From assembly GCA_029204225.1 (NCBI GenBank), contig CM055094.1, positions 18,656,708 to 18,720,707 of the forward strand: DNA of 64,000 nt, read 5' to 3'. Made by a program: the position numbers and the translations under genes. This document shows, in pieces, positions 1 through 64,000 of this stretch (position 1 is the first letter of the stretch; the number at the start of each line of letters is the position of its first letter). The DNA is from Diphasiastrum complanatum. Its lineage: Eukaryota; Streptophyta; Lycopodiopsida; Lycopodiales; Lycopodiaceae. The notes beneath the pieces were generated by a model that saw only the letters and a list, made by a program, of their open reading frames with translations, did no database searches and was not told the origin of the DNA.

Positions 1-352
1 GTTCACAGTTCATCCAATACCTGTAAGTTGTCAGTGACTAGTCATTACTTTACAAATTGCTACTTAACTAGTACTAAGGCTTGTGTTGGCTGCAGCTTGC
101 GTGTGCACTGTGTGCTCCAGAGTCCAGTGACCTCCAGTCTCCCTATTAGTGCATTAGAATTCAAGATTCAGTAATGGGCATCAATAAATAAGACACCTTG
201 CTTTCTTTGGAGGCTGAAATGACACTCTCTGAAATCAGAGTTTTTTCATGCACTGTAAAGTATAGATTCCTGCAGTCTCTAAGCTTTTTCTCAGTCTTAA
301 ACATTTTACAAATTAGAATTTGGTGCAGGTAACAACCAGTCAAGAAAGAATC

Positions 353-430
<78 letters not shown>

Positions 431-1076
431 TTGGTGCTCTTTGAGCTCTCTGGACAGTGGAGTCTAAATCATGTTTGGTGTTGTGTGGTTATGAAGCAGT
501 CACTCTTGCTGTTGTGTGGTTATGAAGCAATGCAAGCATTCAGCAGATGCTGTAACTTGTAAGTCATCTTCAGTTGTAAGGAAAATTATTGATATCTATG
601 AAAATTTATGTCTAATGACTAATATGATCTGTGCTGGTTTTAGGAGCTTAAAGGTAACTTCTATATGAGTATAGTGATAGATAGAGATATTGATGGAACT
701 GACTTACAAAGTGCTATAGATTTTTAAAAACAGTTTTCAAGTTTTATCATAAAAAATTTGAAGAAACGTTTTAAAGATAGTAAAAATTCTTTCATCGTTG
801 AAAACTTTATCTCCTTGTGTTTTTCCTTTGGGTGGATATCGTGAGTTGAAAAGCTTTGGTGATGGTTGAACATTGGATCTAATGAAACTTGGCGAGAAAA
901 ATACCCTAATATGTTAAAATTAGCTAAAGTTGCTTTGTTACCAATGTTCTAGCACTGTAGCCTGTGAGAGAGGGGTTTAGTATGAAAAACTGGATCAAAG
1001 ATAAATTACGTAAATGTTGATGTTGTTATGCGTATATGCATAGAAGGCCCTCCATTAGACGATTCCATGGATTTTT
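1..1076. other. Intergenic DNA with no recognisable gene
   Basis: This AT-rich stretch holds no open frame I recognise on either strand. Its only distinctive structure is the (CT)n microsatellite at 355-427. The right edge is set by the outer end of a copia LTR at 1077. Confidence 0.6.
355..427. repeat. (CT)n microsatellite
   Basis: An uninterrupted CT dinucleotide tract of 73 bases. The Leu/Ser-alternating open frame across it is a by-product of the repeat and not a gene. Confidence 0.95.
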
Positions 1077-1350
1077 ACTTAGAATTTGCTTTTCACAGGA
1101 AAACAGATCATGCCACACAGTGACATAGACAGAAAACACTCTCCACAGCAAGCTCACATAGCAACTGTATTTCTCAAAATGAAATTACACTGTACATATA
1201 GTTGTTCACTCAGGCAACCCATGCATGACCCAGGTTGCCGTTTGTGGGACGCGTGTTCCGTGACTTGCCTCGTGGTGAGGCCAACTGATCCTTATCCACT
1301 GATAGGACCCACAGTACAGTAACATAGTGATTCTAACTTTAATTCTAACT
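1077..1350 (-). repeat. Family-A copia LTR (3' LTR of a minus-strand element)
   Basis: About 274 bp, also present at 11161-11435 (+) and 57219-57493 (-). Read on the minus strand it begins AGTTAGAATT directly after a purine tract (RC of 1351-1360, AAGGGAGAG) and ends AATTCTAAGT. All three copies share these termini, so this family seems to lack the usual TG...CA ends and has an imperfect 10-bp terminal inverted repeat instead. The purine tract and the adjoining RNase H reading on the minus strand identify this as the 3' LTR. Confidence 0.8.
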
Positions 1351-1948
1351 CTCTCCCTTAAAATAGAGTCACTTTTTATACAGTCATATACATAACTTTA
1401 AAGTCAACAAACTTTAAGTACAGAAAGCTTTGATCTAAACTATCAAACTTTTCTCCAGTAAGTGGCTTAGTGAAAATATCAGCTAGTTGTTCTTCTGTGC
1501 TACAATGAACAACATGAATTTCACGACTTAGTAGCCTCTCATGTATGAAGTGATACTGAATCTCAATGTGTTTAGTTCTCGCATGGAACACTAGACTCTT
1601 TGCTAGTTGAATGTCACTCTGACTGTCTCTATGTAAAGTCGTGGGATTTTTCTGCTTCATGCCAATTTCTTCCACAATTTGTCTCAACCATATAGCTTCT
1701 TGTGCAGCACTACACATTGCCTTATACTCTGCTTCTGTGGTGGAAAGAGCAATTGTACTTTGCTTCTTACTAGACCAGAAAAGCAACTACCACAAAACTG
1801 GAATATATATCCTGTGGTGGATCTACGATCATCATAGTCACCTCCCCGGTCCGCATCCACATAGCCACACAACTCAGGTAAACCATCATGCTTCCTGTAA
1901 ATCAAGCCATACTCTGAAGTGCCTTTCACATAACGCAAAATGCGTTTA
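1351..1948 (-). pseudogene. Family-A copia pol, RNase H end (copy 1, left part)
   Basis: Minus-strand sequence encodes the C-terminal RNase H of a Ty1/copia polyprotein. Visible motifs are ELCGYVDAD, DDRRSTTGYIFQ, ALSTTEAEYKAM and ARTKHIEIQYHF. A frameshift near 1770-1790 splits the frame (the downstream part reads from 1786 to 1376). The gene is interrupted at 1948/1949 by the gypsy element and resumes at 8256. The intact homologue at 57547-60897 shows that the two halves are one gene. It is a dead copy. Confidence 0.85.
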
Positions 1949-2307
1949 TGTTACGAGCTCGTAACCAATGCCGAACCCCTAGAGAACACAGATAGGTCAG
2001 ATACCACAGTCAGGGTCGTGTCCAACGTACATGACCAACATGGAAAGACAGTGTGAGTAGTGTGCCCCAGCACGGTCCATAGCCATGGCGGGCCTAACAC
2101 AGCCTAGGGACCCTGTCAGCAGGATAGGGCCCCCAGTTGGGTCCCGACGTGCAGTCGGCCACGTCAGTGCCATGTGGCCGACACTTGGCAGTAGCATGCT
2201 ACCAGTCCTCACACTGGGCTAGGAGGGGCTTACTCTATATCAGGGAGTAGGCAAGGTTGGGTGGATCAGTGAGTGTTTGCCCTACTGTGGTGTTAGGATC
2301 TATTACA
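1949..2307 (+). repeat. 5' LTR of the chromovirus
   Basis: Starts TGTTACGAGCTC and ends ATCTATTACA, with canonical TG...CA ends. Matches 7893-8250 with few differences. A TATA-like TACTCTATATCA lies at about 2231-2242 in the 3' third, where a retroelement promoter is expected. Confidence 0.95.
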
Positions 2308-2308
2308 C

Positions 2309-2321
2309 TGGTATCAGAGCC
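2309..2321 (+). promoter_or_regulatory. Primer binding site, tRNA-iMet
   Basis: TGGTATCAGAGCC begins two bases after the LTR end (2307). It is complementary to the 3' end of plant initiator methionine tRNA, the standard primer for minus-strand synthesis in these elements. Confidence 0.9.
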
Positions 2322-3109
2322 ATCTCCATCCTAGGGAGTTCAGGACAGTAGTAGAGAAAGCTATCATAAGATAGAAAAGATTTTTCAGATTCTCAGGAAA
2401 GAATTGAGGAGGAAAATCGCTGTAGGAACAGCTTTCAAATCCTTGAAATTTGCTGGGAATTTACAGTTGTTTGAGGCACAATCCCTTGTAGATGCTCAGC
2501 GCTGAAAAATCAGGGATTTACCCTTGATTTTTATGTATCAATTGTGGATTTTTGAGCACATTTTAAATAGAAAACGTGGAGCAGGTCCAGCGCTGCCAAA
2601 TTGGGTGGAAACTTCAAATTTGGAGTGAAATTTTTTGGAATTTGGAGCGGATCTGAGACAGAATCTTGGCTGCAGGTCCAGCGCTGAAGGTGTTGCTAGA
2701 AAATCAGATTTTGAGAGGGATTTTGGGTCTCAAAGTAAGCAAAACCAAGTAGCAACACTCCTGGTTAGGCAGCGAGGAAGGTCTTTGGCAGAAACCACAA
2801 GTTTGCAACTGTTTTTGGGTCCTAAAACGGGAATTTTGGAGCAAAAAGTATACACCTCAGACAGCGAGGGAAGGGGCCAAGACGATCAGAAGTTTGTTTC
2901 TTTTTCTTGGTACCTTGATCTCTGATTTTTCCGGACAGCAGATCTGAAAGCAGTGGAAGAAGTGTTGAAAGGGCTTTTCTTGATTCTCTCTGTGGAAGTA
3001 CAGTTCTCAGAAAGAGCTAAGTTTTCTTTCCCTCCTTGTACAGTTGTAAATTAGTCTTTTAGACTTTTTTTCCTTCAGAAGTTTAGGTAGCTCTCTTTCA
3101 GTTCCGAAG
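2322..3109 (+). other. Untranslated leader of the chromovirus
   Basis: About 790 bases between primer site and gag start with no conserved reading frame. It would contain the packaging and dimerisation signals of the genomic RNA, none of which I can pinpoint. Confidence 0.6.
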
Positions 3110-5746
3110 ATGACCACTCCTCAGGGACCTGATCAACCCCCGGAGAGAGGCTTCGACGAACTTGAAACAGAAGCCTTGGCTTACAGAAAAGGGAAGGAAC
3201 CCATGGAAGTAGAAGAACAGGAACAGTTTGCCGAAGAACTCGACGAACTGGTTACCAAGGAGCAGTTCCTCCAATTGGTAACGGAAGTGGATGAACTGAA
3301 GTTGGCATTAGCCAATTTCAAGTCCAGTGTGGACGACTCGTTCACTGAACTCAAAAACTTGATTTTGAGATCTGCGAAAGGAAGCCTTCCCTCCACTTCT
3401 CAGTTATCTCCTTCTCCACTTCCATCAGTTTCGGGTGAGACTTTACGGTCTCACCCCAGTGTTTTTAAAGATTTAAAGCCTCCTACTTTTAATGGGGAAG
3501 AGAAGGATAGAAATGCAGATATTCTACAAACCTTCCTCAGCAAATGGAAGAACATTCATGCTCTTAAACAGACCCCTGACCATTTGCAAGCAATTGAGGC
3601 CAGTCTTTCTTTAGGGCCTATGGCCTATAAGTGGTGGTTAAATCTCCAAGAGACTGGGCAGACTCCCTGGTCATGGAAAGCTTTTGAAGAAGCTTTCCTA
3701 AGAGAATTTCTACCAGAAAATGAACTGGATAGAGTCTGGGAAGCCTGGGAAAGAACAGTAATGGATAAATCCCTCATCCAATATATCTCGCAGTATCGAG
3801 AAGCAATTTTAAAGATTAAAAATATGGATGACTATCAAAAAATCAGGGGATTTGTCCGTGGCCTCAAAGATGAATATAAAGTAGAGGTCCAGAGAAACTC
3901 GCCTACTACCCTTGAGCAAGCTCTCAGATATGCTCAAATCTATGATGATTCAGTGGGTAGGAAGAGAGCGAGACAACAACCACTTTCTGAGCAGCTTCCT
4001 CAGAAAGACTTTCAATTTAAAAAGAAATTTTTAAAAAGAAAGAAAGAAGATAAATTTAAAGGTGAAGCTCCTCAGAAACGCCCTTCACTCAGACAGCCCT
4101 TAAAACCAGATGATTTTGAGAAAGCCAAACAAGAACGTTTGTGCTTTGTGTGTATGGGCAAGGGACACACAGTCAGACAGTGTCCCAAGGGGCCTTTCAC
4201 TAAAAAAGATAAAAAACAAGTTCATCTTGTTCAGACTGTATGTTTCTCCAGTAACTCGGCAGCTTCCGAGATCAAAGTGTATCATGAAGATCATGAACAC
4301 TGTTGCCAGCTGACCTCTGCAATGCTAGCGAGACCCTTCAGCTTTGGGCCGCATGACCTAGTACGTATGCATGGGAAAGTTGGTAACCAGTCAGTAAGAG
4401 TCATGGTTGATGATGGGGCAACCCATAATTTCATCAACCACACCCTGGTTAAAAAGCTTAAACTACCAGAAGTACCTAGTCAGCATAGGTACATAGTTTC
4501 ATTAGCTAAGGGTGAAGATAAAAAAATATGGGAAACTATGGTAAGTAAGTTAAATCTTGGTATTCAGGGGTACCAAGATGAAATAAACTTTCAGATAATG
4601 CACCTGGATCGAACAGACATTGTTCTCGGGAGAGATTGGCTCTACAGTTTAGGACCTTCCCTCCACAGAAACTATCAGGAGAACACCCTCAGCTTTCAGC
4701 ATAAAGGCCAAGAGATCCAGTTGCATGGGGAGCATGATGTCCCCAACAGCCCTATGGTCTGCAGTTCAGAGCTCTGTCAGCTAATCGGAGACGAAGACCA
4801 TCAGGTATTCTTATGTGACTTTCAGTTTATTCCTAAAGTTTCTATTTCTAGTTCTATTCAGCAGAAAATCAGTAAATTAGAAACTTTATTGTCTAAATTT
4901 AAAGATGTTTTTCCTGAAGATTTGCCACATGGTTTACCACCTAGCAGAGAGGTAGATCATGTAATAAACCTAGTACTAGGTACAACACCTGTTTCTAAAC
5001 CTCCGTATCGGGTCAGCCGAACAGAGGATGAAGAAATAACTAGGCAGTTAACAGACTATCTTGGGAAAGGCCAAATTCAGACCAGTAGTTCACCATGGGC
5101 CTCACCAGTCCTATTGGTGAAAAAGAAGGATGGGTCTATGCGTCTTTGCGTAGATTACAGAGCCCTCAATAAAGTCACAATTAAGAATAAATACCCTATG
5201 CCTCGGGCAGATGAGTTGTTTGATAAACTCGACGGGGCTAAGTTTTTTAGTAAAATAGACCTTAGATCGGGATATCATCAAGTCCGTATAAAATCGGAAG
5301 ATGTCTCAAAAACAGCCTTTAGGACTCGTCACGGTCATTATGAGTTTAAGGTGATGCCATTTGGGCTCACAAATGCTCTAGCTACCTTTATGACCTTGAT
5401 GAACAGTGTCCTCAGACCATACTTGGGTAAGTTTGTAGTCGTATTTTTAGATGACATCCTCGTTTACAACAAAACCAGGAAGGAGCATCTAAAACACCTC
5501 AGAAAGGTGTTTCGACTGCTCAGAAAGCATAAGCTTTATGCTAAACAATCCAAGTGTGAATTCTTCGTTGAAGAAGTAGCATATTTGGGTCACATTATCT
5601 CTTCAGATGGGATTAAGATGGACCCAAATAAGGTTAAAGCCATACTCAGTTGGCTGAGACCTCAGAATATTTTGGAACTTCAAATCTTTCTTGGTCTGGC
5701 GGGATATTACAGACGATTTGTCAAGGAATATGCTCAGTCCCTATGA
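3110..5746 (+). CDS. Chromovirus Gag-protease-reverse transcriptase ORF
   Basis: The 878-codon frame encodes the structural and first enzymatic part of a Ty3/gypsy polyprotein. Residues about 1-110 include a coiled-coil-like acidic segment ([12 protein letters not shown]). The capsid-like gag domain follows (about 115-260, KPPTFNGEE), then a basic stretch and a CCHC zinc knuckle at about 345-358 ([14 protein letters not shown]). An aspartic protease lies near 430 (VDDGATHNF, a variant of D-S/T-G). The RT spans about 600-860 with [21 protein letters not shown] and catalytic FLDD at about 779. The frame runs out right after FVKEYAQ, where RNase H should follow, because of a small indel near 5735-5745. 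The start ATG is the first good one after the leader. Confidence 0.92.
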
Positions 5747-7881
5747 CAAATCTCCTTAAGGGGAAGGGAAAGGAGTTCATTTGGGAGTCCGCACAACAGG
5801 AGAGCTTTGATGCTCTCAAAACAGCCTTAGCTACAGCACCAGTCTTAAAAGTCGTCGACCCCAATCAGCCATTTGTGGTCGAAACAGATGCTAGCGACTT
5901 TGCAGTAGGCGCTGTGCTAACTCAGGGTGGACGACCAGTTGCGTTCGAGAGTAAAAAACTCGAGCCAACACAGACTAGGTATAGTCCCTATGAAAAGGAA
6001 CTCTTTTCTATAGTCCATGCCCTTAAGACTTGGAGGCATTATTTGTATGGTGCCAACTTTGAGGTCCTGACAGACCATGAGAGTCTCAGATACCTTTGCA
6101 ATCAACCTGAGCTTAGAGGTCGGAAAGCTCGTTGGGCAGAGTTGATGCAAGAGTTTGACATGTCTATCAGATATAGGCGTGGAAAATTCAATACAGTAGC
6201 AGATGCCCTTAGCAGAATGCCTATGATAAACGAGCTGAGTTTTACTCAGATTCGTAATGAGTTACTCGAGTCCTTGAGAGGGAAATGCCAGCATGATGCA
6301 TTCTTCTCTATTATCTGGAACTCAGTCCAGAACAGACAGTTACAGACTCCAGAACCAGTTCCCGGGGCTGGTGCCAGTGCATCCAAGAATACGGCAGCTT
6401 CCGTTGAGGATGATGATGAGTCCGAGTATACGTCGTCAGATGACGTTGAGGATTCTGAGCCTGTATTACCCAAGCAAACCCCAGTGGTTGAGGGTCAGTT
6501 GACTCAAGGATTCAAATGGAAACAGTATTCCATTCAGGATGAGTACTTGCTCTATAGAGATAGAGTATGTGTCCCCAATTTAGAGGATTATAGGCAGCAG
6601 GTCCTATATGAATGTCATGACAATCCTAGCGCGGGACACCCAGGCATACAGAATACCTATGAGCTTCTTCGTAGGCAATTTTTCTGGCCCAGTATGAAAA
6701 AGGACATCCACCAGTATGTAACCAGTTGCCAAAAATGTCAAGTAAATAAAGCAGAGCGTTTAAAGGCAGGAGGGTTGTTGCATCCCTTAGAAATACCAGC
6801 TGGTAAATGGGAGAGTACCTCCATGGATTTTATAGTAGGCCTGCCTAAAACCCAAAAGGGTAATGACGCTATATGGGTCACAGTTGACCGTCTGACCAAA
6901 ATGGCTCATTTGATTCTGACCAAAACAACTGTTAGAGCTCCAGAGTTAACGAGGTTGTTTGTAGACGGGCTATTTAAATTGTACGGTCTACCTTCCGGCA
7001 TAGTCAGCGACCGGGACAGTAAGTTTACTGGAAATTTTTGGAGGGCAGTATTCCATCATCTCCATACTAAACTTAATATGAGTACCACCGACCATCCACA
7101 GACGGACGGTCAAACAGAAAGGGTAAATCAAGTGCTGGAGGATATGCTTCGTGCATACGTCAGCAAGAAGCAGACTAATTGGGAGGAGTATCTCTCGATA
7201 TTAGAGTTTGCTTACAACAGTACCAAACATTCAGCTACGGGATACAGCCCATTTATGCTGATGTACGGTTTTCAGCCACGCTCACCCACAGCTGTAGGGT
7301 TTAAACAAGAAAAAGTTGAAGCTGCCAGAAACTTTTTAGAAGACCTAAACCAGATGATAGAACATGCTAAGCGTAGCATTAGACAATCCCAGGATCGAGC
7401 CAAGCATTATGCAGATCCACACAGACGGGATGTGCAGTTCTCCACTGGTGAGAAAGTCTACTTGAGAGTCCCAGTTGACTCTAAAACCCTCAAATCAGGA
7501 GTGTGTGCTAAGTTGTCTCCAAGGTATTGTGGTCCCTTTACCATCAGTAGGAGACTAGGCGAGGTCACCTATGAACTAGAACTCCCACACAGTAGTAAGG
7601 TTTTTTCAGTCTTTCATGTAAGTCAGTTACGAAAAGCCTTAACCAGATCAGATAATCTGGTAGGGGACAATGTTCTAGTTCTCCCATTGGATCCTCAACA
7701 ACCTCCACATGAACCAGAGGAGATTCTTGATAGTAGAGAGACGCAGACTCGTCATACTCTATACCGAGAATATCTGGTTAAGTGGAATGATCAGCCTGTT
7801 GAGAATGCCACTTGGGAAAGAGGTAGCGTCCCTCGCAAGATTTTTTCAGACTTTGTCTTAGAGGACCAAGACGGTTCTTAA
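5740..7881 (+). pseudogene. Chromovirus RNase H-integrase-chromodomain, frameshifted from RT
   Basis: This is the second half of the same polyprotein, in the next frame (open from 5650, meaningful from about 5740). RNase H starts near ETDASDFAVG. The integrase zinc domain (H-H-C-C) is at 6613-6760 (HDNPSAGHPG ... CQKCQ). The core has D in SMDFIVGL, D in SDRDSKFTG and E in DGQTERVNQ. Near the C-terminus a chromodomain is visible (YLVKWNDQPVENATWE), the hallmark of chromoviruses, thought to steer integration to heterochromatin. No start codon is expected; the protein would need the frameshift repaired. The stop at 7881 lies just before the polypurine tract. Confidence 0.92.
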
Positions 7882-7892
7882 GGGGGAGGGAC
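7880..7892 (+). promoter_or_regulatory. Polypurine tract
   Basis: AAGGGGGAGGGA immediately precedes the 3' LTR (7893). It is the plus-strand primer site and overlaps the stop codon of pol. Confidence 0.85.
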
Positions 7893-8250
7893 TGTTACGA
7901 GCTCGTAACCAATGCCGAACCCTAGAGAACACAGATAGGTCAGATACCACAGTCAGGGTCATGTCCAGCGTACATGACCAATAGGGCAAGACAGTGTGAA
8001 TAGTGTGCCCCAGCACGGTCCATAGCCATGGCGGGCCTAACACAGCCTAGGGACCCTGTCAGCAGGATAGGGCCCCCAGTTGGGTCCCGACGTGCAGTCG
8101 GCCACGTCAGTGCCACGTGGCCGACACTTGGTAGTAGCATGCTACCAGTCCTCACACTGGGCTAGGAGGGGCTTACTCTATATCAGGGAGTAGGCAAGGT
8201 TGGGTGGATCAGTGAGTGTTTGCCCTACTGTGGTGTTAGAATCTATTACA
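7893..8250 (+). repeat. 3' LTR of the chromovirus
   Basis: 358 bp, TGTTACGAGC ... ATCTATTACA. It is the partner of 1949-2307, and the GTTTA target duplication follows at 8251-8255. Confidence 0.95.
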
Positions 8251-8255
8251 GTTTA

Positions 8256-9440
8256 GCTGCCTTCCAATGCGTTTTCGTAGGTGCTGCCATAAACTGACTT
8301 ACATTGCCAACAACATAGCATATATCTGGTCTAGTCGTGGTAAGGTAAATCAAGCTACCTACTAACTGTCTATATAGCGTAGCATCAAATGATTGTGACT
8401 CATCAAGCTTAGAAAGCTTTTTACTTGGTTCAATAGGGGTGTTTATTGGTTTGCAATCCTGCAACCTAAACCCGTGCAGCAACTCTTTGACATACTTCAC
8501 CTGTGTTAAACCCACTTCATGTCCTTTTTGCCACACTTCTACTCCAAGGTAGTAATGCATCAGGTTGAGCTGTCATCTCAAATTGTTCCATGAGGTCTTT
8601 CTTGATCATGTCTATCATCTCTTGATTATTTTCCGTAATAATCAAGTCATCAACATAAAGAGCAATCAAAACAACCATACCATCAAAGCATAAGACATAT
8701 AGATTTGGATCAGAATGTGTTCTCACCATCCCCTTTGAACAAAAGTAGGCATCAATCCTGCTATACCACGCACGTGGTGCTTGTTTAAGACCATAAAGCG
8801 CTTTCTTCAAGCGACATACTTTATTTTCCTATCCTTTCGTTACAAAGCCTTTAGGTTGATCCATGAACACTTCTTCTTCTAACTCACCATTTAGAAAAGC
8901 AGATTTCACATCCATCTGATGCAAAGGCCAACCAAAATGTGAAGCTAAAGCAATAAGTAGACGTAGAGTATTCCACTTACAAACCGGCGCAAAGGTCTCC
9001 TCATAGTCGATGCCTTTATTTTGTGCATACCCTTTGATCACGAATCTTGCTTTGTGTTTTGCTATACTTCCATCTGCATGGTATTTGGTCCTGTATACCC
9101 ATTTGCAACCAATCGGTTTCTTGCCAACTGGTGGTTCTACTAAGTCCCATGTGCTATGCTTAGCAATTGACTTCATCTCCTCTCCCATGGCCTTGACCCA
9201 AATGTCATCATCCTTCGCTTCACCATAAGTCGAAGGTTCTTTGCCTTGAATAATGCTAGATAAGAGAGCATAATTTGCTTCATACCTTTCAGGTAGTATC
9301 TTCTCTCTTGTTGATCTTCGTAGCTCTCCCTGGTTAGATGATCCTGGAATGAAGATGCTAGAGTCTTCAACCTCACCCTCATCGACAAGGTTACCTGCTT
9401 GTTTTGGTTTCCCCTTGCCTTGTTCCGCCAAGAATTTGCG
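8256..9440 (-). pseudogene. Family-A copia pol, RT part, with protease-integrase deleted (copy 1)
   Basis: Minus-strand copia reverse transcriptase: VYRTKYHADGSIAKHKARF, HQMDVKSAFLNGELEEEVF, KKALYGLKQAPRAWYSR and catalytic LYVDD are readable. Compared with the copy at 57547-60897, the sequence from the end of the protease linker (after EDSSIFI) to SSNQGELRR is missing. That is a deletion of roughly 1.7 kb removing protease and integrase, and the frame continues across the junction near 9349. A TAG at 8829-8831 stands where the other copy has CAG, and an indel near 8565 breaks RT. Dead copy, interrupted downstream by the gypsy insertion. Confidence 0.88.
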
Positions 9441-10200
9441 ACATTCACTCTTCTAATGGCCCTTTTTACCACAATGGAAGCACTTGCCTTTCTTCTTAGT
9501 TTTACTAGAAGATCCCTCATCCTCCTGAGACTTGGCAAATTGCTGCTGAGATTTCTTCTTGCCCTTGCCCTTGGCATGTCGCAAGGGACTGATCGTCAGT
9601 ATTTTGACGTCTACCTTTCACCATTTCTCGTCGTTGCTCTTCCTGCATCAAGATTCCTGTGAGCTCGTCAAAGGTTGGTAATCTTTATCTTGATGCTATT
9701 CCGCTCACGAACATATAATAGGATTCTACAATGCCGCACAATGCATTGTGCACCAGCTCCACATCACGTATGCGCTCGCCAATAGAATGCAGTTCATCTC
9801 TCATTGTCTTGATTCTGGTCATGTACGTCTAAATGTGCTCTCCTTGTTCCATGCGGGCACTATTCAACTTTGACTTCAGAAACATGATTCTTGACGGATT
9901 TGATGTCTCGAATGGCTCCTTTAGCAGATCCCATGCCTGTCTGGGTGTAATAGCATCACAAATGTGGGTAATGATGTGATCTTTCACTGACAAGTTAATG
10001 AAGGTCAAAGCTTTACTCATCTTTTTGTGGAACACTTTGATGTCTGTTTCATTTGGCGGCCTTCTCTCATCACCTGTGACGACTTCCCATACGTTTTTCT
10101 CCATCCGTATGTTTTTCATTTCGAATTTCCACACTGCATAGTTGGAAATCCCGTCCAATTTGCTACTTTCACTCAAAATGGACTCTCCCATGTTTGCCAT
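9441..10200 (-). pseudogene. Family-A copia gag (copy 1)
   Basis: Starts at the ATG at 10200 (MANMGESILSESSKLDGIS) with the UBN2-type copia gag features SNYAVWKFEM and ITPRQAWDLL. The frame stops at 9829-9831 (TAG), where the homologue at 61.3 kb has CAG before TYMTRIKT. Further frames cover the nucleocapsid. A CCHC knuckle is recognisable near 9440-9490 (CFHCGKKGH), but the following Trp codon is a stop at 9453-9455. The protein is therefore broken at least twice. Confidence 0.82.
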
Positions 10201-11155
10201 CGCAAAACTGCTTGAAACTTCTGCCTTAGGCTAAGAACAGTATGCCGAGGCCAACAATAATGTCAGAAGTTAAAAATAATGACTTGCACTTTTTCCCTTA
10301 CCAGGCCACTCGCCGCTTTTCCACCAATTTGAAAGCCAAATCGGTGTCGCCTTCCGAAATGCACTCAGTCGTCAACTCCTAACAACGTGCCCAGTGGAAT
10401 GGTGAAATCACTTCTGGCGTACTCCGAACACTTTCTCCACTGCAATCACTCTGTTTTGCTGTACCGTACTTGCAGGTATAGTTCGAGTGCCCTTCGTTTG
10501 GAAGTTATAGCCTTTCGTTTGGGTCAAAACGGACAAAGGACCCAAAAATAGGGATTTTTCTAGTTTTCGAACTGTTTCTTCACCTTGAAGAAACTTCACT
10601 CTTCACTTGTGAAGGGACCCAACTAAGCTTTCAGTATGAAAATTTTTAATGAAGTTGAAGGCCATAATGTAGTTCACTTCTTCAGGGCCCTGTTCAAAGC
10701 TCATCCAATGGCTGAACGAAATCTTGTGGTCCAAATTTCTCTCCCATCACAAGTTTTGGACCGTCGATTCATTTGACACCTCATCCAAAGGTCCAAACTG
10801 CATCTGGGCATTGAACCATGCTCCTACAGTCGTTATGGTCTTCGAGACACTAGACTGACTATTGCGTTGGGCGTGCGAACAGCCTGCGACCTCCCTACTT
10901 GCGGCCGCGCCTCCCTTCTCTCAAAAATGTCAGATCAAACTCTCATGTGGATCGTTTTGAGCACGATCTGAGGCCTGGAGCAGGGTTGCCCTACTGAACA
11001 TGTTTAAAAATTTGAAAAACTATAATGATGAAAAGTTATATTTTTACATAGCATAATGTAAAGAAATCATATCTGGATTGAAGAACTAGGTTCACGACAA
11101 CCATATATATGTTGGCTTGTTGACGTGTCTTTTTTCCACAATTCGATAGCATGAG
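10201..11155 (-). other. Probable leader of copia copy 1 and flanking DNA
   Basis: About 950 bases upstream of the gag ATG on the minus strand. No coding potential. It does not match the leader that follows the plus-strand LTR at 11161, and the expected minus-strand 5' LTR of copy 1 is absent. Where the element ends and flank begins cannot be told. Confidence 0.4.
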
Positions 11156-11160
11156 AAAAA

Positions 11161-11435
11161 AGTTAGAATTAAAGTTAGAATCACTGTGTTACTGTATTGT
11201 GGGTCCTATCAGCGGATAAGGATCAATTGGCCTCGCCACAAGGCAAGTCGATGGGTCACGCGTCCCGCCAATGGCAACCTGGGTCATGCATGGGTTACCT
11301 GAGTGAACAACTATATGTACAGTGTAATTTCATTTTGAGAAATACAGTTGCTATGTGAGCTTGTTGTGGAGAGTGTTTTCTGTCTATGTTACTGTGGGGC
11401 ATGATCTGTGTTCCTGTGGAAAGCAAATTCTAAGT
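11161..11435 (+). repeat. Family-A copia LTR in plus orientation (5' LTR)
   Basis: 275 bp, AGTTAGAATT ... AATTCTAAGT, the reverse orientation of the LTR at 1077-1350. It is followed directly by a primer site, so it is a 5' LTR of a separate or inverted element and not the missing 5' LTR of copy 1. Confidence 0.85.
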
Positions 11436-11448
11436 TGGTATCAGAGCC
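11436..11448 (+). promoter_or_regulatory. Primer binding site, tRNA-iMet (family A)
   Basis: TGGTATCAGAGCC abuts the LTR end. It defines the LTR 3' boundary and confirms the plus orientation. Confidence 0.85.
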
Positions 11449-11950
11449 GTACAGGGAGTGTACACAGTACAGCGTCGCCGTTGAAGACAGCTTTGGGAGA
11501 ACTGTCTTCTGAGAGTTCGGGATTTACGGCGGGTTGAAGACGGAAAGAGAAGCACTGGTGCACAGTTTCTAGTTTATAGAGGCTTGCTAAGCTCAGCAGA
11601 GGGATTATTAGCCTGTGCATAGCATCAGACAGGGAAAAATTTGGTGAAAATTTGACAATTTTGAAGCCAGCTAAAAATTGAAACCGGGCTTGGGGTTACG
11701 ATTTTTATACATAACTGGTGATTCCTTCGCTGTTTGCGCACCGTTTTGGATGCCGTAAGGACAGGAAGGAAGCTAATCACATTGTCAACCAGCCATGGAG
11801 AGATTCTGAGGTCTATGTCAGAGATTTGTCTCTTGACAGTTAACCTAGCAGATTTGCGGTGAAAAGGTGAAAAAAGCCACTTTGTCAAGTTCAGCTAAAA
11901 TCACCGTTTCTCCACGAAATTCCTGACTGAACACTCTATAGTCTTGGAAA
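11449..11950 (+). other. Leader of a truncated plus-strand family-A copia element
   Basis: Sequence downstream of the primer site resembles a retroelement leader in position only. No gag frame follows on the plus strand, so the element is truncated somewhere before about 12 kb. The exact breakpoint is not visible. Confidence 0.45.
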
Positions 11951-13282
11951 ATTGAAAGTCTCTAGAAACTAGTAGTTGAATTCAAACGCCACACAAGACA
12001 ATCTAAACAGAGCTATAAAGCACTCATAGTTCTTTGACTTTTTCATGCACAACAATTCTAATTTTGAATCTAATTTTTAGCCAAGTTTGCAAGATTGCAA
12101 GCAATGCTTTTTCCTATTCATCCTGTCCGATTTGATTTTAATCACCCAAAGAAAAAAATGATGTGATTCGCATTCACTGTACCTCACCAAACCATTGATT
12201 TTGTATATTGCACTCATTAACTCCTCTGTCAAAAACCCTCTCAACACCAAGGGAAGCACGAACTGCATGCACAAAAACAATTTGGTCATTGAGATACATA
12301 TATGTGCAATGAGATCATCATGAAATTACAAGACATGCTATAAAATGTAATCCACAATGTTGAAGTGGCATCGCATGCGTCCTGCTGTCGGAGTTTGAAA
12401 TGAGGATATTGCCTTCTTTACAATCGTCTCTTCTCTCCTCGAGAAGATCCATGGGGCCTTTGGGAGGACAATTGAAGTCCTCACCTTTTGTGGCCATAAA
12501 TCAGCCATCTTTTCCACTTTTTTTTAAGTAATCTCGTGCAGGGCTTTTTTTTTATCTTTCGACCCGATCAAGTGCTCCCAAATCATGCTCCCGACATTCT
12601 TGAATATGTGCATTCCATTAGATGGTTTATCAACAATTCTCCCCAATATGGGAGTTCATGAAATATTGATAACCTCTTTATGCCAAGAGGGAGTCGCCCT
12701 AGATCATGATTGGATTTCCAAATTTGAAGCCAGATCACTTGCCTACAATATTAACAAACTAGTATCGGAAGCCCAACGACAATAATTTAATGAAGAATTC
12801 GCATTCTAAATGTTTGAAATATATTCTTGATTTGTGATTTTGATTTCTTTTTTTGAATACCAATAGTTTAGATTTTATTGTTTTATTTTGGTAGAGTATG
12901 ATATGATGTAGTATCTCTATTTTGTAAACCGGAAAAAGTGATAAACAGATAAATAAAAGAAATGTTTATAATGATGTGTGTCTATGCGATGTTTTTAAAA
13001 AAAATTGTGGTTGTTTTAATTTATGTCATTATAATAATTTACAATTGTATTTAGAATTACTCGATATTGGATGATTTGAAAGCTTTAAAAAACAATGTAG
13101 TAATATTGGTTGATGCGATTATGAATGTGATATATCTAAAATTGATGTTTTGAATATTGGATAGACTTTTTAGTGATAAGTATCAGTAAGTAATAAAAAT
13201 CAAATATAATTGTAACAATGATGCAAAATAATATTGAAGTATAAGTTTAATTTAGTAAAATTCTTTTTGTAACAATTGCATG
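11951..13282. other. AT-rich intergenic DNA
   Basis: No gene that I recognise. On the minus strand, 12170-12260 looks exon-like (a pyrimidine tract and CAG before a frame reading FVLPLVLRGFLTEELMS, then a GT). On the plus strand, 12585-12785 holds a 66-codon frame starting MLPTFLNMCIPLDGL. Neither has a family signature I can name, and I do not call them genes. Confidence 0.4.
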
Positions 13283-13305
13283 ATATATATATATATATAT
13301 ATATA
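13283..13305. repeat. (AT)n microsatellite
   Basis: A 23-base AT tract directly before the hairpin GCCCGTC-GTT-GACGGGC at about 13319-13335. Confidence 0.9.
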
Positions 13306-13309
13306 CTAG

Positions 13310-13700
13310 TAAAGAGTGCCCGTCGTTGACGGGCAATGGCGGCCGATCTAGGTGACGGTCGATGATTTGAAAATTGAGTATCTCATCGTTTGGATCTCGG
13401 TTTAGTCTTGTGGGTTCGTCTCGACGTGCAGCATAGGATGGAACAGACGACTTGAAAAATGGATGTGTTGGAATCTAATCTAACTCCTACTCATCCCAAC
13501 AACCCTTCTTCCTTCTCTCAATTTTACTCTCTCAAATGAAACTTGCAGAAAATGAACTGACGGGCGATGTCGGCCAATCTAGGTGGTGCCGATGATCTAG
13601 TGGGTATGCTCGTCGTTGACGGGCGGCCAACGATTTGGGTGACGGGCAAATGTCGAAAGTTGACGGACGACCAAGTAACATGTGCCAGTCATTGACAAAC
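13310..13700. repeat. GC-rich dispersed repeat, copy 1
   Basis: Contains repeated pieces such as GTTGACGGGC, GGCCGATCTAGGTGACGG and GATCTAGTG(G/C)GTATGCT that recur at 15275-15450. It stands out sharply from the AT-rich surroundings. No coding potential; origin unknown. Confidence 0.6.
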
Positions 13701-15072
<1,372 letters not shown>

Positions 15073-15274
15073 AGAAAGGGGGAAAATTCAAATCTGCGTG
15101 TGTGTCTCAAAAAAAAAAAGGACTTGTATGTGTCTGTCAAATTTTTTTGCATGACATTTTAAGTTTTCTTTTGCAAAAGTGTGACATGTTTTGCGGGTAG
15201 AGCGTGACATTTTTGGTGGCACAGGGTTTATTTTTTACGGCACCCCTTACACTCTCTCTCTAAAATATATTTTT

Positions 15275-15450
15275 TGACGGGCGATGGCAGCCGATCTAGG
15301 TGACGGCGGATGATTTGGTGGCTGATCTAGTGCGTATGCTAGTCATTGACGGGGCCGATCTAGGTGGCGGCCGATGATCCGTCGACGGGCGAGCAACGAT
15401 GGTTTAGGAGGAAAGCCGATGGTCGTTGGCGGTTGGGCGTGTTGGAAATT
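15275..15450. repeat. GC-rich dispersed repeat, copy 2
   Basis: A diverged second copy of the 13310-13700 repeat, in the same orientation (GACGGGCGATGGCAGCCGAT ..., GATCTAGTGCGTATGCT). The two copies lie about 1.9 kb apart. Confidence 0.6.
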
Positions 15451-15485
15451 GATGGTTTATCAGAGATGATTGACTGATATCGAAT

Positions 15486-15680
15486 TTAGAGGAGCTTTGA
15501 TCAAAATAGAGGCTCGGATATCATGTCAGAAATTAGTGGGAATGAGCTGAAGCTGAGGAGCGGGCTTGTTTAGGATCAGAAGAACCACACTTAGCAGCAA
15601 AACTAAAGGATATCATGTCAGAAATCAGTGGGAATGAGCGGAAACTGAGGAGCGGGCTTGTGTAGGATCGGAAGCGCAAC
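15486..15680. repeat. Imperfect direct duplication
   Basis: The segment GATATCATGTCAGAAAT(T/C)AG through GAGGAGCGGGCTTGT occurs at about 15517-15574 and again at 15609-15663 with a few substitutions. No gene. Confidence 0.65.
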
Positions 15681-15730
15681 AACTAGCCGCCATTGCTCGT
15701 CAACAATGATCGGATTGCGTTCTTCCTATA

Positions 15731-16060
15731 GGATAAAAATCTGAACGTGAACCAAGGTTGGATAAAAATCCGAACGTGAACCAGGGGCGGAACCGATCCA
15801 TGGTCGGATAAAAATCCGAACGTGAACCAAGCTCGAGAAAAATCTGAACGTAAACCAAGCTCGGATAAAAATCCGAACGTGAACTAGGGTCGGAACCGAT
15901 CCGAACAGCGAACATGTTCGAAGGTGCCCAGACCCAATTCGAACACGTTCAAACTTGGGTCTGATAAAAATTCGAACGTAAACCAAGGTCGGATAAATAT
16001 CTGAACGTAAACCAGGGTCGAAAAAAAATGAACGTGAACCAGGGTCGGAACTGTTCCGAA
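15731..16060. repeat. Minisatellite, about 28-29 bp unit
   Basis: About eight degenerate units built on GGATAAAAATCCGAACGTGA with an ACCAAGGTC-like tail, some separated by a CGGAACCGATCC spacer. Minus-strand open frames with repeated VRIFIRP-like pieces simply reflect the tandem repeat. Confidence 0.85.
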
Positions 16061-16393
16061 CCGAACACGTTCAAATAAAGGTGGAAGTATTTTCTACTCT
16101 CGTTCTCATAGTGAAAGAATCACCCACAATGTTTCAAGGAATAAATAAGAGAGTGGAGAATAACGTATCACCACAGATATTTAAAAATCTATTTTGAAAG
16201 CTTAATGTTGCTAGCAGATCAATAACCCTTTTTAACATAAAGTAGACTATGTGGAGAACACTTAAGCTTAGTTTTTTGAATAATTGAATAAGTGGCTGGA
16301 ATGTTTGAAGTCCAGTCAACTCCTCCTTGAACATGAATTAAAACCAAAAAGCTTTAATAGCCACAGTGCATAATTATGAAATGAAACAATCCT

Positions 16394-16487
16394 GAAAACA
16401 TCCTGATTCACTCTAAAATGACATGATAATAAACCACAACGAAAACATCCTGATTCACTCTAAAATGACATGATAATAAACCACAAC
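16394..16487. repeat. Perfect 47-bp tandem duplication
   Basis: The unit beginning GAAAACATCCTGATTCACTC occurs at 16394-16440 and 16441-16487 with no differences, so it is a recent duplication. Confidence 0.9.
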
Positions 16488-17894
16488 TGATAAACTGCAT
16501 CCTCCTAAGACCCAAGCTAATTGCCATGGCTTTCCTCATTTCTTATAAAACTTACTTCAAAGTGTAAGCACCATCGGCTTTCACTTTACTTCAATCTTTG
16601 CAAGACCATATCCCAACCACTTTCCTCCTCACATCAAACTGCATAAGCATTGAGGCATGCATCAACCAGATTCTTGTAACGAAGATCCTCATCAGGCCGA
16701 TCTTCCCCACCTTTGGGAGCTTCTCCTTGTTATTCCCCACCCGAGTCTCCCTCACCAATTTGTGATGGCAATGAACTAGTACGTTCAAAAATTACACTAC
16801 ACTACACGTTGCAATTAAGAAGCTTAATTCAAAAACTCATGTGATAGGAGACATCGTGATTTGCCGGAGGGGATGCTAATGTCAAAGGGGACGAATTGTT
16901 TTTGTTGCAGATTTTAGAGGTTAATCTCTGTTATAGATCCATCTAGACAAAAAAGAAACGTAGGTGATTTTCTAAAAGAAATCTATCTTAAATAATTAAT
17001 CTTTTTTGTTGCAGATCCATTTAAATTCCAGCAAAGATTGTAAAGATAGTATCAACAATTTTACAGCATCCAATTTATAGATTCACAACACATTCAATGC
17101 ATCTCATATGCACTTCTTTCCAGCACTCTTCCAACATACCGTGGCTAAGAATATGTAGCACATTCAATCGAGCAAGTTTTCAGCAATTATGATGCACTGT
17201 TTTGCATCTCCACAACCATCTGAAATGAATCCTGCTGCTGTAGGGTTGAAGCAAATTTCGCAAGCCAAATTCGTTTGGTTTCCAACGTACGTTTTCAAGA
17301 TCCAGCGTGCTCTTTCAAGAAGAAGGAAAAAACTTCATGTTTTTATTAAGGCAGTAATTGGACTCGCTACGCCTTTTCTAGCTTCAGAATGTAGGCAGAA
17401 AATAGATGATTTTTAGCCCACAATCTTCATAGTAGGTCGGATTTATCAGTGAGCGAGGTAAAAAACCAGCGATGGTCCACAAGAATTCGCAAAGATAAGT
17501 TGGCATAGTCCACAACAGGGCATGAAATGGCTGCAAGCATATCATAGGGAAGCAGTCATTGCAATAGCAGGGCTACACTATTCAGGGCTTTGATTCACAA
17601 CGCAACCTAGTCAGAGCACCTTAATCCATGATCCTTTCGTTTTCTCATGCAGATATGTATTCTCCTCGAATAGGTAAGAAAGGGAATGCTCTTGCAAAAC
17701 AGATTCTGGTCAGAAGCAAAAAACAAAGACTGGTTGGAACTTCATACTCATCAACTACTGCTTCAGAAGCTGAAGGTCGTTCTCTGGCAGCATGTGCATG
17801 TTTTTTCTGTGAATCACCTGTAAACCTGATCAGTAACTTAACCACCTAACATTCTTTGCAACTGATTCTGCCTGGAGTTCCTCCATTCTACATT

Positions 17895-17895
<1 letters not shown>
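16488..17895. other. Intergenic DNA, no supported gene
   Basis: Only short frames (for example 17189-17416 and 17628-17849, plus strand) with no recognisable domain. They could be exons or chance. Confidence 0.4.

Positions 17896-17937
<42 letters not shown>
17896..17937. repeat. (GA)n microsatellite
   Basis: A 42-base uninterrupted GA tract. Confidence 0.95.
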
Positions 17938-17942
<5 letters not shown>

Positions 17943-18119
17943 GCTAAAAAAAGCTTCAATCCTAGATGGGTTTCTTATAGATTTGAGTTTTTTATATAAT
18001 CAAGATTAACTCTTGTTCTCATTTTGTTAACCTAGCTGACGTGTTTAGATCAATAATGTTTTTCCATGTTGGTTTGTGTTTAAATAAGCTTCGTAGGGCA
18101 CGCGGTTTCATCCGCCATT

Positions 18120-18640
18120 GTATTGTGCTCTGCCGCATTATTAATTCGTATACATGATATACTTAATTTGATACAGCTCTTTGTTCTACATTCAGATCTG
18201 TGTTAATATTGCTATGCTTGTTCTTCATTTTGTCTGATCTTTCTAGTTGCTCTTTCTGGTAATAGACGATCAACTTTTAGTCTTGTCTTTTGCGAACAAT
18301 TCGCGACTAATTATCAGTCGAGCACAGTCTAGCTCTTCGCGAATCATTTGCGACAGATAATTTGTCTTGGAATTCGCGACAAACTATTCATCTAGCGCTT
18401 CATCCATTAAATGTTTGGCTACATAATCTAGAATGACTGTGATTTCTATCACTAAAGCTCTCTTCATTCAGATAGGCATAGTCATGCTTAAGGAGAGAGT
18501 CAAATAATTCATCCTGCTGCACACGAACATTTTCTGTTCGAGTTAGTTTCTTATTCGCTTTTGTTCGAGTTCGTTTCTCGTTCGTGTTCGTCATTTATTC
18601 TTCCTCCCTCTTTCCCAACATTCTCTCACTAACATTGATC
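18120..18640 (+). repeat. Diverged LTR-like sequence related to family B
   Basis: Order and wording match the 3' part of the family-B LTR (21840-22130): (C/T)GAACAATT(C/T)G(C/T)GACTAATTAT, GTGATTTCTATCACTA and GATAGGCATAGTCATGC occur in the same order. No primer site follows and no partner LTR is seen, so it is a truncated or solo relic. Confidence 0.45.
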
Positions 18641-18702
18641 GATTTTTTTAGTTTAGGCACTTTCCATAGCCGTTGGATGTTTTTTCTTGGAACAATTAAT
18701 GA

Positions 18703-19885
18703 AAACATTGAAAGGGTTCGTAAGACAAAGAGCGACACCTGAGGGTAGCATGCCGGAAGGATGGCTAGTGCAAGAGTCCATGGTTTACATCACGTAGTTC
18801 CTTGCTCATAACGATCCTTCTATTCCTCATCTTTGGGATAAGAAGGATGATGAGCATGTTGTTGGGGAAGTTTCTCAAGGAAAAGTAGCGATCATGAGAA
18901 TGAGCGAGTCCTTCAAGGAGAAGGTAAATAAGTTTTGCATTCTTAATAGCGAGGAAATGCAAAAGTGGATTTCGCTATATGAAGAGGCCAAGGCTCGTAG
19001 ACAAACCGCTAGAGCCACTTTCAGGAGAGGGCATGTAAGGCAACCATATCCACCTGACCTCGTCTTTCTACCCAAGGACATGATGCTTGTCTGCATGATG
19101 CCCTTAGAGAAGCCTTGGCAAACAACCAAGAAGTAACAGAGAGAGAGAGCGAGAATATGCAAGGGGGTGCACATGTAAGCTATGATGATCATCATTCACA
19201 TGCTAATTAAAAAATTTGTAGGTGCAATTTTGTATATGTTTGGTGTATTCCTAACACATTTAGTTCTATTTCATTCAGGTCACAAAATGCAATGCACTGT
19301 GGACGCATGGACGACACTTTTGTATGGAGCACATTGACAAAAATAGAAACACGTACGATTGTGGAGTCATGGCAAAATTTACCCAAGAGAGTCGAGCAAG
19401 CACAAGACGGACACCAATTTACTCTTTTCTCAACTTGATTATTGAGGGACAATCAATGATATCCTCGAAGTTGGCTTTAGGCAATTCAGCTTGTTCATAT
19501 TTTATTTCAAATGGTTCAAAGTTATTTGCAATGGTCCCAATGCAATGGTTAGGAAAGATGAGAGCGGTTATTTTGCCATTGACTCTACCAAAAACAACTT
19601 TGGACAAATCAAAGCAATACATTTGTTTTTCCTCAATGATGTGAGCAGGTACATTTCTTCTATGTTTTCAAGACGTCTATGCTCTTTTGTTGTCAATCAA
19701 TCGACTTTCAGTATACTGCAAAAAATGTATATTGTGTATAGTAATACCCAAGCAACTGTAACATAGCTATGGATACTAACTACAAGTCAACATTTATGGT
19801 AACATCGATCAATTGCAGGTGATCTTTCACCTCGATCGTTCAGATCTCAAATGGTGGTACGTGATTCAAGTTGCTCCTTGAAGTA
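18703..19885 (+). pseudogene. CACTA (En/Spm) transposase C-terminal relic, DUF4218-DUF4216 region
   Basis: Translation from about 18705 gives LKGFVRQRATPEGSMPEGW, then an in-frame TAG at 18795-18797, then a continuous frame to 19136 containing GHVRQPYPPDLVFLPKD. This order is typical of the DUF4218 region after plant CACTA TNP2. Across a gap, 19320-19640 reads in shifting frames as a DUF4216-like stretch (DCGVMAKFTQESRAST, then NDILEVGFRQFSLFIF, then NAMVRKDESGYFAID). A last piece after an AG acceptor near 19818 gives DRSDLKWWYVIQ. Several indels break it. Assignment rests on remembered family patterns, not a search. The catalytic TNP2 core is absent. Confidence 0.65.
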
Positions 19886-19889
19886 AAAG

Positions 19890-20927
19890 AATTTTTGAAT
19901 ATGTAGATGTCGTGATTGAGATCTTGCAAATTTAATTCTAAATGCATACAAACATGTCGTATAGAAACATATGAGATAAATCGTCCTCTCAAGAAGTCCT
20001 AAACTCAAGAATTCTTGCTTTCCAATCAGATATGCATGGCATTTTTTTTTTGTTTATGTCAAAACGTGCATTTTAAAGATGGATGCAACAAAATCCACGA
20101 GTTTTTCATGTATCTTGTTGGTTTCGACATATTAACTTCTTTCTCACTGTAGATAATTACATATTCATATTTAAATCTTGCTCTCCTTGCCATTGAGATA
20201 GAAGGTCAACACTAGCCACCAATGATGATGTGGCAAATTAATGGAATCTTAGCCAAAGTGGATATGGATAAGCACTATGAGTTGACTCACACGTGCTAGA
20301 TATGGCTTAGAGAGAGACTATGAAGATTTTGTATATCATCCATGCCAGATCCATTTGGAGGTTAATGATGAGAAACATTGATTTGGGAGCAATCTTGGTG
20401 CTTTCACTCTCTTAAGCAAGTTCTATGTAGATGAATGCTTAGATTTTCTTAAGTAAACTTATTTTTTGTTAGCAGGCTGCTGTACACTTATTTTTTGTTA
20501 GCAGGCCGCCGTACACTTGATGTACTTCTCACGTCTGAAGCCTTTGAATCATTATTTTTTGTTGTTCTTGCTTGGATATATAGAAATTGTCGAGTAGAAG
20601 CTAGATTTGGATGCTAGTTTTGATATAGATCAAGATTCCAAGTTACCCATCGCTCTTATTGTTCTTTTATAGATAAAATTGAGTCCATTTCTTTGAAATT
20701 TCACATCAGTGACCATTGCTCTTACCGAGGATCGTTGTCACTAGTCGTGGCCATTATTTGTATTGGCAATTCAACGCAATTACCAACACTAATATCGAGG
20801 ATTTTCATTTTTCAAATATTTTTTATACGATCAAAAGCTGGTATTTTTCCAAGAAAAATGCTCTAATTGTTGTAGTGATGAATGTTGGGGCTGGAAGAGA
20901 GCCACTCTTGGCCTATGATGCATGTTT
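19890..20927. other. Intergenic DNA
   Basis: No supported gene. A short direct duplication of TGTACACTTATTTTTTGTTAG-like sequence sits near 20458-20515. Confidence 0.45.
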
Positions 20928-20952
20928 GGGGGGGGGGGGGGGGGGGGGGGGG
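20928..20952. repeat. Poly-G run of 25 bases
   Basis: An uninterrupted G tract ending five bases before the 5' LTR of the family-B copia element. Homopolymer length is prone to assembly error. Confidence 0.85.
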
Positions 20953-20957
20953 AGAGG

Positions 20958-22133
20958 TGTTGGATTAGTCTCCTTCTTACCGATCGTCTAATCGGTTATA
21001 ATTTTCATCCATTGTTTATGTAGTTTTGCAAATTGTCTCGTGTGTTTACACAGTTTTCAAAGAATACAAGTGTTTTTACATAGTCTGTAGAATTACACGG
21101 AGTTTACAACAGTGTTGCATTTTTCGCCTGTTAGGACTCCTGTTGAAAAATGTAGTGTCGCCTTTTTCGCTTGACAAAAATATCGTGTAAAATCACAGTG
21201 TCACATTTTTCTCTTTTTCCAAAGAGCCTCAAATGTTAAGGAAATGACTCTGGCAAATTGTGGGGCAAGCCTAAATGAGATTTAAGGGCACCTCCTTTTT
21301 CGTCTATTTTGCGAAAAATCTGATAGTATCGCCTGGGGCTATTTTAGTTCATTTCTACAGAGCTACAATTTTGGTTCATTTATGCAGACATAATGTTTAC
21401 GGCCAATTTCACCGCTTATCAGCAATCAATGACAAGGACCGGATGGATGCCAGCGGATCACCAACCAACTAGCGATCACAATTGACGAACTAATTTCTTA
21501 GTATAAATAGTTGTTTATATTCATATAGTTTCATTCATTGAAAATCAAAATTATCAGAAACATTTGAATAGTTAGATCTCTCTCTGTCAAGCCTGCGAGC
21601 TTGAACACTCCTGAGCATTCTAGCTCACTTCTTAGAGTTGTTTTAGGGATTGCTATTGCACCACTGCTTATCAGCTTTGCGCTTAATTCAGGCTTTCATT
21701 TTAGCCGCTCGAAGAGAACATAGAGTACGCAGCTTCGATCCGTAACTTATTGTACTCATTCACTTCTGTTATGTTTTCATACTGAATGAATACTATCCTT
21801 GATTGCCTCCAGCTTTCGTCTTAGAATGTATGCATTTTTGTATTTCTTCGTGAACAATTTGTGACTAATTATTTGTCTGATAATTTTTGATGCTTAATTG
21901 TTTTGCTACGTAATCACTGTAGTACTGAAAATTTCAAAGTTAGTTACTATAAGTACAAACGTGATTTCTATCACTATTGTTTTGTTTGAAATTGATAGGC
22001 ATAGTCATGCATTGAGAAAGAGAAAGATAGTTTATTCCGCCATGCATGAAAAGTTTTCTTTCTAGACACACGAATTATTTTCATTCGTTTCTTTTTCGAA
22101 CTAGACCTATCTTCTACACACTACTTTCCGACA
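20958..22133 (+). repeat. 5' LTR, family-B copia
   Basis: 1176 bp. A clear TATA box, TATAAATAG, lies at 21502-21510, with the equivalent at 25872 in the 3' LTR. The unit TTTACACAG(T/T)(T/C) followed by gene-free text is repeated inside the U3 region. Confidence 0.85.
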
Positions 22134-22232
22134 TGGTATCAGAACAATTTTCGCTACTTCTTTATCTGATTCTAACATGATATCAGAGCAGAAAGCTCTA
22201 ACACTTGATATGTCAAAGATCAAAGCGCATTT
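22134..22232 (+). promoter_or_regulatory. Primer binding site and residual leader, family B
   Basis: TGGTATCAGAACA at 22134 is close to the iMet primer site. A second similar string (ATGATATCAGAGC) lies near 22177. Only about 100 bases separate it from the protease coding sequence, so gag has been lost by deletion. Confidence 0.7.
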
Positions 22233-25227
22233 TTGGATGATTCATGGTTTCTGAATTATGGAGCAACTCAACATATGACCAATCAACGTGAGATCTTCAA
22301 CTCCTACATGCCTTACAGCACGAAGAAATTTGTTCATCTTGGTGACAACAGTACTCACACCATTGAAGGTGAAGGTACTGTAAGATTGCGATTCCAGCAT
22401 GATCCATTCAAATTACTATCAAAAGTCTTATATTTTTCCAAACTCTCTACAAATCTGTTATCAGTAAGTAGAACTACAGACTTAGATCATGAATTTGAAT
22501 CTGATCAATGCGGAATTATTGATAGGAGTGATACGATCCTTGCACTCGACAAGAGACATGGTTACTTATACTAGATTGGCACACTATTATTCTGAGTCTA
22601 GTCAAGCCTTGAAAACCTCTGTTCTAGTCAATAAAGCATTACTATGGCATCATCGCTTAGGACACTTGAATCATGCACATGTTATGAACATGTCAGACAA
22701 TCCATGGATCTTGATCTCAACTATCCTTCTGGTAAGATTGATCTAGATCTCCCTGTCTGTCATAGCTGCATCTTTGGAAAGCAAAGTAGGATTCCTTTTA
22801 GATCAAACCATATGCATGCAGCAAAAGATCTGTTAGATGTTGTTCATACAAATATATGTCGACCTATGCAAACTCCTTCATGGCTGAATGCAAAGTATTT
22901 CATTACCTTTATTGACAAATTCTCTAAAAGAACAATTGTTTATTTCATTAAATAATCAGAGGCTTTCATCAAATTCAGACAATTCAAAGAGCATGCTGAG
23001 AATTAAATTGGCAAACGAATCAAAGCACTGAGGTCAGATAATGGGGGAGAGTACATCTCCAATGAATTCAAGGACTATTGCCTTAACAACGACATTGAGC
23101 AACAATACATCACCTCCTATTGGCCTTAGTCAAATGGTCTTGTTGAGAGAAAGAACAGAACCTTAGTCAAATTGGCAAAGTGCATATTATTACATGCGAC
23201 ACTTTCGAAGTCCTTCTAGGCTGAAGCTGTTTCAATAGCAATATATATTCAGAACAAATGTTCTACTAAAGGCCTCTCAGACAAAACACCATTCAAAGTT
23301 TGGACAGGTACCAAACCTTCTTTATCAAACTTACGAGTTTTTGGATGTACTGCTTTTGCGCAGATTCCTCGTGATCTCAAGAAGAAGCTCGGCTTTCAGA
23401 GTATCAAGTGTGTTTTCATCAGCTACACTACTTCAGATCAAATCTACAAGTTGTTTGATCCCATCGAGTCGAAGATTTGGGATGTCATCTTCATCGAAGA
23501 TCAGTTTCAAGACCTCAAAGGAAAGGGCAGTTCCCATGTAGCTGACCTATCAGATTCTCCTGAAGCTTTGAACTTTTCAGTTCCTCAGTCGACTATTCCT
23601 ATTGAAGGTCCTAGCTCCTCTACTCTTGAAGAACAACAAATCAACGACGAATCAAAAGATGATGATGTTGCAGATCAACAACTATAGTATGATGGAAATA
23701 ATCAGCTTCATGTATAACCCAGAAGATCTTCAAGAACTAGCAGACCGCCTAACTGGTATATCGATGAGTCTGCAGCCTATCTTGCGCAGGAACTGACGTC
23801 TGTCCAAAAGGCACTCTATCAACCTGATTTAGATCTCTGGAAAGAAGGTGTGGATAAAGAGTATTCATCTCTTATCAAGAACCAAACGTGGACGATTGTC
23901 AAAATACCTGCCAGCAGAAACGTAGTTGATTGCAAATGGATTTTCAAAGTCAAGTACAACGCAGATGGAAGCATCAACAGAAGAAAGGCATGATTTGTAG
24001 CCAGAGGATTTTCTTAGGTATACAATGTCGATTACATTGAGACTTTCAGTCTAGTAGTCAAGCATTCTTCTATTCAACTAAATTTGCTATCATTTGTCGC
24101 TACAGCAGATTTGAAAATACATCAAATGGATGTACAGACAACATATCTCAATGGAGTTATCGAAGAAGACATTTACATGGTGCAACCCAAAGATTATATT
24201 ATCGAGGGTACACACAATCATGTGTGTAAACTCCATAAGGCACTTTATGGCTTGAAGCAATATGCTCGAGCATGGTTTCAAAGGATCAATACTTTCCTTA
24301 CTGATCACGACTATACACTTAGCTCTTCAGATTCAAACGTTTACTTCAAAGCAGTGCAACAGTACTGATTTGATAAAAAAAGCCAAGACAATGCTATCTT
24401 CCTAATTTGATATGACCGATTTGGGCGAAGCTCATTTCTGCCTTGGTATACAAATCCACAGAGACAGAAAACAGAAGTTGGTCTACATTACACAACAGAG
24501 GTACATCTACAACATGTGAGTCAGATAGAATCTGATGAATTGCAAGTTAACTCTCTCACCAATGGAACCAGGACTCAAATTGTCAAAGGACCAGTGTCCC
24601 CAAACAATTCATGAGAAGCAGCAGATGCATGAGTATTCTTACCATTCTATTAAAGGATCTCTTATGTACGCCATGATCTATACCAGGCCAGACATAGCTT
24701 TTGCAGTCAACTGTCTCACTCAGCTTATGACTAATCTTGGTATAACACATTGGAAGGATCTTATCAGAGTCATGAGATATCGTTGGGCTACTATGGACTT
24801 TTGCATTTGTTATGGAGCAGTCGGCAACGACAATCTCAATTTACTCAATGGTTACACAGATGCGAGTTGGGAAGGAGATGTAGACACTCATAAATCTACT
24901 TTTGGATTTACATTCTTTCTCAACAATGGTCCAATTTCCTGGAACAGTCGTAAGCAATCTTCAATAGCTCTATCTTCCACTATATCAAAGTATATCGCAG
25001 CCTCTCAAGTTACAAAAGAAGCAATTTGTTTGAGGAATTTACTCTCAGATATCGGTCTGAATCAATATGCTCCAACGATATTATTTTGTGATAATCAAAG
25101 TGCCAACGCTTTATCAGCCAACCCTAGATTTCATTCCAAGAGTAAGCACATTGTACTGAAGTATCATTTTGTCAAACGAAAAGTTTTCAACGAAGAGGTC
25201 AGATTGTAGTACTGTAGAACGCAAGAT
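22233..25227 (+). pseudogene. Family-B copia pol: protease, integrase, RT, RNase H (decayed)
   Basis: Protease reads DDSWFLNYGATQHMTN, with Asn-Tyr in place of the Asp-Ser of the catalytic D-S-G. Integrase pieces follow: LWHHRLGHLNHAHVM, CHSCIFGKQSR and VVHTNICRPM (first catalytic Asp also Asn), then RSDNGGEY and GLVERKNRT in other frames. RT shows HQMDVQTTYLNG and KALYGLKQYARAWFQR; the YVDD region is deleted or shifted near 24370. RNase H at 24535-25209 has GYTDASWEGD, ALSSTISKYIAAS and SKSKHIVLKYHF. Multiple stops and frameshifts make it a clear pseudogene. Confidence 0.88.
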
Positions 25228-25325
25228 ATGACAGCAGATGTTTTTACTAAAGCATTAAGTTTGGAGTCACACAGAAGATTTTGTGTAGAACTAAGTTTGA
25301 AGGTCAAGCCATTCAAGGATCAGAT

Positions 25326-25335
25326 TAAGGGGGAG
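25326..25335 (+). promoter_or_regulatory. Polypurine tract, family B
   Basis: TAAGGGGGAG lies immediately before the 3' LTR. Confidence 0.85.
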
Positions 25336-26461
25336 TGTTGGATTCTTCTCCTTCTTACCAATCGTCTAATCAATTATAATCTTCATCCGTTGTTTATCCA
25401 GTTCTGTGGATGAGTCTTGTGTGTTTACACACTCTGCAGAATTACAAGTGTTTTTACACAGTCTGCAGAATTAGCCAAAGTTTACGATAGTGTCGCATGT
25501 TTTGCCTGTTTGGAATCCCGTTTGAAATGCAGTGTCGCCTTTTTCACATTTTTCGCCTGACAGAAATCTCGTGTAAAATCACAATGTCGCATTTTTCGCT
25601 TTTTCCAAAGAGCCTCAAATGTTAAGGAAATGACTATGGCAAAGTGTGGGACAACCCTAAATGAGATTTAAGGGCACCTTATCATTTTTCGTCTTTTTCG
25701 TGAAGTATCGCCTGTGGTTGTTTTAGTTCATTTTTACAAAGCTACAGTTTTGGTGCATTTATGCCGACAGAACGTTTACGGCCAATTTCACCGCTTATTA
25801 ACAATCAATGACAAGGATGCCAACCGATCACCAGCCAACTGGCGATCACAATTGATGATCTAATTTCTTAGTATAAATAGTTGTTCATATTCATACAGTT
25901 TCATTCATTGAAAATCAAAATTATCAGAAGCATTTGAATAGTTAGCTCTCTCTTTCTCAAGCCTGCAAGCTTGAACACTCCTGAGCATTCTAGCTCACTT
26001 CTTAAAGTTGTTTTAGAGATTGTTATTGTGCCACTGCTTATCAACATTGCGCTTAATTCAAACTTTTATTTTAGCCGCTCAGAGATGGCATAGAGTACAC
26101 GGCTTCGACTGCATTGTACTCATTTACTTCTGTTACATTTTCATACTGAATCAATACTCTCCTTCATTGCGTTCAGCTTTCGTCTTAGAATGTATGCGTT
26201 TATGTATTTCTTCGTGAACAATTTGCGACTAATTATTTGTCTGATAATTTTTTATGCTTAATTGTTTGGTTATGTAATCATTGTAGTATTGGCGATTTCA
26301 AAGTTAGTTACTATAAGTTCAAACGTGATTTCTATCAGTATTGTTTTGTTTGAAATTGATAGGCGTAGTCATGCATTGATAAAGAGGAAGATAGACACAC
26401 GAATTATTGTCATTTGTTTCTTTTCGAGCTAGACCTATCTTATACACACCACTTTTCGACA
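25336..26461 (+). repeat. 3' LTR, family-B copia
   Basis: 1126 bp, partner of 20958-22133, with many substitutions and short indels between the two. Confidence 0.88.
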
Positions 26462-26465
26462 GAGG

Positions 26466-27085
26466 GGGAGTTTGGCTGGGGGCTGGGTTGTGCAAGGTAA
26501 TGCCCAATTACAAGGCTTATACTCTCGTATTAAACTACCCTCATATGCTTGAACTTTTTCATACTATGAATCAGGTCATTGAATGAGTTTTTGTTTAGTA
26601 CATTTGAAATTATAACCCTTCAGGTTTGTGAAAGAAGTACATGCATTGACTTTCAAAATTTTCTCATATTATCGTACATTTTCTTGTACCTTACATTTTA
26701 ATTTTTATATTACTAGTGAAATTCTAGTTGATGCTAACGTTGATAAGCTGTACCGTGTGTTATGTGCCTTATCGTTGTCTTTGGACAACTTTTCATAGGA
26801 AAAAATATGCATTTGTATCTATAACAGTTGCCTCGTTACATACTTCATAGATAAGGGACAAAATTGTAAACCCACTTGCTGATAGGAATGTTTTGAGATG
26901 TAACTACTTGCAAATTGCAAGCGACTACTCCTTCTGTCAGTAGATTTTTGTACAAACTCAGTGTTCATCAGCGTCTTGTGACGAAGGCCGCAGTTGCCAT
27001 GTGCAGGCGGTAGTGCAGCTGCTGATGAATGATGAGCTAATTCACACGTGAATTCTGATGCCCCACGGGCCACCAACCTCTGCCA
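26466..27085. other. Intergenic DNA between copia family B and the root-cap-like gene
   Basis: No supported gene. On the minus strand this is 3' flank or intron of the rearranged gene that follows. Confidence 0.45.
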
Positions 27086-27160
27086 TCAGCTCGGGCTGCG
27101 ATTCAGCTCCATCCCTTTCTTTCTTTCTGCTGTGCTTCCTGAATCCTGCCTGCCACTCAA

Positions 27161-27224
27161 TATAACAAGGGTCCTTACGTTTGCATGTGGCCTGGCACTT
27201 GGAAGAGCAGTCAATGAAGCAAGC
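27161..27224 (-). repeat. Duplicated exon 1/intron 1 border inside exon 2
   Basis: These 64 bases match 27814-27877 with one mismatch. The second copy includes the end of exon 1, the GT donor and the first intron bases. Read through from exon 2 it falls in a different frame (LASLTALPSARPHANV instead of ACFIDCSSKCQATC), so the protein sequence after PITVEAKQ is nonsense relative to the family. Confidence 0.85.
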
Positions 27225-28015
27225 TGCTTTGCCTCTACCGTAATGGGTACGCCATCGTGCGAGAACAGTAGCTGATCAAATTGATCATTCCATGTACTTA
27301 CCTTCTTCACTGCGACAGTGAATTTGTGGGAGTCGAACATGATACCCAGCGCCTTTACCCACGTGTAATCTCTGGTTCTTCCTTCTGGGCGTTTTCCTAT
27401 AAAATGAGCATTGATGTGCAAATTCTTGTCAGATACAAGACAGAAATCTTTATTAGCTTGTCCATGGAAGTAGAACATAACACCATCTCCTCCAACAAAT
27501 CTGGGGTCATAACATACAGCTCCGTAGCCCCAGCACCTAGGCTTGCGATCTGCAATATTGAAAGGATCCGTTAACTTTCAAAAGAAGCTGCCCATACCGC
27601 TGCTTACTAGCTTAGATTGGCTCAATGTGAAGAAAGCTGAGCAATTTTAGTGCTAAAAGTTAAAACACATAGCTGTTCAAGCAGTTGAATGGAATGCTGC
27701 AAGCTGCACGGAATCGCAAAACATGGAAACGCAATGAAACTCAATCTCCTCTTGTCGAAAGATTGTAGCTGGACCCTTTCAATATGTAGGTTGTCTAGAG
27801 AAAACGATTAATCTATAACAAGGGTGCTTACGTTTGCATGTGGCCTGGCACTTGGAAGAGCAGTCAATGAAGCAAGCAGACTTTCCTGGCCCACCATAGC
27901 TGCGACTAGGACACTGCTTGGGGCATTTGAGCACCTTGCTGCTACACCAGTTATATAGATACGAACTGCATATAGCAGCCTCTGGACCTCCATAGGATGA
28001 TGGCATCAGGGAAAC
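27225..28015 (-). pseudogene. Root-cap/LEA-related gene fragment, two exons, truncated at both ends
   Basis: Minus-strand exon 1 (28015-27832) encodes a Cys-rich segment (LKCPKQCPSRSY, ACFIDCSSKCQATCK) and ends at a GTAAGC donor. The intron is 27831-27550 and ends TGCAG. Exon 2 starts at 27549 and continues in frame with DPRFVGGDGVMFYFHG, DFCLVSDKNLHINAHFIG, DYTWVKALGIMF and STWNDQFDQLL. This order matches my recollection of the plant root-cap family (LEA-related secreted proteins). The N-terminus is cut by a chromovirus LTR at 28016. The C-terminus is lost at 27224, where a second copy of the exon 1/intron 1 border has replaced it. It may be a captured or decayed host gene; expression is unknown. 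Confidence 0.75.
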
Positions 28016-28442
28016 TGATGGTGGACAAACCAACCCAACCAAACCTAGATCGGACGGATCTAGCCCCCAAGCTATGGATCAATCACTCAGAGTGGAATGA
28101 GGCATCACACCAGCAGCATCTTGCCACCGGTCATGCTATCAAGCATAGACTAGTGAGAGCCCAATAGGTATACTTATACCCTCCAAGGCCCATGCACCAC
28201 TAGTAGTGCACTGTGACACCTCATTGGACACCTTTGTAGCCTATCTGGGTCATCTAGTTTTCCAATTATTCACTGATAGACCCATACCAATCTACCATCA
28301 AGTGTTTAGGCCTACAACCATTAATTATGACCATGTACACATAAGGGCCCCAATTCCCTTATAGTCACAATTAACTTACAGGTTGTTGGTCTACCGGTCC
28401 CTTGCGTAGACACACTACTCGAGATGAGTCATGGTCATGACA
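28016..28442 (-). repeat. Chromovirus LTR (3' LTR of a minus-strand element)
   Basis: On the minus strand it starts TGTCATGACC and ends CCACCATCA. A purine tract (AAGGGGGGAAGAA, RC of 28443-28455) and a chromodomain-bearing frame precede it, which identifies it as a 3' LTR. A close copy lies at 40199-40630. Confidence 0.85.
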
Positions 28443-29060
28443 TTCTTCCCCCCTTATTCAAGTTTTGTCCTCAAAACTTAAAACTGGGGAAGTTTTTCCT
28501 TAAGCTTCCTCCTTGTTCCCAGGAATCATCATCATCTATACATCCCTTCCATTGAACCAGATGCTCGGTAACTATACGATTTCTCAATCCTTTAGTTCTT
28601 GTATCCAAGATCTTTCCGGGTTCAAGCCCGATGATTCATCCAACAGGTCCAATCGATCTCCAGATCCAAGATGCTCTCTTTTCAGAAGTTTTGATTGGTA
28701 AGATAAAGATCCGATCATTTTCAAGATCTTAAATGGTCCTTTATATCTAGGAGATGATTAGTAATGCTAGCCGGTATGCATTACACTTGAATCCATCGAG
28801 ATTCTCAAAAAATACACAACCCCCCACTTGGAAGTCTCTCGATGATCTTTTTAAACTCACATAAAGTTGGTCCCCATTCTGAGTACACAAGACATTCTCA
28901 CGTGCAATCCGTAGCATTTCCTGCTATCATGTAGGAAATCCGCTACTTTATGAACTTTGAATGTTCGAGTCTCTACCGCAATGGGTGATATAGGATTAAA
29001 ACTATATGTAAACACGCACAGGCTATAACCGGTAGCCAAATGCTTACTATAACCCAATCT
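28443..29060 (-). pseudogene. Decayed chromovirus integrase C-terminus and chromodomain
   Basis: Minus-strand translation in shifting frames gives ATGYS and PISPIAVETRTFKVHKV (compare ATGYSPFMLMYGFQPRSP of the chromovirus at 1949-8250). It continues with SSRDFQVGGCVFF, KGPFKILKMIG and finally ILDTRTKGLRNRIVTEHLVQ followed by WKG...DDSWEQ. The last part is a chromodomain just ahead of the stop and the polypurine tract. Indels and stops throughout make it long dead. It belongs to the element whose 3' LTR is 28016-28442. Confidence 0.75.
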
Positions 29061-29946
29061 CCATCAAGGTGACTACCTCTCTGAGGAGATTGCTATGAAA
29101 ATGTGAATAGGTATATTAATTGATCTTCTGATTATGCAGGTAGTCCTTCTTTTAACCGACCAAGTATAACTAGAATCTGAACTATGATTCGTCAATCATA
29201 ATTTATCAGATTCTTGTCCTATACTCAATAAAAGAACATGATACCCTCACATAGGCAACAATTAATAATCAGAAGAAACTTTAAACTTAGAGTCACCTCT
29301 AGTTTAGCAAATATGACCATCCAAAAGCGACCAGTGAACTTCAAATCGTGAATGTTCATGATGTCACTTTGGTACCGTAAAGCCTAAACATACACTTTAT
29401 AGCTACTTGGTCAGTACCTACATAACGATAGTCAATTTGGTAAGGTGATCAGTCAAACCAAAATTCCACTAACCTGGGTATTCATCTAGGATATAAATAA
29501 TATCCTCTCCTATGGATTAGGTATTTTTTAGAGTCCGAGTTATGATTTACCAATCCCAACTCTCCATATTCCCTAGACCATACCAATCATAAGAGTGCAT
29601 TACAATTCTTAAAAGACACATGAGTTGTTCCTGAAAGTCCTTTCCATTTGGAAAGTTCTAGACTTTCCCAACTCACACACGGTGTCTATAAAAGGATTGT
29701 AATTCCAAGAATGTCCTTACTTTAGACATGGCACAAATTGTCATTCCAAGGTTAGGGTCCTAATCTAAAATACGTCTAGATTTTCCTCTTAAGTTCTAAT
29801 CTGGAATAACTTAAGATTTACCGGAATCTCATTACGTGAAGTTCTAATTTTTGGCAACCCACAACTATCCAACTCTCCTGAGTCTTCCAGGATAGCATTT
29901 CATAAATTCCAAACGGGAAAAGATAAGGCCAAAAAGTTCTCGTGTA
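29061..29946 (-). other. Unreadable interior of the decayed chromovirus (left of the nested copia)
   Basis: Probably more of the minus-strand chromovirus, but I find no readable domain. It continues beyond the nested copia at 36388. Confidence 0.35.
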
Positions 29947-29951
29947 TTCTA

Positions 29952-30606
29952 TGTGAAAATTGTCAACATTTCCTAGCTAGTTTGAGGCCTAAATTGGCTA
30001 AAATTGTAAATAGTTTTTGTTCTGGAGTTTCACACGTGTGAACCAGGCCACAATGTTTTTATTTACTGTATTTTTTCAGTATGATGAAGTGTCAAACTTC
30101 ATACCCTTCAAAATGAGACCATTTTGATGTATTTTGGTCATATAAGCCATTTTTAGCTATTTTTCCTATATAGGGAATATCTAGGGTCAAGTACCTTCTA
30201 GAGAGAGGAGAGAGAGTCATCTTCCTCATCCATAAATAGTAGGGAAGTCGTGGAGAACAGGTTGGAGAAACCTTTTGTATGCTTCATTGAGATCAATAGA
30301 TCATTGTCATTGTTTCTTCCTCCATTGAGAGCATTGTTGTGTGTATTGTCTTCAAGCTATTGTGTATGATCTTAGGTGCTTTCCAAAAGTGGTAGGCTGA
30401 TGTATTATGGACTGTATAATGCTATTTTGGGCCGCACTTGATGTTTATGGAAGTTTCCATTTGTGATAAATGCTTTTTGATCAAGTTCTTTGCATTCTAG
30501 GTAGCATAGAATGTGTTGCCAATTCCTAGCTTATGTAGTTTGGAGTGCAAGCATTCAAGCCAATGATCTTGGAGTTTAGATCCACTTAGGATCTGTATTT
30601 TTCACA
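29952..30606 (+). repeat. 5' LTR, family-C copia
   Basis: TGTGAAAATTG ... GTATTTTTCACA. A TATA-like CTATATAGG lies at 30166-30174 and ATAAATAG at 30232. The palindrome at 30029-30042 holds a G-box. The U3-R-U5 limits are not determined. Confidence 0.95.
30029..30042. promoter_or_regulatory. G-box palindrome in the copia LTR
   Basis: TTCACACGTGTGAA is a perfect 14-bp palindrome with a CACGTG core, the site bound by plant bZIP and bHLH factors. It is repeated at 35805-35818 in the 3' LTR, and CACACGTGTG also occurs at 41561 and 41712 in a related LTR. It could make the element responsive to stress or light signals (inference). Confidence 0.6.
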
Positions 30607-30620
30607 TGGTATCAGAGCTG
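30607..30620 (+). promoter_or_regulatory. Primer binding site, tRNA-iMet (family C)
   Basis: TGGTATCAGAGCTGG directly follows the LTR end CACA. Confidence 0.9.
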
Positions 30621-31778
30621 GTTGGCTTCTATTTACAGTAAGTATTCCATTTTTGGTGATATTTGGATGTTTGATCAAGTTCTAGCATGATTTTGCATTG
30701 CTTTGTTGATCAAATCTTACTAACCTTTGTTTTGTGAGTTGAACTTGTGGATCAAAAGCATATTTCAGGTCTATTGAAGATCAGAGACTGAAAAGAAACT
30801 ATTTTGGATCAGATCATAACACCTAATCATTTGTGATTGTGAGGCTTGTGCATATTCAATACTAACAATGTTCTTTTCAATCCTATTGTTGACAATCTCC
30901 ATTCTTGGATGAACACTCTCCTTAAGTGGATGAAACTTCTCCTTAAGTGGATGACAAATGCTCTTTTGAGTGAGTTGTAATTCTCCTAAAGGCTGAGCAA
31001 AGCTCCCATTTGGATGAAAGATCCCCTTTTTTGGGTGAACATATTGTAAGCTCCATTGTGAAGAGCATATTGTAAAGATTGTCATCAATTTTGGCATAAA
31101 TTTTGGTGTACTTTGTTGAGCATGTAAGTAACTCTCCTTATGTAATTTGATTGGAGCATTTGCTGGAAGGTGTTAACCATTATGCAAGTGTGTTTTCAGG
31201 TTCTTAACAGGTTGAGGAACATTCTCATGTGAAGTGATCTTAGATCTACATCTAAACACCAAGATTTGACAAGATAGTGAAGCTAGTCTTGTGATTCACT
31301 AAGTGTGCTCATTCATTCACCTCTAAATCTTGTATTTATCACTTGCTGGAGTTTATAAACTTTTAGAAGTGTGGTTTACATGTGGTTTTACAGGTTGAAT
31401 CAATATCTTAGTGTGTTGATCATATGTTGATCAAGTTTGTTCATTACTAGGTAATCTTGGCATCCTAGTTTTGGGTATTTTCTAAGAATGCAAGTAACTC
31501 TTCACACCATAACTTGATTTGGTCACTTGCTGGAAAGTTTGAGAGCTTAAGCAAGAGTGTGTTCAGGTTGGTTTGATTTTGTAATCCATTCTTAGTGTGT
31601 GCAAAGTGTTGCATGTGTTTCAATCTTCCTTTCTATGCTTGGAAACCATCTAGGTTCAAGATAGAAGTGTTTTAGGGTCCTAAATCTTCATAGATCTCTT
31701 TATCTATCATTTGTTGAGAGAAAAGTGAGTGCTAAGTGCTTTAGGACAGAACCTAAAAGTTGAAGAAACATTAGAATC
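30621..31778 (+). other. Long leader of family-C copia
   Basis: About 1.16 kb, unusually long, without a conserved frame. It contains loose internal repetition of the type ACTCTCCTTA...TTTGCTGGA(A) at about 31130-31170, 31335-31360 and 31498-31535. Confidence 0.7.
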
Positions 31779-34700
31779 ATGGCTTCCAATGGTGGGATCA
31801 TGCTAGAGTCTAGTGAAAGGTTGAGTTCATCAAACTACTCTACTTGGAAAGTGAGGATGGAGTCCTTACTTGAGTTGAATGAACTCATGGACATAGTTGC
31901 AGAAATTGAAGAGAGACCTCTCACACTTCAAGAGCAACAAAGGTTTGATAAGAAGGCCAAAAGGGCTCTTCATATCATTAAAATGAATGTTACAAATGAA
32001 CTTCTCAAGGAAGTTGGAAAGTGTCAAAGTGCAAGTGAGGCATGGAATGCCTTAAAGAAGCTCTTTGAATCAAAGTCCACATCTAGGGTATTGACCCTAA
32101 GGAGACAAATATTTTCTAGTAGGCAAAGAGAGGGTGAAAGTGCTCATGCATTTATCTTGAGAGTTAAGTCCCTAAGTGATGATTTAGCATGCATTGATGA
32201 GAACATAAAAGATGGTGAAATAGTCCAAGTTATGTTGAATGGTTTGCTAAATGAACATGCTAACCTTGTGCAAAGTTTTGCCATTCAAAGAGTCTTGCCA
32301 AGTGTGGTTGACTTGCAAGAAATCTTATTGGCTGAAGAACATAGGTTGCAATCAAAGCTTGATGGTGCATCCTTGCAAGGTGGAGGTGAAGAGGCTTTCT
32401 TCACAAAAGGCAAATTCAAGGGCAAAGGTAAAGGCAAAGGGAAATGGTCCAAAGGTGGTAACTTTGATCATGATGATCACTCTTCCTCTTCCTCTTCTAC
32501 TAAGAACAATAAGTCAAAGTTCAAGTGCTTTTATTGTGGGATAAAAGGTCATTTTGCAAATGAATGTTATAAGAAGAAAAGAGAGCAAGGAGAGAGGCAA
32601 GGAAATCTTACAATAGATGAGGAAGAACATAACACATGTGAATCACTTGTTATGACTTCAAGTTTGTTAGCCAACATAGATGATAATGATCCTTGGTGGA
32701 TTGATAGTGGAGCCTCATCTCACATGACAAGACATAAGGAATACTTTACATCCTTATTGTCTTATGAGGGAGAAGGTAACATCATCTACACTGCAAATGA
32801 TGGTCAATGTGACATCAAAGGCATAGGCACTATTCCTATTTCCCTTTCAACAAATAGGAAACCAAATCTTGAAAATGTTTTGTACATTCCTTCAATCACT
32901 AAGAATTTGCTTAGTGTAAGTCAAATGATTGACAAAGGACTTGATGTGGAGTTCATTGGAGATGCATGTTTGATAAGTAAATGTGGATCCTTGATTGCTC
33001 AAGGTAGGAGGCATGGTAAACTTTTCAAGCTTGATGCATGTGTGATCTCTAATCATGAAGGATGTATGGCTAGGGAGCAATTGACAAACCAAGAAGTTTG
33101 GCACAAGAGGTTGGGCCATCCCAACTTCAAATCTTTGGAGGTAATGGCAAAGAAAGAGCTTGTTCTTGGTCTCCCTAAAAGTCTTGTTGCAAACAATAGT
33201 GTTTGTGAACATTGTGCCTTGTCCAAATCTCATAGACTTGCTTATTCTAGATCTACTTCTAGATCTAAAGAAGCTTTTCAACTTGTGCATTCTGATATTC
33301 ATTCTTCTAGTACAACTAGCAATGGTGGGGCAAAGATGTATGCAACTTTCATTGATGACTTTAGTAGGTATACTTGGATCTATCTTCTTAAAAGTAAGGA
33401 TGAAGTGTTTGCTGCATTTGTCAAGTTCAAGAATGAAATGGAAAACCAATTCAATACAAAGATCAAATGCTTAAGATCTGATAATGGAGGGGAATACACC
33501 TCAAATAGGTTCAAAGACTTTTGTATAGCACATGGGATTAAGAGGGAGATGTCTAGTCCTAGGACTCCACAACAGAATGGAGTGGCCGAGAGGAAGAATA
33601 GAACCCTTTGTGAATGTGCCAAGGCAATGAGACTACATGCTAATCTTGCTAAGTCTTTTTGGGGGGAAGCTTTAGCATGTGCTAACTATCTATGTAATAG
33701 ATGGACAAGTGCTTCCTTGGATGGTAAAACTCCTCATGAGGTTCTTTATGGTAGAAGGCCGAGTGTCAAGCATTGTAGGATCTTTGGATGTACATGTTTT
33801 GTCAATATCACACTTGATGATAGAACTAAAGAAGATCCTTCATCAAAGAAGGGTGTGTTTGTTGGCTATAGTGAAGTAAGCAAGGCTTACAAAGTGTACA
33901 TTCCTTCTACAAAGAAAGTTGTCATAAGTAGGGATGTCATCTTTCATGAAGAGAATGTTTCCAATGTTGTTGATGTTGATGTTGATGTGCCTACTAATCA
34001 TCATGATGTGCAAGATGTCTTGGATGAAGATGGAGATGCCACTCCAAAGCAAACTTCAAGGAAGACTCAAAGGCAAAGGGCTAAGCCATCAAGGCTAACC
34101 TATGATGAAAAAGGAAAGCAAGTGGTGGACAACTCTAACTTTGCTTTTCTTACCTCTTTTGATGAACCAACTTGTGTAGGTGAAGCAAATCAAAAGAAGG
34201 AATGGATCCAAGCCATGGATCATGAGCATCAAGCACTCATCAAAAGCAACACATGGAGGTTGGTAAAGCTTCCAAAGGACAAGAAGGCAATTGGTTGTAA
34301 GTGGATCTTCAAGATCAAGACAAATCAAGATGGATCAATCAACAAGTACAAGGCAAGGTTGGTGGCAAAGGGGTATGCTCAAGAATATGGTATTGACTAT
34401 GATGAGACCTTTGCACCCGTGGCAAAGATGGTAACTATTCGAATCCTAATCTCTCTTGCAACTCTTTATGATTGGGATATGTGGCAAATGGATGTTACTA
34501 ATGCCTTCTTGAATGGTGATCTTGAAGAAGATATTTACATGGAGCAACCCGAGGGCTATGTTTCACATGATGAGCCTAATCATGTGTGCTATCTCCAAAA
34601 GAGTTTGTATGGGCTAAAGCAAGCACCAAGGAGTTGGTATGCTAAGCTCAATTCCTTCTTACTTTCTCAAAACTTTGTTATGAGTGAGTATGATCATTCT

Positions 34701-35732
34701 CTCTACTTTAGATTGAATGAAAATGATATCACTTTACTTTTGATCTATGTTGATGACATTATCTTAAGTGGTGGTAACAATCTAGATATAGATGAAATCA
34801 AGATGGCACTCAAAAGAGAGTTTGAAATTCAAGATCTTGGTAAACTTCATTATATCTTAGGAATAGAGATTATTAGAACTTCTAGATCTACATTCATATG
34901 TCAAGAAAATTATGTTAACTCTATTCTAAAAAGGTTTCATATGGAAGATTGTAAAGTTGTTTCTACTCCTATGGAATCAAATGTAAAGCTAACTACAAGA
35001 AGTAATGAAAGATCCTTCAAGGACATTACTCTCTATAGAAAGCTAATAGGATCTCTTATATGGTTAACCATCACAAGACCTGATCTAAGCTTTGTGGTTG
35101 GTAAACTAAGTCAATTTATGCAAGATCCTAGTGAGGCTCATTGGAAGCTAGGAAAGAGAGTACTTAGATACATCTCGGGATCTAGAGATTTTGGCATCTT
35201 GTATGGAGGTACTACACCTAACCTTTGTGGATTTTCAGATTCAGATTTTGCAGGTGATCAAATGGATAGGAAGTCAACAAGTGCCTTTGCAATCTATCTT
35301 GGAGATGGAGTGGTCTCATGGCTATCAAAGAAGCAACCAACTATCTCTCTATCTTCCACCGAAGCCGAGTACAAGGCATTAACAACATGCACCAAGGAGA
35401 TTCTTTGGATCAAGAGGATGTTATTGGATCTTCACTTGCTGGAACCAGAGAAGACTCCAATCATACTTTGTGATAACCTTTCAGCCCAAAGCTTGGCAAG
35501 CAATCCTGTTTTTCATGCAAGCAGCAAGCACATTGAGATTGCTCACCATTTTGTGAGAGATCAAGTCATTGCCAAAGAGGTGGAGCTTCAACATGTCTCT
35601 TCAAAGGAGTGTGTGGCTGATATCTTCACCAAACCATTGGGAAAGGACCTATATTTAATGCATAGATCTAATCTTGGAATGTGCTCAAAGACTATGTTGA
35701 AACTAGCATCCAATGTTGAAGAGGGAGTGTGA
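31779..35732 (+). CDS. Copia gag-pol polyprotein, intact, 1317 codons
   Basis: One open frame encodes the whole Ty1/copia polyprotein. The gag (UBN2-like) domain is about residues 10-200, with SNYSTWKVRMESLL at its start. A Lys/Gly-rich stretch and the CCHC knuckle CFYCGIKGHFANEC lie near 249, and the protease DSG (WWIDSGASSHM) near 307. The integrase has the H-H-C-C zinc domain (HKRLGHPN ... CEHCALSKSH) at about 441-485 and the catalytic triad in LVHSDIH, RSDNGGEY and NGVAERKNRT. RT has catalytic YVDD near 990 (LLIYVDDIILS). RNase H has SDSDFAGD, SLSSTEAEYKAL and SSKHIEIAHHF. All key residues are present. The stop TGA (35730-35732) lies inside the first bases of the 3' LTR. Gag and Pol are in one frame, as usual for plant copia. 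Confidence 0.97.
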   Translation: MASNGGIMLESSERLSSSNYSTWKVRMESLLELNELMDIVAEIEERPLTLQEQQRFDKKAKRALHIIKMNVTNELLKEVGKCQSASEAWNALKKLFESKSTSRVLTLRRQIFSSRQREGESAHAFILRVKSLSDDLACIDENIKDGEIVQVMLNGLLNEHANLVQSFAIQRVLPSVVDLQEILLAEEHRLQSKLDGASLQGGGEEAFFTKGKFKGKGKGKGKWSKGGNFDHDDHSSSSSSTKNNKSKFKCFYCGIKGHFANECYKKKREQGERQGNLTIDEEEHNTCESLVMTSSLLANIDDNDPWWIDSGASSHMTRHKEYFTSLLSYEGEGNIIYTANDGQCDIKGIGTIPISLSTNRKPNLENVLYIPSITKNLLSVSQMIDKGLDVEFIGDACLISKCGSLIAQGRRHGKLFKLDACVISNHEGCMAREQLTNQEVWHKRLGHPNFKSLEVMAKKELVLGLPKSLVANNSVCEHCALSKSHRLAYSRSTSRSKEAFQLVHSDIHSSSTTSNGGAKMYATFIDDFSRYTWIYLLKSKDEVFAAFVKFKNEMENQFNTKIKCLRSDNGGEYTSNRFKDFCIAHGIKREMSSPRTPQQNGVAERKNRTLCECAKAMRLHANLAKSFWGEALACANYLCNRWTSASLDGKTPHEVLYGRRPSVKHCRIFGCTCFVNITLDDRTKEDPSSKKGVFVGYSEVSKAYKVYIPSTKKVVISRDVIFHEENVSNVVDVDVDVPTNHHDVQDVLDEDGDATPKQTSRKTQRQRAKPSRLTYDEKGKQVVDNSNFAFLTSFDEPTCVGEANQKKEWIQAMDHEHQALIKSNTWRLVKLPKDKKAIGCKWIFKIKTNQDGSINKYKARLVAKGYAQEYGIDYDETFAPVAKMVTIRILISLATLYDWDMWQMDVTNAFLNGDLEEDIYMEQPEGYVSHDEPNHVCYLQKSLYGLKQAPRSWYAKLNSFLLSQNFVMSEYDHSLYFRLNENDITLLLIYVDDIILSGGNNLDIDEIKMALKREFEIQDLGKLHYILGIEIIRTSRSTFICQENYVNSILKRFHMEDCKVVSTPMESNVKLTTRSNERSFKDITLYRKLIGSLIWLTITRPDLSFVVGKLSQFMQDPSEAHWKLGKRVLRYISGSRDFGILYGGTTPNLCGFSDSDFAGDQMDRKSTSAFAIYLGDGVVSWLSKKQPTISLSSTEAEYKALTTCTKEILWIKRMLLDLHLLEPEKTPIILCDNLSAQSLASNPVFHASSKHIEIAHHFVRDQVIAKEVELQHVSSKECVADIFTKPLGKDLYLMHRSNLGMCSKTMLKLASNVEEGV
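35718..35727 (+). promoter_or_regulatory. Polypurine tract, family C
   Basis: GAAGAGGGAG immediately before the 3' LTR; it is also coding (the final residues of pol). Confidence 0.85.
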
Positions 35733-36382
35733 AAATTGTCAACATTTCCTAGCTAGTTTGAGGCCTAAATTGGCTAAAATTGTAAATAGTTTTTGTTCTG
35801 GAGTTTCACACGTGTGAACCAGGCCACAATGTTTTTATTTACTGTATTTTTTCAGTATGATGAAGTGTCAAACTTCATACCCTTCAAAATGAGACCATTT
35901 TGATGTATTTTGGTCATATAAGCCATTTTTAGCTATTTTTCCTATATAGGGAATATCTAGGGTCAAGTACCTTCTAGAGAGAGGAGAGAGAGTCATCTTC
36001 CTCATCCATAAATAGTAGGGAAGTCGTGGAGAACAGGTTGGAGAAACCTTTTGTATGCTTCATTGAGATCAATAGATCATTGTCATTGTTTCTTCCTCCA
36101 TTGAGAGCATTGTTGTGTGTATTGTCTTCAAGCTATTGTGTATGATCTTAGGTGCTTTCCAAAAGTGGTAGGCTGATGTATTATGGACTGTATAATGCTA
36201 TTTTGGGCCGCACTTGATGTTTATGGAAGTTTCCATTTGTGATAAATGCTTTTTGATCAAGTTCTTTGCATTCTAGGTAGCATAGAATGTGTTGCCAATT
36301 CCTAGCTTATGTAGTTTGGAGTGCAAGCATTCAAGCCAATGATCTTGGAGTTTAGATCCACTTAGGATCTGTATTTTTCACA
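35728..36382 (+). repeat. 3' LTR, family-C copia
   Basis: 655 bp, indistinguishable by eye from 29952-30606. The target duplication TTCTA follows. Confidence 0.95.
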
Positions 36383-36387
36383 TTCTA

Positions 36388-39153
36388 TGCACACACATCT
36401 GCTAAATGAATCCAAAATGACTCATAGACGTTGTGACTTATAAGTAATACATCTCAACAATAATATAGATTATATTGTTGATTCCAACAACTAACTCAGA
36501 AGTAGCGCTTCTGACACGGTTAGTTGTATCGGATTTAGAAAATATTTAAATGTCTCGGTGTGGTACCAAGACACCACATTTAATTTGATCCTAAATCAAT
36601 TCTAGATCAATAAGCAATTCTCAATGAGAAATTATTATAACCCAGCAATAAATTGTCTCAAACACAATTCTCATCAATATGCCTATGTACCAACAACTAG
36701 TTTATGCATGCAAATAAACTTAGTTCATGGAATACTTTGTAGATCCACATGATTAAAAGTTTATACAAAAAGGTTTTAATGATCCCACAAAGATTCACTA
36801 CACAACATATCTCTATAGATATCTCCAGATCTGTACCCAACACTTTCATAACCAAGATCCCTGTAGTTGGTTATCCTCTAAGAGAGAATATTTCTCAAAG
36901 AGTGCTACTTTACATTCAGTATCTCAACCGGAGATAATCTCAAAAGAATATAATGTTCGCATGAACTTCCTTTCTTGCATCAACCCACGGATCTTAGTCC
37001 ACACTAATATCAAGTTGACTACTTCTAGCAAGGAACGAGTTTCAACAAACTCCCATCTTGCAATAGAATTCCAAGTTCTGACACAAATCAATCGGACTTG
37101 TTATCGGCCACTTTTCTACTGCAAGAGTACTTTCTAAATTTCCCCTCTTTAAATCTTCAAATCAGATATCTATAATAATCCATAAAGGATTTTTGTAATA
37201 TCTAAATATCCTATCATTTCTGATTTTAAAAACAGGTCCATCATCGATATGACAGATTCCTCTTGGACTCATTGACCAATATTCCTCCTTGATAATTTTC
37301 TGTTCTTCTTACTTCTCTCCCTTTTTAAGAGGAAACAACATGAGTTTCCAAGGGGCGCATATCATTCAATATTTTCCCAGGAGAAGTTTCAAAGAAAAGA
37401 TCCAAGAAAATCGAGAAAGTCAAAGAAGTGTTGCATCTAATGTAGATAATGTCTCAACACGATGACTTAACCAAAGATCTTCTTCATTACCAACTTGAGA
37501 ATTGACCCATAAATCAGAAAAGGATTTTTTAAAGATTTAAACAAGGAAAAGAATTTTTAGAAAACAGTTCCATTAACCATTTATGTGACATCATCCATGG
37601 TCAACGCATAATCAAAATCACTTTCCAAGGAATCACAAAAAAATTGGGTTAATAATGTGTTCAAAATTCACCAATATATTATCCTTTATAAAGAAATAGC
37701 ATGCCAGGTTTTCGGTTTTGTAAATTTGAGATATCCAAAAAAAGGGGTCAAGACCAATATCTCAAATTTTTGACAAAACACCCTTTTGACGACCGATAGT
37801 ATTTGGCATCACTAAGACTTACGACCATACTATGGTCAACTGATCCAGTTAGTTTCAAATCTTCAATAATTGCCTGCGTCCCATACCACAGGTTTTTCCT
37901 CCACGAAGGCCCTCCACTTCCTGATCAAAATGTCAGAAAAATAATACAAGTATATGAAGTTCTCGGGAATTAATAACAAATGTTAACTTCATAAAACAAC
38001 TACAAATCATACATACTTTCGCCCCTCTTTACAATCTTTACAGTCACTAAAAGGATCAAAGTACACATGGCTTGAGTGACAGATTAAGAAATGAGGAAGA
38101 ATTAATCGGCTTTTGTGCTTAACAACAAATAGTGTTGGTATGCCCACAGCTTCATGCACATCAAGAAACAACTTTTCGTTCCATTTTAGTTTTTCCATTC
38201 TAGGCTTCTGGGCCGTTTTTGGTCGTGTACGAGTTTGAAAAAACGACAGCTTGGACAAAACAAATCCAAGAATTCCCATTACTTTGCCCATTGCAGTTAA
38301 TAAAGTGAATACACATTTCATTAACTATGAAAAAAGCTTTATGGAATGCCACCAGGAATTCAGCCCAGTCACAATTCTATGGGTTGCACTCTCTTGAGGC
38401 TTGATCCAAAGCACCGACGAAATTGGCTTTTGTTTACTTAGGGACGTTGTGCAAGCTAAAGTGGCTCGACCAACAATTCATCCAGTCAACAACAACTTCC
38501 AGGTTTTATTCACCGAAAAAAATTTCTATTTTTAAGCCCAAGTTGTATATCATAATGGCCAATAATCGATTAGATAGATTTTGCATGAGGTTTTCCCTAT
38601 TCATTGCGTAGATGAAATTCCAACACACCATGGTCCTAAACTGCAACCATGTGTTTAATATTTTTAGGGGGTCATCACGGTCGAGTGATGTCGAGCGAAT
38701 TTTCATTTGCCATCCCTTCTCTAGAATGTCATTAATCCATTTATATGCATAGGAAAAAACTGAAAAAAAACTGATAAAATTTTTCGTTCGGTTAAATCAT
38801 TATGGGTATACTTTCCTAATCGAGCAATGTCCACAAAAAACTTAGCATTTTAACGGACAATAACTTGCTCATAGAATTTTTACCAACAATTTTGCAAAAT
38901 GGAACCAATGCAACAAATACGCAGAAAAAACCTAGTATGCACTGAAATCTAATTCACACCAAATTTTTAAGCCATTATGATTTGTGAGTACCTTAACTGC
39001 ATTCAGAAAAACATAGTCTAAGAAAAGCCCATGGAATTTCTAAAAAAATGAAAAACAAAAAACCTACGAGGCCCACCCCTCTCTATCTACTATGCCTGAC
39101 CAACTCACAATTTTAAAAATTAACTTAAAGTTAAATTAAAAGTTCACTAGGGA
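36388..39153. other. Decayed DNA without readable genes
   Basis: Continuation of the DNA into which the copia inserted; probably old retroelement interior, but no domain could be read on either strand. Short frames such as 38007-38321 (-) have no recognisable features. Confidence 0.4.
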
Positions 39154-39169
39154 CCCCCCCCCCCCCCCC
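39154..39169. repeat. Poly-C run of 16 bases
   Basis: An uninterrupted C homopolymer; its length may be unreliable. Confidence 0.85.
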
Positions 39170-39238
39170 TTTATTTTTCCCTCCACATCGGCCTCCTGCT
39201 GCTCGCGAGCAGAAAGAGGAGAGGCCCGAGCAGCCCGA

Positions 39239-40198
<960 letters not shown>

Positions 40199-40630
40199 TG
40201 ATGGTGGACAAACCAACCCAACCAAACCTAGATCGAACGGATCTAGCCCCCAAGCTCTGGGTCAATTGTTCAGAGTGGAATGAGGCATCACACCAGCAGC
40301 ATCCTGCCACCGGTCATGCTATCAAGCATACACTAGTGAGAGCCCAATAGGTATACTTATACCCTCCAAGGCCCATGCACCACTAGTAGTGCACTGTGAC
40401 ACCTAACTGGACACCTCTGCAGCCTACCTAGGTCATGTCATCCAGTTTCCCAATGACTCACTGATAGACCCATACCAATCCACCATCAAGTATTTAGGCC
40501 TACAACCATTAATTATGAGCATGTACACATAAGGGCCCCAATTCCCTTATATTCACAAATAACTTACGGGTTGTTGGTCTACCGGTCCCTAGCATGGACA
40601 TGCTACTCGAGACTACTCATGGGCATGACA
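40199..40630 (-). repeat. Second copy of the chromovirus LTR (solo or truncated)
   Basis: About 432 bp, closely matching 28016-28442 in the same orientation. No target duplication is visible (GAACC before, CGTCT after). No tRNA primer site follows on its inner (left) side, so pairing with 28016-28442 as 5' LTR of one 12.6-kb nested element is possible but unproven. Confidence 0.75.
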
Positions 40631-40829
40631 CGTCTCATGTAGAGAAAATTGTGAACAATATGCCTTCGCAACCAGACAACTTCCATGTCTGGAATCCGAC
40701 AAATTCGTGGTAGGTAGATGAACCAGGTCCTCATCATCCATCTTATATCACAAGAACAAAAGGTTTCCAAAAAACAAAATTAAATAACTAAGCAATAAAA
40801 CAATTTTTCATTCAAATAATAAAAATAGT

Positions 40830-41300
40830 TTATGCTCACCACTGAGATATATCTCCTCCAATGGGGGTATCTCTTGTGCCACCATGACAACCACACTTTC
40901 AATGCCGGTATCTGACCTGGATATGCTGATTCTGACTGCCAATAAGCTATATTGTAGTTTGCATTGGCTTTTGTCATGTTAGCCACTAGTCTCCATTCTT
41001 CGTACAAGGCAATATGTTTACTTCTATGATTTTGGACGATACACTAGTCTATGTGTTTTCTCAAGCTATCTTTGAAATGGAACAGGCAAGATCTCTCATG
41101 TCCTTCCATAGGCATATCATCTCTAGTACCATAAACTCTACGCCTTGCTGCCCAATTGGCCCCAACCTCATCTGCCATAAATCCTTGAAAGTGAATGGTT
41201 TCTAGGCCATTTTATTTCATTATAGCATTCAACATCTCCCAAAACTTGATTTGTGCCTTTGTATCTTCAACTTTCATCTCACTAAGCTTGGAATGTTGCA
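40830..41300 (-). pseudogene. Exon-like transposase relic, possibly MULE-like
   Basis: Minus-strand reading from about 41290 gives KAQIKFWEMLNAIMK, a TAA, then FQGFMADEVGANWAARR, MEGHERSCLFHFKDSL, ALYEEWRLVAN and IPALKVWLSWWHKRYPHW. It ends before a GT at about 40840. Phrases like GFMADEV.ANW and a Cys/His-bearing SCLFHF segment remind me of plant Mutator-like (SWIM-type) transposase proteins, but I cannot confirm this. At least two stops are present. It is certainly protein-derived sequence; the family is tentative. Confidence 0.4.
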
Positions 41301-41551
41301 GAATCACAGTGTGAATTAAAACTAAGCAAATATTCGGTTAGAGACACGCAGAACACAACTTATCAAAACAAAGCCCAAAATAAGCTAATTGACCTAGGAT
41401 CGTAGACATGTGATCCCATTGTATTTTATTTTAACATGGTCAAATCACACCCATGATCACCACCCTTCTGCATTCGCCTCACTATTGCTACACTAGAAAC
41501 TGGACCAACTGTGGACATCTTGAAAATAAAATATCTTTCATTGTCATACCA

Positions 41552-42377
41552 TGTTGAATTTCACACGTGTGGATTGTCCACTACATGTACTTGTGATCTC
41601 CTAAGGTGTGTAGATGCACCAAGATCAAGACTAGATTGAGATTCAAGATCTATCTTTGATTCTATGGCAAAAACACACTACTACATGCATTCAATCACTT
41701 CCAACTCTCACTCACACGTGTGGGAAGTGTTCCAAGAGTATTCTAAGTAAAAACAAGCTGCTCTCCTCGGGTAGAGAGAGAAAAACCATCATGAGCTCTC
41801 GGGTAGAGAGAAAAAGCTAGAAATTCAATGACACTCAAAATCCACTCAATCTCAAAATCAATTAGATCCAAAATGAGGAGTACAATGATACTAGTAGATC
41901 CACGAGCTACCACTATGCTTACTATGATTGGACCACACTTTGTCACCTCTTAATCCTATTGGGCCATTGATCCATGCACCTCCTAATTCTATTGGACTAT
42001 ATTCAAGCACACCTCAGATTCCTATTGGACCACACATGGTTCCACCTCTAAATCCTATCGGACCTCTTAAACTTCATCAAACAAAAGCATTGCACTTGTC
42101 TACACTCTCATTGGCACGAGTTTAGCCTCTTACTCTATTTTGGCTCAATAGTGGCATTACAAGTGGAAATGGATAATTTGCCATCTATGCCAAATTTGAC
42201 CCTATCAACATTCTAAACCTAAATGCTTGACTATGAAATTCTATGAGACCCCTATATCAAACATTTTGATTTACTTTACAATTCTCCACAAGTGGGAACA
42301 TTCTCCACACATGTGAGATTCACTCACAAACTTCTATCATAGAAAATACCAAGCTAGATTTTTGCCAATTTCTCACA
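41552..42377 (-). repeat. Copia LTR related to family C, minus orientation
   Basis: Minus-strand start TGTGAGAAATTGGCAAAAAT resembles the family-C LTR start. The other end is TGTTGAATTTCACACG on the plus strand, preceded by TCATACCA, a decayed primer site, so this would be the 5' LTR of a minus-strand element. Inside are G-box-bearing CACACGTGTG motifs and a minisatellite. The internal region to the left is truncated. Confidence 0.55.
41946..42080. repeat. Minisatellite, about 33-35 bp unit
   Basis: Four degenerate units built on CCTCTTAATCCTATTGG(G/A)CC within the LTR. A plus-strand frame with repeated LNPIGP-like residues reflects it. Confidence 0.75.
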
Positions 42378-42383
42378 CTTGGG

Positions 42384-42893
42384 TCTCATATACAGAGCTG
42401 AAAAGGAATTCATGACAGGATATGCAGACTCTGATTGGGAGGAGACCGAGATGATCGAAAGTCTACAAGCGGATACATATACATGATGGGTGGATCCTGC
42501 ATAAGTTGGAGCTATAAAAAGCAACCCTATACAACTCTATCAACAACAAGATCCGAGTACATGGGTGTTTGCCACACAACAAAAGAATATTTGTGGATGC
42601 AAAGCATGCTAGGAGAACTGGGAATTGACAGCACGGACATGGTGCTGTATAATGACAATCAGAGGTGTTTGTTTCTCAGCAGGAATGCTGGATTTCACAA
42701 GAAAAGCAAACACATAGCCATGCAATACCATTTTGTCAGAGACTTGGTGCATGAAGAAAGACTGAAACTAAAGTTTTGTAGCACTGATTTCATGCTTGCG
42801 GATATAATGACTAAACCACTAATTAAAAGTTGTTTTGTTTATTTGAGGAATATGATAGGATTAGAAAACCTGAATGATGCTTTTAGAATGTAG
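42384..42893 (+). pseudogene. Copia RNase H C-terminal fragment
   Basis: Plus-strand GYADSDW, then after a 1-base loss DDRKSTSGYIYMMGGSCISW, TLSTTRSEYMGV, KKSKHIAMQYHFVRD and MLADIMTKPL, ending in a stop. This is the end of a copia polyprotein (Thr-Thr-Arg in place of the usual Thr-Glu-Ala catalytic stretch). The upstream pol is gone: an LTR of another element abuts at 42377. No 3' LTR was recognised downstream. Truncated and dead. Confidence 0.85.
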
Positions 42894-43600
42894 CTATGGA
42901 GGGCTGTGAAGTGAGAGAGGATTTGTGGCCATTTAACGACACTTCACAGTCGGATGAAACTAGAACAGACAGTTAGGAGTTAAAGACACGTAAGCATAAG
43001 TTTATCCTGATGTCAAGCAGGACATGTAGGCAAAAGTGCCTTCCTAGCATTGATGATGTTTTGTGCATATAATGGATAATGAATAGAACGGATGTACGCT
43101 TTTGGGTAATCTTTGTCTTTGCAATTTGCTTGATGTGATTGCTTTGTGATTATTGCGAATGATTGAAGATCTTTGCTTTTGCTTTTTATTTTGTGTTCCG
43201 TCCTAGCCAAAGGAATTCTGACACATAGATCACAATGACGTCCGACATAATCTGTATTATGGTTATGATGGAGGGTGACCGCCTGGTACAATGCCCTTCT
43301 TTTAGGAATAACACTGGCTCCATTCCTATGCTATGCCGATTTTGGCGTTACCTCATTCCCAAATTCTCAAAAACATTCCCGTTCACAGAGGTCACGTTCC
43401 CATTACGTTCCCGTTCCCTGCCAATATGCCACTCAGTCAAGTCGCTGGCAACATAACATTGGACCCGTCACGACACATGGGGCATTGGTGCCACAACTCG
43501 ACAAATGGGAAATATATTGAGGATCCAAATTTGTATTTCCACATCCGTAAAATCATTTTTCAAATTTTTACAAAGGAAATGGTGGTGCCTCACAGAACGT
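42894..43600. other. Intergenic DNA
   Basis: No gene. A small hairpin, CTGTGAAGTG ... CACTTCACAG, lies at about 42903-42950. Confidence 0.45.
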
Positions 43601-43631
43601 AATCTGTGGGGCAAATTTTTTTATGACAAAT

Positions 43632-43720
43632 TTTTTTTGCAGGCACCTTCCAGCGTTCGGAAGGTGCACGTAAAAAATTTTGTCATAATTTTACACGCAC
43701 CTTCCACCCGGAAGGTGCTT
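43632..43720. repeat. Nested short inverted repeats GCACCTTCC/GGAAGGTGC
   Basis: Two consecutive hairpins share the same arms, at about 43640-43667 and 43697-43717, joined by TAAAAAATTTTGTCATAATTTTA. It resembles the termini of a foldback or MITE-like element. Confidence 0.7.
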
Positions 43721-43772
43721 GGTAAAAACATTTACCTTTAAAAAAAAAATGTGAAAATTGAAGTCACGCGGC

Positions 43773-43884
43773 GGAAGAGCCGGCTCCTCGGCCCTTCAGC
43801 CCGGGGAAGGATGCCACGACCTCGGGCCTCTGCCCTCACGCGCATCACCTTCCCGGGCGGAAGGGCCGAGGAGCCGGCTCTTCC
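43773..43884. repeat. GC-rich inverted repeat with 37-38 bp arms
   Basis: The left arm 43773-43810 (GGAAGAGCCGGCTCCTCGG...) is nearly the exact reverse complement of 43848-43884, with a 37-bp loop; I see one substitution and one indel. It is strikingly GC-rich against its AT-rich flanks and would form a very stable hairpin in DNA or RNA. Confidence 0.9.
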
Positions 43885-44101
43885 CTCCCCCATATAATTC
43901 TGAATAAAAAAAATGCGAAACGCCCGTGCCCAAGCCCCCACTTCCCATTCTCTCTCTCTCTCTAAATAACTCTCTAAATAAGGGAACGGGGGTGCAGATG
44001 GTAGTTAATGCCATAGCCATCTGAGCCCCCCCCCTTTCCTCAGGTGCCCCCCCCCCCCCTTTCTCACGCACCCCCCTTCCTCTCCCGCCCACCTTCTTCC
44101 A

Positions 44102-44218
44102 TGCGATCTCCTCCCCCGCCCACCTTCTTCCCCACGAGTGTTCTTTGGTTTTGTGCTAGCGCGATCTCCTCCCCCACCCACCTTCTTCCCCACCAGTGCT
44201 CTATGATTTTGGGCTATC
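44102..44218. repeat. Tandem duplication of about 57 bp
   Basis: The unit beginning GCGATCTCCTCCCCC(G/A)CCCAC occurs at about 44102-44159 and 44160-44218 with a handful of substitutions. Pyrimidine-rich, no coding evidence. Confidence 0.8.
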
Positions 44219-44952
<734 letters not shown>

Positions 44953-46019
44953 GTCTAGTCAAATATTTAAACTCATCATTGTAGATTTTATGCTCTTGTT
45001 TCTCAAAATCTAAGATTTACTACATTTTTTGTCGCTCACAAATTTGTCGATATGCATCTCTACTTTAGCAACTGTATTCTTGTTTTGCAGACATGGGAAC
45101 TATCATTGAATCATCTTCCACACTTTTGGAGCATTCAAATGCATCAATTCTTCTAGAAATGGACATTGTAGTTTCTGAACGGGTTGACGTATCTAATAAA
45201 AATATGTGGTATATTGAATTAGTAGGACCAAATCAAGAAAATGGAGATATTTTTTTGTTTATGGATCTTGGTACTGGTGAATTCAAATGTTATGAATGCA
45301 TGCTTAACATGGAAACTATTATTTCTGCACAAGGAATTCCATGTTGTTTGCATGTGTTGAGCATCAACGTCAGAAGGACATACAAGGTTTGGAGTTACAA
45401 TTTGCATCGTATGCTCCTATTAAGATGGTTTAGGGTTTGAACAATATCGAGGGGTCCATGTCTCAAATGGGTTGGAAGATACCAAACTATACAGATCATA
45501 TTGATGAATCTGGTATCACGTCTACTGACGATATTGTTATAGGTTTCAAGAAAGTAAAAGAAATGCAATTGCGCACTGGAAAAGTACCAAGCTCAAGGGT
45601 TATGAAAAATGTTATCAAAGATGCTTTGAAAGGAAAATCTCACGAATTGATAACCAACAATTTTTTTTTGAAGAGGAGTGTACACTTGACAAAAATAGAG
45701 ATAGAAGAATATGTAACAATGTGCGAAACAAAAAAACCCACAAATAACATCACTACAAGCATAGTCAAAAAAGGGAGGAAGTCTTCAAAAACAACACTAC
45801 CGGATGTGATTAATAAAAATCCGTCAAAAAAAAGTAGAAAATCTACTAATACCAAAGAAAGAATTGTGGAAAATGTATCAAGCAAACATACTGAGATGGG
45901 GTCTTCGAGTGCATTGATTTCTATGCCTGCTTCAACTACAATTTCAGAAAGAGCACATGAAGTCCTAAACAAAGACTTTGGTGTTTCTAGTACAAGTCGG
46001 ATCTTGAGTGGTAGCAAAG

Positions 46020-46516
46020 GCCAGATTTGGTGGGATCAGTTTAAAGACATGTATCCTTTTGGTATGGAAAAGACGTTCCAAATTCTGGTTTCTATATGTG
46101 ATCCAGCTGATGTCCACATTGTGTATAGGCCTTTAAATAAGCACCACCTTCATCAACTAATGATCGCATTTGCAAAAAAACCACATTCGGTTGACATGAT
46201 TGCTGATCTTGTTTTATATGATGGTAGAACAAGAAGAATGCTGAACAAAGATGAAATCAAAGAAGAAAGACTTCTCTCTTATATATACTACATAATCCCA
46301 GGACAACATTCAATTACGGCTGCAAAAAAGCTATTGGAAGTACCTCATTGTCCATCACATTTCATGAAATTTTTTGGTCATAGAACATCTAGAATATTGT
46401 GTGCTCAAGATGCTATTAGGTTTGTTAAGCTTTCAAGGACACAAAACGAATTGCATCAAGCAGTGTTAAAGAAAACACCATATCAAGATGCACTTACTCA
46501 AGCTCGTCAACAATGA
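46020..46516 (+). pseudogene. ParB-like segment of the multidomain gene
   Basis: The frame open from 45437 to 46516 carries near its end DPADVHIVYRPLNKHHLHQL, then ADLVLYDGRTRR, then YIIPGQHSITAAKKLLE. The arrangement resembles the ParB/sulfiredoxin fold: an N-terminal residue list with preferred action sites, then a strand and a GxxR/S-x-x-AAK box comparable to GERRxxAAK in ParB. The box here is GQHSITAAK, so the usual Arg pair is absent. Upstream is a Lys/Ser-rich basic linker (KKGRKSSKT, SKKSRKSTNTK) that could bind DNA or act as a nuclear signal. The assignment is from pattern memory. Confidence 0.5.
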
Positions 46517-46718
46517 GAGCATTATGGCTGTCTAGCAAAGCCAATTAGGGGACACTCCACAATGGATACAAAGTGGACGATATGTCTAATTTTTGTTATT
46601 TGATTATAAGGGCTTTGTTTTGTGTTTTTTGAAATTTTTAGATTAATGCTATTAAGTATGTAATATTTGTTATTTTACTATGTGAATTAATCCTTTTGTC
46701 TGATGTCTTGTGTAGGAA

Positions 46719-48371
46719 TTTATTGATACGGTCAAACTAACAATGGAAAAAATGAGCATTAAGCATGATATGCATATGATCCTTTGTGAGAGATCTTTGT
46801 TCAATAGATGGATTACAATCATGGACAACTATGCTGCTGGACAACTGGCAGGCATTACTGGAAATTTGTGTTCATTGCGTTCTGAAAAAGATGGTGACAA
46901 AATACTGGCCGACGGAACCACACCTCTCAGTGCTAGTTTGTTTCGTTGTATTCAAGGTTTGATGGAAGCTGAAATATACAAGATACAAGATCAAATCCTT
47001 CGAGGTAAAATTCTTTTGAAGAGAATAAAAACTCTAAAAGACCACGAGGACATGGAGGATGTTGCTCTCAAGTACAAATATAACAGGGTTTTGAAAAGTG
47101 CAATATGTGACTTTTTGGGAAATCTTTCGGGCAATAAGAGCTTAGTGTATGACGAAGTAGAGAGAAAGTATGGAATACAATAAGGTACATACAAAAAAAT
47201 GTACAATTGTAGTGCTGAGTGGATGAAAAACGCTATCAACAAAACAAAAAAGAAAGCATAATTGCCAGAAACTGTGCAAATAGACTTACAATTGGCCTAT
47301 GCCAGGGTGTTTGGAATACAACAATGCACTCTTGAAAAACCATGGAAAATATGTAATGCTGGACCTATGCTATCATGTTTTACTGAAGTGGTTGCAGCTT
47401 GTGGAAATGGCAACGATATCGGCTTGGTTATCTTAGATACAACCTCACAAGGAAAAGATGTCGAATGGACGATAGAGTCATTTAAAAGGTTGGTTGATTG
47501 TATTGCGAATATCCACTCAGGTGATTCATATGTTCTTATTGTGTTTGTTCCATATGGTCCTTCGTTGTATCATCCAGAAAACACCTTGAAACACATAGTT
47601 CATTTTCTATACAATATGGATCATATACCAAGGGAAACATGCATACCAAAAAGTATATACTCAATCATGATCTTTGTATAGTTATGGCATTCATATCCAA
47701 GACAAAAGAAAAAAAAGATTGGAAAGGTATAATAGATATTGGTGGCAATCAAATGCCATCCATTATCTACCAGGAAGTTGAACATGATGTTGGTGAAGAC
47801 ACTATGGCCGATGCGGAGTTGTTAGAAGAAAAATCAAAAGCTACAATTTTTGATAAGCCAATTCTTTATGAACAATTCCTCCTTGTTGGAGGAGGAATAA
47901 GCAAATATCCTAAGGATCGTCAACTGTATGTCAATATAATCTCTTCGTTTTGTCCCAAAGGAAAAGTGGTAATCGATGCTTATACTAGAGGATATGGTAT
48001 GAGAGAAGCATTACGAAATGAAAGAAATACAATCACCTTTGTAAATAGCTCATGTGAAAAAGATTTTCTCAAGGGCTATTGTTCTATGATGGTTGATGCT
48101 CTTTCAGAAGTAAAATTTTCTATAGAAGCGCAAGTTTGCACAAGGACCACATAAGGATAATGTCACAATAGACGATGCACATGAAAAACTTTTCGAAGAC
48201 TTCTTGAAATCATTGGATCAAGAATCACAAGATCTCCAGGTTTACGATATCCAAAAAGATACTTTGTATGAAGATCCAAATTTCAATGCTAGTAGAGAAT
48301 TTTCTGTGGAGGCCAATATACCTATGGGCATTTCACAACAATTACTACAAGAAGAACAGGTAGATACATAG
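46719..48371 (+). pseudogene. Permuted DNA-methyltransferase-like segment
   Basis: After an acceptor (TGTGTAG at about 46707-46713) comes a helical region (FNRWITIMDNYAAGQLAG ...). Then IGLVILDTTSQGKDVEWT and SYVLIVFVPYG sit where motif IV (DPPY) and the next strand of a beta-class N4/N6 methyltransferase would be. They are followed by DKPILYEQFLL (like motif X, KPxxL) and KGKVVIDAYTRGYGMREAL (like motif I, VLDxFxGxG). The IV-X-I order is that of circularly permuted DNA methylases. DTTS in place of DPPY suggests no catalysis. Two TAA stops and frameshifts interrupt it. Bacterial and phage ParB-methylase fusions are known in general, which supports the pairing; the plant context is what is odd. 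Confidence 0.45.
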
Positions 48372-48742
48372 TTAGCGGGATCTACGATAAGAGACAAAAT
48401 AAATTTCTTTTTGATTACGTTGTTTATGTTCAATCTTTTCATTATATTGGACAAGGATGATTATATGAATTTGTTTTTTGAGCTACAAGATTAAAATTCA
48501 CTATTTGTTAGTTCAATTATTGTTGGTCTCTTTAAAGTATTAACTTGACTTCTTGTCCTTTACAATACACGTAGCACTTTGAATTATAATTTTAACTATA
48601 CATTCTAAAATTTCACAAAGTTAAAAATCACAATTTAAATGATCTTTTAAAATTTACTTGGTAGTTTATAAGTTTTATGATTTACTTTTGTAAATATGAT
48701 ATTAGTCATGATTTGATATATCACTTTAAATATGTTTTTCAG
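48360..48742 (+). other. Intron joining methyltransferase-like and phosphatase exons
   Basis: Donor CAG|GTAGAT and acceptor TTTTTCAG|GT, 383 bases, AT-rich with stops in all frames. Phase 0 on both sides (GAAGAACAG | GTTCAAAAG), so splicing restores a continuous frame. Confidence 0.65.
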
Positions 48743-49690
48743 GTTCAAAAGACCAGACATTATGATGATAACATGTATATTATCTTAGATCTAAATGGCA
48801 TTCTTTTAAAATGATGGGACAAACATCCTGGCTTGAGAAATATTCACAAATTTCAAGGAAAGTGGATACAGCTATGCCTAGGATGGTTGGAGTTTCTTAA
48901 CAAACTTTTATCATTGTTTAAAGTTGTAATTTGGTCAACAATGGCTTACAAAAATATTTTGAGCATATACTCTTTCATGGAGCGGCAAGCTAGGCACAAA
49001 ATACCATTGTTTATGATATGGGGCAAGGAGAATTGCTATCAACAAAAAGATATTATTAGACCAGATAAAAATAATTTTATTGCTGACTTCAAACCTTTGT
49101 GCTTTGTTTGGAAACATTTTTGTTCAGACTTAAATAATCATAATACAATATTAGTCGACAACTCACCATACAAAGCATGTATGAACAATCCATTCAATTG
49201 TATTTTTCCAGAAACATTTGATGGATATAATGATGACAATTACCTCAATGATGTGTTGTGGACATATTTGGACAGATTGAAAATGACTTATGATGTTCAA
49301 ACATACATCAAACAAAGTCATATTGGTCAACGACATGTTCATGAGAATCACTCCCTTTATGGTTATTTGAGACCTATAATTGAAAAATTTCAATGGGAAT
49401 CCAAATCTTTGCTATGTCAAAATGGTGTTTCACTACACGTTGCAGTATCAGAAGACCAAAACAAAGCAAATGTCCAATCCATATACGAGGAACTTGATGC
49501 CGAACAGATAGAGCTACTATACGGCATTGCATTGGTCTATCCTTACTGGAATTCAAAGATAATGTCACGAGGTGAAGCACTTACTTTTGCAATGCATTTG
49601 GGTTTGAAGAAAGAGCAATTTTCCGAGCAAGATGCAAGAGATTATATCAAATCTCTTGTGTTCAGGTGGAAAAAAGAAACGGGAACTTGA
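48743..49690 (+). pseudogene. FCP1/SCP-like HAD phosphatase exon
   Basis: The exon begins after TTTTTCAG at 48742. Motif 1 is YIILDLNGILL (48776-48808), the plant NIF-type variant of DxDGT with Asn at the second Asp. An in-frame TGA at 48812-48814 follows, then WDKHPGLRN, FLNKLLSLFKVVIWSTMAYK (motif 2), FWK-like PLCFVWKHF and TILVDNSPYKACMNNPFNC (motif 3, DNSPxK). This is a full NLI-interacting-factor fold. A C-terminal extension of about 110 residues (SLYGYLRPIIEKFQW ... YPYWNSKIMSRGEALTFAM) matches nothing I know. Family members dephosphorylate the RNA polymerase II C-terminal domain or related substrates; loss of the second Asp would compromise this. Confidence 0.8.
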
Positions 49691-50167
49691 TTCCACCATC
49701 GAAGTCACCAATTTGTGTGTGCGCAAACATTGCCAGCTATTTCAAATTTGATCTCTTATTCATATGAGCTTCACAAATGATTTGTGTTTTGTGCAATGTA
49801 CAATATTATAGTTTTAAAATAAAAATTCCAATTTTTACATGCAAAGTGTTGTGGATATGTTCTTTTAATAGATGAGTTAAATCTATGTTATTTCAAAGAT
49901 TTACACAATCAATTCTCCATGAAAAAAAATTCTATCAATTACGTTATTTGCTATTTAGAGATAAGAATTTTGTATTATTATTTTCATTAAACTTGAATTA
50001 TATTTCGAGAGGTATCTCGAAAACAAACATTTAAATACATGGATAAAAATTTGTCATAAAATTTATGATTTATTTTTTAACAATAAATGGAGTAAGAAAA
50101 AACAAACTTCCCAAGACCACAATAAGCGATACAAGAAAACAATTCTTTCATAAAAATTTATTTGGAG
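49691..50167. other. AT-rich intergenic DNA
   Basis: No gene between the phosphatase stop and the (CA)n tract that marks the end of the CACTA fragment. Confidence 0.5.

Positions 50168-50196
<29 letters not shown>
50168..50196. repeat. (CA)n microsatellite
   Basis: A 29-base CA tract. Confidence 0.95.
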
Positions 50197-50198
<2 letters not shown>

Positions 50199-50214
50199 AA
50201 TGCACCATTTTTGC

Positions 50215-51205
50215 ATGCATTTGTAAACTAAAAACTAGTATAAGAATATTATAATTTGCCAAGCAAACAGGCCAAATGGACCACGTAGTTGCTCGTACAC
50301 CAAAGGGAGTCACACCATTTGTTGCAAGACCAAATCTCACATTTCTTGACTCATTGGCAAAGCTTGGATACTCTTTGGTGATGTGTTTCCATGCAGGTGA
50401 ATCTGAAGGTACCCTCATCATCCCATTCGTAGAGGTATGGTGTGCATGCCAGTCCATAAGTTGTGCAAGAGATTTACAATGAAATAAACGTTGCAATCGT
50501 GGAATATTGGAAAATGTCGTAAAACTTTGCACGGAATGGTTGCCCCTTGCAAATCATCTCTATATCGAGGAGTATCACAAATGGGACATTTCTTGAGTGA
50601 TTCGTACCTTCCTCGATATAAAATACAATCTTTTGGACATGCATGATATTGCTTGTAGTCCATCCCGATGTTAGTCAACATCTTTCGTGCCTCATCTCTT
50701 GTCTCAGGCATGACATTCCCTTCTGGGAGAATTTTGTTTTTCAATAGTCTGTACATGACAAAAGAAGTCATTGTAAAAAAAATATCACTTGATGTCCAAA
50801 TTGTAAATTTTGTTTCAAAGAAAAAATAACAAGTAGATGAAAAAAAATTTACTCAAATAATGATGTGAGGCTTTGGTCACTCCATCTATATTTGGCTTGA
50901 AGATTTAATAGAAGTAGAGAAGTCGCCAAACGAGATGTCTTTGTTCCAGGATACAATGCGGTCTTTGATTCTTCTCGCAATTTTCTTTCTTCTTTAGACA
51001 AAAGTGCCTCCTCATCTTGTTCATTGTGTCTAGCTGCAATATTGTTCTCGTACATATCATCCAACATGTCTCCCATGACTTCAAATTCATCATTCATTGG
51101 AAGCTCATTTTCATCGTTGGAACTTGTTTGCGAATAAGTAGATCTAGATGAGCTAGATTCAGATGCATTAGTCTCTTGATTAATGCGCTCATCAATTTCC
51201 ATCAT
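50215..51205 (-). pseudogene. CACTA (En/Spm) TNP2 transposase, N-terminal half
   Basis: Minus-strand exon 51205-50849 reads EALLSKEERKLREESKTALY, YPGTKTSRLATSLLLLNLQA and YRWSDQSLTSLFE. After an intron of about 80 bases, KNKILPEGNVMPETRDEAR, DYKQYHACPKDCILYRG and CPICDTPRYRDD follow. After a frameshift near 50530 come IPRLQRLFHCKSLAQLMDWH, SDSPAWKHI, RFGLATNGVTPFGVRATTWS and WPVCLANYNI. These are the characteristic opening blocks of plant TNP2. The sequence stops being recognisable at about 50215, so the catalytic DDE part is missing. A pseudogene of a truncated CACTA element. Confidence 0.88.
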
Positions 51206-51744
51206 CTCTTTTAAGCCTTGACGTAGAAGACATGTAATTGCTTTATATGTGGACCGTTTTATTGCATTCGTCGTCTACGTCGACCATTACGAGGATTATT
51301 GTCTCCAACACTAAATGAGGATGAAGAATCCTATATATCAAAATAACAAGAAGTAGGTTGAAACAATGCTTGATAAACATTTCCTCCCAATACTTGATAG
51401 ATCTAAATGTTGCATATGAATTTAAATTATCTCTTAGTTTAAAAAGTATGAACATACCAATGTATCTATTAGACAGATTTGTCTTTTCAACTTGTTAACA
51501 TTCAATGAATGCAAAGACAAATAATGCTCCTAACATTTAATCTAGGCAAATGACGAATAATGCTCCTAACATTTGACATATTTAATGACACAAACCAAAT
51601 ACAATCAAGATGCATGGATTGTACATCTCTCCATATCAACAAAATTTAAATCTTCACATTTGACTTATTGTCTTTTGCAAACATTTGGGTAGAGGACGGT
51701 TGAAACTATAATTGATGAACAATTCCTCCCCAAACCTGATAGAT
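51206..51744 (-). other. Spacer between SET-like segment and TNP2
   Basis: Mostly unreadable; a short Arg-rich stretch (NGRRRRR) lies near 51270-51290 on the minus strand. Probably an intron or degenerate linker of the same unit. Confidence 0.35.
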
Positions 51745-52190
51745 CTAGTGGCCCTTTACATTCCTAGTGAAATATTCTTCTTTTCCATTGGTGCATTCTT
51801 CAAAATCACAATTCGTCAATAGAGGGTGGCCAAAGGAACTATTTATATATGCAGCAATGTTTCCATGCACATTTGGACGTCCATCAGTACGATTTGCCCT
51901 TGAGATGTTGCCTCCTTGCATGCGTTGCTCCTCTAAAGAACAAGCATTTGAATTCAAGCCATATACTTGCATCCTCCATTGGTGACGACAAAAAGCATGC
52001 CAATCACCCCAATTGTATTGAGGTCCTGCATATGGCATCAATGTCACAACACTATTTAAGGGGACCTCAATACTACTCAATGCAAAAAGGCCCAAACCAG
52101 CCTCAGGAAAGTGTTCACTAGGCATGATCATGTACATTCGACCCCAATATGTAAATGGTGTTTTGGTAATGGTGATTGGAGTGGCCAACA
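51745..52190 (-). pseudogene. SET-like domain fragment
   Basis: The minus-strand frame of 148 codons contains HFPEAGLGLFALSSIEVPLN, VTLMPYAGPQYNWGDWHAF and GRPNVHGNIAAYINSSFGH followed by TNCDFEECTNG. This follows SET-domain logic: G-x-G-x-F near the start, a tyrosine-rich GP.Y.W.DW stretch, then GN.A.YIN for the R(F/Y)(I/V)NH motif and Asn-Cys after it. The C-terminal catalytic Tyr strand is missing or lost after NVKGH. SET proteins methylate lysines; here the His of NHS is Ser, so activity is doubtful. It sits between pieces of a CACTA transposase unit in the same orientation. Confidence 0.5.
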
Positions 52191-52640
52191 CGAATATCTA
52201 CTTCTAATAAAAGTTTTTACTAATGGTTGCAAGCTAGGTGGAAGAGGAAGGTCAAACAAAGAACCTAGAATGTCTTTTGACACATCAACAGTGCGTAGTA
52301 GTTTGCAATTATCTTTCAAACTAGTCATAATACGTCCAAGACGTGTTCTCTTTTTTAAAGGGGTGGTCGAGTTTGTGGAATCCACATGGAGTATCGTGGA
52401 GGACTCATGTGCAACATCTAGGATAGGTGTGGTTGGGTGGTAAGAACGTTCTAGAGATTTGGAGACATGGATTGAATCACAAGGCATTGATGAACTAATT
52501 ACATCATGCAAGGGGTCATCATCAACAAGAGCATCATCTAGGGCCAATGATGATCCAAAATCAATATTCATGTGATTTATCCTATCAATAATATTCTCGA
52601 TCTCTCTTGCAACTCTTTTTCTTGTAACCAACTTATGGTT
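52191..52640 (-). pseudogene. Unidentified coding segment upstream of the SET-like fragment
   Basis: Open minus-strand frame reading IENIIDRINHMNIDFGSSLA, DDPLHDVISSSMPCDSIHVS, KKRTRLGRIMTSLKDNCKLL and LFDLPLPPSLQPLVKTF. Normal amino-acid composition and no stops suggest real coding ancestry. It is out of frame with the SET-like segment at about 52150-52190. No family recognised. Confidence 0.4.
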
Positions 52641-52660
52641 GCAAATGTTAGATGTATCAG

Positions 52661-52672
52661 TCTCTCTCTCTT

Positions 52673-52752
<80 letters not shown>
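52661..52752. repeat. (CT)n microsatellite
   Basis: 92 bases, slightly interrupted at its left end, followed by a short (CA)-rich imperfect tract at about 52809-52845. Confidence 0.92.
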
Positions 52753-52755
<3 letters not shown>

Positions 52756-53090
52756 CATGAAACATAAATTAATATATAACACAAACCGTAAACCAGTAGC
52801 ATGAAACACACACAAACACACGCACGCACACACACACCCACCCACACCGACCCTAGACACATAAAGAGAAAAACAAAGAGAACATTATAGAGTGCTAATC
52901 AAAACTCCCAAGCCACACGATTATATCCTACTCCAAAATGTCACCACATGCTCCCTCCCTGCGGCGTTTGGGCTTTTTTGTGGAACTCATCTTCCAACAA
53001 AAAACATTTGAACCACGCCTTTAACGGAAGAAAAAAAGGGCTACACACCTTCCTAGAATTGGGAGTGTTGGTTACCTTTAACTCTTTCAT

Positions 53091-53092
<2 letters not shown>

Positions 53093-53184
<92 letters not shown>
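53093..53184. repeat. (CT)n microsatellite
   Basis: 92 uninterrupted bases. Confidence 0.95.
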
Positions 53185-53187
<3 letters not shown>

Positions 53188-53227
53188 CGTGAATGAGTCT
53201 ATTATGGGTGATTGAATATGGAAATAA

Positions 53228-53408
53228 AGATTAACTACATCTAATCATTCTATTTGGATTTTTTCTTTTAGAAGCAAGTGAGAGATTAACTTCATCTAAT
53301 CATTCTATTTGGATTTTTCCTTTTAGAAGTAAGTGAGGGATTAACTTCATCTAAATATTCTATTTTGGATTTTTTTTTTTAGAAGCAAGTGAGAGATTAA
53401 CTTCAAAG
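53228..53408. repeat. Minisatellite, about 55-57 bp unit
   Basis: A little more than three copies of a unit with GATTAACTTCATCTAAT and TTTTAGAAGCAAGTGAG, with small substitutions. Confidence 0.85.
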
Positions 53409-53514
53409 TATTGTGGCACTCATCCTATCGCTCAATACTTATTGGCCAAACTATACTTGAAGTGTCATAAGGTTAAAGATTAAAGCATTTACACTTTAGA
53501 GAGTTTACCTCTCA

Positions 53515-53690
53515 TACTCTTGGATTCTCTGTGTGCACTCCATTGGCCCAAATATGATCGTCGACAATCCTCCTTGTCCGAATCCTAAGGCCTTTCCATT
53601 GTGTGCATGTACATGGTATCCTCTCATCATATTCTGGTTGAAACTGGTCCAATAATCCAATTGCAAATCGCACAAATTCTTTTAGTGTCA
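53515..53690 (-). pseudogene. Transposase-associated zinc-finger-like segment (CACTA)
   Basis: Minus-strand reading EFVRFAIGLLDQFQPEYDE, IPCTCTQWKGLRIRTRRIVD and DHIWANGVH. The spacing (hydrophobic helix, then I-P-C-x-C, then (E/D)DH...NG) matches the transposase-associated domain found at the start of plant CACTA TNP2 proteins, with CTQW for the usual CxxC. It sits upstream of the TNP2 blocks in the same orientation. Confidence 0.5.
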
Positions 53691-53885
53691 TTCAAGTGAA
53701 AATTGACAAATTCTAACATGTGACAAAAATTTACAAAATAGTCTTTGTACATTTAGTGCATTTTCAACCTTCATTTGTGAGTGGTGTCTTGGCTTTCCAA
53801 AGAGCAATATACTATATCCAAAGAGCAAATCGGATTTCATGACTATTACAAATAAAAAAATTATGACACAAATCAATATACATAC

Positions 53886-54237
53886 ATGTGATGGATCAAT
53901 AGGCGGTCTACGTCGACTGATGGAAGAGCTTGAAGATGAACCAGTCAATAGTTGTTCATTGTACTTTAGTCTTGATTGCTTCTTTCTTCTGTAATAGAGC
54001 TCAATTCTTTTTTCTTTCTCTAAATCACGTGGAGGTATGATAATTTTCCTAGAATTCATAATTCCAATCAAATGTCATTGTAAGAATAAATTTGCAAGAA
54101 AAATTATACACTCATATTCAAATAACAAATAAAGTGCAATTGATGTCAATATCAATAACAATATATACCTGTTGTTGCGATCATGAGATGAATTGCTATC
54201 TGATGATGATGACATCGTTGATGACATATACACACTG
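53886..54237 (-). CDS. Two 5' exons of a Ser-rich protein, likely the start of the CACTA unit
   Basis: ATG at 54235-54237 opens MSSTMSSSSDSNSSHDRNN. Exon 1 ends at 54169 (AACAACAG|GTATAT). The intron is 54168-54049, ending TTCTAG. Exon 2 (54048-53886) continues in frame as KIIIPPRDLEKEKRIELYYR, then KYNEQLLTGSSSSSSIS, and ends at ACAT|GTATGT. The correct splice signals and phase argue that it was a real gene. Basic and Ser-rich with no recognised domain. Orientation and position upstream of the transposase-associated segment suggest the 5' end of that gene, but the connection is inferred. Confidence 0.5.
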
Positions 54238-54269
54238 TAGCCAGCTACTCTATACCACATCATAAGTAA

Positions 54270-55690
54270 TCATTATGAGACCGTATGTTCTGAACAAATA
54301 TAATAACATTTGTTAAAGACATGCCAACAGCTAATCCATGTATATTCTACTTATGCTTAATGTAAACCTAATATTCTAGTAACATTGCTATCAAAAAAAT
54401 TGCTTGGGTGGGACATGACGAACAATCAAAATGAGGTTCATACTGACAAATGTTAGACATCAGTAGATAGTGCGTGCAGGCCTATCTCAACTAATTTAAA
54501 GACCACATAGCAGTCAGTGTTCGAAGCTCTCAGTTTAAACTCTTGTCTAAGATGAGTGATGATCTCAAGGTAAATCTCTTTGGATTGGCCTAGTGTGCCA
54601 TGGTATCTCATGACGAGCAATATGCATTCGCCCTTTCTATCTATGGTTGCTTTGTATGCAAGAAATCACACCATTGATCAACATCTTTATTACAATGCTA
54701 AACGATATTTCAACTAATTACTATGATTTCATATAAGGTTATATAGGTCACACACCAACAATTAAAAAGATTTATCATATAGGTCACATATCACTAAGGT
54801 CCTCAATATAACATAAATGCTTTTGATCATGAATCTAAATGACCCCATGCAACCATTTAAGAGGCCACATGACAAAAGCAAAAAAAATTATTTGACCATG
54901 TAATTATGTCATCAAATTATATCAAATCTATGACACCTAGATTATTAATAAACTAAATGTTTTATGACATCACCGATTTGACATAATATTATGTCATAAA
55001 ATCTTTAAGAACCTCTCAAATTACTTGTTTAATAATAATATGTACAATTTCTTATCTCATGATTTTGTCTTCTATGTCAAATCTCAAGAAAAATAAAATT
55101 TATAACAATATAAAACTAGTTTTAACAGCTAAATACTACCATAATGATCTTTGAATTGATTTTTTTACATTCCTTATTAAAAAATATATTTTATGTAAAA
55201 TCCTACAATAAAATATGCTCATAAAATCTAGAAAAGATTATGAGAATATTGAATGACATTTGAAGCATGCAAGCCCATGTGGGGGACCCTCTCACGTGCC
55301 AAGAGAGGAAAAAAAAAACGCGTGGATATCGCGTGGATACCTTCTGCGTGGATAATCCATGCGAAACTTGAATGCCAATAAAATGGCATTTCCGCAAGCA
55401 TTCTTGCTCCTCTTCTTTTGCTTTCAAGTTTTATAGGTTTTCTAATCTAGTGCTTAGTGCCCTTGCTTGCTATTGCTCTTCTAAGCTCTATAGATCTTGC
55501 TTGCTTGCTGCTTTTGGTTGCTCTTCATTGCTAGTGATCTTGCTCTTGCTTTTGCTTGCTCTATTGATCTTCTTTGTTCTTGCTTACTATTAATCTATTG
55601 CTTTCTATTCATTGCTTACTCTTCTAATCTAAAAGTCTTCAATACTCTTTCACTCCCATTCTCCACTACTTTCTAACTTTTAAAGTTTTC
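54270..55690. other. AT-rich intergenic DNA
   Basis: No supported gene. The last 300 bases (55390-55690) are a T/C-rich, loosely repetitive stretch with recurring CTTGCTTGCT and ATTGCT(T/C) words, plausibly the promoter/5' leader of the gene at 55701. Confidence 0.45.
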
Positions 55691-55700
55691 CTTTGATACA

Positions 55701-56820
55701 ATGTCTTCAAGTGGTAGGTCAAGTGGAAGGTCAAGTGGGAGACCATCTAGGAGAAGAGCCCGTGAGGAGCCCGAAGAATATAATCAAGAGTGGTTTGAGA
55801 ATATATCTCCTCAACAAAGAGATAGAATCAAAAATCTTGTGTTATCTTCTTCGGGTGAATCATCCGAGAGAAGAGCTTCTCAAGATGCCCCTTCCCAAGA
55901 ATCGTGTAGTGTGTATTATGATCTTAATCCACGTGGTGGAGTTATAAAAAATACGCGTGGCAATGTAGTTCATGCTCGTTTGCGTGATTTAGTTGCTTTA
56001 TATTTTGGTAAAAATTACATGATCGATTGGTTCCCCCAATCGCTTGAAGACAAAAATAAAATAATAGAGACTTTGTGTTCTGAATTCCCTCAATCCAATG
56101 CTTTTAGTAGGACTTGGGCCTTGAATACAATGTGCCTTTAGATTCGAAACAAAAGGGAATTGATGAGAAGAGTCGTGAGGAATCCCAAGAATCCCACGAA
56201 GCCTGGATGGTGCTCCAAAAGGGATTGGAGGAAGGTGAAAGGGGAATTGTTGCAAAACAATCCCCGAAAGTATGAACAACAACGTAGGGCCGCCGTCGAG
56301 AAGCTTTTAAAACATAGCCAAAGTCACTTGGGATTGGGAGGAAGGGACAATCTAGAGGCCCAATTCATAAGTGCAATATTTCTTAATATGATTCTATTTT
56401 TGTAGTGAGATTGTTAATGTTTTTTATTGCTAAACTATGTTTTTTTGTTGAATGTAGCTTAGTGATTTTGGAAGACACATGACCGACGCGGAGTGCAAGC
56501 AAGGTTACGATCATGGATATGCTGGCCTTAAGGCTTTTATGGAATTCCATGGATTGTTTTCAATCGTAAACTCTTAACCTTTATTGTTTTGTGATTGTTT
56601 ACTTTGTGGTTTACAAATAAGTTTAATTTCAATTTAATTAAATCTTTGATTCTATTTTGTAGAGAGGCTCTAACACTTCAAGTGTTCGTGATGTGGAAGA
56701 AAATGTGGAAGAGAACGTGGAAGAGTATATGAATGAAAGCGAAGGGGAGTTTGAAGATGTGGACACCAACGTATACCTACAAGATGAAAGAGGCGAGGAG
56801 GGAAGAAGTGATGATGAGTA
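55701..56820 (+). pseudogene. En/Spm-associated (Transposase_24-like) protein, one premature stop
   Basis: ATG at 55701 opens MSSSGRSSGRSSGRPSRRR, a basic Ser/Gly/Arg N-terminus. It continues with YNQEWFENISPQQRDRI, YYDLNPRGGVIKNTRGNVV and FSRTWALNTMCL. A single TAG (56139-56141) follows, then the same frame goes on: RNKRELMRRVVRNPKNPTKP, WRKVKGELLQNNPRKYEQQ and KLLKHSQSHLGLGGRDN. An intron near 56370-56461 leads to DFGRHMTDAECKQGYDHGY. A second intron (GTAAACTC ... TTTTGTAG, about 56567-56663) leads to an acidic tail ending at 56820. The N-R-R-A ... SH.GLGG arrangement resembles the En/Spm Transposase_24 family (memory-based). Nearly intact, so either recently dead or functional with a readthrough/splice I cannot see. 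Confidence 0.5.
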
Positions 56821-57218
56821 GAGGTTCTTAGATTAAATGTAAGGCCTTGTAGAAGGCAATGTAGGAAGAGAGAATTTATTCTCTCATCAATGTACTTGTT
56901 TTTAAATCAATCATTATAATGTTTTGGCATCACATCATTCTTGCAAAATTTTTGAATGCATATATTTTTAATCCATGAATGCAAATGTATAGTCTATTGA
57001 ATGCACATCTATTGATTGCAAATGTATCTATTGATGTATTCAATGCAATGTATAGTCTATTTAATGCACATCTATGCAATGCAAATGATCCATTGATAAA
57101 TTCAATACAATGTATCTATTTTAGCACATGATTTGCATGCTAGAATGCACAATAAAAAGTAATGGAAAGCACAATGGAAAGTAATGGAAATAGATAACAC
57201 ATTAAGTTATCAACTAAA
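56821..57218. other. Intergenic DNA with short degenerate repeats
   Basis: 3' flank of the gene above. 56960-57125 has loosely repeated words ATGCACATCTAT, ATGCAAATG and CAATGTATAGTCTATT. No gene. Confidence 0.5.
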
Positions 57219-57493
57219 ACTTAGAATTTGCTTTGCACAGGAACACAGATCATGCCACACAGTAACACAGATAGAAAACACTCTCCTCAGCAAGCTCACA
57301 TAGCAACTGTATTTCTCAAAATGAAATTACACTGTACATATAGTTGGTCACTCAGGCAACCCATGCATGACCTAGGTTGTCGTTGGCGGGACGCGTGTCC
57401 CGTCGACTTGCCTCGTGGCAAGGCCAACTGATCCTTATCCACTGATAGGACCCACAGTACAGTAACACAGTGATTCTAACTTTAATTCTAACT
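57219..57493 (-). repeat. Family-A copia LTR (3' LTR, copy 2)
   Basis: 275 bp, ACTTAGAATT ... AATTCTAACT on the plus strand. Same non-canonical termini as the copies at 1077 and 11161. The polypurine tract is the RC of 57494-57503. Confidence 0.85.
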
Positions 57494-57546
57494 CTCTCCC
57501 TTAAAGTGGAGTCACTTTTTATACAGTCATATACATAGTTTTAAAG

Positions 57547-60500
57547 TCAACAAACTTTAAGTACATAAAGCTTTGATCTAAATTTATCAAACTTTTCTCC
57601 AGTAAGTGACTTAGTGAAAATATCAGCTAGTTGTTCTTCTGTGCTACAATGAACAACATGAATTTCACGACTCAGTAGCCTCTCACGTATGAAGTGATAC
57701 TGAATCTCAATGTGTTTAGTTCTCGCATGGAACACTGGATTCTTTGCTAGCTGAATGCCACTCTGACTGTCGCTATGTAAAGTTGTGGGATTTTTCTGCT
57801 TTATGCCAATTTCTTCCAAGATTTGTCTCAACCATATAGCTTCTTGTGCAGCACTACACATTGCCTTATACTTTGCTTCTGTGGTGGAAAGAGCAATTGT
57901 GCTTTGCTTCTTACTAGACCAGGAAAAGCAACTACCACAAAATTGGAATATATATCCTGTGGTGGATCTACGATCATCATAGTCACCTCCCCAGTCCGCA
58001 TCCACATAGCCACACAACTCAGGTAAACCATCATGCTTCCTGTAAATCAAGCCATACTCTGAAGTGCCTTTCACATAACGCAAAATGCGTTTAGCTGCCT
58101 TCCAATGTGTTTCTGTAGGTGCTGCCATAAGTTGACTTACAATGCCAACATCATAGCATATATCTTGTCTAGTCGTGGTAAGGTAAATCAAGCTCCCTAC
58201 TAACTGTCTATATAGCGTAGCATCAAATGACTGTGACTTATCAAGCTTAGAAAGCTTTTTACCTGGTTCAATACAAGTGTTTACTGGTTTGCAATCCTGC
58301 AACCTAAACATGTGCAGCAACTCTTTGACATACTTCACCTGTGTTAAACCCACTTCATGTCCTTTTTGCCACACTTCTACTCCAAGGTAGTAATGCATCA
58401 GGCTGAGATCTGTCATCTCAAATTGTTCCATGAGGTCTTTCTTGATCATGTCTATCATCTCTTGATTATTTCCCTTAATAATGAAGTCATCAACATAAAG
58501 AGAAATCAAAGAAACCATACCATCAAAGCATAAGACATATAGATTTGGATCAGAATGTGTTCTCACCATCCCCTTTGAATGAAAGTAGGCATCAATCCTG
58601 CTATACCATGCACGTGGTGCTTGTTTAAGACCATAAAGCGCTTTCTTCAAGCGACATACTTTATTTTCCTGTCCTTTCGTTACAAAGCCTTCAGGTTGAT
58701 CCATGAACACTTCTTCTTCTAACTCACCATTTAGAAAAGCAGATTTCACATCCATCTGATGCAAAGGCCAACCAAAATGTGAAGCTAAAGCAATAAGTAG
58801 ATGTAGAGCATTCCAAACCGGTGCAAAGGTCTCATCATAGTCGATGCCTTTATTTTGTGCGTACCCTTTGATCACCAATCTTGCTTTGTGCTTTGCTATA
58901 CTTCCATCTGCATGGTACTTAGTCATGTAAACCCATTTGCAACCAATGGTTTTCTTGCCAACTGGTGGTTCTACTAAGTCCCATGTGCTATGCTTAGCAA
59001 TTGACTCCATCTCCTCTCCCATGACCTTGACCCAAATGTCATCATCCTTTGCTTCACCATAAGTCGAAGGTTCTTTGCTTTGAATAATGCTAGATAAGAG
59101 AGCATAATTTGATTCATACCTTTCAGGTAGTATCTTCTCTCTTGTTGATCTTCGTAGCTCTCCCTGGTTAGATGATCTTGGAAAGTCATCTATGTCGCGG
59201 CTCTCCATCAATCTTTCAAACCACTTAGGGAGCTTTCTGTTAGGTGATCGACATCCTGGTGAAAATGTATCCCACGGTACATCCTTCTCCTTGCGTTTGT
59301 CACCTGCAACTTCAATCCTTCTTGCACCAAAAGGTTTGTCCCTACCTCTCCAACATGTTTCTTGAGGTTGAGTAGTAGTATCTTGAGATGTATCCTCATG
59401 TTCATCACTCGGAAGGTCAATGAATGGATCATCATCAGGTGGTATCCTCACTATACCATGTTTCCCACTGGATGTGTCTATCTTCTCAGCATCCTTGTCT
59501 TCATACATCTTGGATTCATCAAAGATAACATCACGGCTTATATGAATTTTGTTTTCGATTGGATCAAAACATCTATAGCCCTTCACACGATCATCATATC
59601 CTAGGAATATGCACTTGATAGCTTTTACATCAAGTTTACGTCTCTCTTCCTTAGGAATGTGTACAAAGGCCTTACATCCAAAGATTCGCAAGTGGTTCAC
59701 CTTTGGCTTCTTCTTCGTGAATGCTTCCTCATGTGTTATCTTTGATATGGCAATGGTAGAGCTTCTATTTTGAAGATAGACTGTCGTGCTACATGCTTCT
59801 GACCAAAAATCTTTTGGTAGTTTCATCTCAACTAGCATAGATCTGGCACTTTCCACAATCGTACGATTCTTGCGCTCAGCTACACCATTGAGAGCAAGAG
59901 TATGAGCTTGTGTAAATTGTCTTTTAACCCCACATTGATCACAAAGATCATTGAAGTCATTAGACTTGTACTCACCTCCACTATCTGATCTTAGGACTTT
60001 GATCTTCCTACCTGTCTGATTTTTGACCAATGCTTTGAAGCTCTTGAAGTTATCAAATGCATCTGATTTTTTCTTCAAGAAGTAGATCCACGTTTTACGT
60101 GACATATCATCAATAAAGGTCATGAAATAGAAGGCTTTACCTAAGGACATGGTCCTCATAGGCCCGCATAAATTTGTGTGGATTAAATCCAGGATGTTCT
60201 TTGCTCTTGCAACACCCCCTTTATTGAACTTCTCTCGATGTTGCTTCCCATATTCACAAGATTCGCACATCGATTTCAAGTGATCTTCTATGGTAGGCAA
60301 TCCTATTACCATCTCAAATTTTCTCATCAAACTGAGGCTTCTCAAGTTCAAGTGACCAAGCCTCTTGTGCCACAACTCATTTTGCGATGGAATGGACGAT
60401 ACAAGTCCATGTTGCCCCTTGATTGTAGCATTCAACCTGTACAATTTTGTATTGGGCTCTCTTACTCCATCCGCAATAACTTTGAACTTTTGGTTCGCAT

Positions 60501-60897
60501 CCTTCACAAAGCAACGATCATGGGCGAATTCTACTTTCAACTTTTGATCAGTAATGACTCCAACAGAAAGTAGATTTTTCTTCAAACCTGGTATGTAAAG
60601 TACCTCCTTGATCATCCTGCTTTTGCCATCAGGTAGTTGGATTGAAACTGTGCCTATCCCCTTGATCATGCACACCTCACCATTTGCTTGTGAAACAGAT
60701 GTTCCATTATCCAACACCTTTAAACTACTGAACCAATTCTTGTTACCTGTCATATGTCTTGTGGCTCCTGAGTCAATATACCATGCTTGATCATCTTGAT
60801 TATATGACAATGCAGATATGAAGATGCTAGAGTCTTCAATCTCACCCTCATCGACAAGGTTACCTGCTTGTTTTGGTTTTCCCTTGTCTTGTTCCAC
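57547..60897 (-). CDS. Family-A copia pol, open frame of about 1116 codons
   Basis: Minus-strand frame, open further upstream than 60897 (that position is a GTG, not a true start). It encodes protease (WYIDSGATRHM), the integrase zinc domain (HKRLGHLNLRSLSL, MCESCEYGKQ), integrase core, RT with catalytic YVDD (LYVDDFIIKG) and RNase H (GYVDADWGGD, ALSTTEAKYKAM, KHIEIQYHF). In the core the first catalytic Asp is Asn (LIHTNLCGPM) and the segment before the Glu is unusual (TLALNGVAERKNRT for the common PQQNGVAE). RNase H has TEAK for the usual TEAE. So the frame is open but the integrase is probably inactive. It served here as the reference for the broken copy 1. Confidence 0.9.
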   Translation of the reverse strand: MEQDKGKPKQAGNLVDEGEIEDSSIFISALSYNQDDQAWYIDSGATRHMTGNKNWFSSLKVLDNGTSVSQANGEVCMIKGIGTVSIQLPDGKSRMIKEVLYIPGLKKNLLSVGVITDQKLKVEFAHDRCFVKDANQKFKVIADGVREPNTKLYRLNATIKGQHGLVSSIPSQNELWHKRLGHLNLRSLSLMRKFEMVIGLPTIEDHLKSMCESCEYGKQHREKFNKGGVARAKNILDLIHTNLCGPMRTMSLGKAFYFMTFIDDMSRKTWIYFLKKKSDAFDNFKSFKALVKNQTGRKIKVLRSDSGGEYKSNDFNDLCDQCGVKRQFTQAHTLALNGVAERKNRTIVESARSMLVEMKLPKDFWSEACSTTVYLQNRSSTIAISKITHEEAFTKKKPKVNHLRIFGCKAFVHIPKEERRKLDVKAIKCIFLGYDDRVKGYRCFDPIENKIHISRDVIFDESKMYEDKDAEKIDTSSGKHGIVRIPPDDDPFIDLPSDEHEDTSQDTTTQPQETCWRGRDKPFGARRIEVAGDKRKEKDVPWDTFSPGCRSPNRKLPKWFERLMESRDIDDFPRSSNQGELRRSTREKILPERYESNYALLSSIIQSKEPSTYGEAKDDDIWVKVMGEEMESIAKHSTWDLVEPPVGKKTIGCKWVYMTKYHADGSIAKHKARLVIKGYAQNKGIDYDETFAPVWNALHLLIALASHFGWPLHQMDVKSAFLNGELEEEVFMDQPEGFVTKGQENKVCRLKKALYGLKQAPRAWYSRIDAYFHSKGMVRTHSDPNLYVLCFDGMVSLISLYVDDFIIKGNNQEMIDMIKKDLMEQFEMTDLSLMHYYLGVEVWQKGHEVGLTQVKYVKELLHMFRLQDCKPVNTCIEPGKKLSKLDKSQSFDATLYRQLVGSLIYLTTTRQDICYDVGIVSQLMAAPTETHWKAAKRILRYVKGTSEYGLIYRKHDGLPELCGYVDADWGGDYDDRRSTTGYIFQFCGSCFSWSSKKQSTIALSTTEAKYKAMCSAAQEAIWLRQILEEIGIKQKNPTTLHSDSQSGIQLAKNPVFHARTKHIEIQYHFIRERLLSREIHVVHCSTEEQLADIFTKSLTGEKFDKFRSKLYVLKVC

Positions 60898-61490
60898 CAG
60901 GAATTTGCGGTATTCACTCTTCCAATGGCCCTTTTTACCACAATGGAAGCACTTGCCTTTCTTCTTAGTTTTGTTGGAAGATCCCTCATCCTCCTGAAAC
61001 TTGGCAAATTGTTGCTTAGACTTCTTCTTGCCCTTGCCCTTGCCCTGTTTTTGCCTGTCGCAAGTGCCTGATCATCAGTATCTAGCTTTCACCATTTCTC
61101 GTCGTTGCTCTTCCTGCATCAAGTTTCCTATGAGCTCGTCAAAGGTTGGCAATCTTTCTCTTGATGCTATTTCGCTTACGAACATATGATAGGATTCTGC
61201 AATGCCGCACAATGCATTGTGTACCAGCTCCACATCACGTATGTGCTTGCCAATAGAATACAGTTCATCTCTCATTGTCTTGATTCTGGTCATGTATGTC
61301 TGAATGTGCTCTCCTTGTTCCATGCAGGCACTATTCAACTTTGACTTCAGAAACATGATTCTTGACGGATTTGGCGTCTCGAACTGCTCCTTTAGCACGT
61401 CCCATGCCTGTCTGGGTGTAATAGCATCACAAATGTGGGTAATGATGTGATCTTTCACTGACAAGTTAATGAAGGTCAAAGCTTTCCTCA
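60898..61490 (-). pseudogene. Family-A copia gag (copy 2), 5'-truncated and interrupted
   Basis: From the right, KALTFINLSVKDHIITHICD through ERLPTFDELIGNLMQEEQRR is open. The frame then stops in tandem TGA codons near 61075-61080, at a site that has lost about 8 bases compared with copy 1. The nucleocapsid follows with CFHCGKKGHWKSEY, a knuckle whose last Cys is Tyr. The gag N-terminus is missing: homology with copy 1 ends at about 61488, where unrelated DNA begins. No 5' LTR is present, so the element cannot be autonomous. Confidence 0.8.
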
Positions 61491-61559
61491 TCTGTCCCAT
61501 CGTCACCGCCACAACCACCTAATTGGCTCCATTTTTTGGACTGTACCATATGGAGACAA

Positions 61560-61800
61560 CAATTACACGATTGCATGCTGTGGCAGCAAGACAAAATAGA
61601 GAGTGCGAATGGAAGAAAGGATGGTGAGATGGAAAAAGTTATACTTGGCAGGGTCTAGCTCAGAACGCTGGAGAGACTCGACTATGCGGTCCACGAATTC
61701 GTATATGAGGCCCATCGTGCACCCCTCGCGATCAACGAGCCTCAAAATAGAGTAGATGGGGCGCATGATGTCCATCAGCTGCTGCATATCCACCTAGAAA
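61560..61800 (-). pseudogene. hAT-like transposase fragment
   Basis: Minus-strand MDMQQLMDIMRPIYSILRLV, then DREGCTMGLIYEFVDRI followed by VESLQRSELDPAK. The phrase P.Y..LR.VD...MG.IYE.(V/M)DR is typical of the C-terminal half of DUF659/hAT-type plant transposases. A TTTCTAGG just upstream could be a splice acceptor. It is wedged between two copia fragments and is too short to be functional. Confidence 0.6.
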
Positions 61801-61801
61801 G

Positions 61802-63680
61802 GCTTAACTTATACAACATCTCAAATGGCGTTCTTCATTCTTTTGCAAGATTAGGAAGCCTATTACAAAGATAGTTTGCACATGCAACTGCTTCTCTCCA
61901 AAATTCTTTAGGTAGAGAAGCTTCTAGCCTAATGGCTTTTGCACATTCACACAAAGTTCAATTTTTTTCTCTCAGCAACTTCATTTTGCTAAGGAGTATG
62001 TCAACAAGAAAATTCTCTTTGTATTCCCTCTCTCTCACAAAAGTCTTTAAACTTATTGGAGGTGTATTCTCCTCCACTATCACCAACTTGAAAGAAAACT
62101 GCTTTTCTACATAAGCTTTGAAAGTAAGGAAAACATCATAAACAATGGCTTTAGAAGATAGCATATAGATCCAAAAATATCTTGTATAATCATCTACGAA
62201 GAAAACAACAATTTTCTCCTCCTTTGCTCTTGGTTGAAGAGAAATGAACATCAGAGTGCAGAGTTCAAATGGATGCTTTGGTTTGATGCTTGATCTAGGA
62301 AAAGGCCTTCTGTGTGATTTTGCCAAAACACAAGCTTCACAAGGTTGAAGCTCCTTTGATAGTGTCTTTGGTAGTCCAACAACTTTTCCTTCCTTGACCA
62401 TAGATTGTATGGCTTTGAAATTGGGATGTCCCAATCTCTTATGCCACAGATCCTCCTGAAGAACCCTGGTCTCATAAGCAATATATGAAATGTTAGCACT
62501 CTCCCTAGAATCTAGTTTGTACAACTTTCCAATTCTAGATCCTCTAGCAATAACTTCATTTTCTCTTGAGATTATACACTTGTCAACTCGAAACTTGACA
62601 TCCAATCCACTATCAAACAATTGTCCTACACTAATGAGATTTTTGGTTAGTCTAGGTACATAAAGTACATCATGCAAGCAAAAAGATTTTGATGATGATG
62701 CATGCGGTGGAATACTACCTATTTCTTCAATTCTACACTCTACATCATTAGCAGTATAGATTGATCTTTTTGCTCCTAGATATGGCATGAGACTTGTGAA
62801 AGAGTTTCTAGAACTAGACATATGGGAACTAGCCCCACTGTCTATCCACCAGACTTCTTCATTCTTGAAAGGAAAAGATGAAAAACCAGACATCATTGAA
62901 GAATCCTCTCTTTCACTCTCAACACCCTCACACTCATCCTCATTAGTAAGGTTAGCTTGCTTAGATTGGTTCTTCTTCTTGAAACAGTTTGATGCACCGT
63001 GCCCTTCCTTGCCAGAGAAAATACCCTTGATCTTTGACAGCTTCTTCTTTCCATTGGATGTTGCAACTTGTGAGGACTGATCCTCACCACCTTCTTTGGC
63101 TTTGTCCTTCTTGAAGTGTTGTTGACCTTTGCTCTTGCCTCTTGACTTGTCTCTGATGAAGAGGGCTTTGTCATATCCACCATCTTTCAATGAAAGTCTG
63201 TTGATCCTCAGCATCTTGTACTCTTGCCTGTTTTCTTCAGCAATGAGAACACCTTGTAGTATCTCCAAGGATGGAAGTTCCTCCCTGACAACATAAGTAT
63301 GCACAATATTGTCATACTCATCTCTAAGTCCATTAAGGACTACTTGAACAAGTTCAGTGTTCTTAAGAGCATCTCCAATACCAGGTGTAAGCAATCTAGA
63401 AGTATTCTTAATTTCATAGATTGTTTTTAAAGTGTCCCAAGCCTCCTTGGCAGTGGTGCATGTACTGATCTCTCTTAACACTTCAATTGTTACATTCATT
63501 TTTATAAAATGAAGGGCAATTTTGGTTCTTTTGTTGAATGTTGCAGGTTCTTCTTCAGCTCCACTCACAATGTCCATTACATCCTATAGAATCAATAATG
63601 ATTCCATTCTAATCTTCCACATTGCATAATTGGAAGATGTTAGTCTCTCACTATGCTCCAAGAAATGTGAACCAGATGAA
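61802..63680 (-). pseudogene. Copia gag-protease-integrase fragment (family D)
   Basis: On the minus strand, gag begins near 63670 (HSERLTSSNYAMWKIRMES) with an in-frame TAG at 63584-63586, followed by the long frame 63577-61958. Gag lacks about 40 residues after NTSRLLT. The nucleocapsid knuckle reads GIFSGKEGHGASNC, so two Cys are lost. Protease WWIDSGASSHM is intact. Integrase has HKRLGHPNFKAIQ and CEACVLAKSH, but the first catalytic region is scrambled (LCTLMFISLQPRAKEE). It then runs through frameshifts to PKEFWREAVACANYLCNR at about 61850-61930. RT and RNase H are absent. Related to but clearly diverged from family C (31779-35732). Confidence 0.85.
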
Positions 63681-64000
63681 TAAATCTTCTCTATGAGAAA
63701 TTCTAGTAATGACAAAGATGAAGTTGAAAAATGTTGCTTGCTATCTCAACCTAGGATCTAACACTAATGATTTTGATCCAACCTATGAAATCTAGCAACA
63801 AAATGTGAGATCAAACTCTCAACATAGAAAATCAATCTATCTTGAATTTGGATCTTGCTTCAATCACTGAAATGAAGCAAATGCAAGTAAGAAGTCTATC
63901 TCTCCCACGAGTTTTAAAGAATTGATAAACTCTCCAGGAAATTACTTTCAACTTAGACACAATAATTTGTGTGAAATGAAAAGTCTAAGACCTCACAAAG
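63681..64000 (-). other. Probable leader of the family-D copia fragment
   Basis: Upstream of the broken gag on the minus strand. No LTR or primer site is seen before the window ends, so the element may continue outside. Confidence 0.4.

Follow-up and report, generated by a model that had tools for sequence, protein, structure and literature searches.

Bacterial or phage-type permuted beta-class amino-methyltransferases have a precedent in eukaryotes: N4CMT of bdelloid rotifers is encoded in the nuclear genome, is joined to a eukaryotic domain (a chromodomain), and retains an SPPY tetrad that is required for activity (PMC8885841). Phage and bacterial ParB-methylase proteins, exemplified by B. 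cereus Bce_0392, have an N-terminal part followed by a beta-class methylase (PMC5512222). We analyzed a locus in a 64,000-nucleotide stretch of Diphasiastrum complanatum DNA, referred to as the window, that resembles N4CMT in that it seems to join a remote relative of this fold to a eukaryotic domain but has DTTS in place of SPPY and a HAD domain in place of the chromodomain, and the gene lies in a many-copy decayed repeat. It shares the broad layout of the ParB-methylase proteins, but a ParB domain is undetectable, and the methylase signal is weaker against this set than against a mixed set. Its last part exceeds the Pfam cut-off for NIF/FCP1/UBLCP1-type HAD phosphatases (PF03031, TIGR02245; P0004 from Apostasia; 3shq). 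It differs from them in reading D-L-N-G (as P0004 also does) instead of D-x-D, in its long C-terminal extension, and in being borne on a repeat. VANC anti-silencing factors are accessory genes of plant Mutator-like elements, and the likeness to them is by description only, as an intron-bearing, nontransposase gene on a multicopy plant element.

The locus belongs to a plant repeat with many dispersed copies, of which it is one decayed member. The explanation that we favor, on balance and with reservations, is that the repeat is an element whose gene of at least three segments combines degenerate permuted-methylase-derived and NIF/UBLCP1-like HAD domains. The features of the window copy are as follows.

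42377 to 44535, plus strand: left part of the repeat copy, common to C16, C20, C14 (in pieces), and C18 (to 44305)
44535/44536: junction at which about 4 to 5.5 kb is missing relative to C16 and C20, from copy comparison
45091 to 46575, plus strand: segment (exon) 1, about 490 amino acids, broken, preceded by TTTTGCAG, with the right border unfixed
46301 to 46339, plus strand: ParB-like peptide GQHSITAAKKLLE, which does not exceed shuffles
46576 to 46715, plus strand: putative intron 1, 24% GC and 52% T, donor uncertain
46716 to 48359, plus strand: segment (exon) 2, N-terminal part and methylase-like core, with two stops and two frame changes in the window
47364 to 48107, plus strand: beta-class amino-methyltransferase-like core, from profile-profile and HMMER matches
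47424 to 47450, plus strand: LVILDTTSQ, set by a permissive alignment at motif IV, which is DPPY in active enzymes
47966 to 47998, plus strand: VVIDAYTRGYG, at the place of AdoMet motif I by profile comparison
48360 to 48742, plus strand: putative phase-0 GT-AG intron 2, with spacing kept in C15, C2, C3b, and C20
48743 to 49690, plus strand: segment (exon) 3, NIF/FCP1-type HAD domain and C-terminal extension, with one stop (48812 to 48814)
49691 to 50245, plus strand: 3' part of the repeat, cut off about 80 to 90 bases short of the terminus seen in other copies

All peptides quoted in the initial annotation are present in plus-strand frames where it had placed them, with DKPILYEQ in frame 47525 to 48154 and LDLNGILL, VVIWST, and VDNSPYK in 48743 to 49690. 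The phase-0 GT-AG gap that it had drawn between the last two segments also holds, segment 2 ending at base 48359, and GC content is 24% in this gap versus 34 to 36% in the coding stretches. The multicopy nature of the unit had been missed. The window copy is broken, with its frames interrupted by stops at 45431, 46514, 47181, 47259, and 48812 and shifted near 45345, 47620, and 48110. Some copies lack such shifts: in C15, C16, and C18 the match to segment 1 runs in a single frame across the 45345 place, and in C14 segment 2 is matched in one frame, with three stops. The left part begins inside what we take to be a copia-type RNase H remnant (peptide of frame 42435 to 42893). At the 44535/44536 junction, position 3787 of C16 is followed by 7892 or 9263 and position 3943 of C20 by 8021 or 9396, so the size of the gap is inexact, given the diverged tandem units in both copies. 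Read by eye, P0006 has LQ|EF across the putative intron 1 acceptor. A search of Rfam returned nothing at the gathering threshold.

Near-identical copies are dispersed by the dozen over many contigs, as is characteristic of mobile elements. The 1.74-Gb assembly of the same plant holds at least 44 DNA matches to 45093 to 47000 (61 candidates, 40 scored), at least 27 of which reach 90% identity; both counts include the window. A protein search of the same genome with P0006 gave at least 80 segment 2 matches at 26 to 53% identity, a lower bound since 75 of 393 candidates were scored, and the matched stretch is stop free in at least 13. Segments 1, 2, and 3 stand in this order inside 5 kb in all three of the hand-picked divergent members, and the order is retained in further genomic copies. 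By sequence comparison the chain exceeds chance, because segments 2 and 3 have relatives and the order is retained in other copies. Compared with copies that are about 80% alike, the window differs in segments 1 and 2 at 108, 120, and 200 first, second, and third codon positions, respectively (the sum of four comparisons to which the window is common), and this third-position excess points to constraint before decay. Against C3b, segment 3 shows no such excess (32, 27, and 33).

Segment 2 has protein relatives of 473 to 604 amino acids at 40 to 45% identity, including P0005, P0006, and P0007. Three hhalign comparisons with methylases scored 44.2 (probability 78%; 60 shuffles reached at most 23.6), 38.8 (73%; 100 shuffles, at most 24.6), and 40.6 (76%; 60 shuffles, at most 18.2); NIF and ParB controls scored 12.6 to 18.6. 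Remote homology above shuffles was thus found at motif X/I for beta-class N6/N4 amino-methyltransferases, over an aligned core of only 42 to 61 columns. Against the ParB-methylase set, hhalign gave 27.3 and 23.1 (probability 2%). With a 22-sequence methylase profile in HMMER, 2, 5, and 0 shuffles per 1,000 did as well as P0005, P0006, and P0007, respectively, the P0005 match falling outside the core; for the window's own piece, 763 of 1,000 matched or beat the real score, and with a ParB-methylase profile, 646, 709, and 59 of 1,000 were equally good.

Curated cut-offs were reached by no methylase match of segment 2. The only Pfam match of the core was N6_N4_Mtase, in two of three members (best E value, 0.018); for PF01555 the best E values were 0.018 to 0.029, P0007 scoring 14.8 bits against a cut-off of 26.7, and P0005, full-length P0006, the C14 copy, and L179 lacked a Pfam methylase match. 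Among solved structures, the top match of the core was M.RsrI, at motif X/I (E value, 0.86). The whole-length segment 2 profile (A2) matched 27 PDB chains weakly, none of them a methylase; these unrelated chains, at E values of 0.12 or worse, were discarded as noise, as were two phage matches of P0007 by tblastn (E values, 8 to 10). Pattern scans for prokaryotic and viral relatives of segment 2 found none. In place of the (D/N/S)PP(Y/F/W) of motif IV, the window and P0005 to P0007 have DTTS or DATS, L179 has DTQL, and L178 has DMTS; a permissive, low-confidence alignment puts LVLIDTT at motif IV and KPI at motif X, which would give a motif order of IV-X-I. The methylase likeness proposed in the initial annotation therefore stands as a remote relationship from profile-profile scores above shuffles, but with the catalytic DPPY replaced and curated cut-offs unreached. 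Segment 2 as a remote relative of beta-class amino-methyltransferases is supported, and the domain is probably noncatalytic.

The FCP1-like assignment of segment 3 was borne out: the window matches Pfam NIF (PF03031) at an E value of 2e-10 (41 bits versus a cut-off of 21.8), P0001 at 9.5e-16 (58.3 bits), and L179 at 8.5e-13 (48.7 bits). The best solved relative is UBLCP1 (1.8e-5), and protein relatives show 44 to 95% identity, plus an orchid protein at 28%. These profile matches identify a NIF/FCP1-type HAD domain that is phosphatase-like. The catalytic motif of NIF/FCP1-like HAD phosphatases is DxDx(T/V); the window, P0001, P0002, P0004, and L177 have DLNGIL or DLNGVL, so that, as aligned, the second catalytic Asp is Asn. 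What are presumably HAD motif II in segment 3 and the DD of motif IV in P0001 are kept.

Segments 2 and 3 likely form one protein. Their spacing is 368 to 386 bases in C15, C2, C3b, and C20 (383 in the window), countable in these 4 of 10 near copies, which hold both borders. That they are instead two adjacent genes of one repeat, a reading compatible with the rest of our explanation, is possible but on the unlikely side. The segment 2 frame of the window meets a stop 12 bases beyond the junction, and P0005, P0006, and P0007, read by eye, terminate no more than a few residues from the corresponding position, as would fit a natural C terminus. P0005 and P0007 read QAS there, where exon 2 might have a GC-type donor. 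An ATG stands at MYIILDLNG in the window and P0001, the codon before the GT is TAG in C2 and C20, and the distance between segment 2 and 3 matches ranges in divergent copies from about 0.3 kb (L177) through 0.5 kb (L179) to 1 kb (L178). Against two genes stand the steady spacing in the four near copies, the GT in the window and all five copies with that stretch (C14 is deleted there and C18 lacks it), and the AG in the window and four of five copies with the acceptor (C20 has AA). Furthermore, L177 reads ...FQ|VQQPKKHYHDELFLILDLNG and lacks a Met at the point at which the window and P0001 have MYII, which leans toward splicing, although the same frame has a Met a few codons upstream. A single gene with all three segments, as initially proposed, is likely from the conserved order, but the ParB identity of its first part is not upheld.

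The repeat is most likely a DNA-level mobile element, because copies retain intron-like gaps. In other copies its right terminus is a 17-base inverted pair plus 11 bases, common to C2, C14, L170, L172, and L174 with unrelated flanks; C15 and C18 also have this terminus and agree for about ten bases further. Copy comparisons found neither a left end nor a target duplication, and terminal inverted repeats were not seen across the unit. We considered whether the right-end hairpin is Helitron-like but saw no CTRR end. The suggestion of transposon carriage is supported insofar as the repeat is dispersed and decayed and copies share a right terminus, but neither a transposase nor a left end was found. 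We consider it rather unlikely that a host gene family, and not a mobile element, expanded by segmental and satellite-linked duplication and then decayed. Such a history would suit C16 and C20, which match in pieces from C16 position 259 onward, left flank included; the tandem repeat of about 360 bases adjoining C14 and C18 (self-comparison) and C16 and C20 (cross-matches); the flanks common to L170 and L173; and the fact that no transposase was recognized by eye among frames of at least 100 amino acids in C16 1 to 9300 (simple-repeat frames left out). It is opposed by the number of copies and contigs and by a right terminus shared between unrelated flanks. The C16 frames comprised copia-like remnants and others that we could not identify.

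Segment 1 appears to be without a known domain, and a protein database search with it returned no relatives. The initial annotation had read it as ParB-like, within an active prokaryotic-type ParB-methylase module joined to an FCP1 phosphatase, which we now regard as improbable. GQHSITAAKKL does resemble the ParB GxxR motif, and hhalign placed its best local match there twice with the lone window piece and once with divergent copies, but elsewhere in both tries with near-loci rows and in the second try with divergent copies. The ParB profiles were built from a phage-type seed, joined by 80 relatives from viral contigs, and from a Spo0J-type seed, joined by 10 plasmid ParBs. The targets were the lone window piece, 11 further rows from ten near loci, and three divergent copies combined with four near rows. 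Scores in hhalign were 10.8 to 17.7, and where shuffling was done the best shuffles (14.9 to 20.8) exceeded the real score; in HMMER, 441, 920, and 549 of 2,000 shuffles were equally good. Pfam gave no ParB match in the window, the C14 copy, or L179, and the missing DPPY in segment 2 argues against an active methylase. A SWIM/Mutator reading of segment 1, from C..C...GIPC.H, was likewise dropped when Pfam gave no match. Remnants of an endogenized eukaryotic DNA virus are less probable still: large DNA viruses show mixes of bacterial or phage-type and eukaryotic genes, as would fit a methylase of such ancestry beside a eukaryotic phosphatase, but viral-contig scans (segment 1 and 3 pieces; alignments A1, A2, and A4; a few patterns) found no relative, no other viral gene stood out, and the intron-like gaps speak against it.

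Under our preferred reading, a mobile element would carry an accessory gene with a probably noncatalytic methylase-like domain, descended from permuted beta-class amino-methyltransferases with the DPPY tetrad replaced, and a HAD phosphatase-like domain, with splicing uniting segments 2 and 3 in one protein. The methylase-like part may serve as a DNA- or AdoMet-binding module, not as an active methylase, and the protein might, as an accessory factor, let the element escape silencing or engage the transcription of its host, a role that, taken alone, we consider doubtful. More speculative again is that the element lineage assembled its three-part protein by combining a captured amino-methyltransferase of prokaryotic type with a CTD-type phosphatase of the host. 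Without methylation chemistry, that protein would bind the element's DNA and remove phosphates from transcription or silencing factors of the host, which would make it an anti-silencing module of a new kind.

Such repeats may become annotated as FCP1-type host genes. If our reading is true, the locus would represent a further case of the permuted amino-methyltransferase fold being captured by a eukaryote, here within a mobile repeat of a plant and with a phosphatase-like domain attached, in which the catalytic tetrad is replaced in every member examined, and the role of degenerate modules for an element would become testable.

The peptides quoted in the initial annotation, and the plus-strand frames that hold them, are all found in the window, where they belong to a decayed copy of a repeat. 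Three consecutive coding stretches are delimited by an exon reading of the frames:

45091 to about 46575, plus strand: segment 1, initially read as ParB-like
46716-48359, plus strand: segment 2, initially read as methylase-like
48743-49690, plus strand: segment 3, initially read as FCP1-like

Each is broken in the window, segment 1 by one frame change and two stops, segment 2 by two stops and two frame changes, and segment 3 by one stop. The gaps between segments are AT-rich (24% GC, versus 34-36% GC in the segments), but the spacer downstream also has only 26% GC, so the AT-richness of the gaps alone is no proof of introns.

A DNA search with 45093-47000 gave at least 44 matches in the plant's own assembly (1.74 Gb; 61 candidates, 40 scored), 27 of them, window included, at 90% identity or more and the remaining 17 at 72-83%. 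Searching the same assembly with P0006, a database relative of segment 2, gave at least 80 protein matches at 26-53% identity (393 candidates, 75 scored). The matched stretch is stop-free in 13 of the 80 matches listed, but this is no sign of an intact gene, as one such locus, L177, illustrates: its frame still changes in segments 2 and 3. Among the copies examined, none was seen with the entire unit intact.

Ten near copies (C-numbers), selected from the 44 DNA matches for holding segment 1, were fetched. Some of segment 2 is present in eight and some of segment 3 in six, both downstream of segment 1 in unchanged order; in C4, which is very decayed, the segment 2 match is part of a second copy, inverted and far more diverged. 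In C15, C2, C3b, and C20, the four that retain both borders, segments 2 and 3 lie 368-386 bases apart. A donor GT is present in the window, these four copies, and C16, while C14 is deleted there and C18 is without that stretch; the acceptor AG is present in the window, C15, C2, C18, and C3b and reads AA in C20. Three of the 80 P0006 matches (L177, L178, and L179), picked as divergent or open and fetched as 5 kb each, all carry segments 1, 2, and 3 in order, at identities of 27-58%, 25-47% (to P0006), and 33-59%, respectively. The distance separating the segment 2 and segment 3 matches is shortest in L177, approximately 0.3 kb, against some 0.5 kb in L179 and some 1 kb in L178. At its start, segment 3 of L177 reads FQ, then VQQPKKHYHDELFLILDLNG, with no Met at the place of the window's MYIILDLNG; VM lies a few codons upstream.

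The FCP1-like identity of segment 3 is borne out by a Pfam NIF match in the window (E 2e-10) and in relatives (9.5e-16 in P0001, 7.3e-15 in P0002, and 8.5e-13 in L179). Two NCBIfam models, HAD_IIID1 and dullard, give weak matches that stay under their cut-offs, and the solved structure nearest to the segment 3 profile is UBLCP1 (1.8e-5). Four database proteins matched among 383 candidates: P0001 (95% identity), P0002 (44%), P0003 (47%), and the HAD protein P0004 from an orchid (28%). Activity may have been lost in segment 3, because its D-x-D motif reads D-L-N, as it does in P0004.

With the whole read-through as the query (query words from the first 500 residues), no protein relatives were found. 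When segment 2 was searched together with part of segment 1, three of 6,455 candidates matched, P0005 (45% identity), P0006 (40%), and P0007 (45%), all of which align to segment 2; the same search found no relative of segment 1.

The methylase-like identity proposed for segment 2 stands as remote ancestry, on profile-profile scores above those of shuffles. For a broad profile, 40 amino-methyltransferases were collected from viral contigs by searching with Escherichia coli YhdJ and a ParB-type seed. Scored against it in hhalign, three query versions reached 44.2 (probability 78%), 38.8 (73%), and 40.6 (76%), while column shuffles peaked at 23.6 (60 shuffles), 24.6 (100), and 18.2 (60), respectively. 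With a narrower 22-member set the score was 38.1, and 60 shuffles reached at most 30.7 and 60 local shuffles at most 22.6. In HMMER with this set, 2, 5, and 0 of 1,000 shuffles did as well as P0005, P0006, and P0007, respectively, the P0005 match falling outside the core, and 763 of 1,000 equaled or bettered the window piece. Profiles of ParB-methylases only gave 27.3 and 23.1 in hhalign (probability 2%), and in HMMER 646, 709, and 59 of 1,000 shuffles were as good. By Pfam, N6_N4_Mtase matched full-length P0007 (E 0.029) and was the sole Pfam family for core pieces of P0005 to P0007 (two of three members; best, 0.018). Outside Pfam, P0006 matched a DNA methyltransferase model with E 0.089, also at the motif I stretch matched in P0007. 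No Pfam methylase match was found in full-length P0005 or P0006, the C14 copy, or L179. M.RsrI ranked first among solved chains for the core (0.86). No methylase match of segment 2 reaches a cut-off, and the catalytic DPPY is replaced by DTTS or DATS in P0005 to P0007 and the window, by DMTS in L178, and by DTQL in L179. From sequence, we read segment 2 as a true but remote amino-methyltransferase descendant that has probably lost its amino-methylation chemistry. In L179 (reverse complement, 2036-3541 and 4057-4980), the most divergent copy, the motif I place reads VVDLFCGGVALKEG, then acid-bearing VLTDME, by eye nearer a standard AdoMet site than that of the window family.

A ParB-like identity for segment 1 found no support. 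Its hhalign scores against ParB lay below the best shuffle wherever shuffles were run (14.6 versus 20.8, best of 100; 13.3 versus 20.4, best of 80; 10.8 and 15.7 versus 14.9 and 20.3, best of 60 each); runs without shuffles gave 17.4 and, against a second profile, 17.7. In HMMER, 441, 920, and 549 of 2,000 shuffles were as good. Three of the six hhalign tries placed their best local match at the GQHSI motif, and QHSI is retained in L177 and L179. For that reason a very remote ParB-like fold is conceivable, but the sequence does not support it.

Copies roughly 80% alike to the window were each compared with it, so that the window is common to all comparisons, and differences were counted at codon positions 1/2/3. 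Counts for segment 1 were 50/43/75 (C3b), 24/29/42 (C11), and 28/33/57 (C13), and for segment 2 6/15/26 (C11); young copies are without this third-position pattern (segment 1, 14/8/8 in C16; segment 2, 7/9/7 in C14). Constraint on segment 3 is not demonstrated, given counts of 32/27/33 (C3b), 13/8/10 (C15), and 6/8/13 (C18).

A common right end, a 17-base inverted pair followed by about eleven bases, is found in C2, C14, C15, C18, and three further loci (L170, L172, and L174). Flanks beyond it are unrelated, except that C15 and C18 are alike for some ten bases more. L170 and L173 have a flank in common, L171 stops short of this end, and the window copy is truncated before it. The left part of the window copy (42377-44535) is common to C16, C20, C14, and C18 and starts inside what we take to be a copia RNase H remnant; C16 and C20 have about 4-5.5 kb extra relative to the window. 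Frames on the left side of C16, before segment 1, were read by eye and showed no transposase. To the left of C14 and C18, self-comparison reveals a tandem repeat of some 360 bases, and cross-matches show it left of C16 and C20 as well (all examined in loci L150 to L159), so that duplication linked to this satellite may account for the spread of some copies. Upstream of segment 1 in C16 and C14 are diverged tandem units at offsets of roughly 0.6 and 1.3 kb.

Elsewhere in the window, long CT/CA simple repeats occupy 44830-44952 and 52660-53200. Minus-strand frames at 50418-52898 adjoin the repeat's right side; by eye, one piece is transposase-like (plant) and one SET-type-like, and none of the four frames compared with Pfam had a match above its cut-off. 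Open frames of 1,322 and 1,174 aa at 31764-35732 (plus) and 57547-61071 (minus) are presumably copia-type polyproteins, and because they are long and open, some LTR elements here look young. Two long overlapping frames (898 and 747 aa) at 3050-7881 (plus) we take to be gypsy-type gag-pol. The window's retroelements, as we read them, and the orchid match of segment 3 are the grounds for assigning it to a plant.

Among the open-access titles and beginnings of abstracts listed, no plant repeat with this architecture appeared, an absence that carries little weight. The mechanism that we propose for the repeat's protein is inferred throughout. The nearest precedent for a permuted methylase that was captured and fused is bdelloid N4CMT (PMC8885841), and the nearest for ParB-methylases is PMC5512222.
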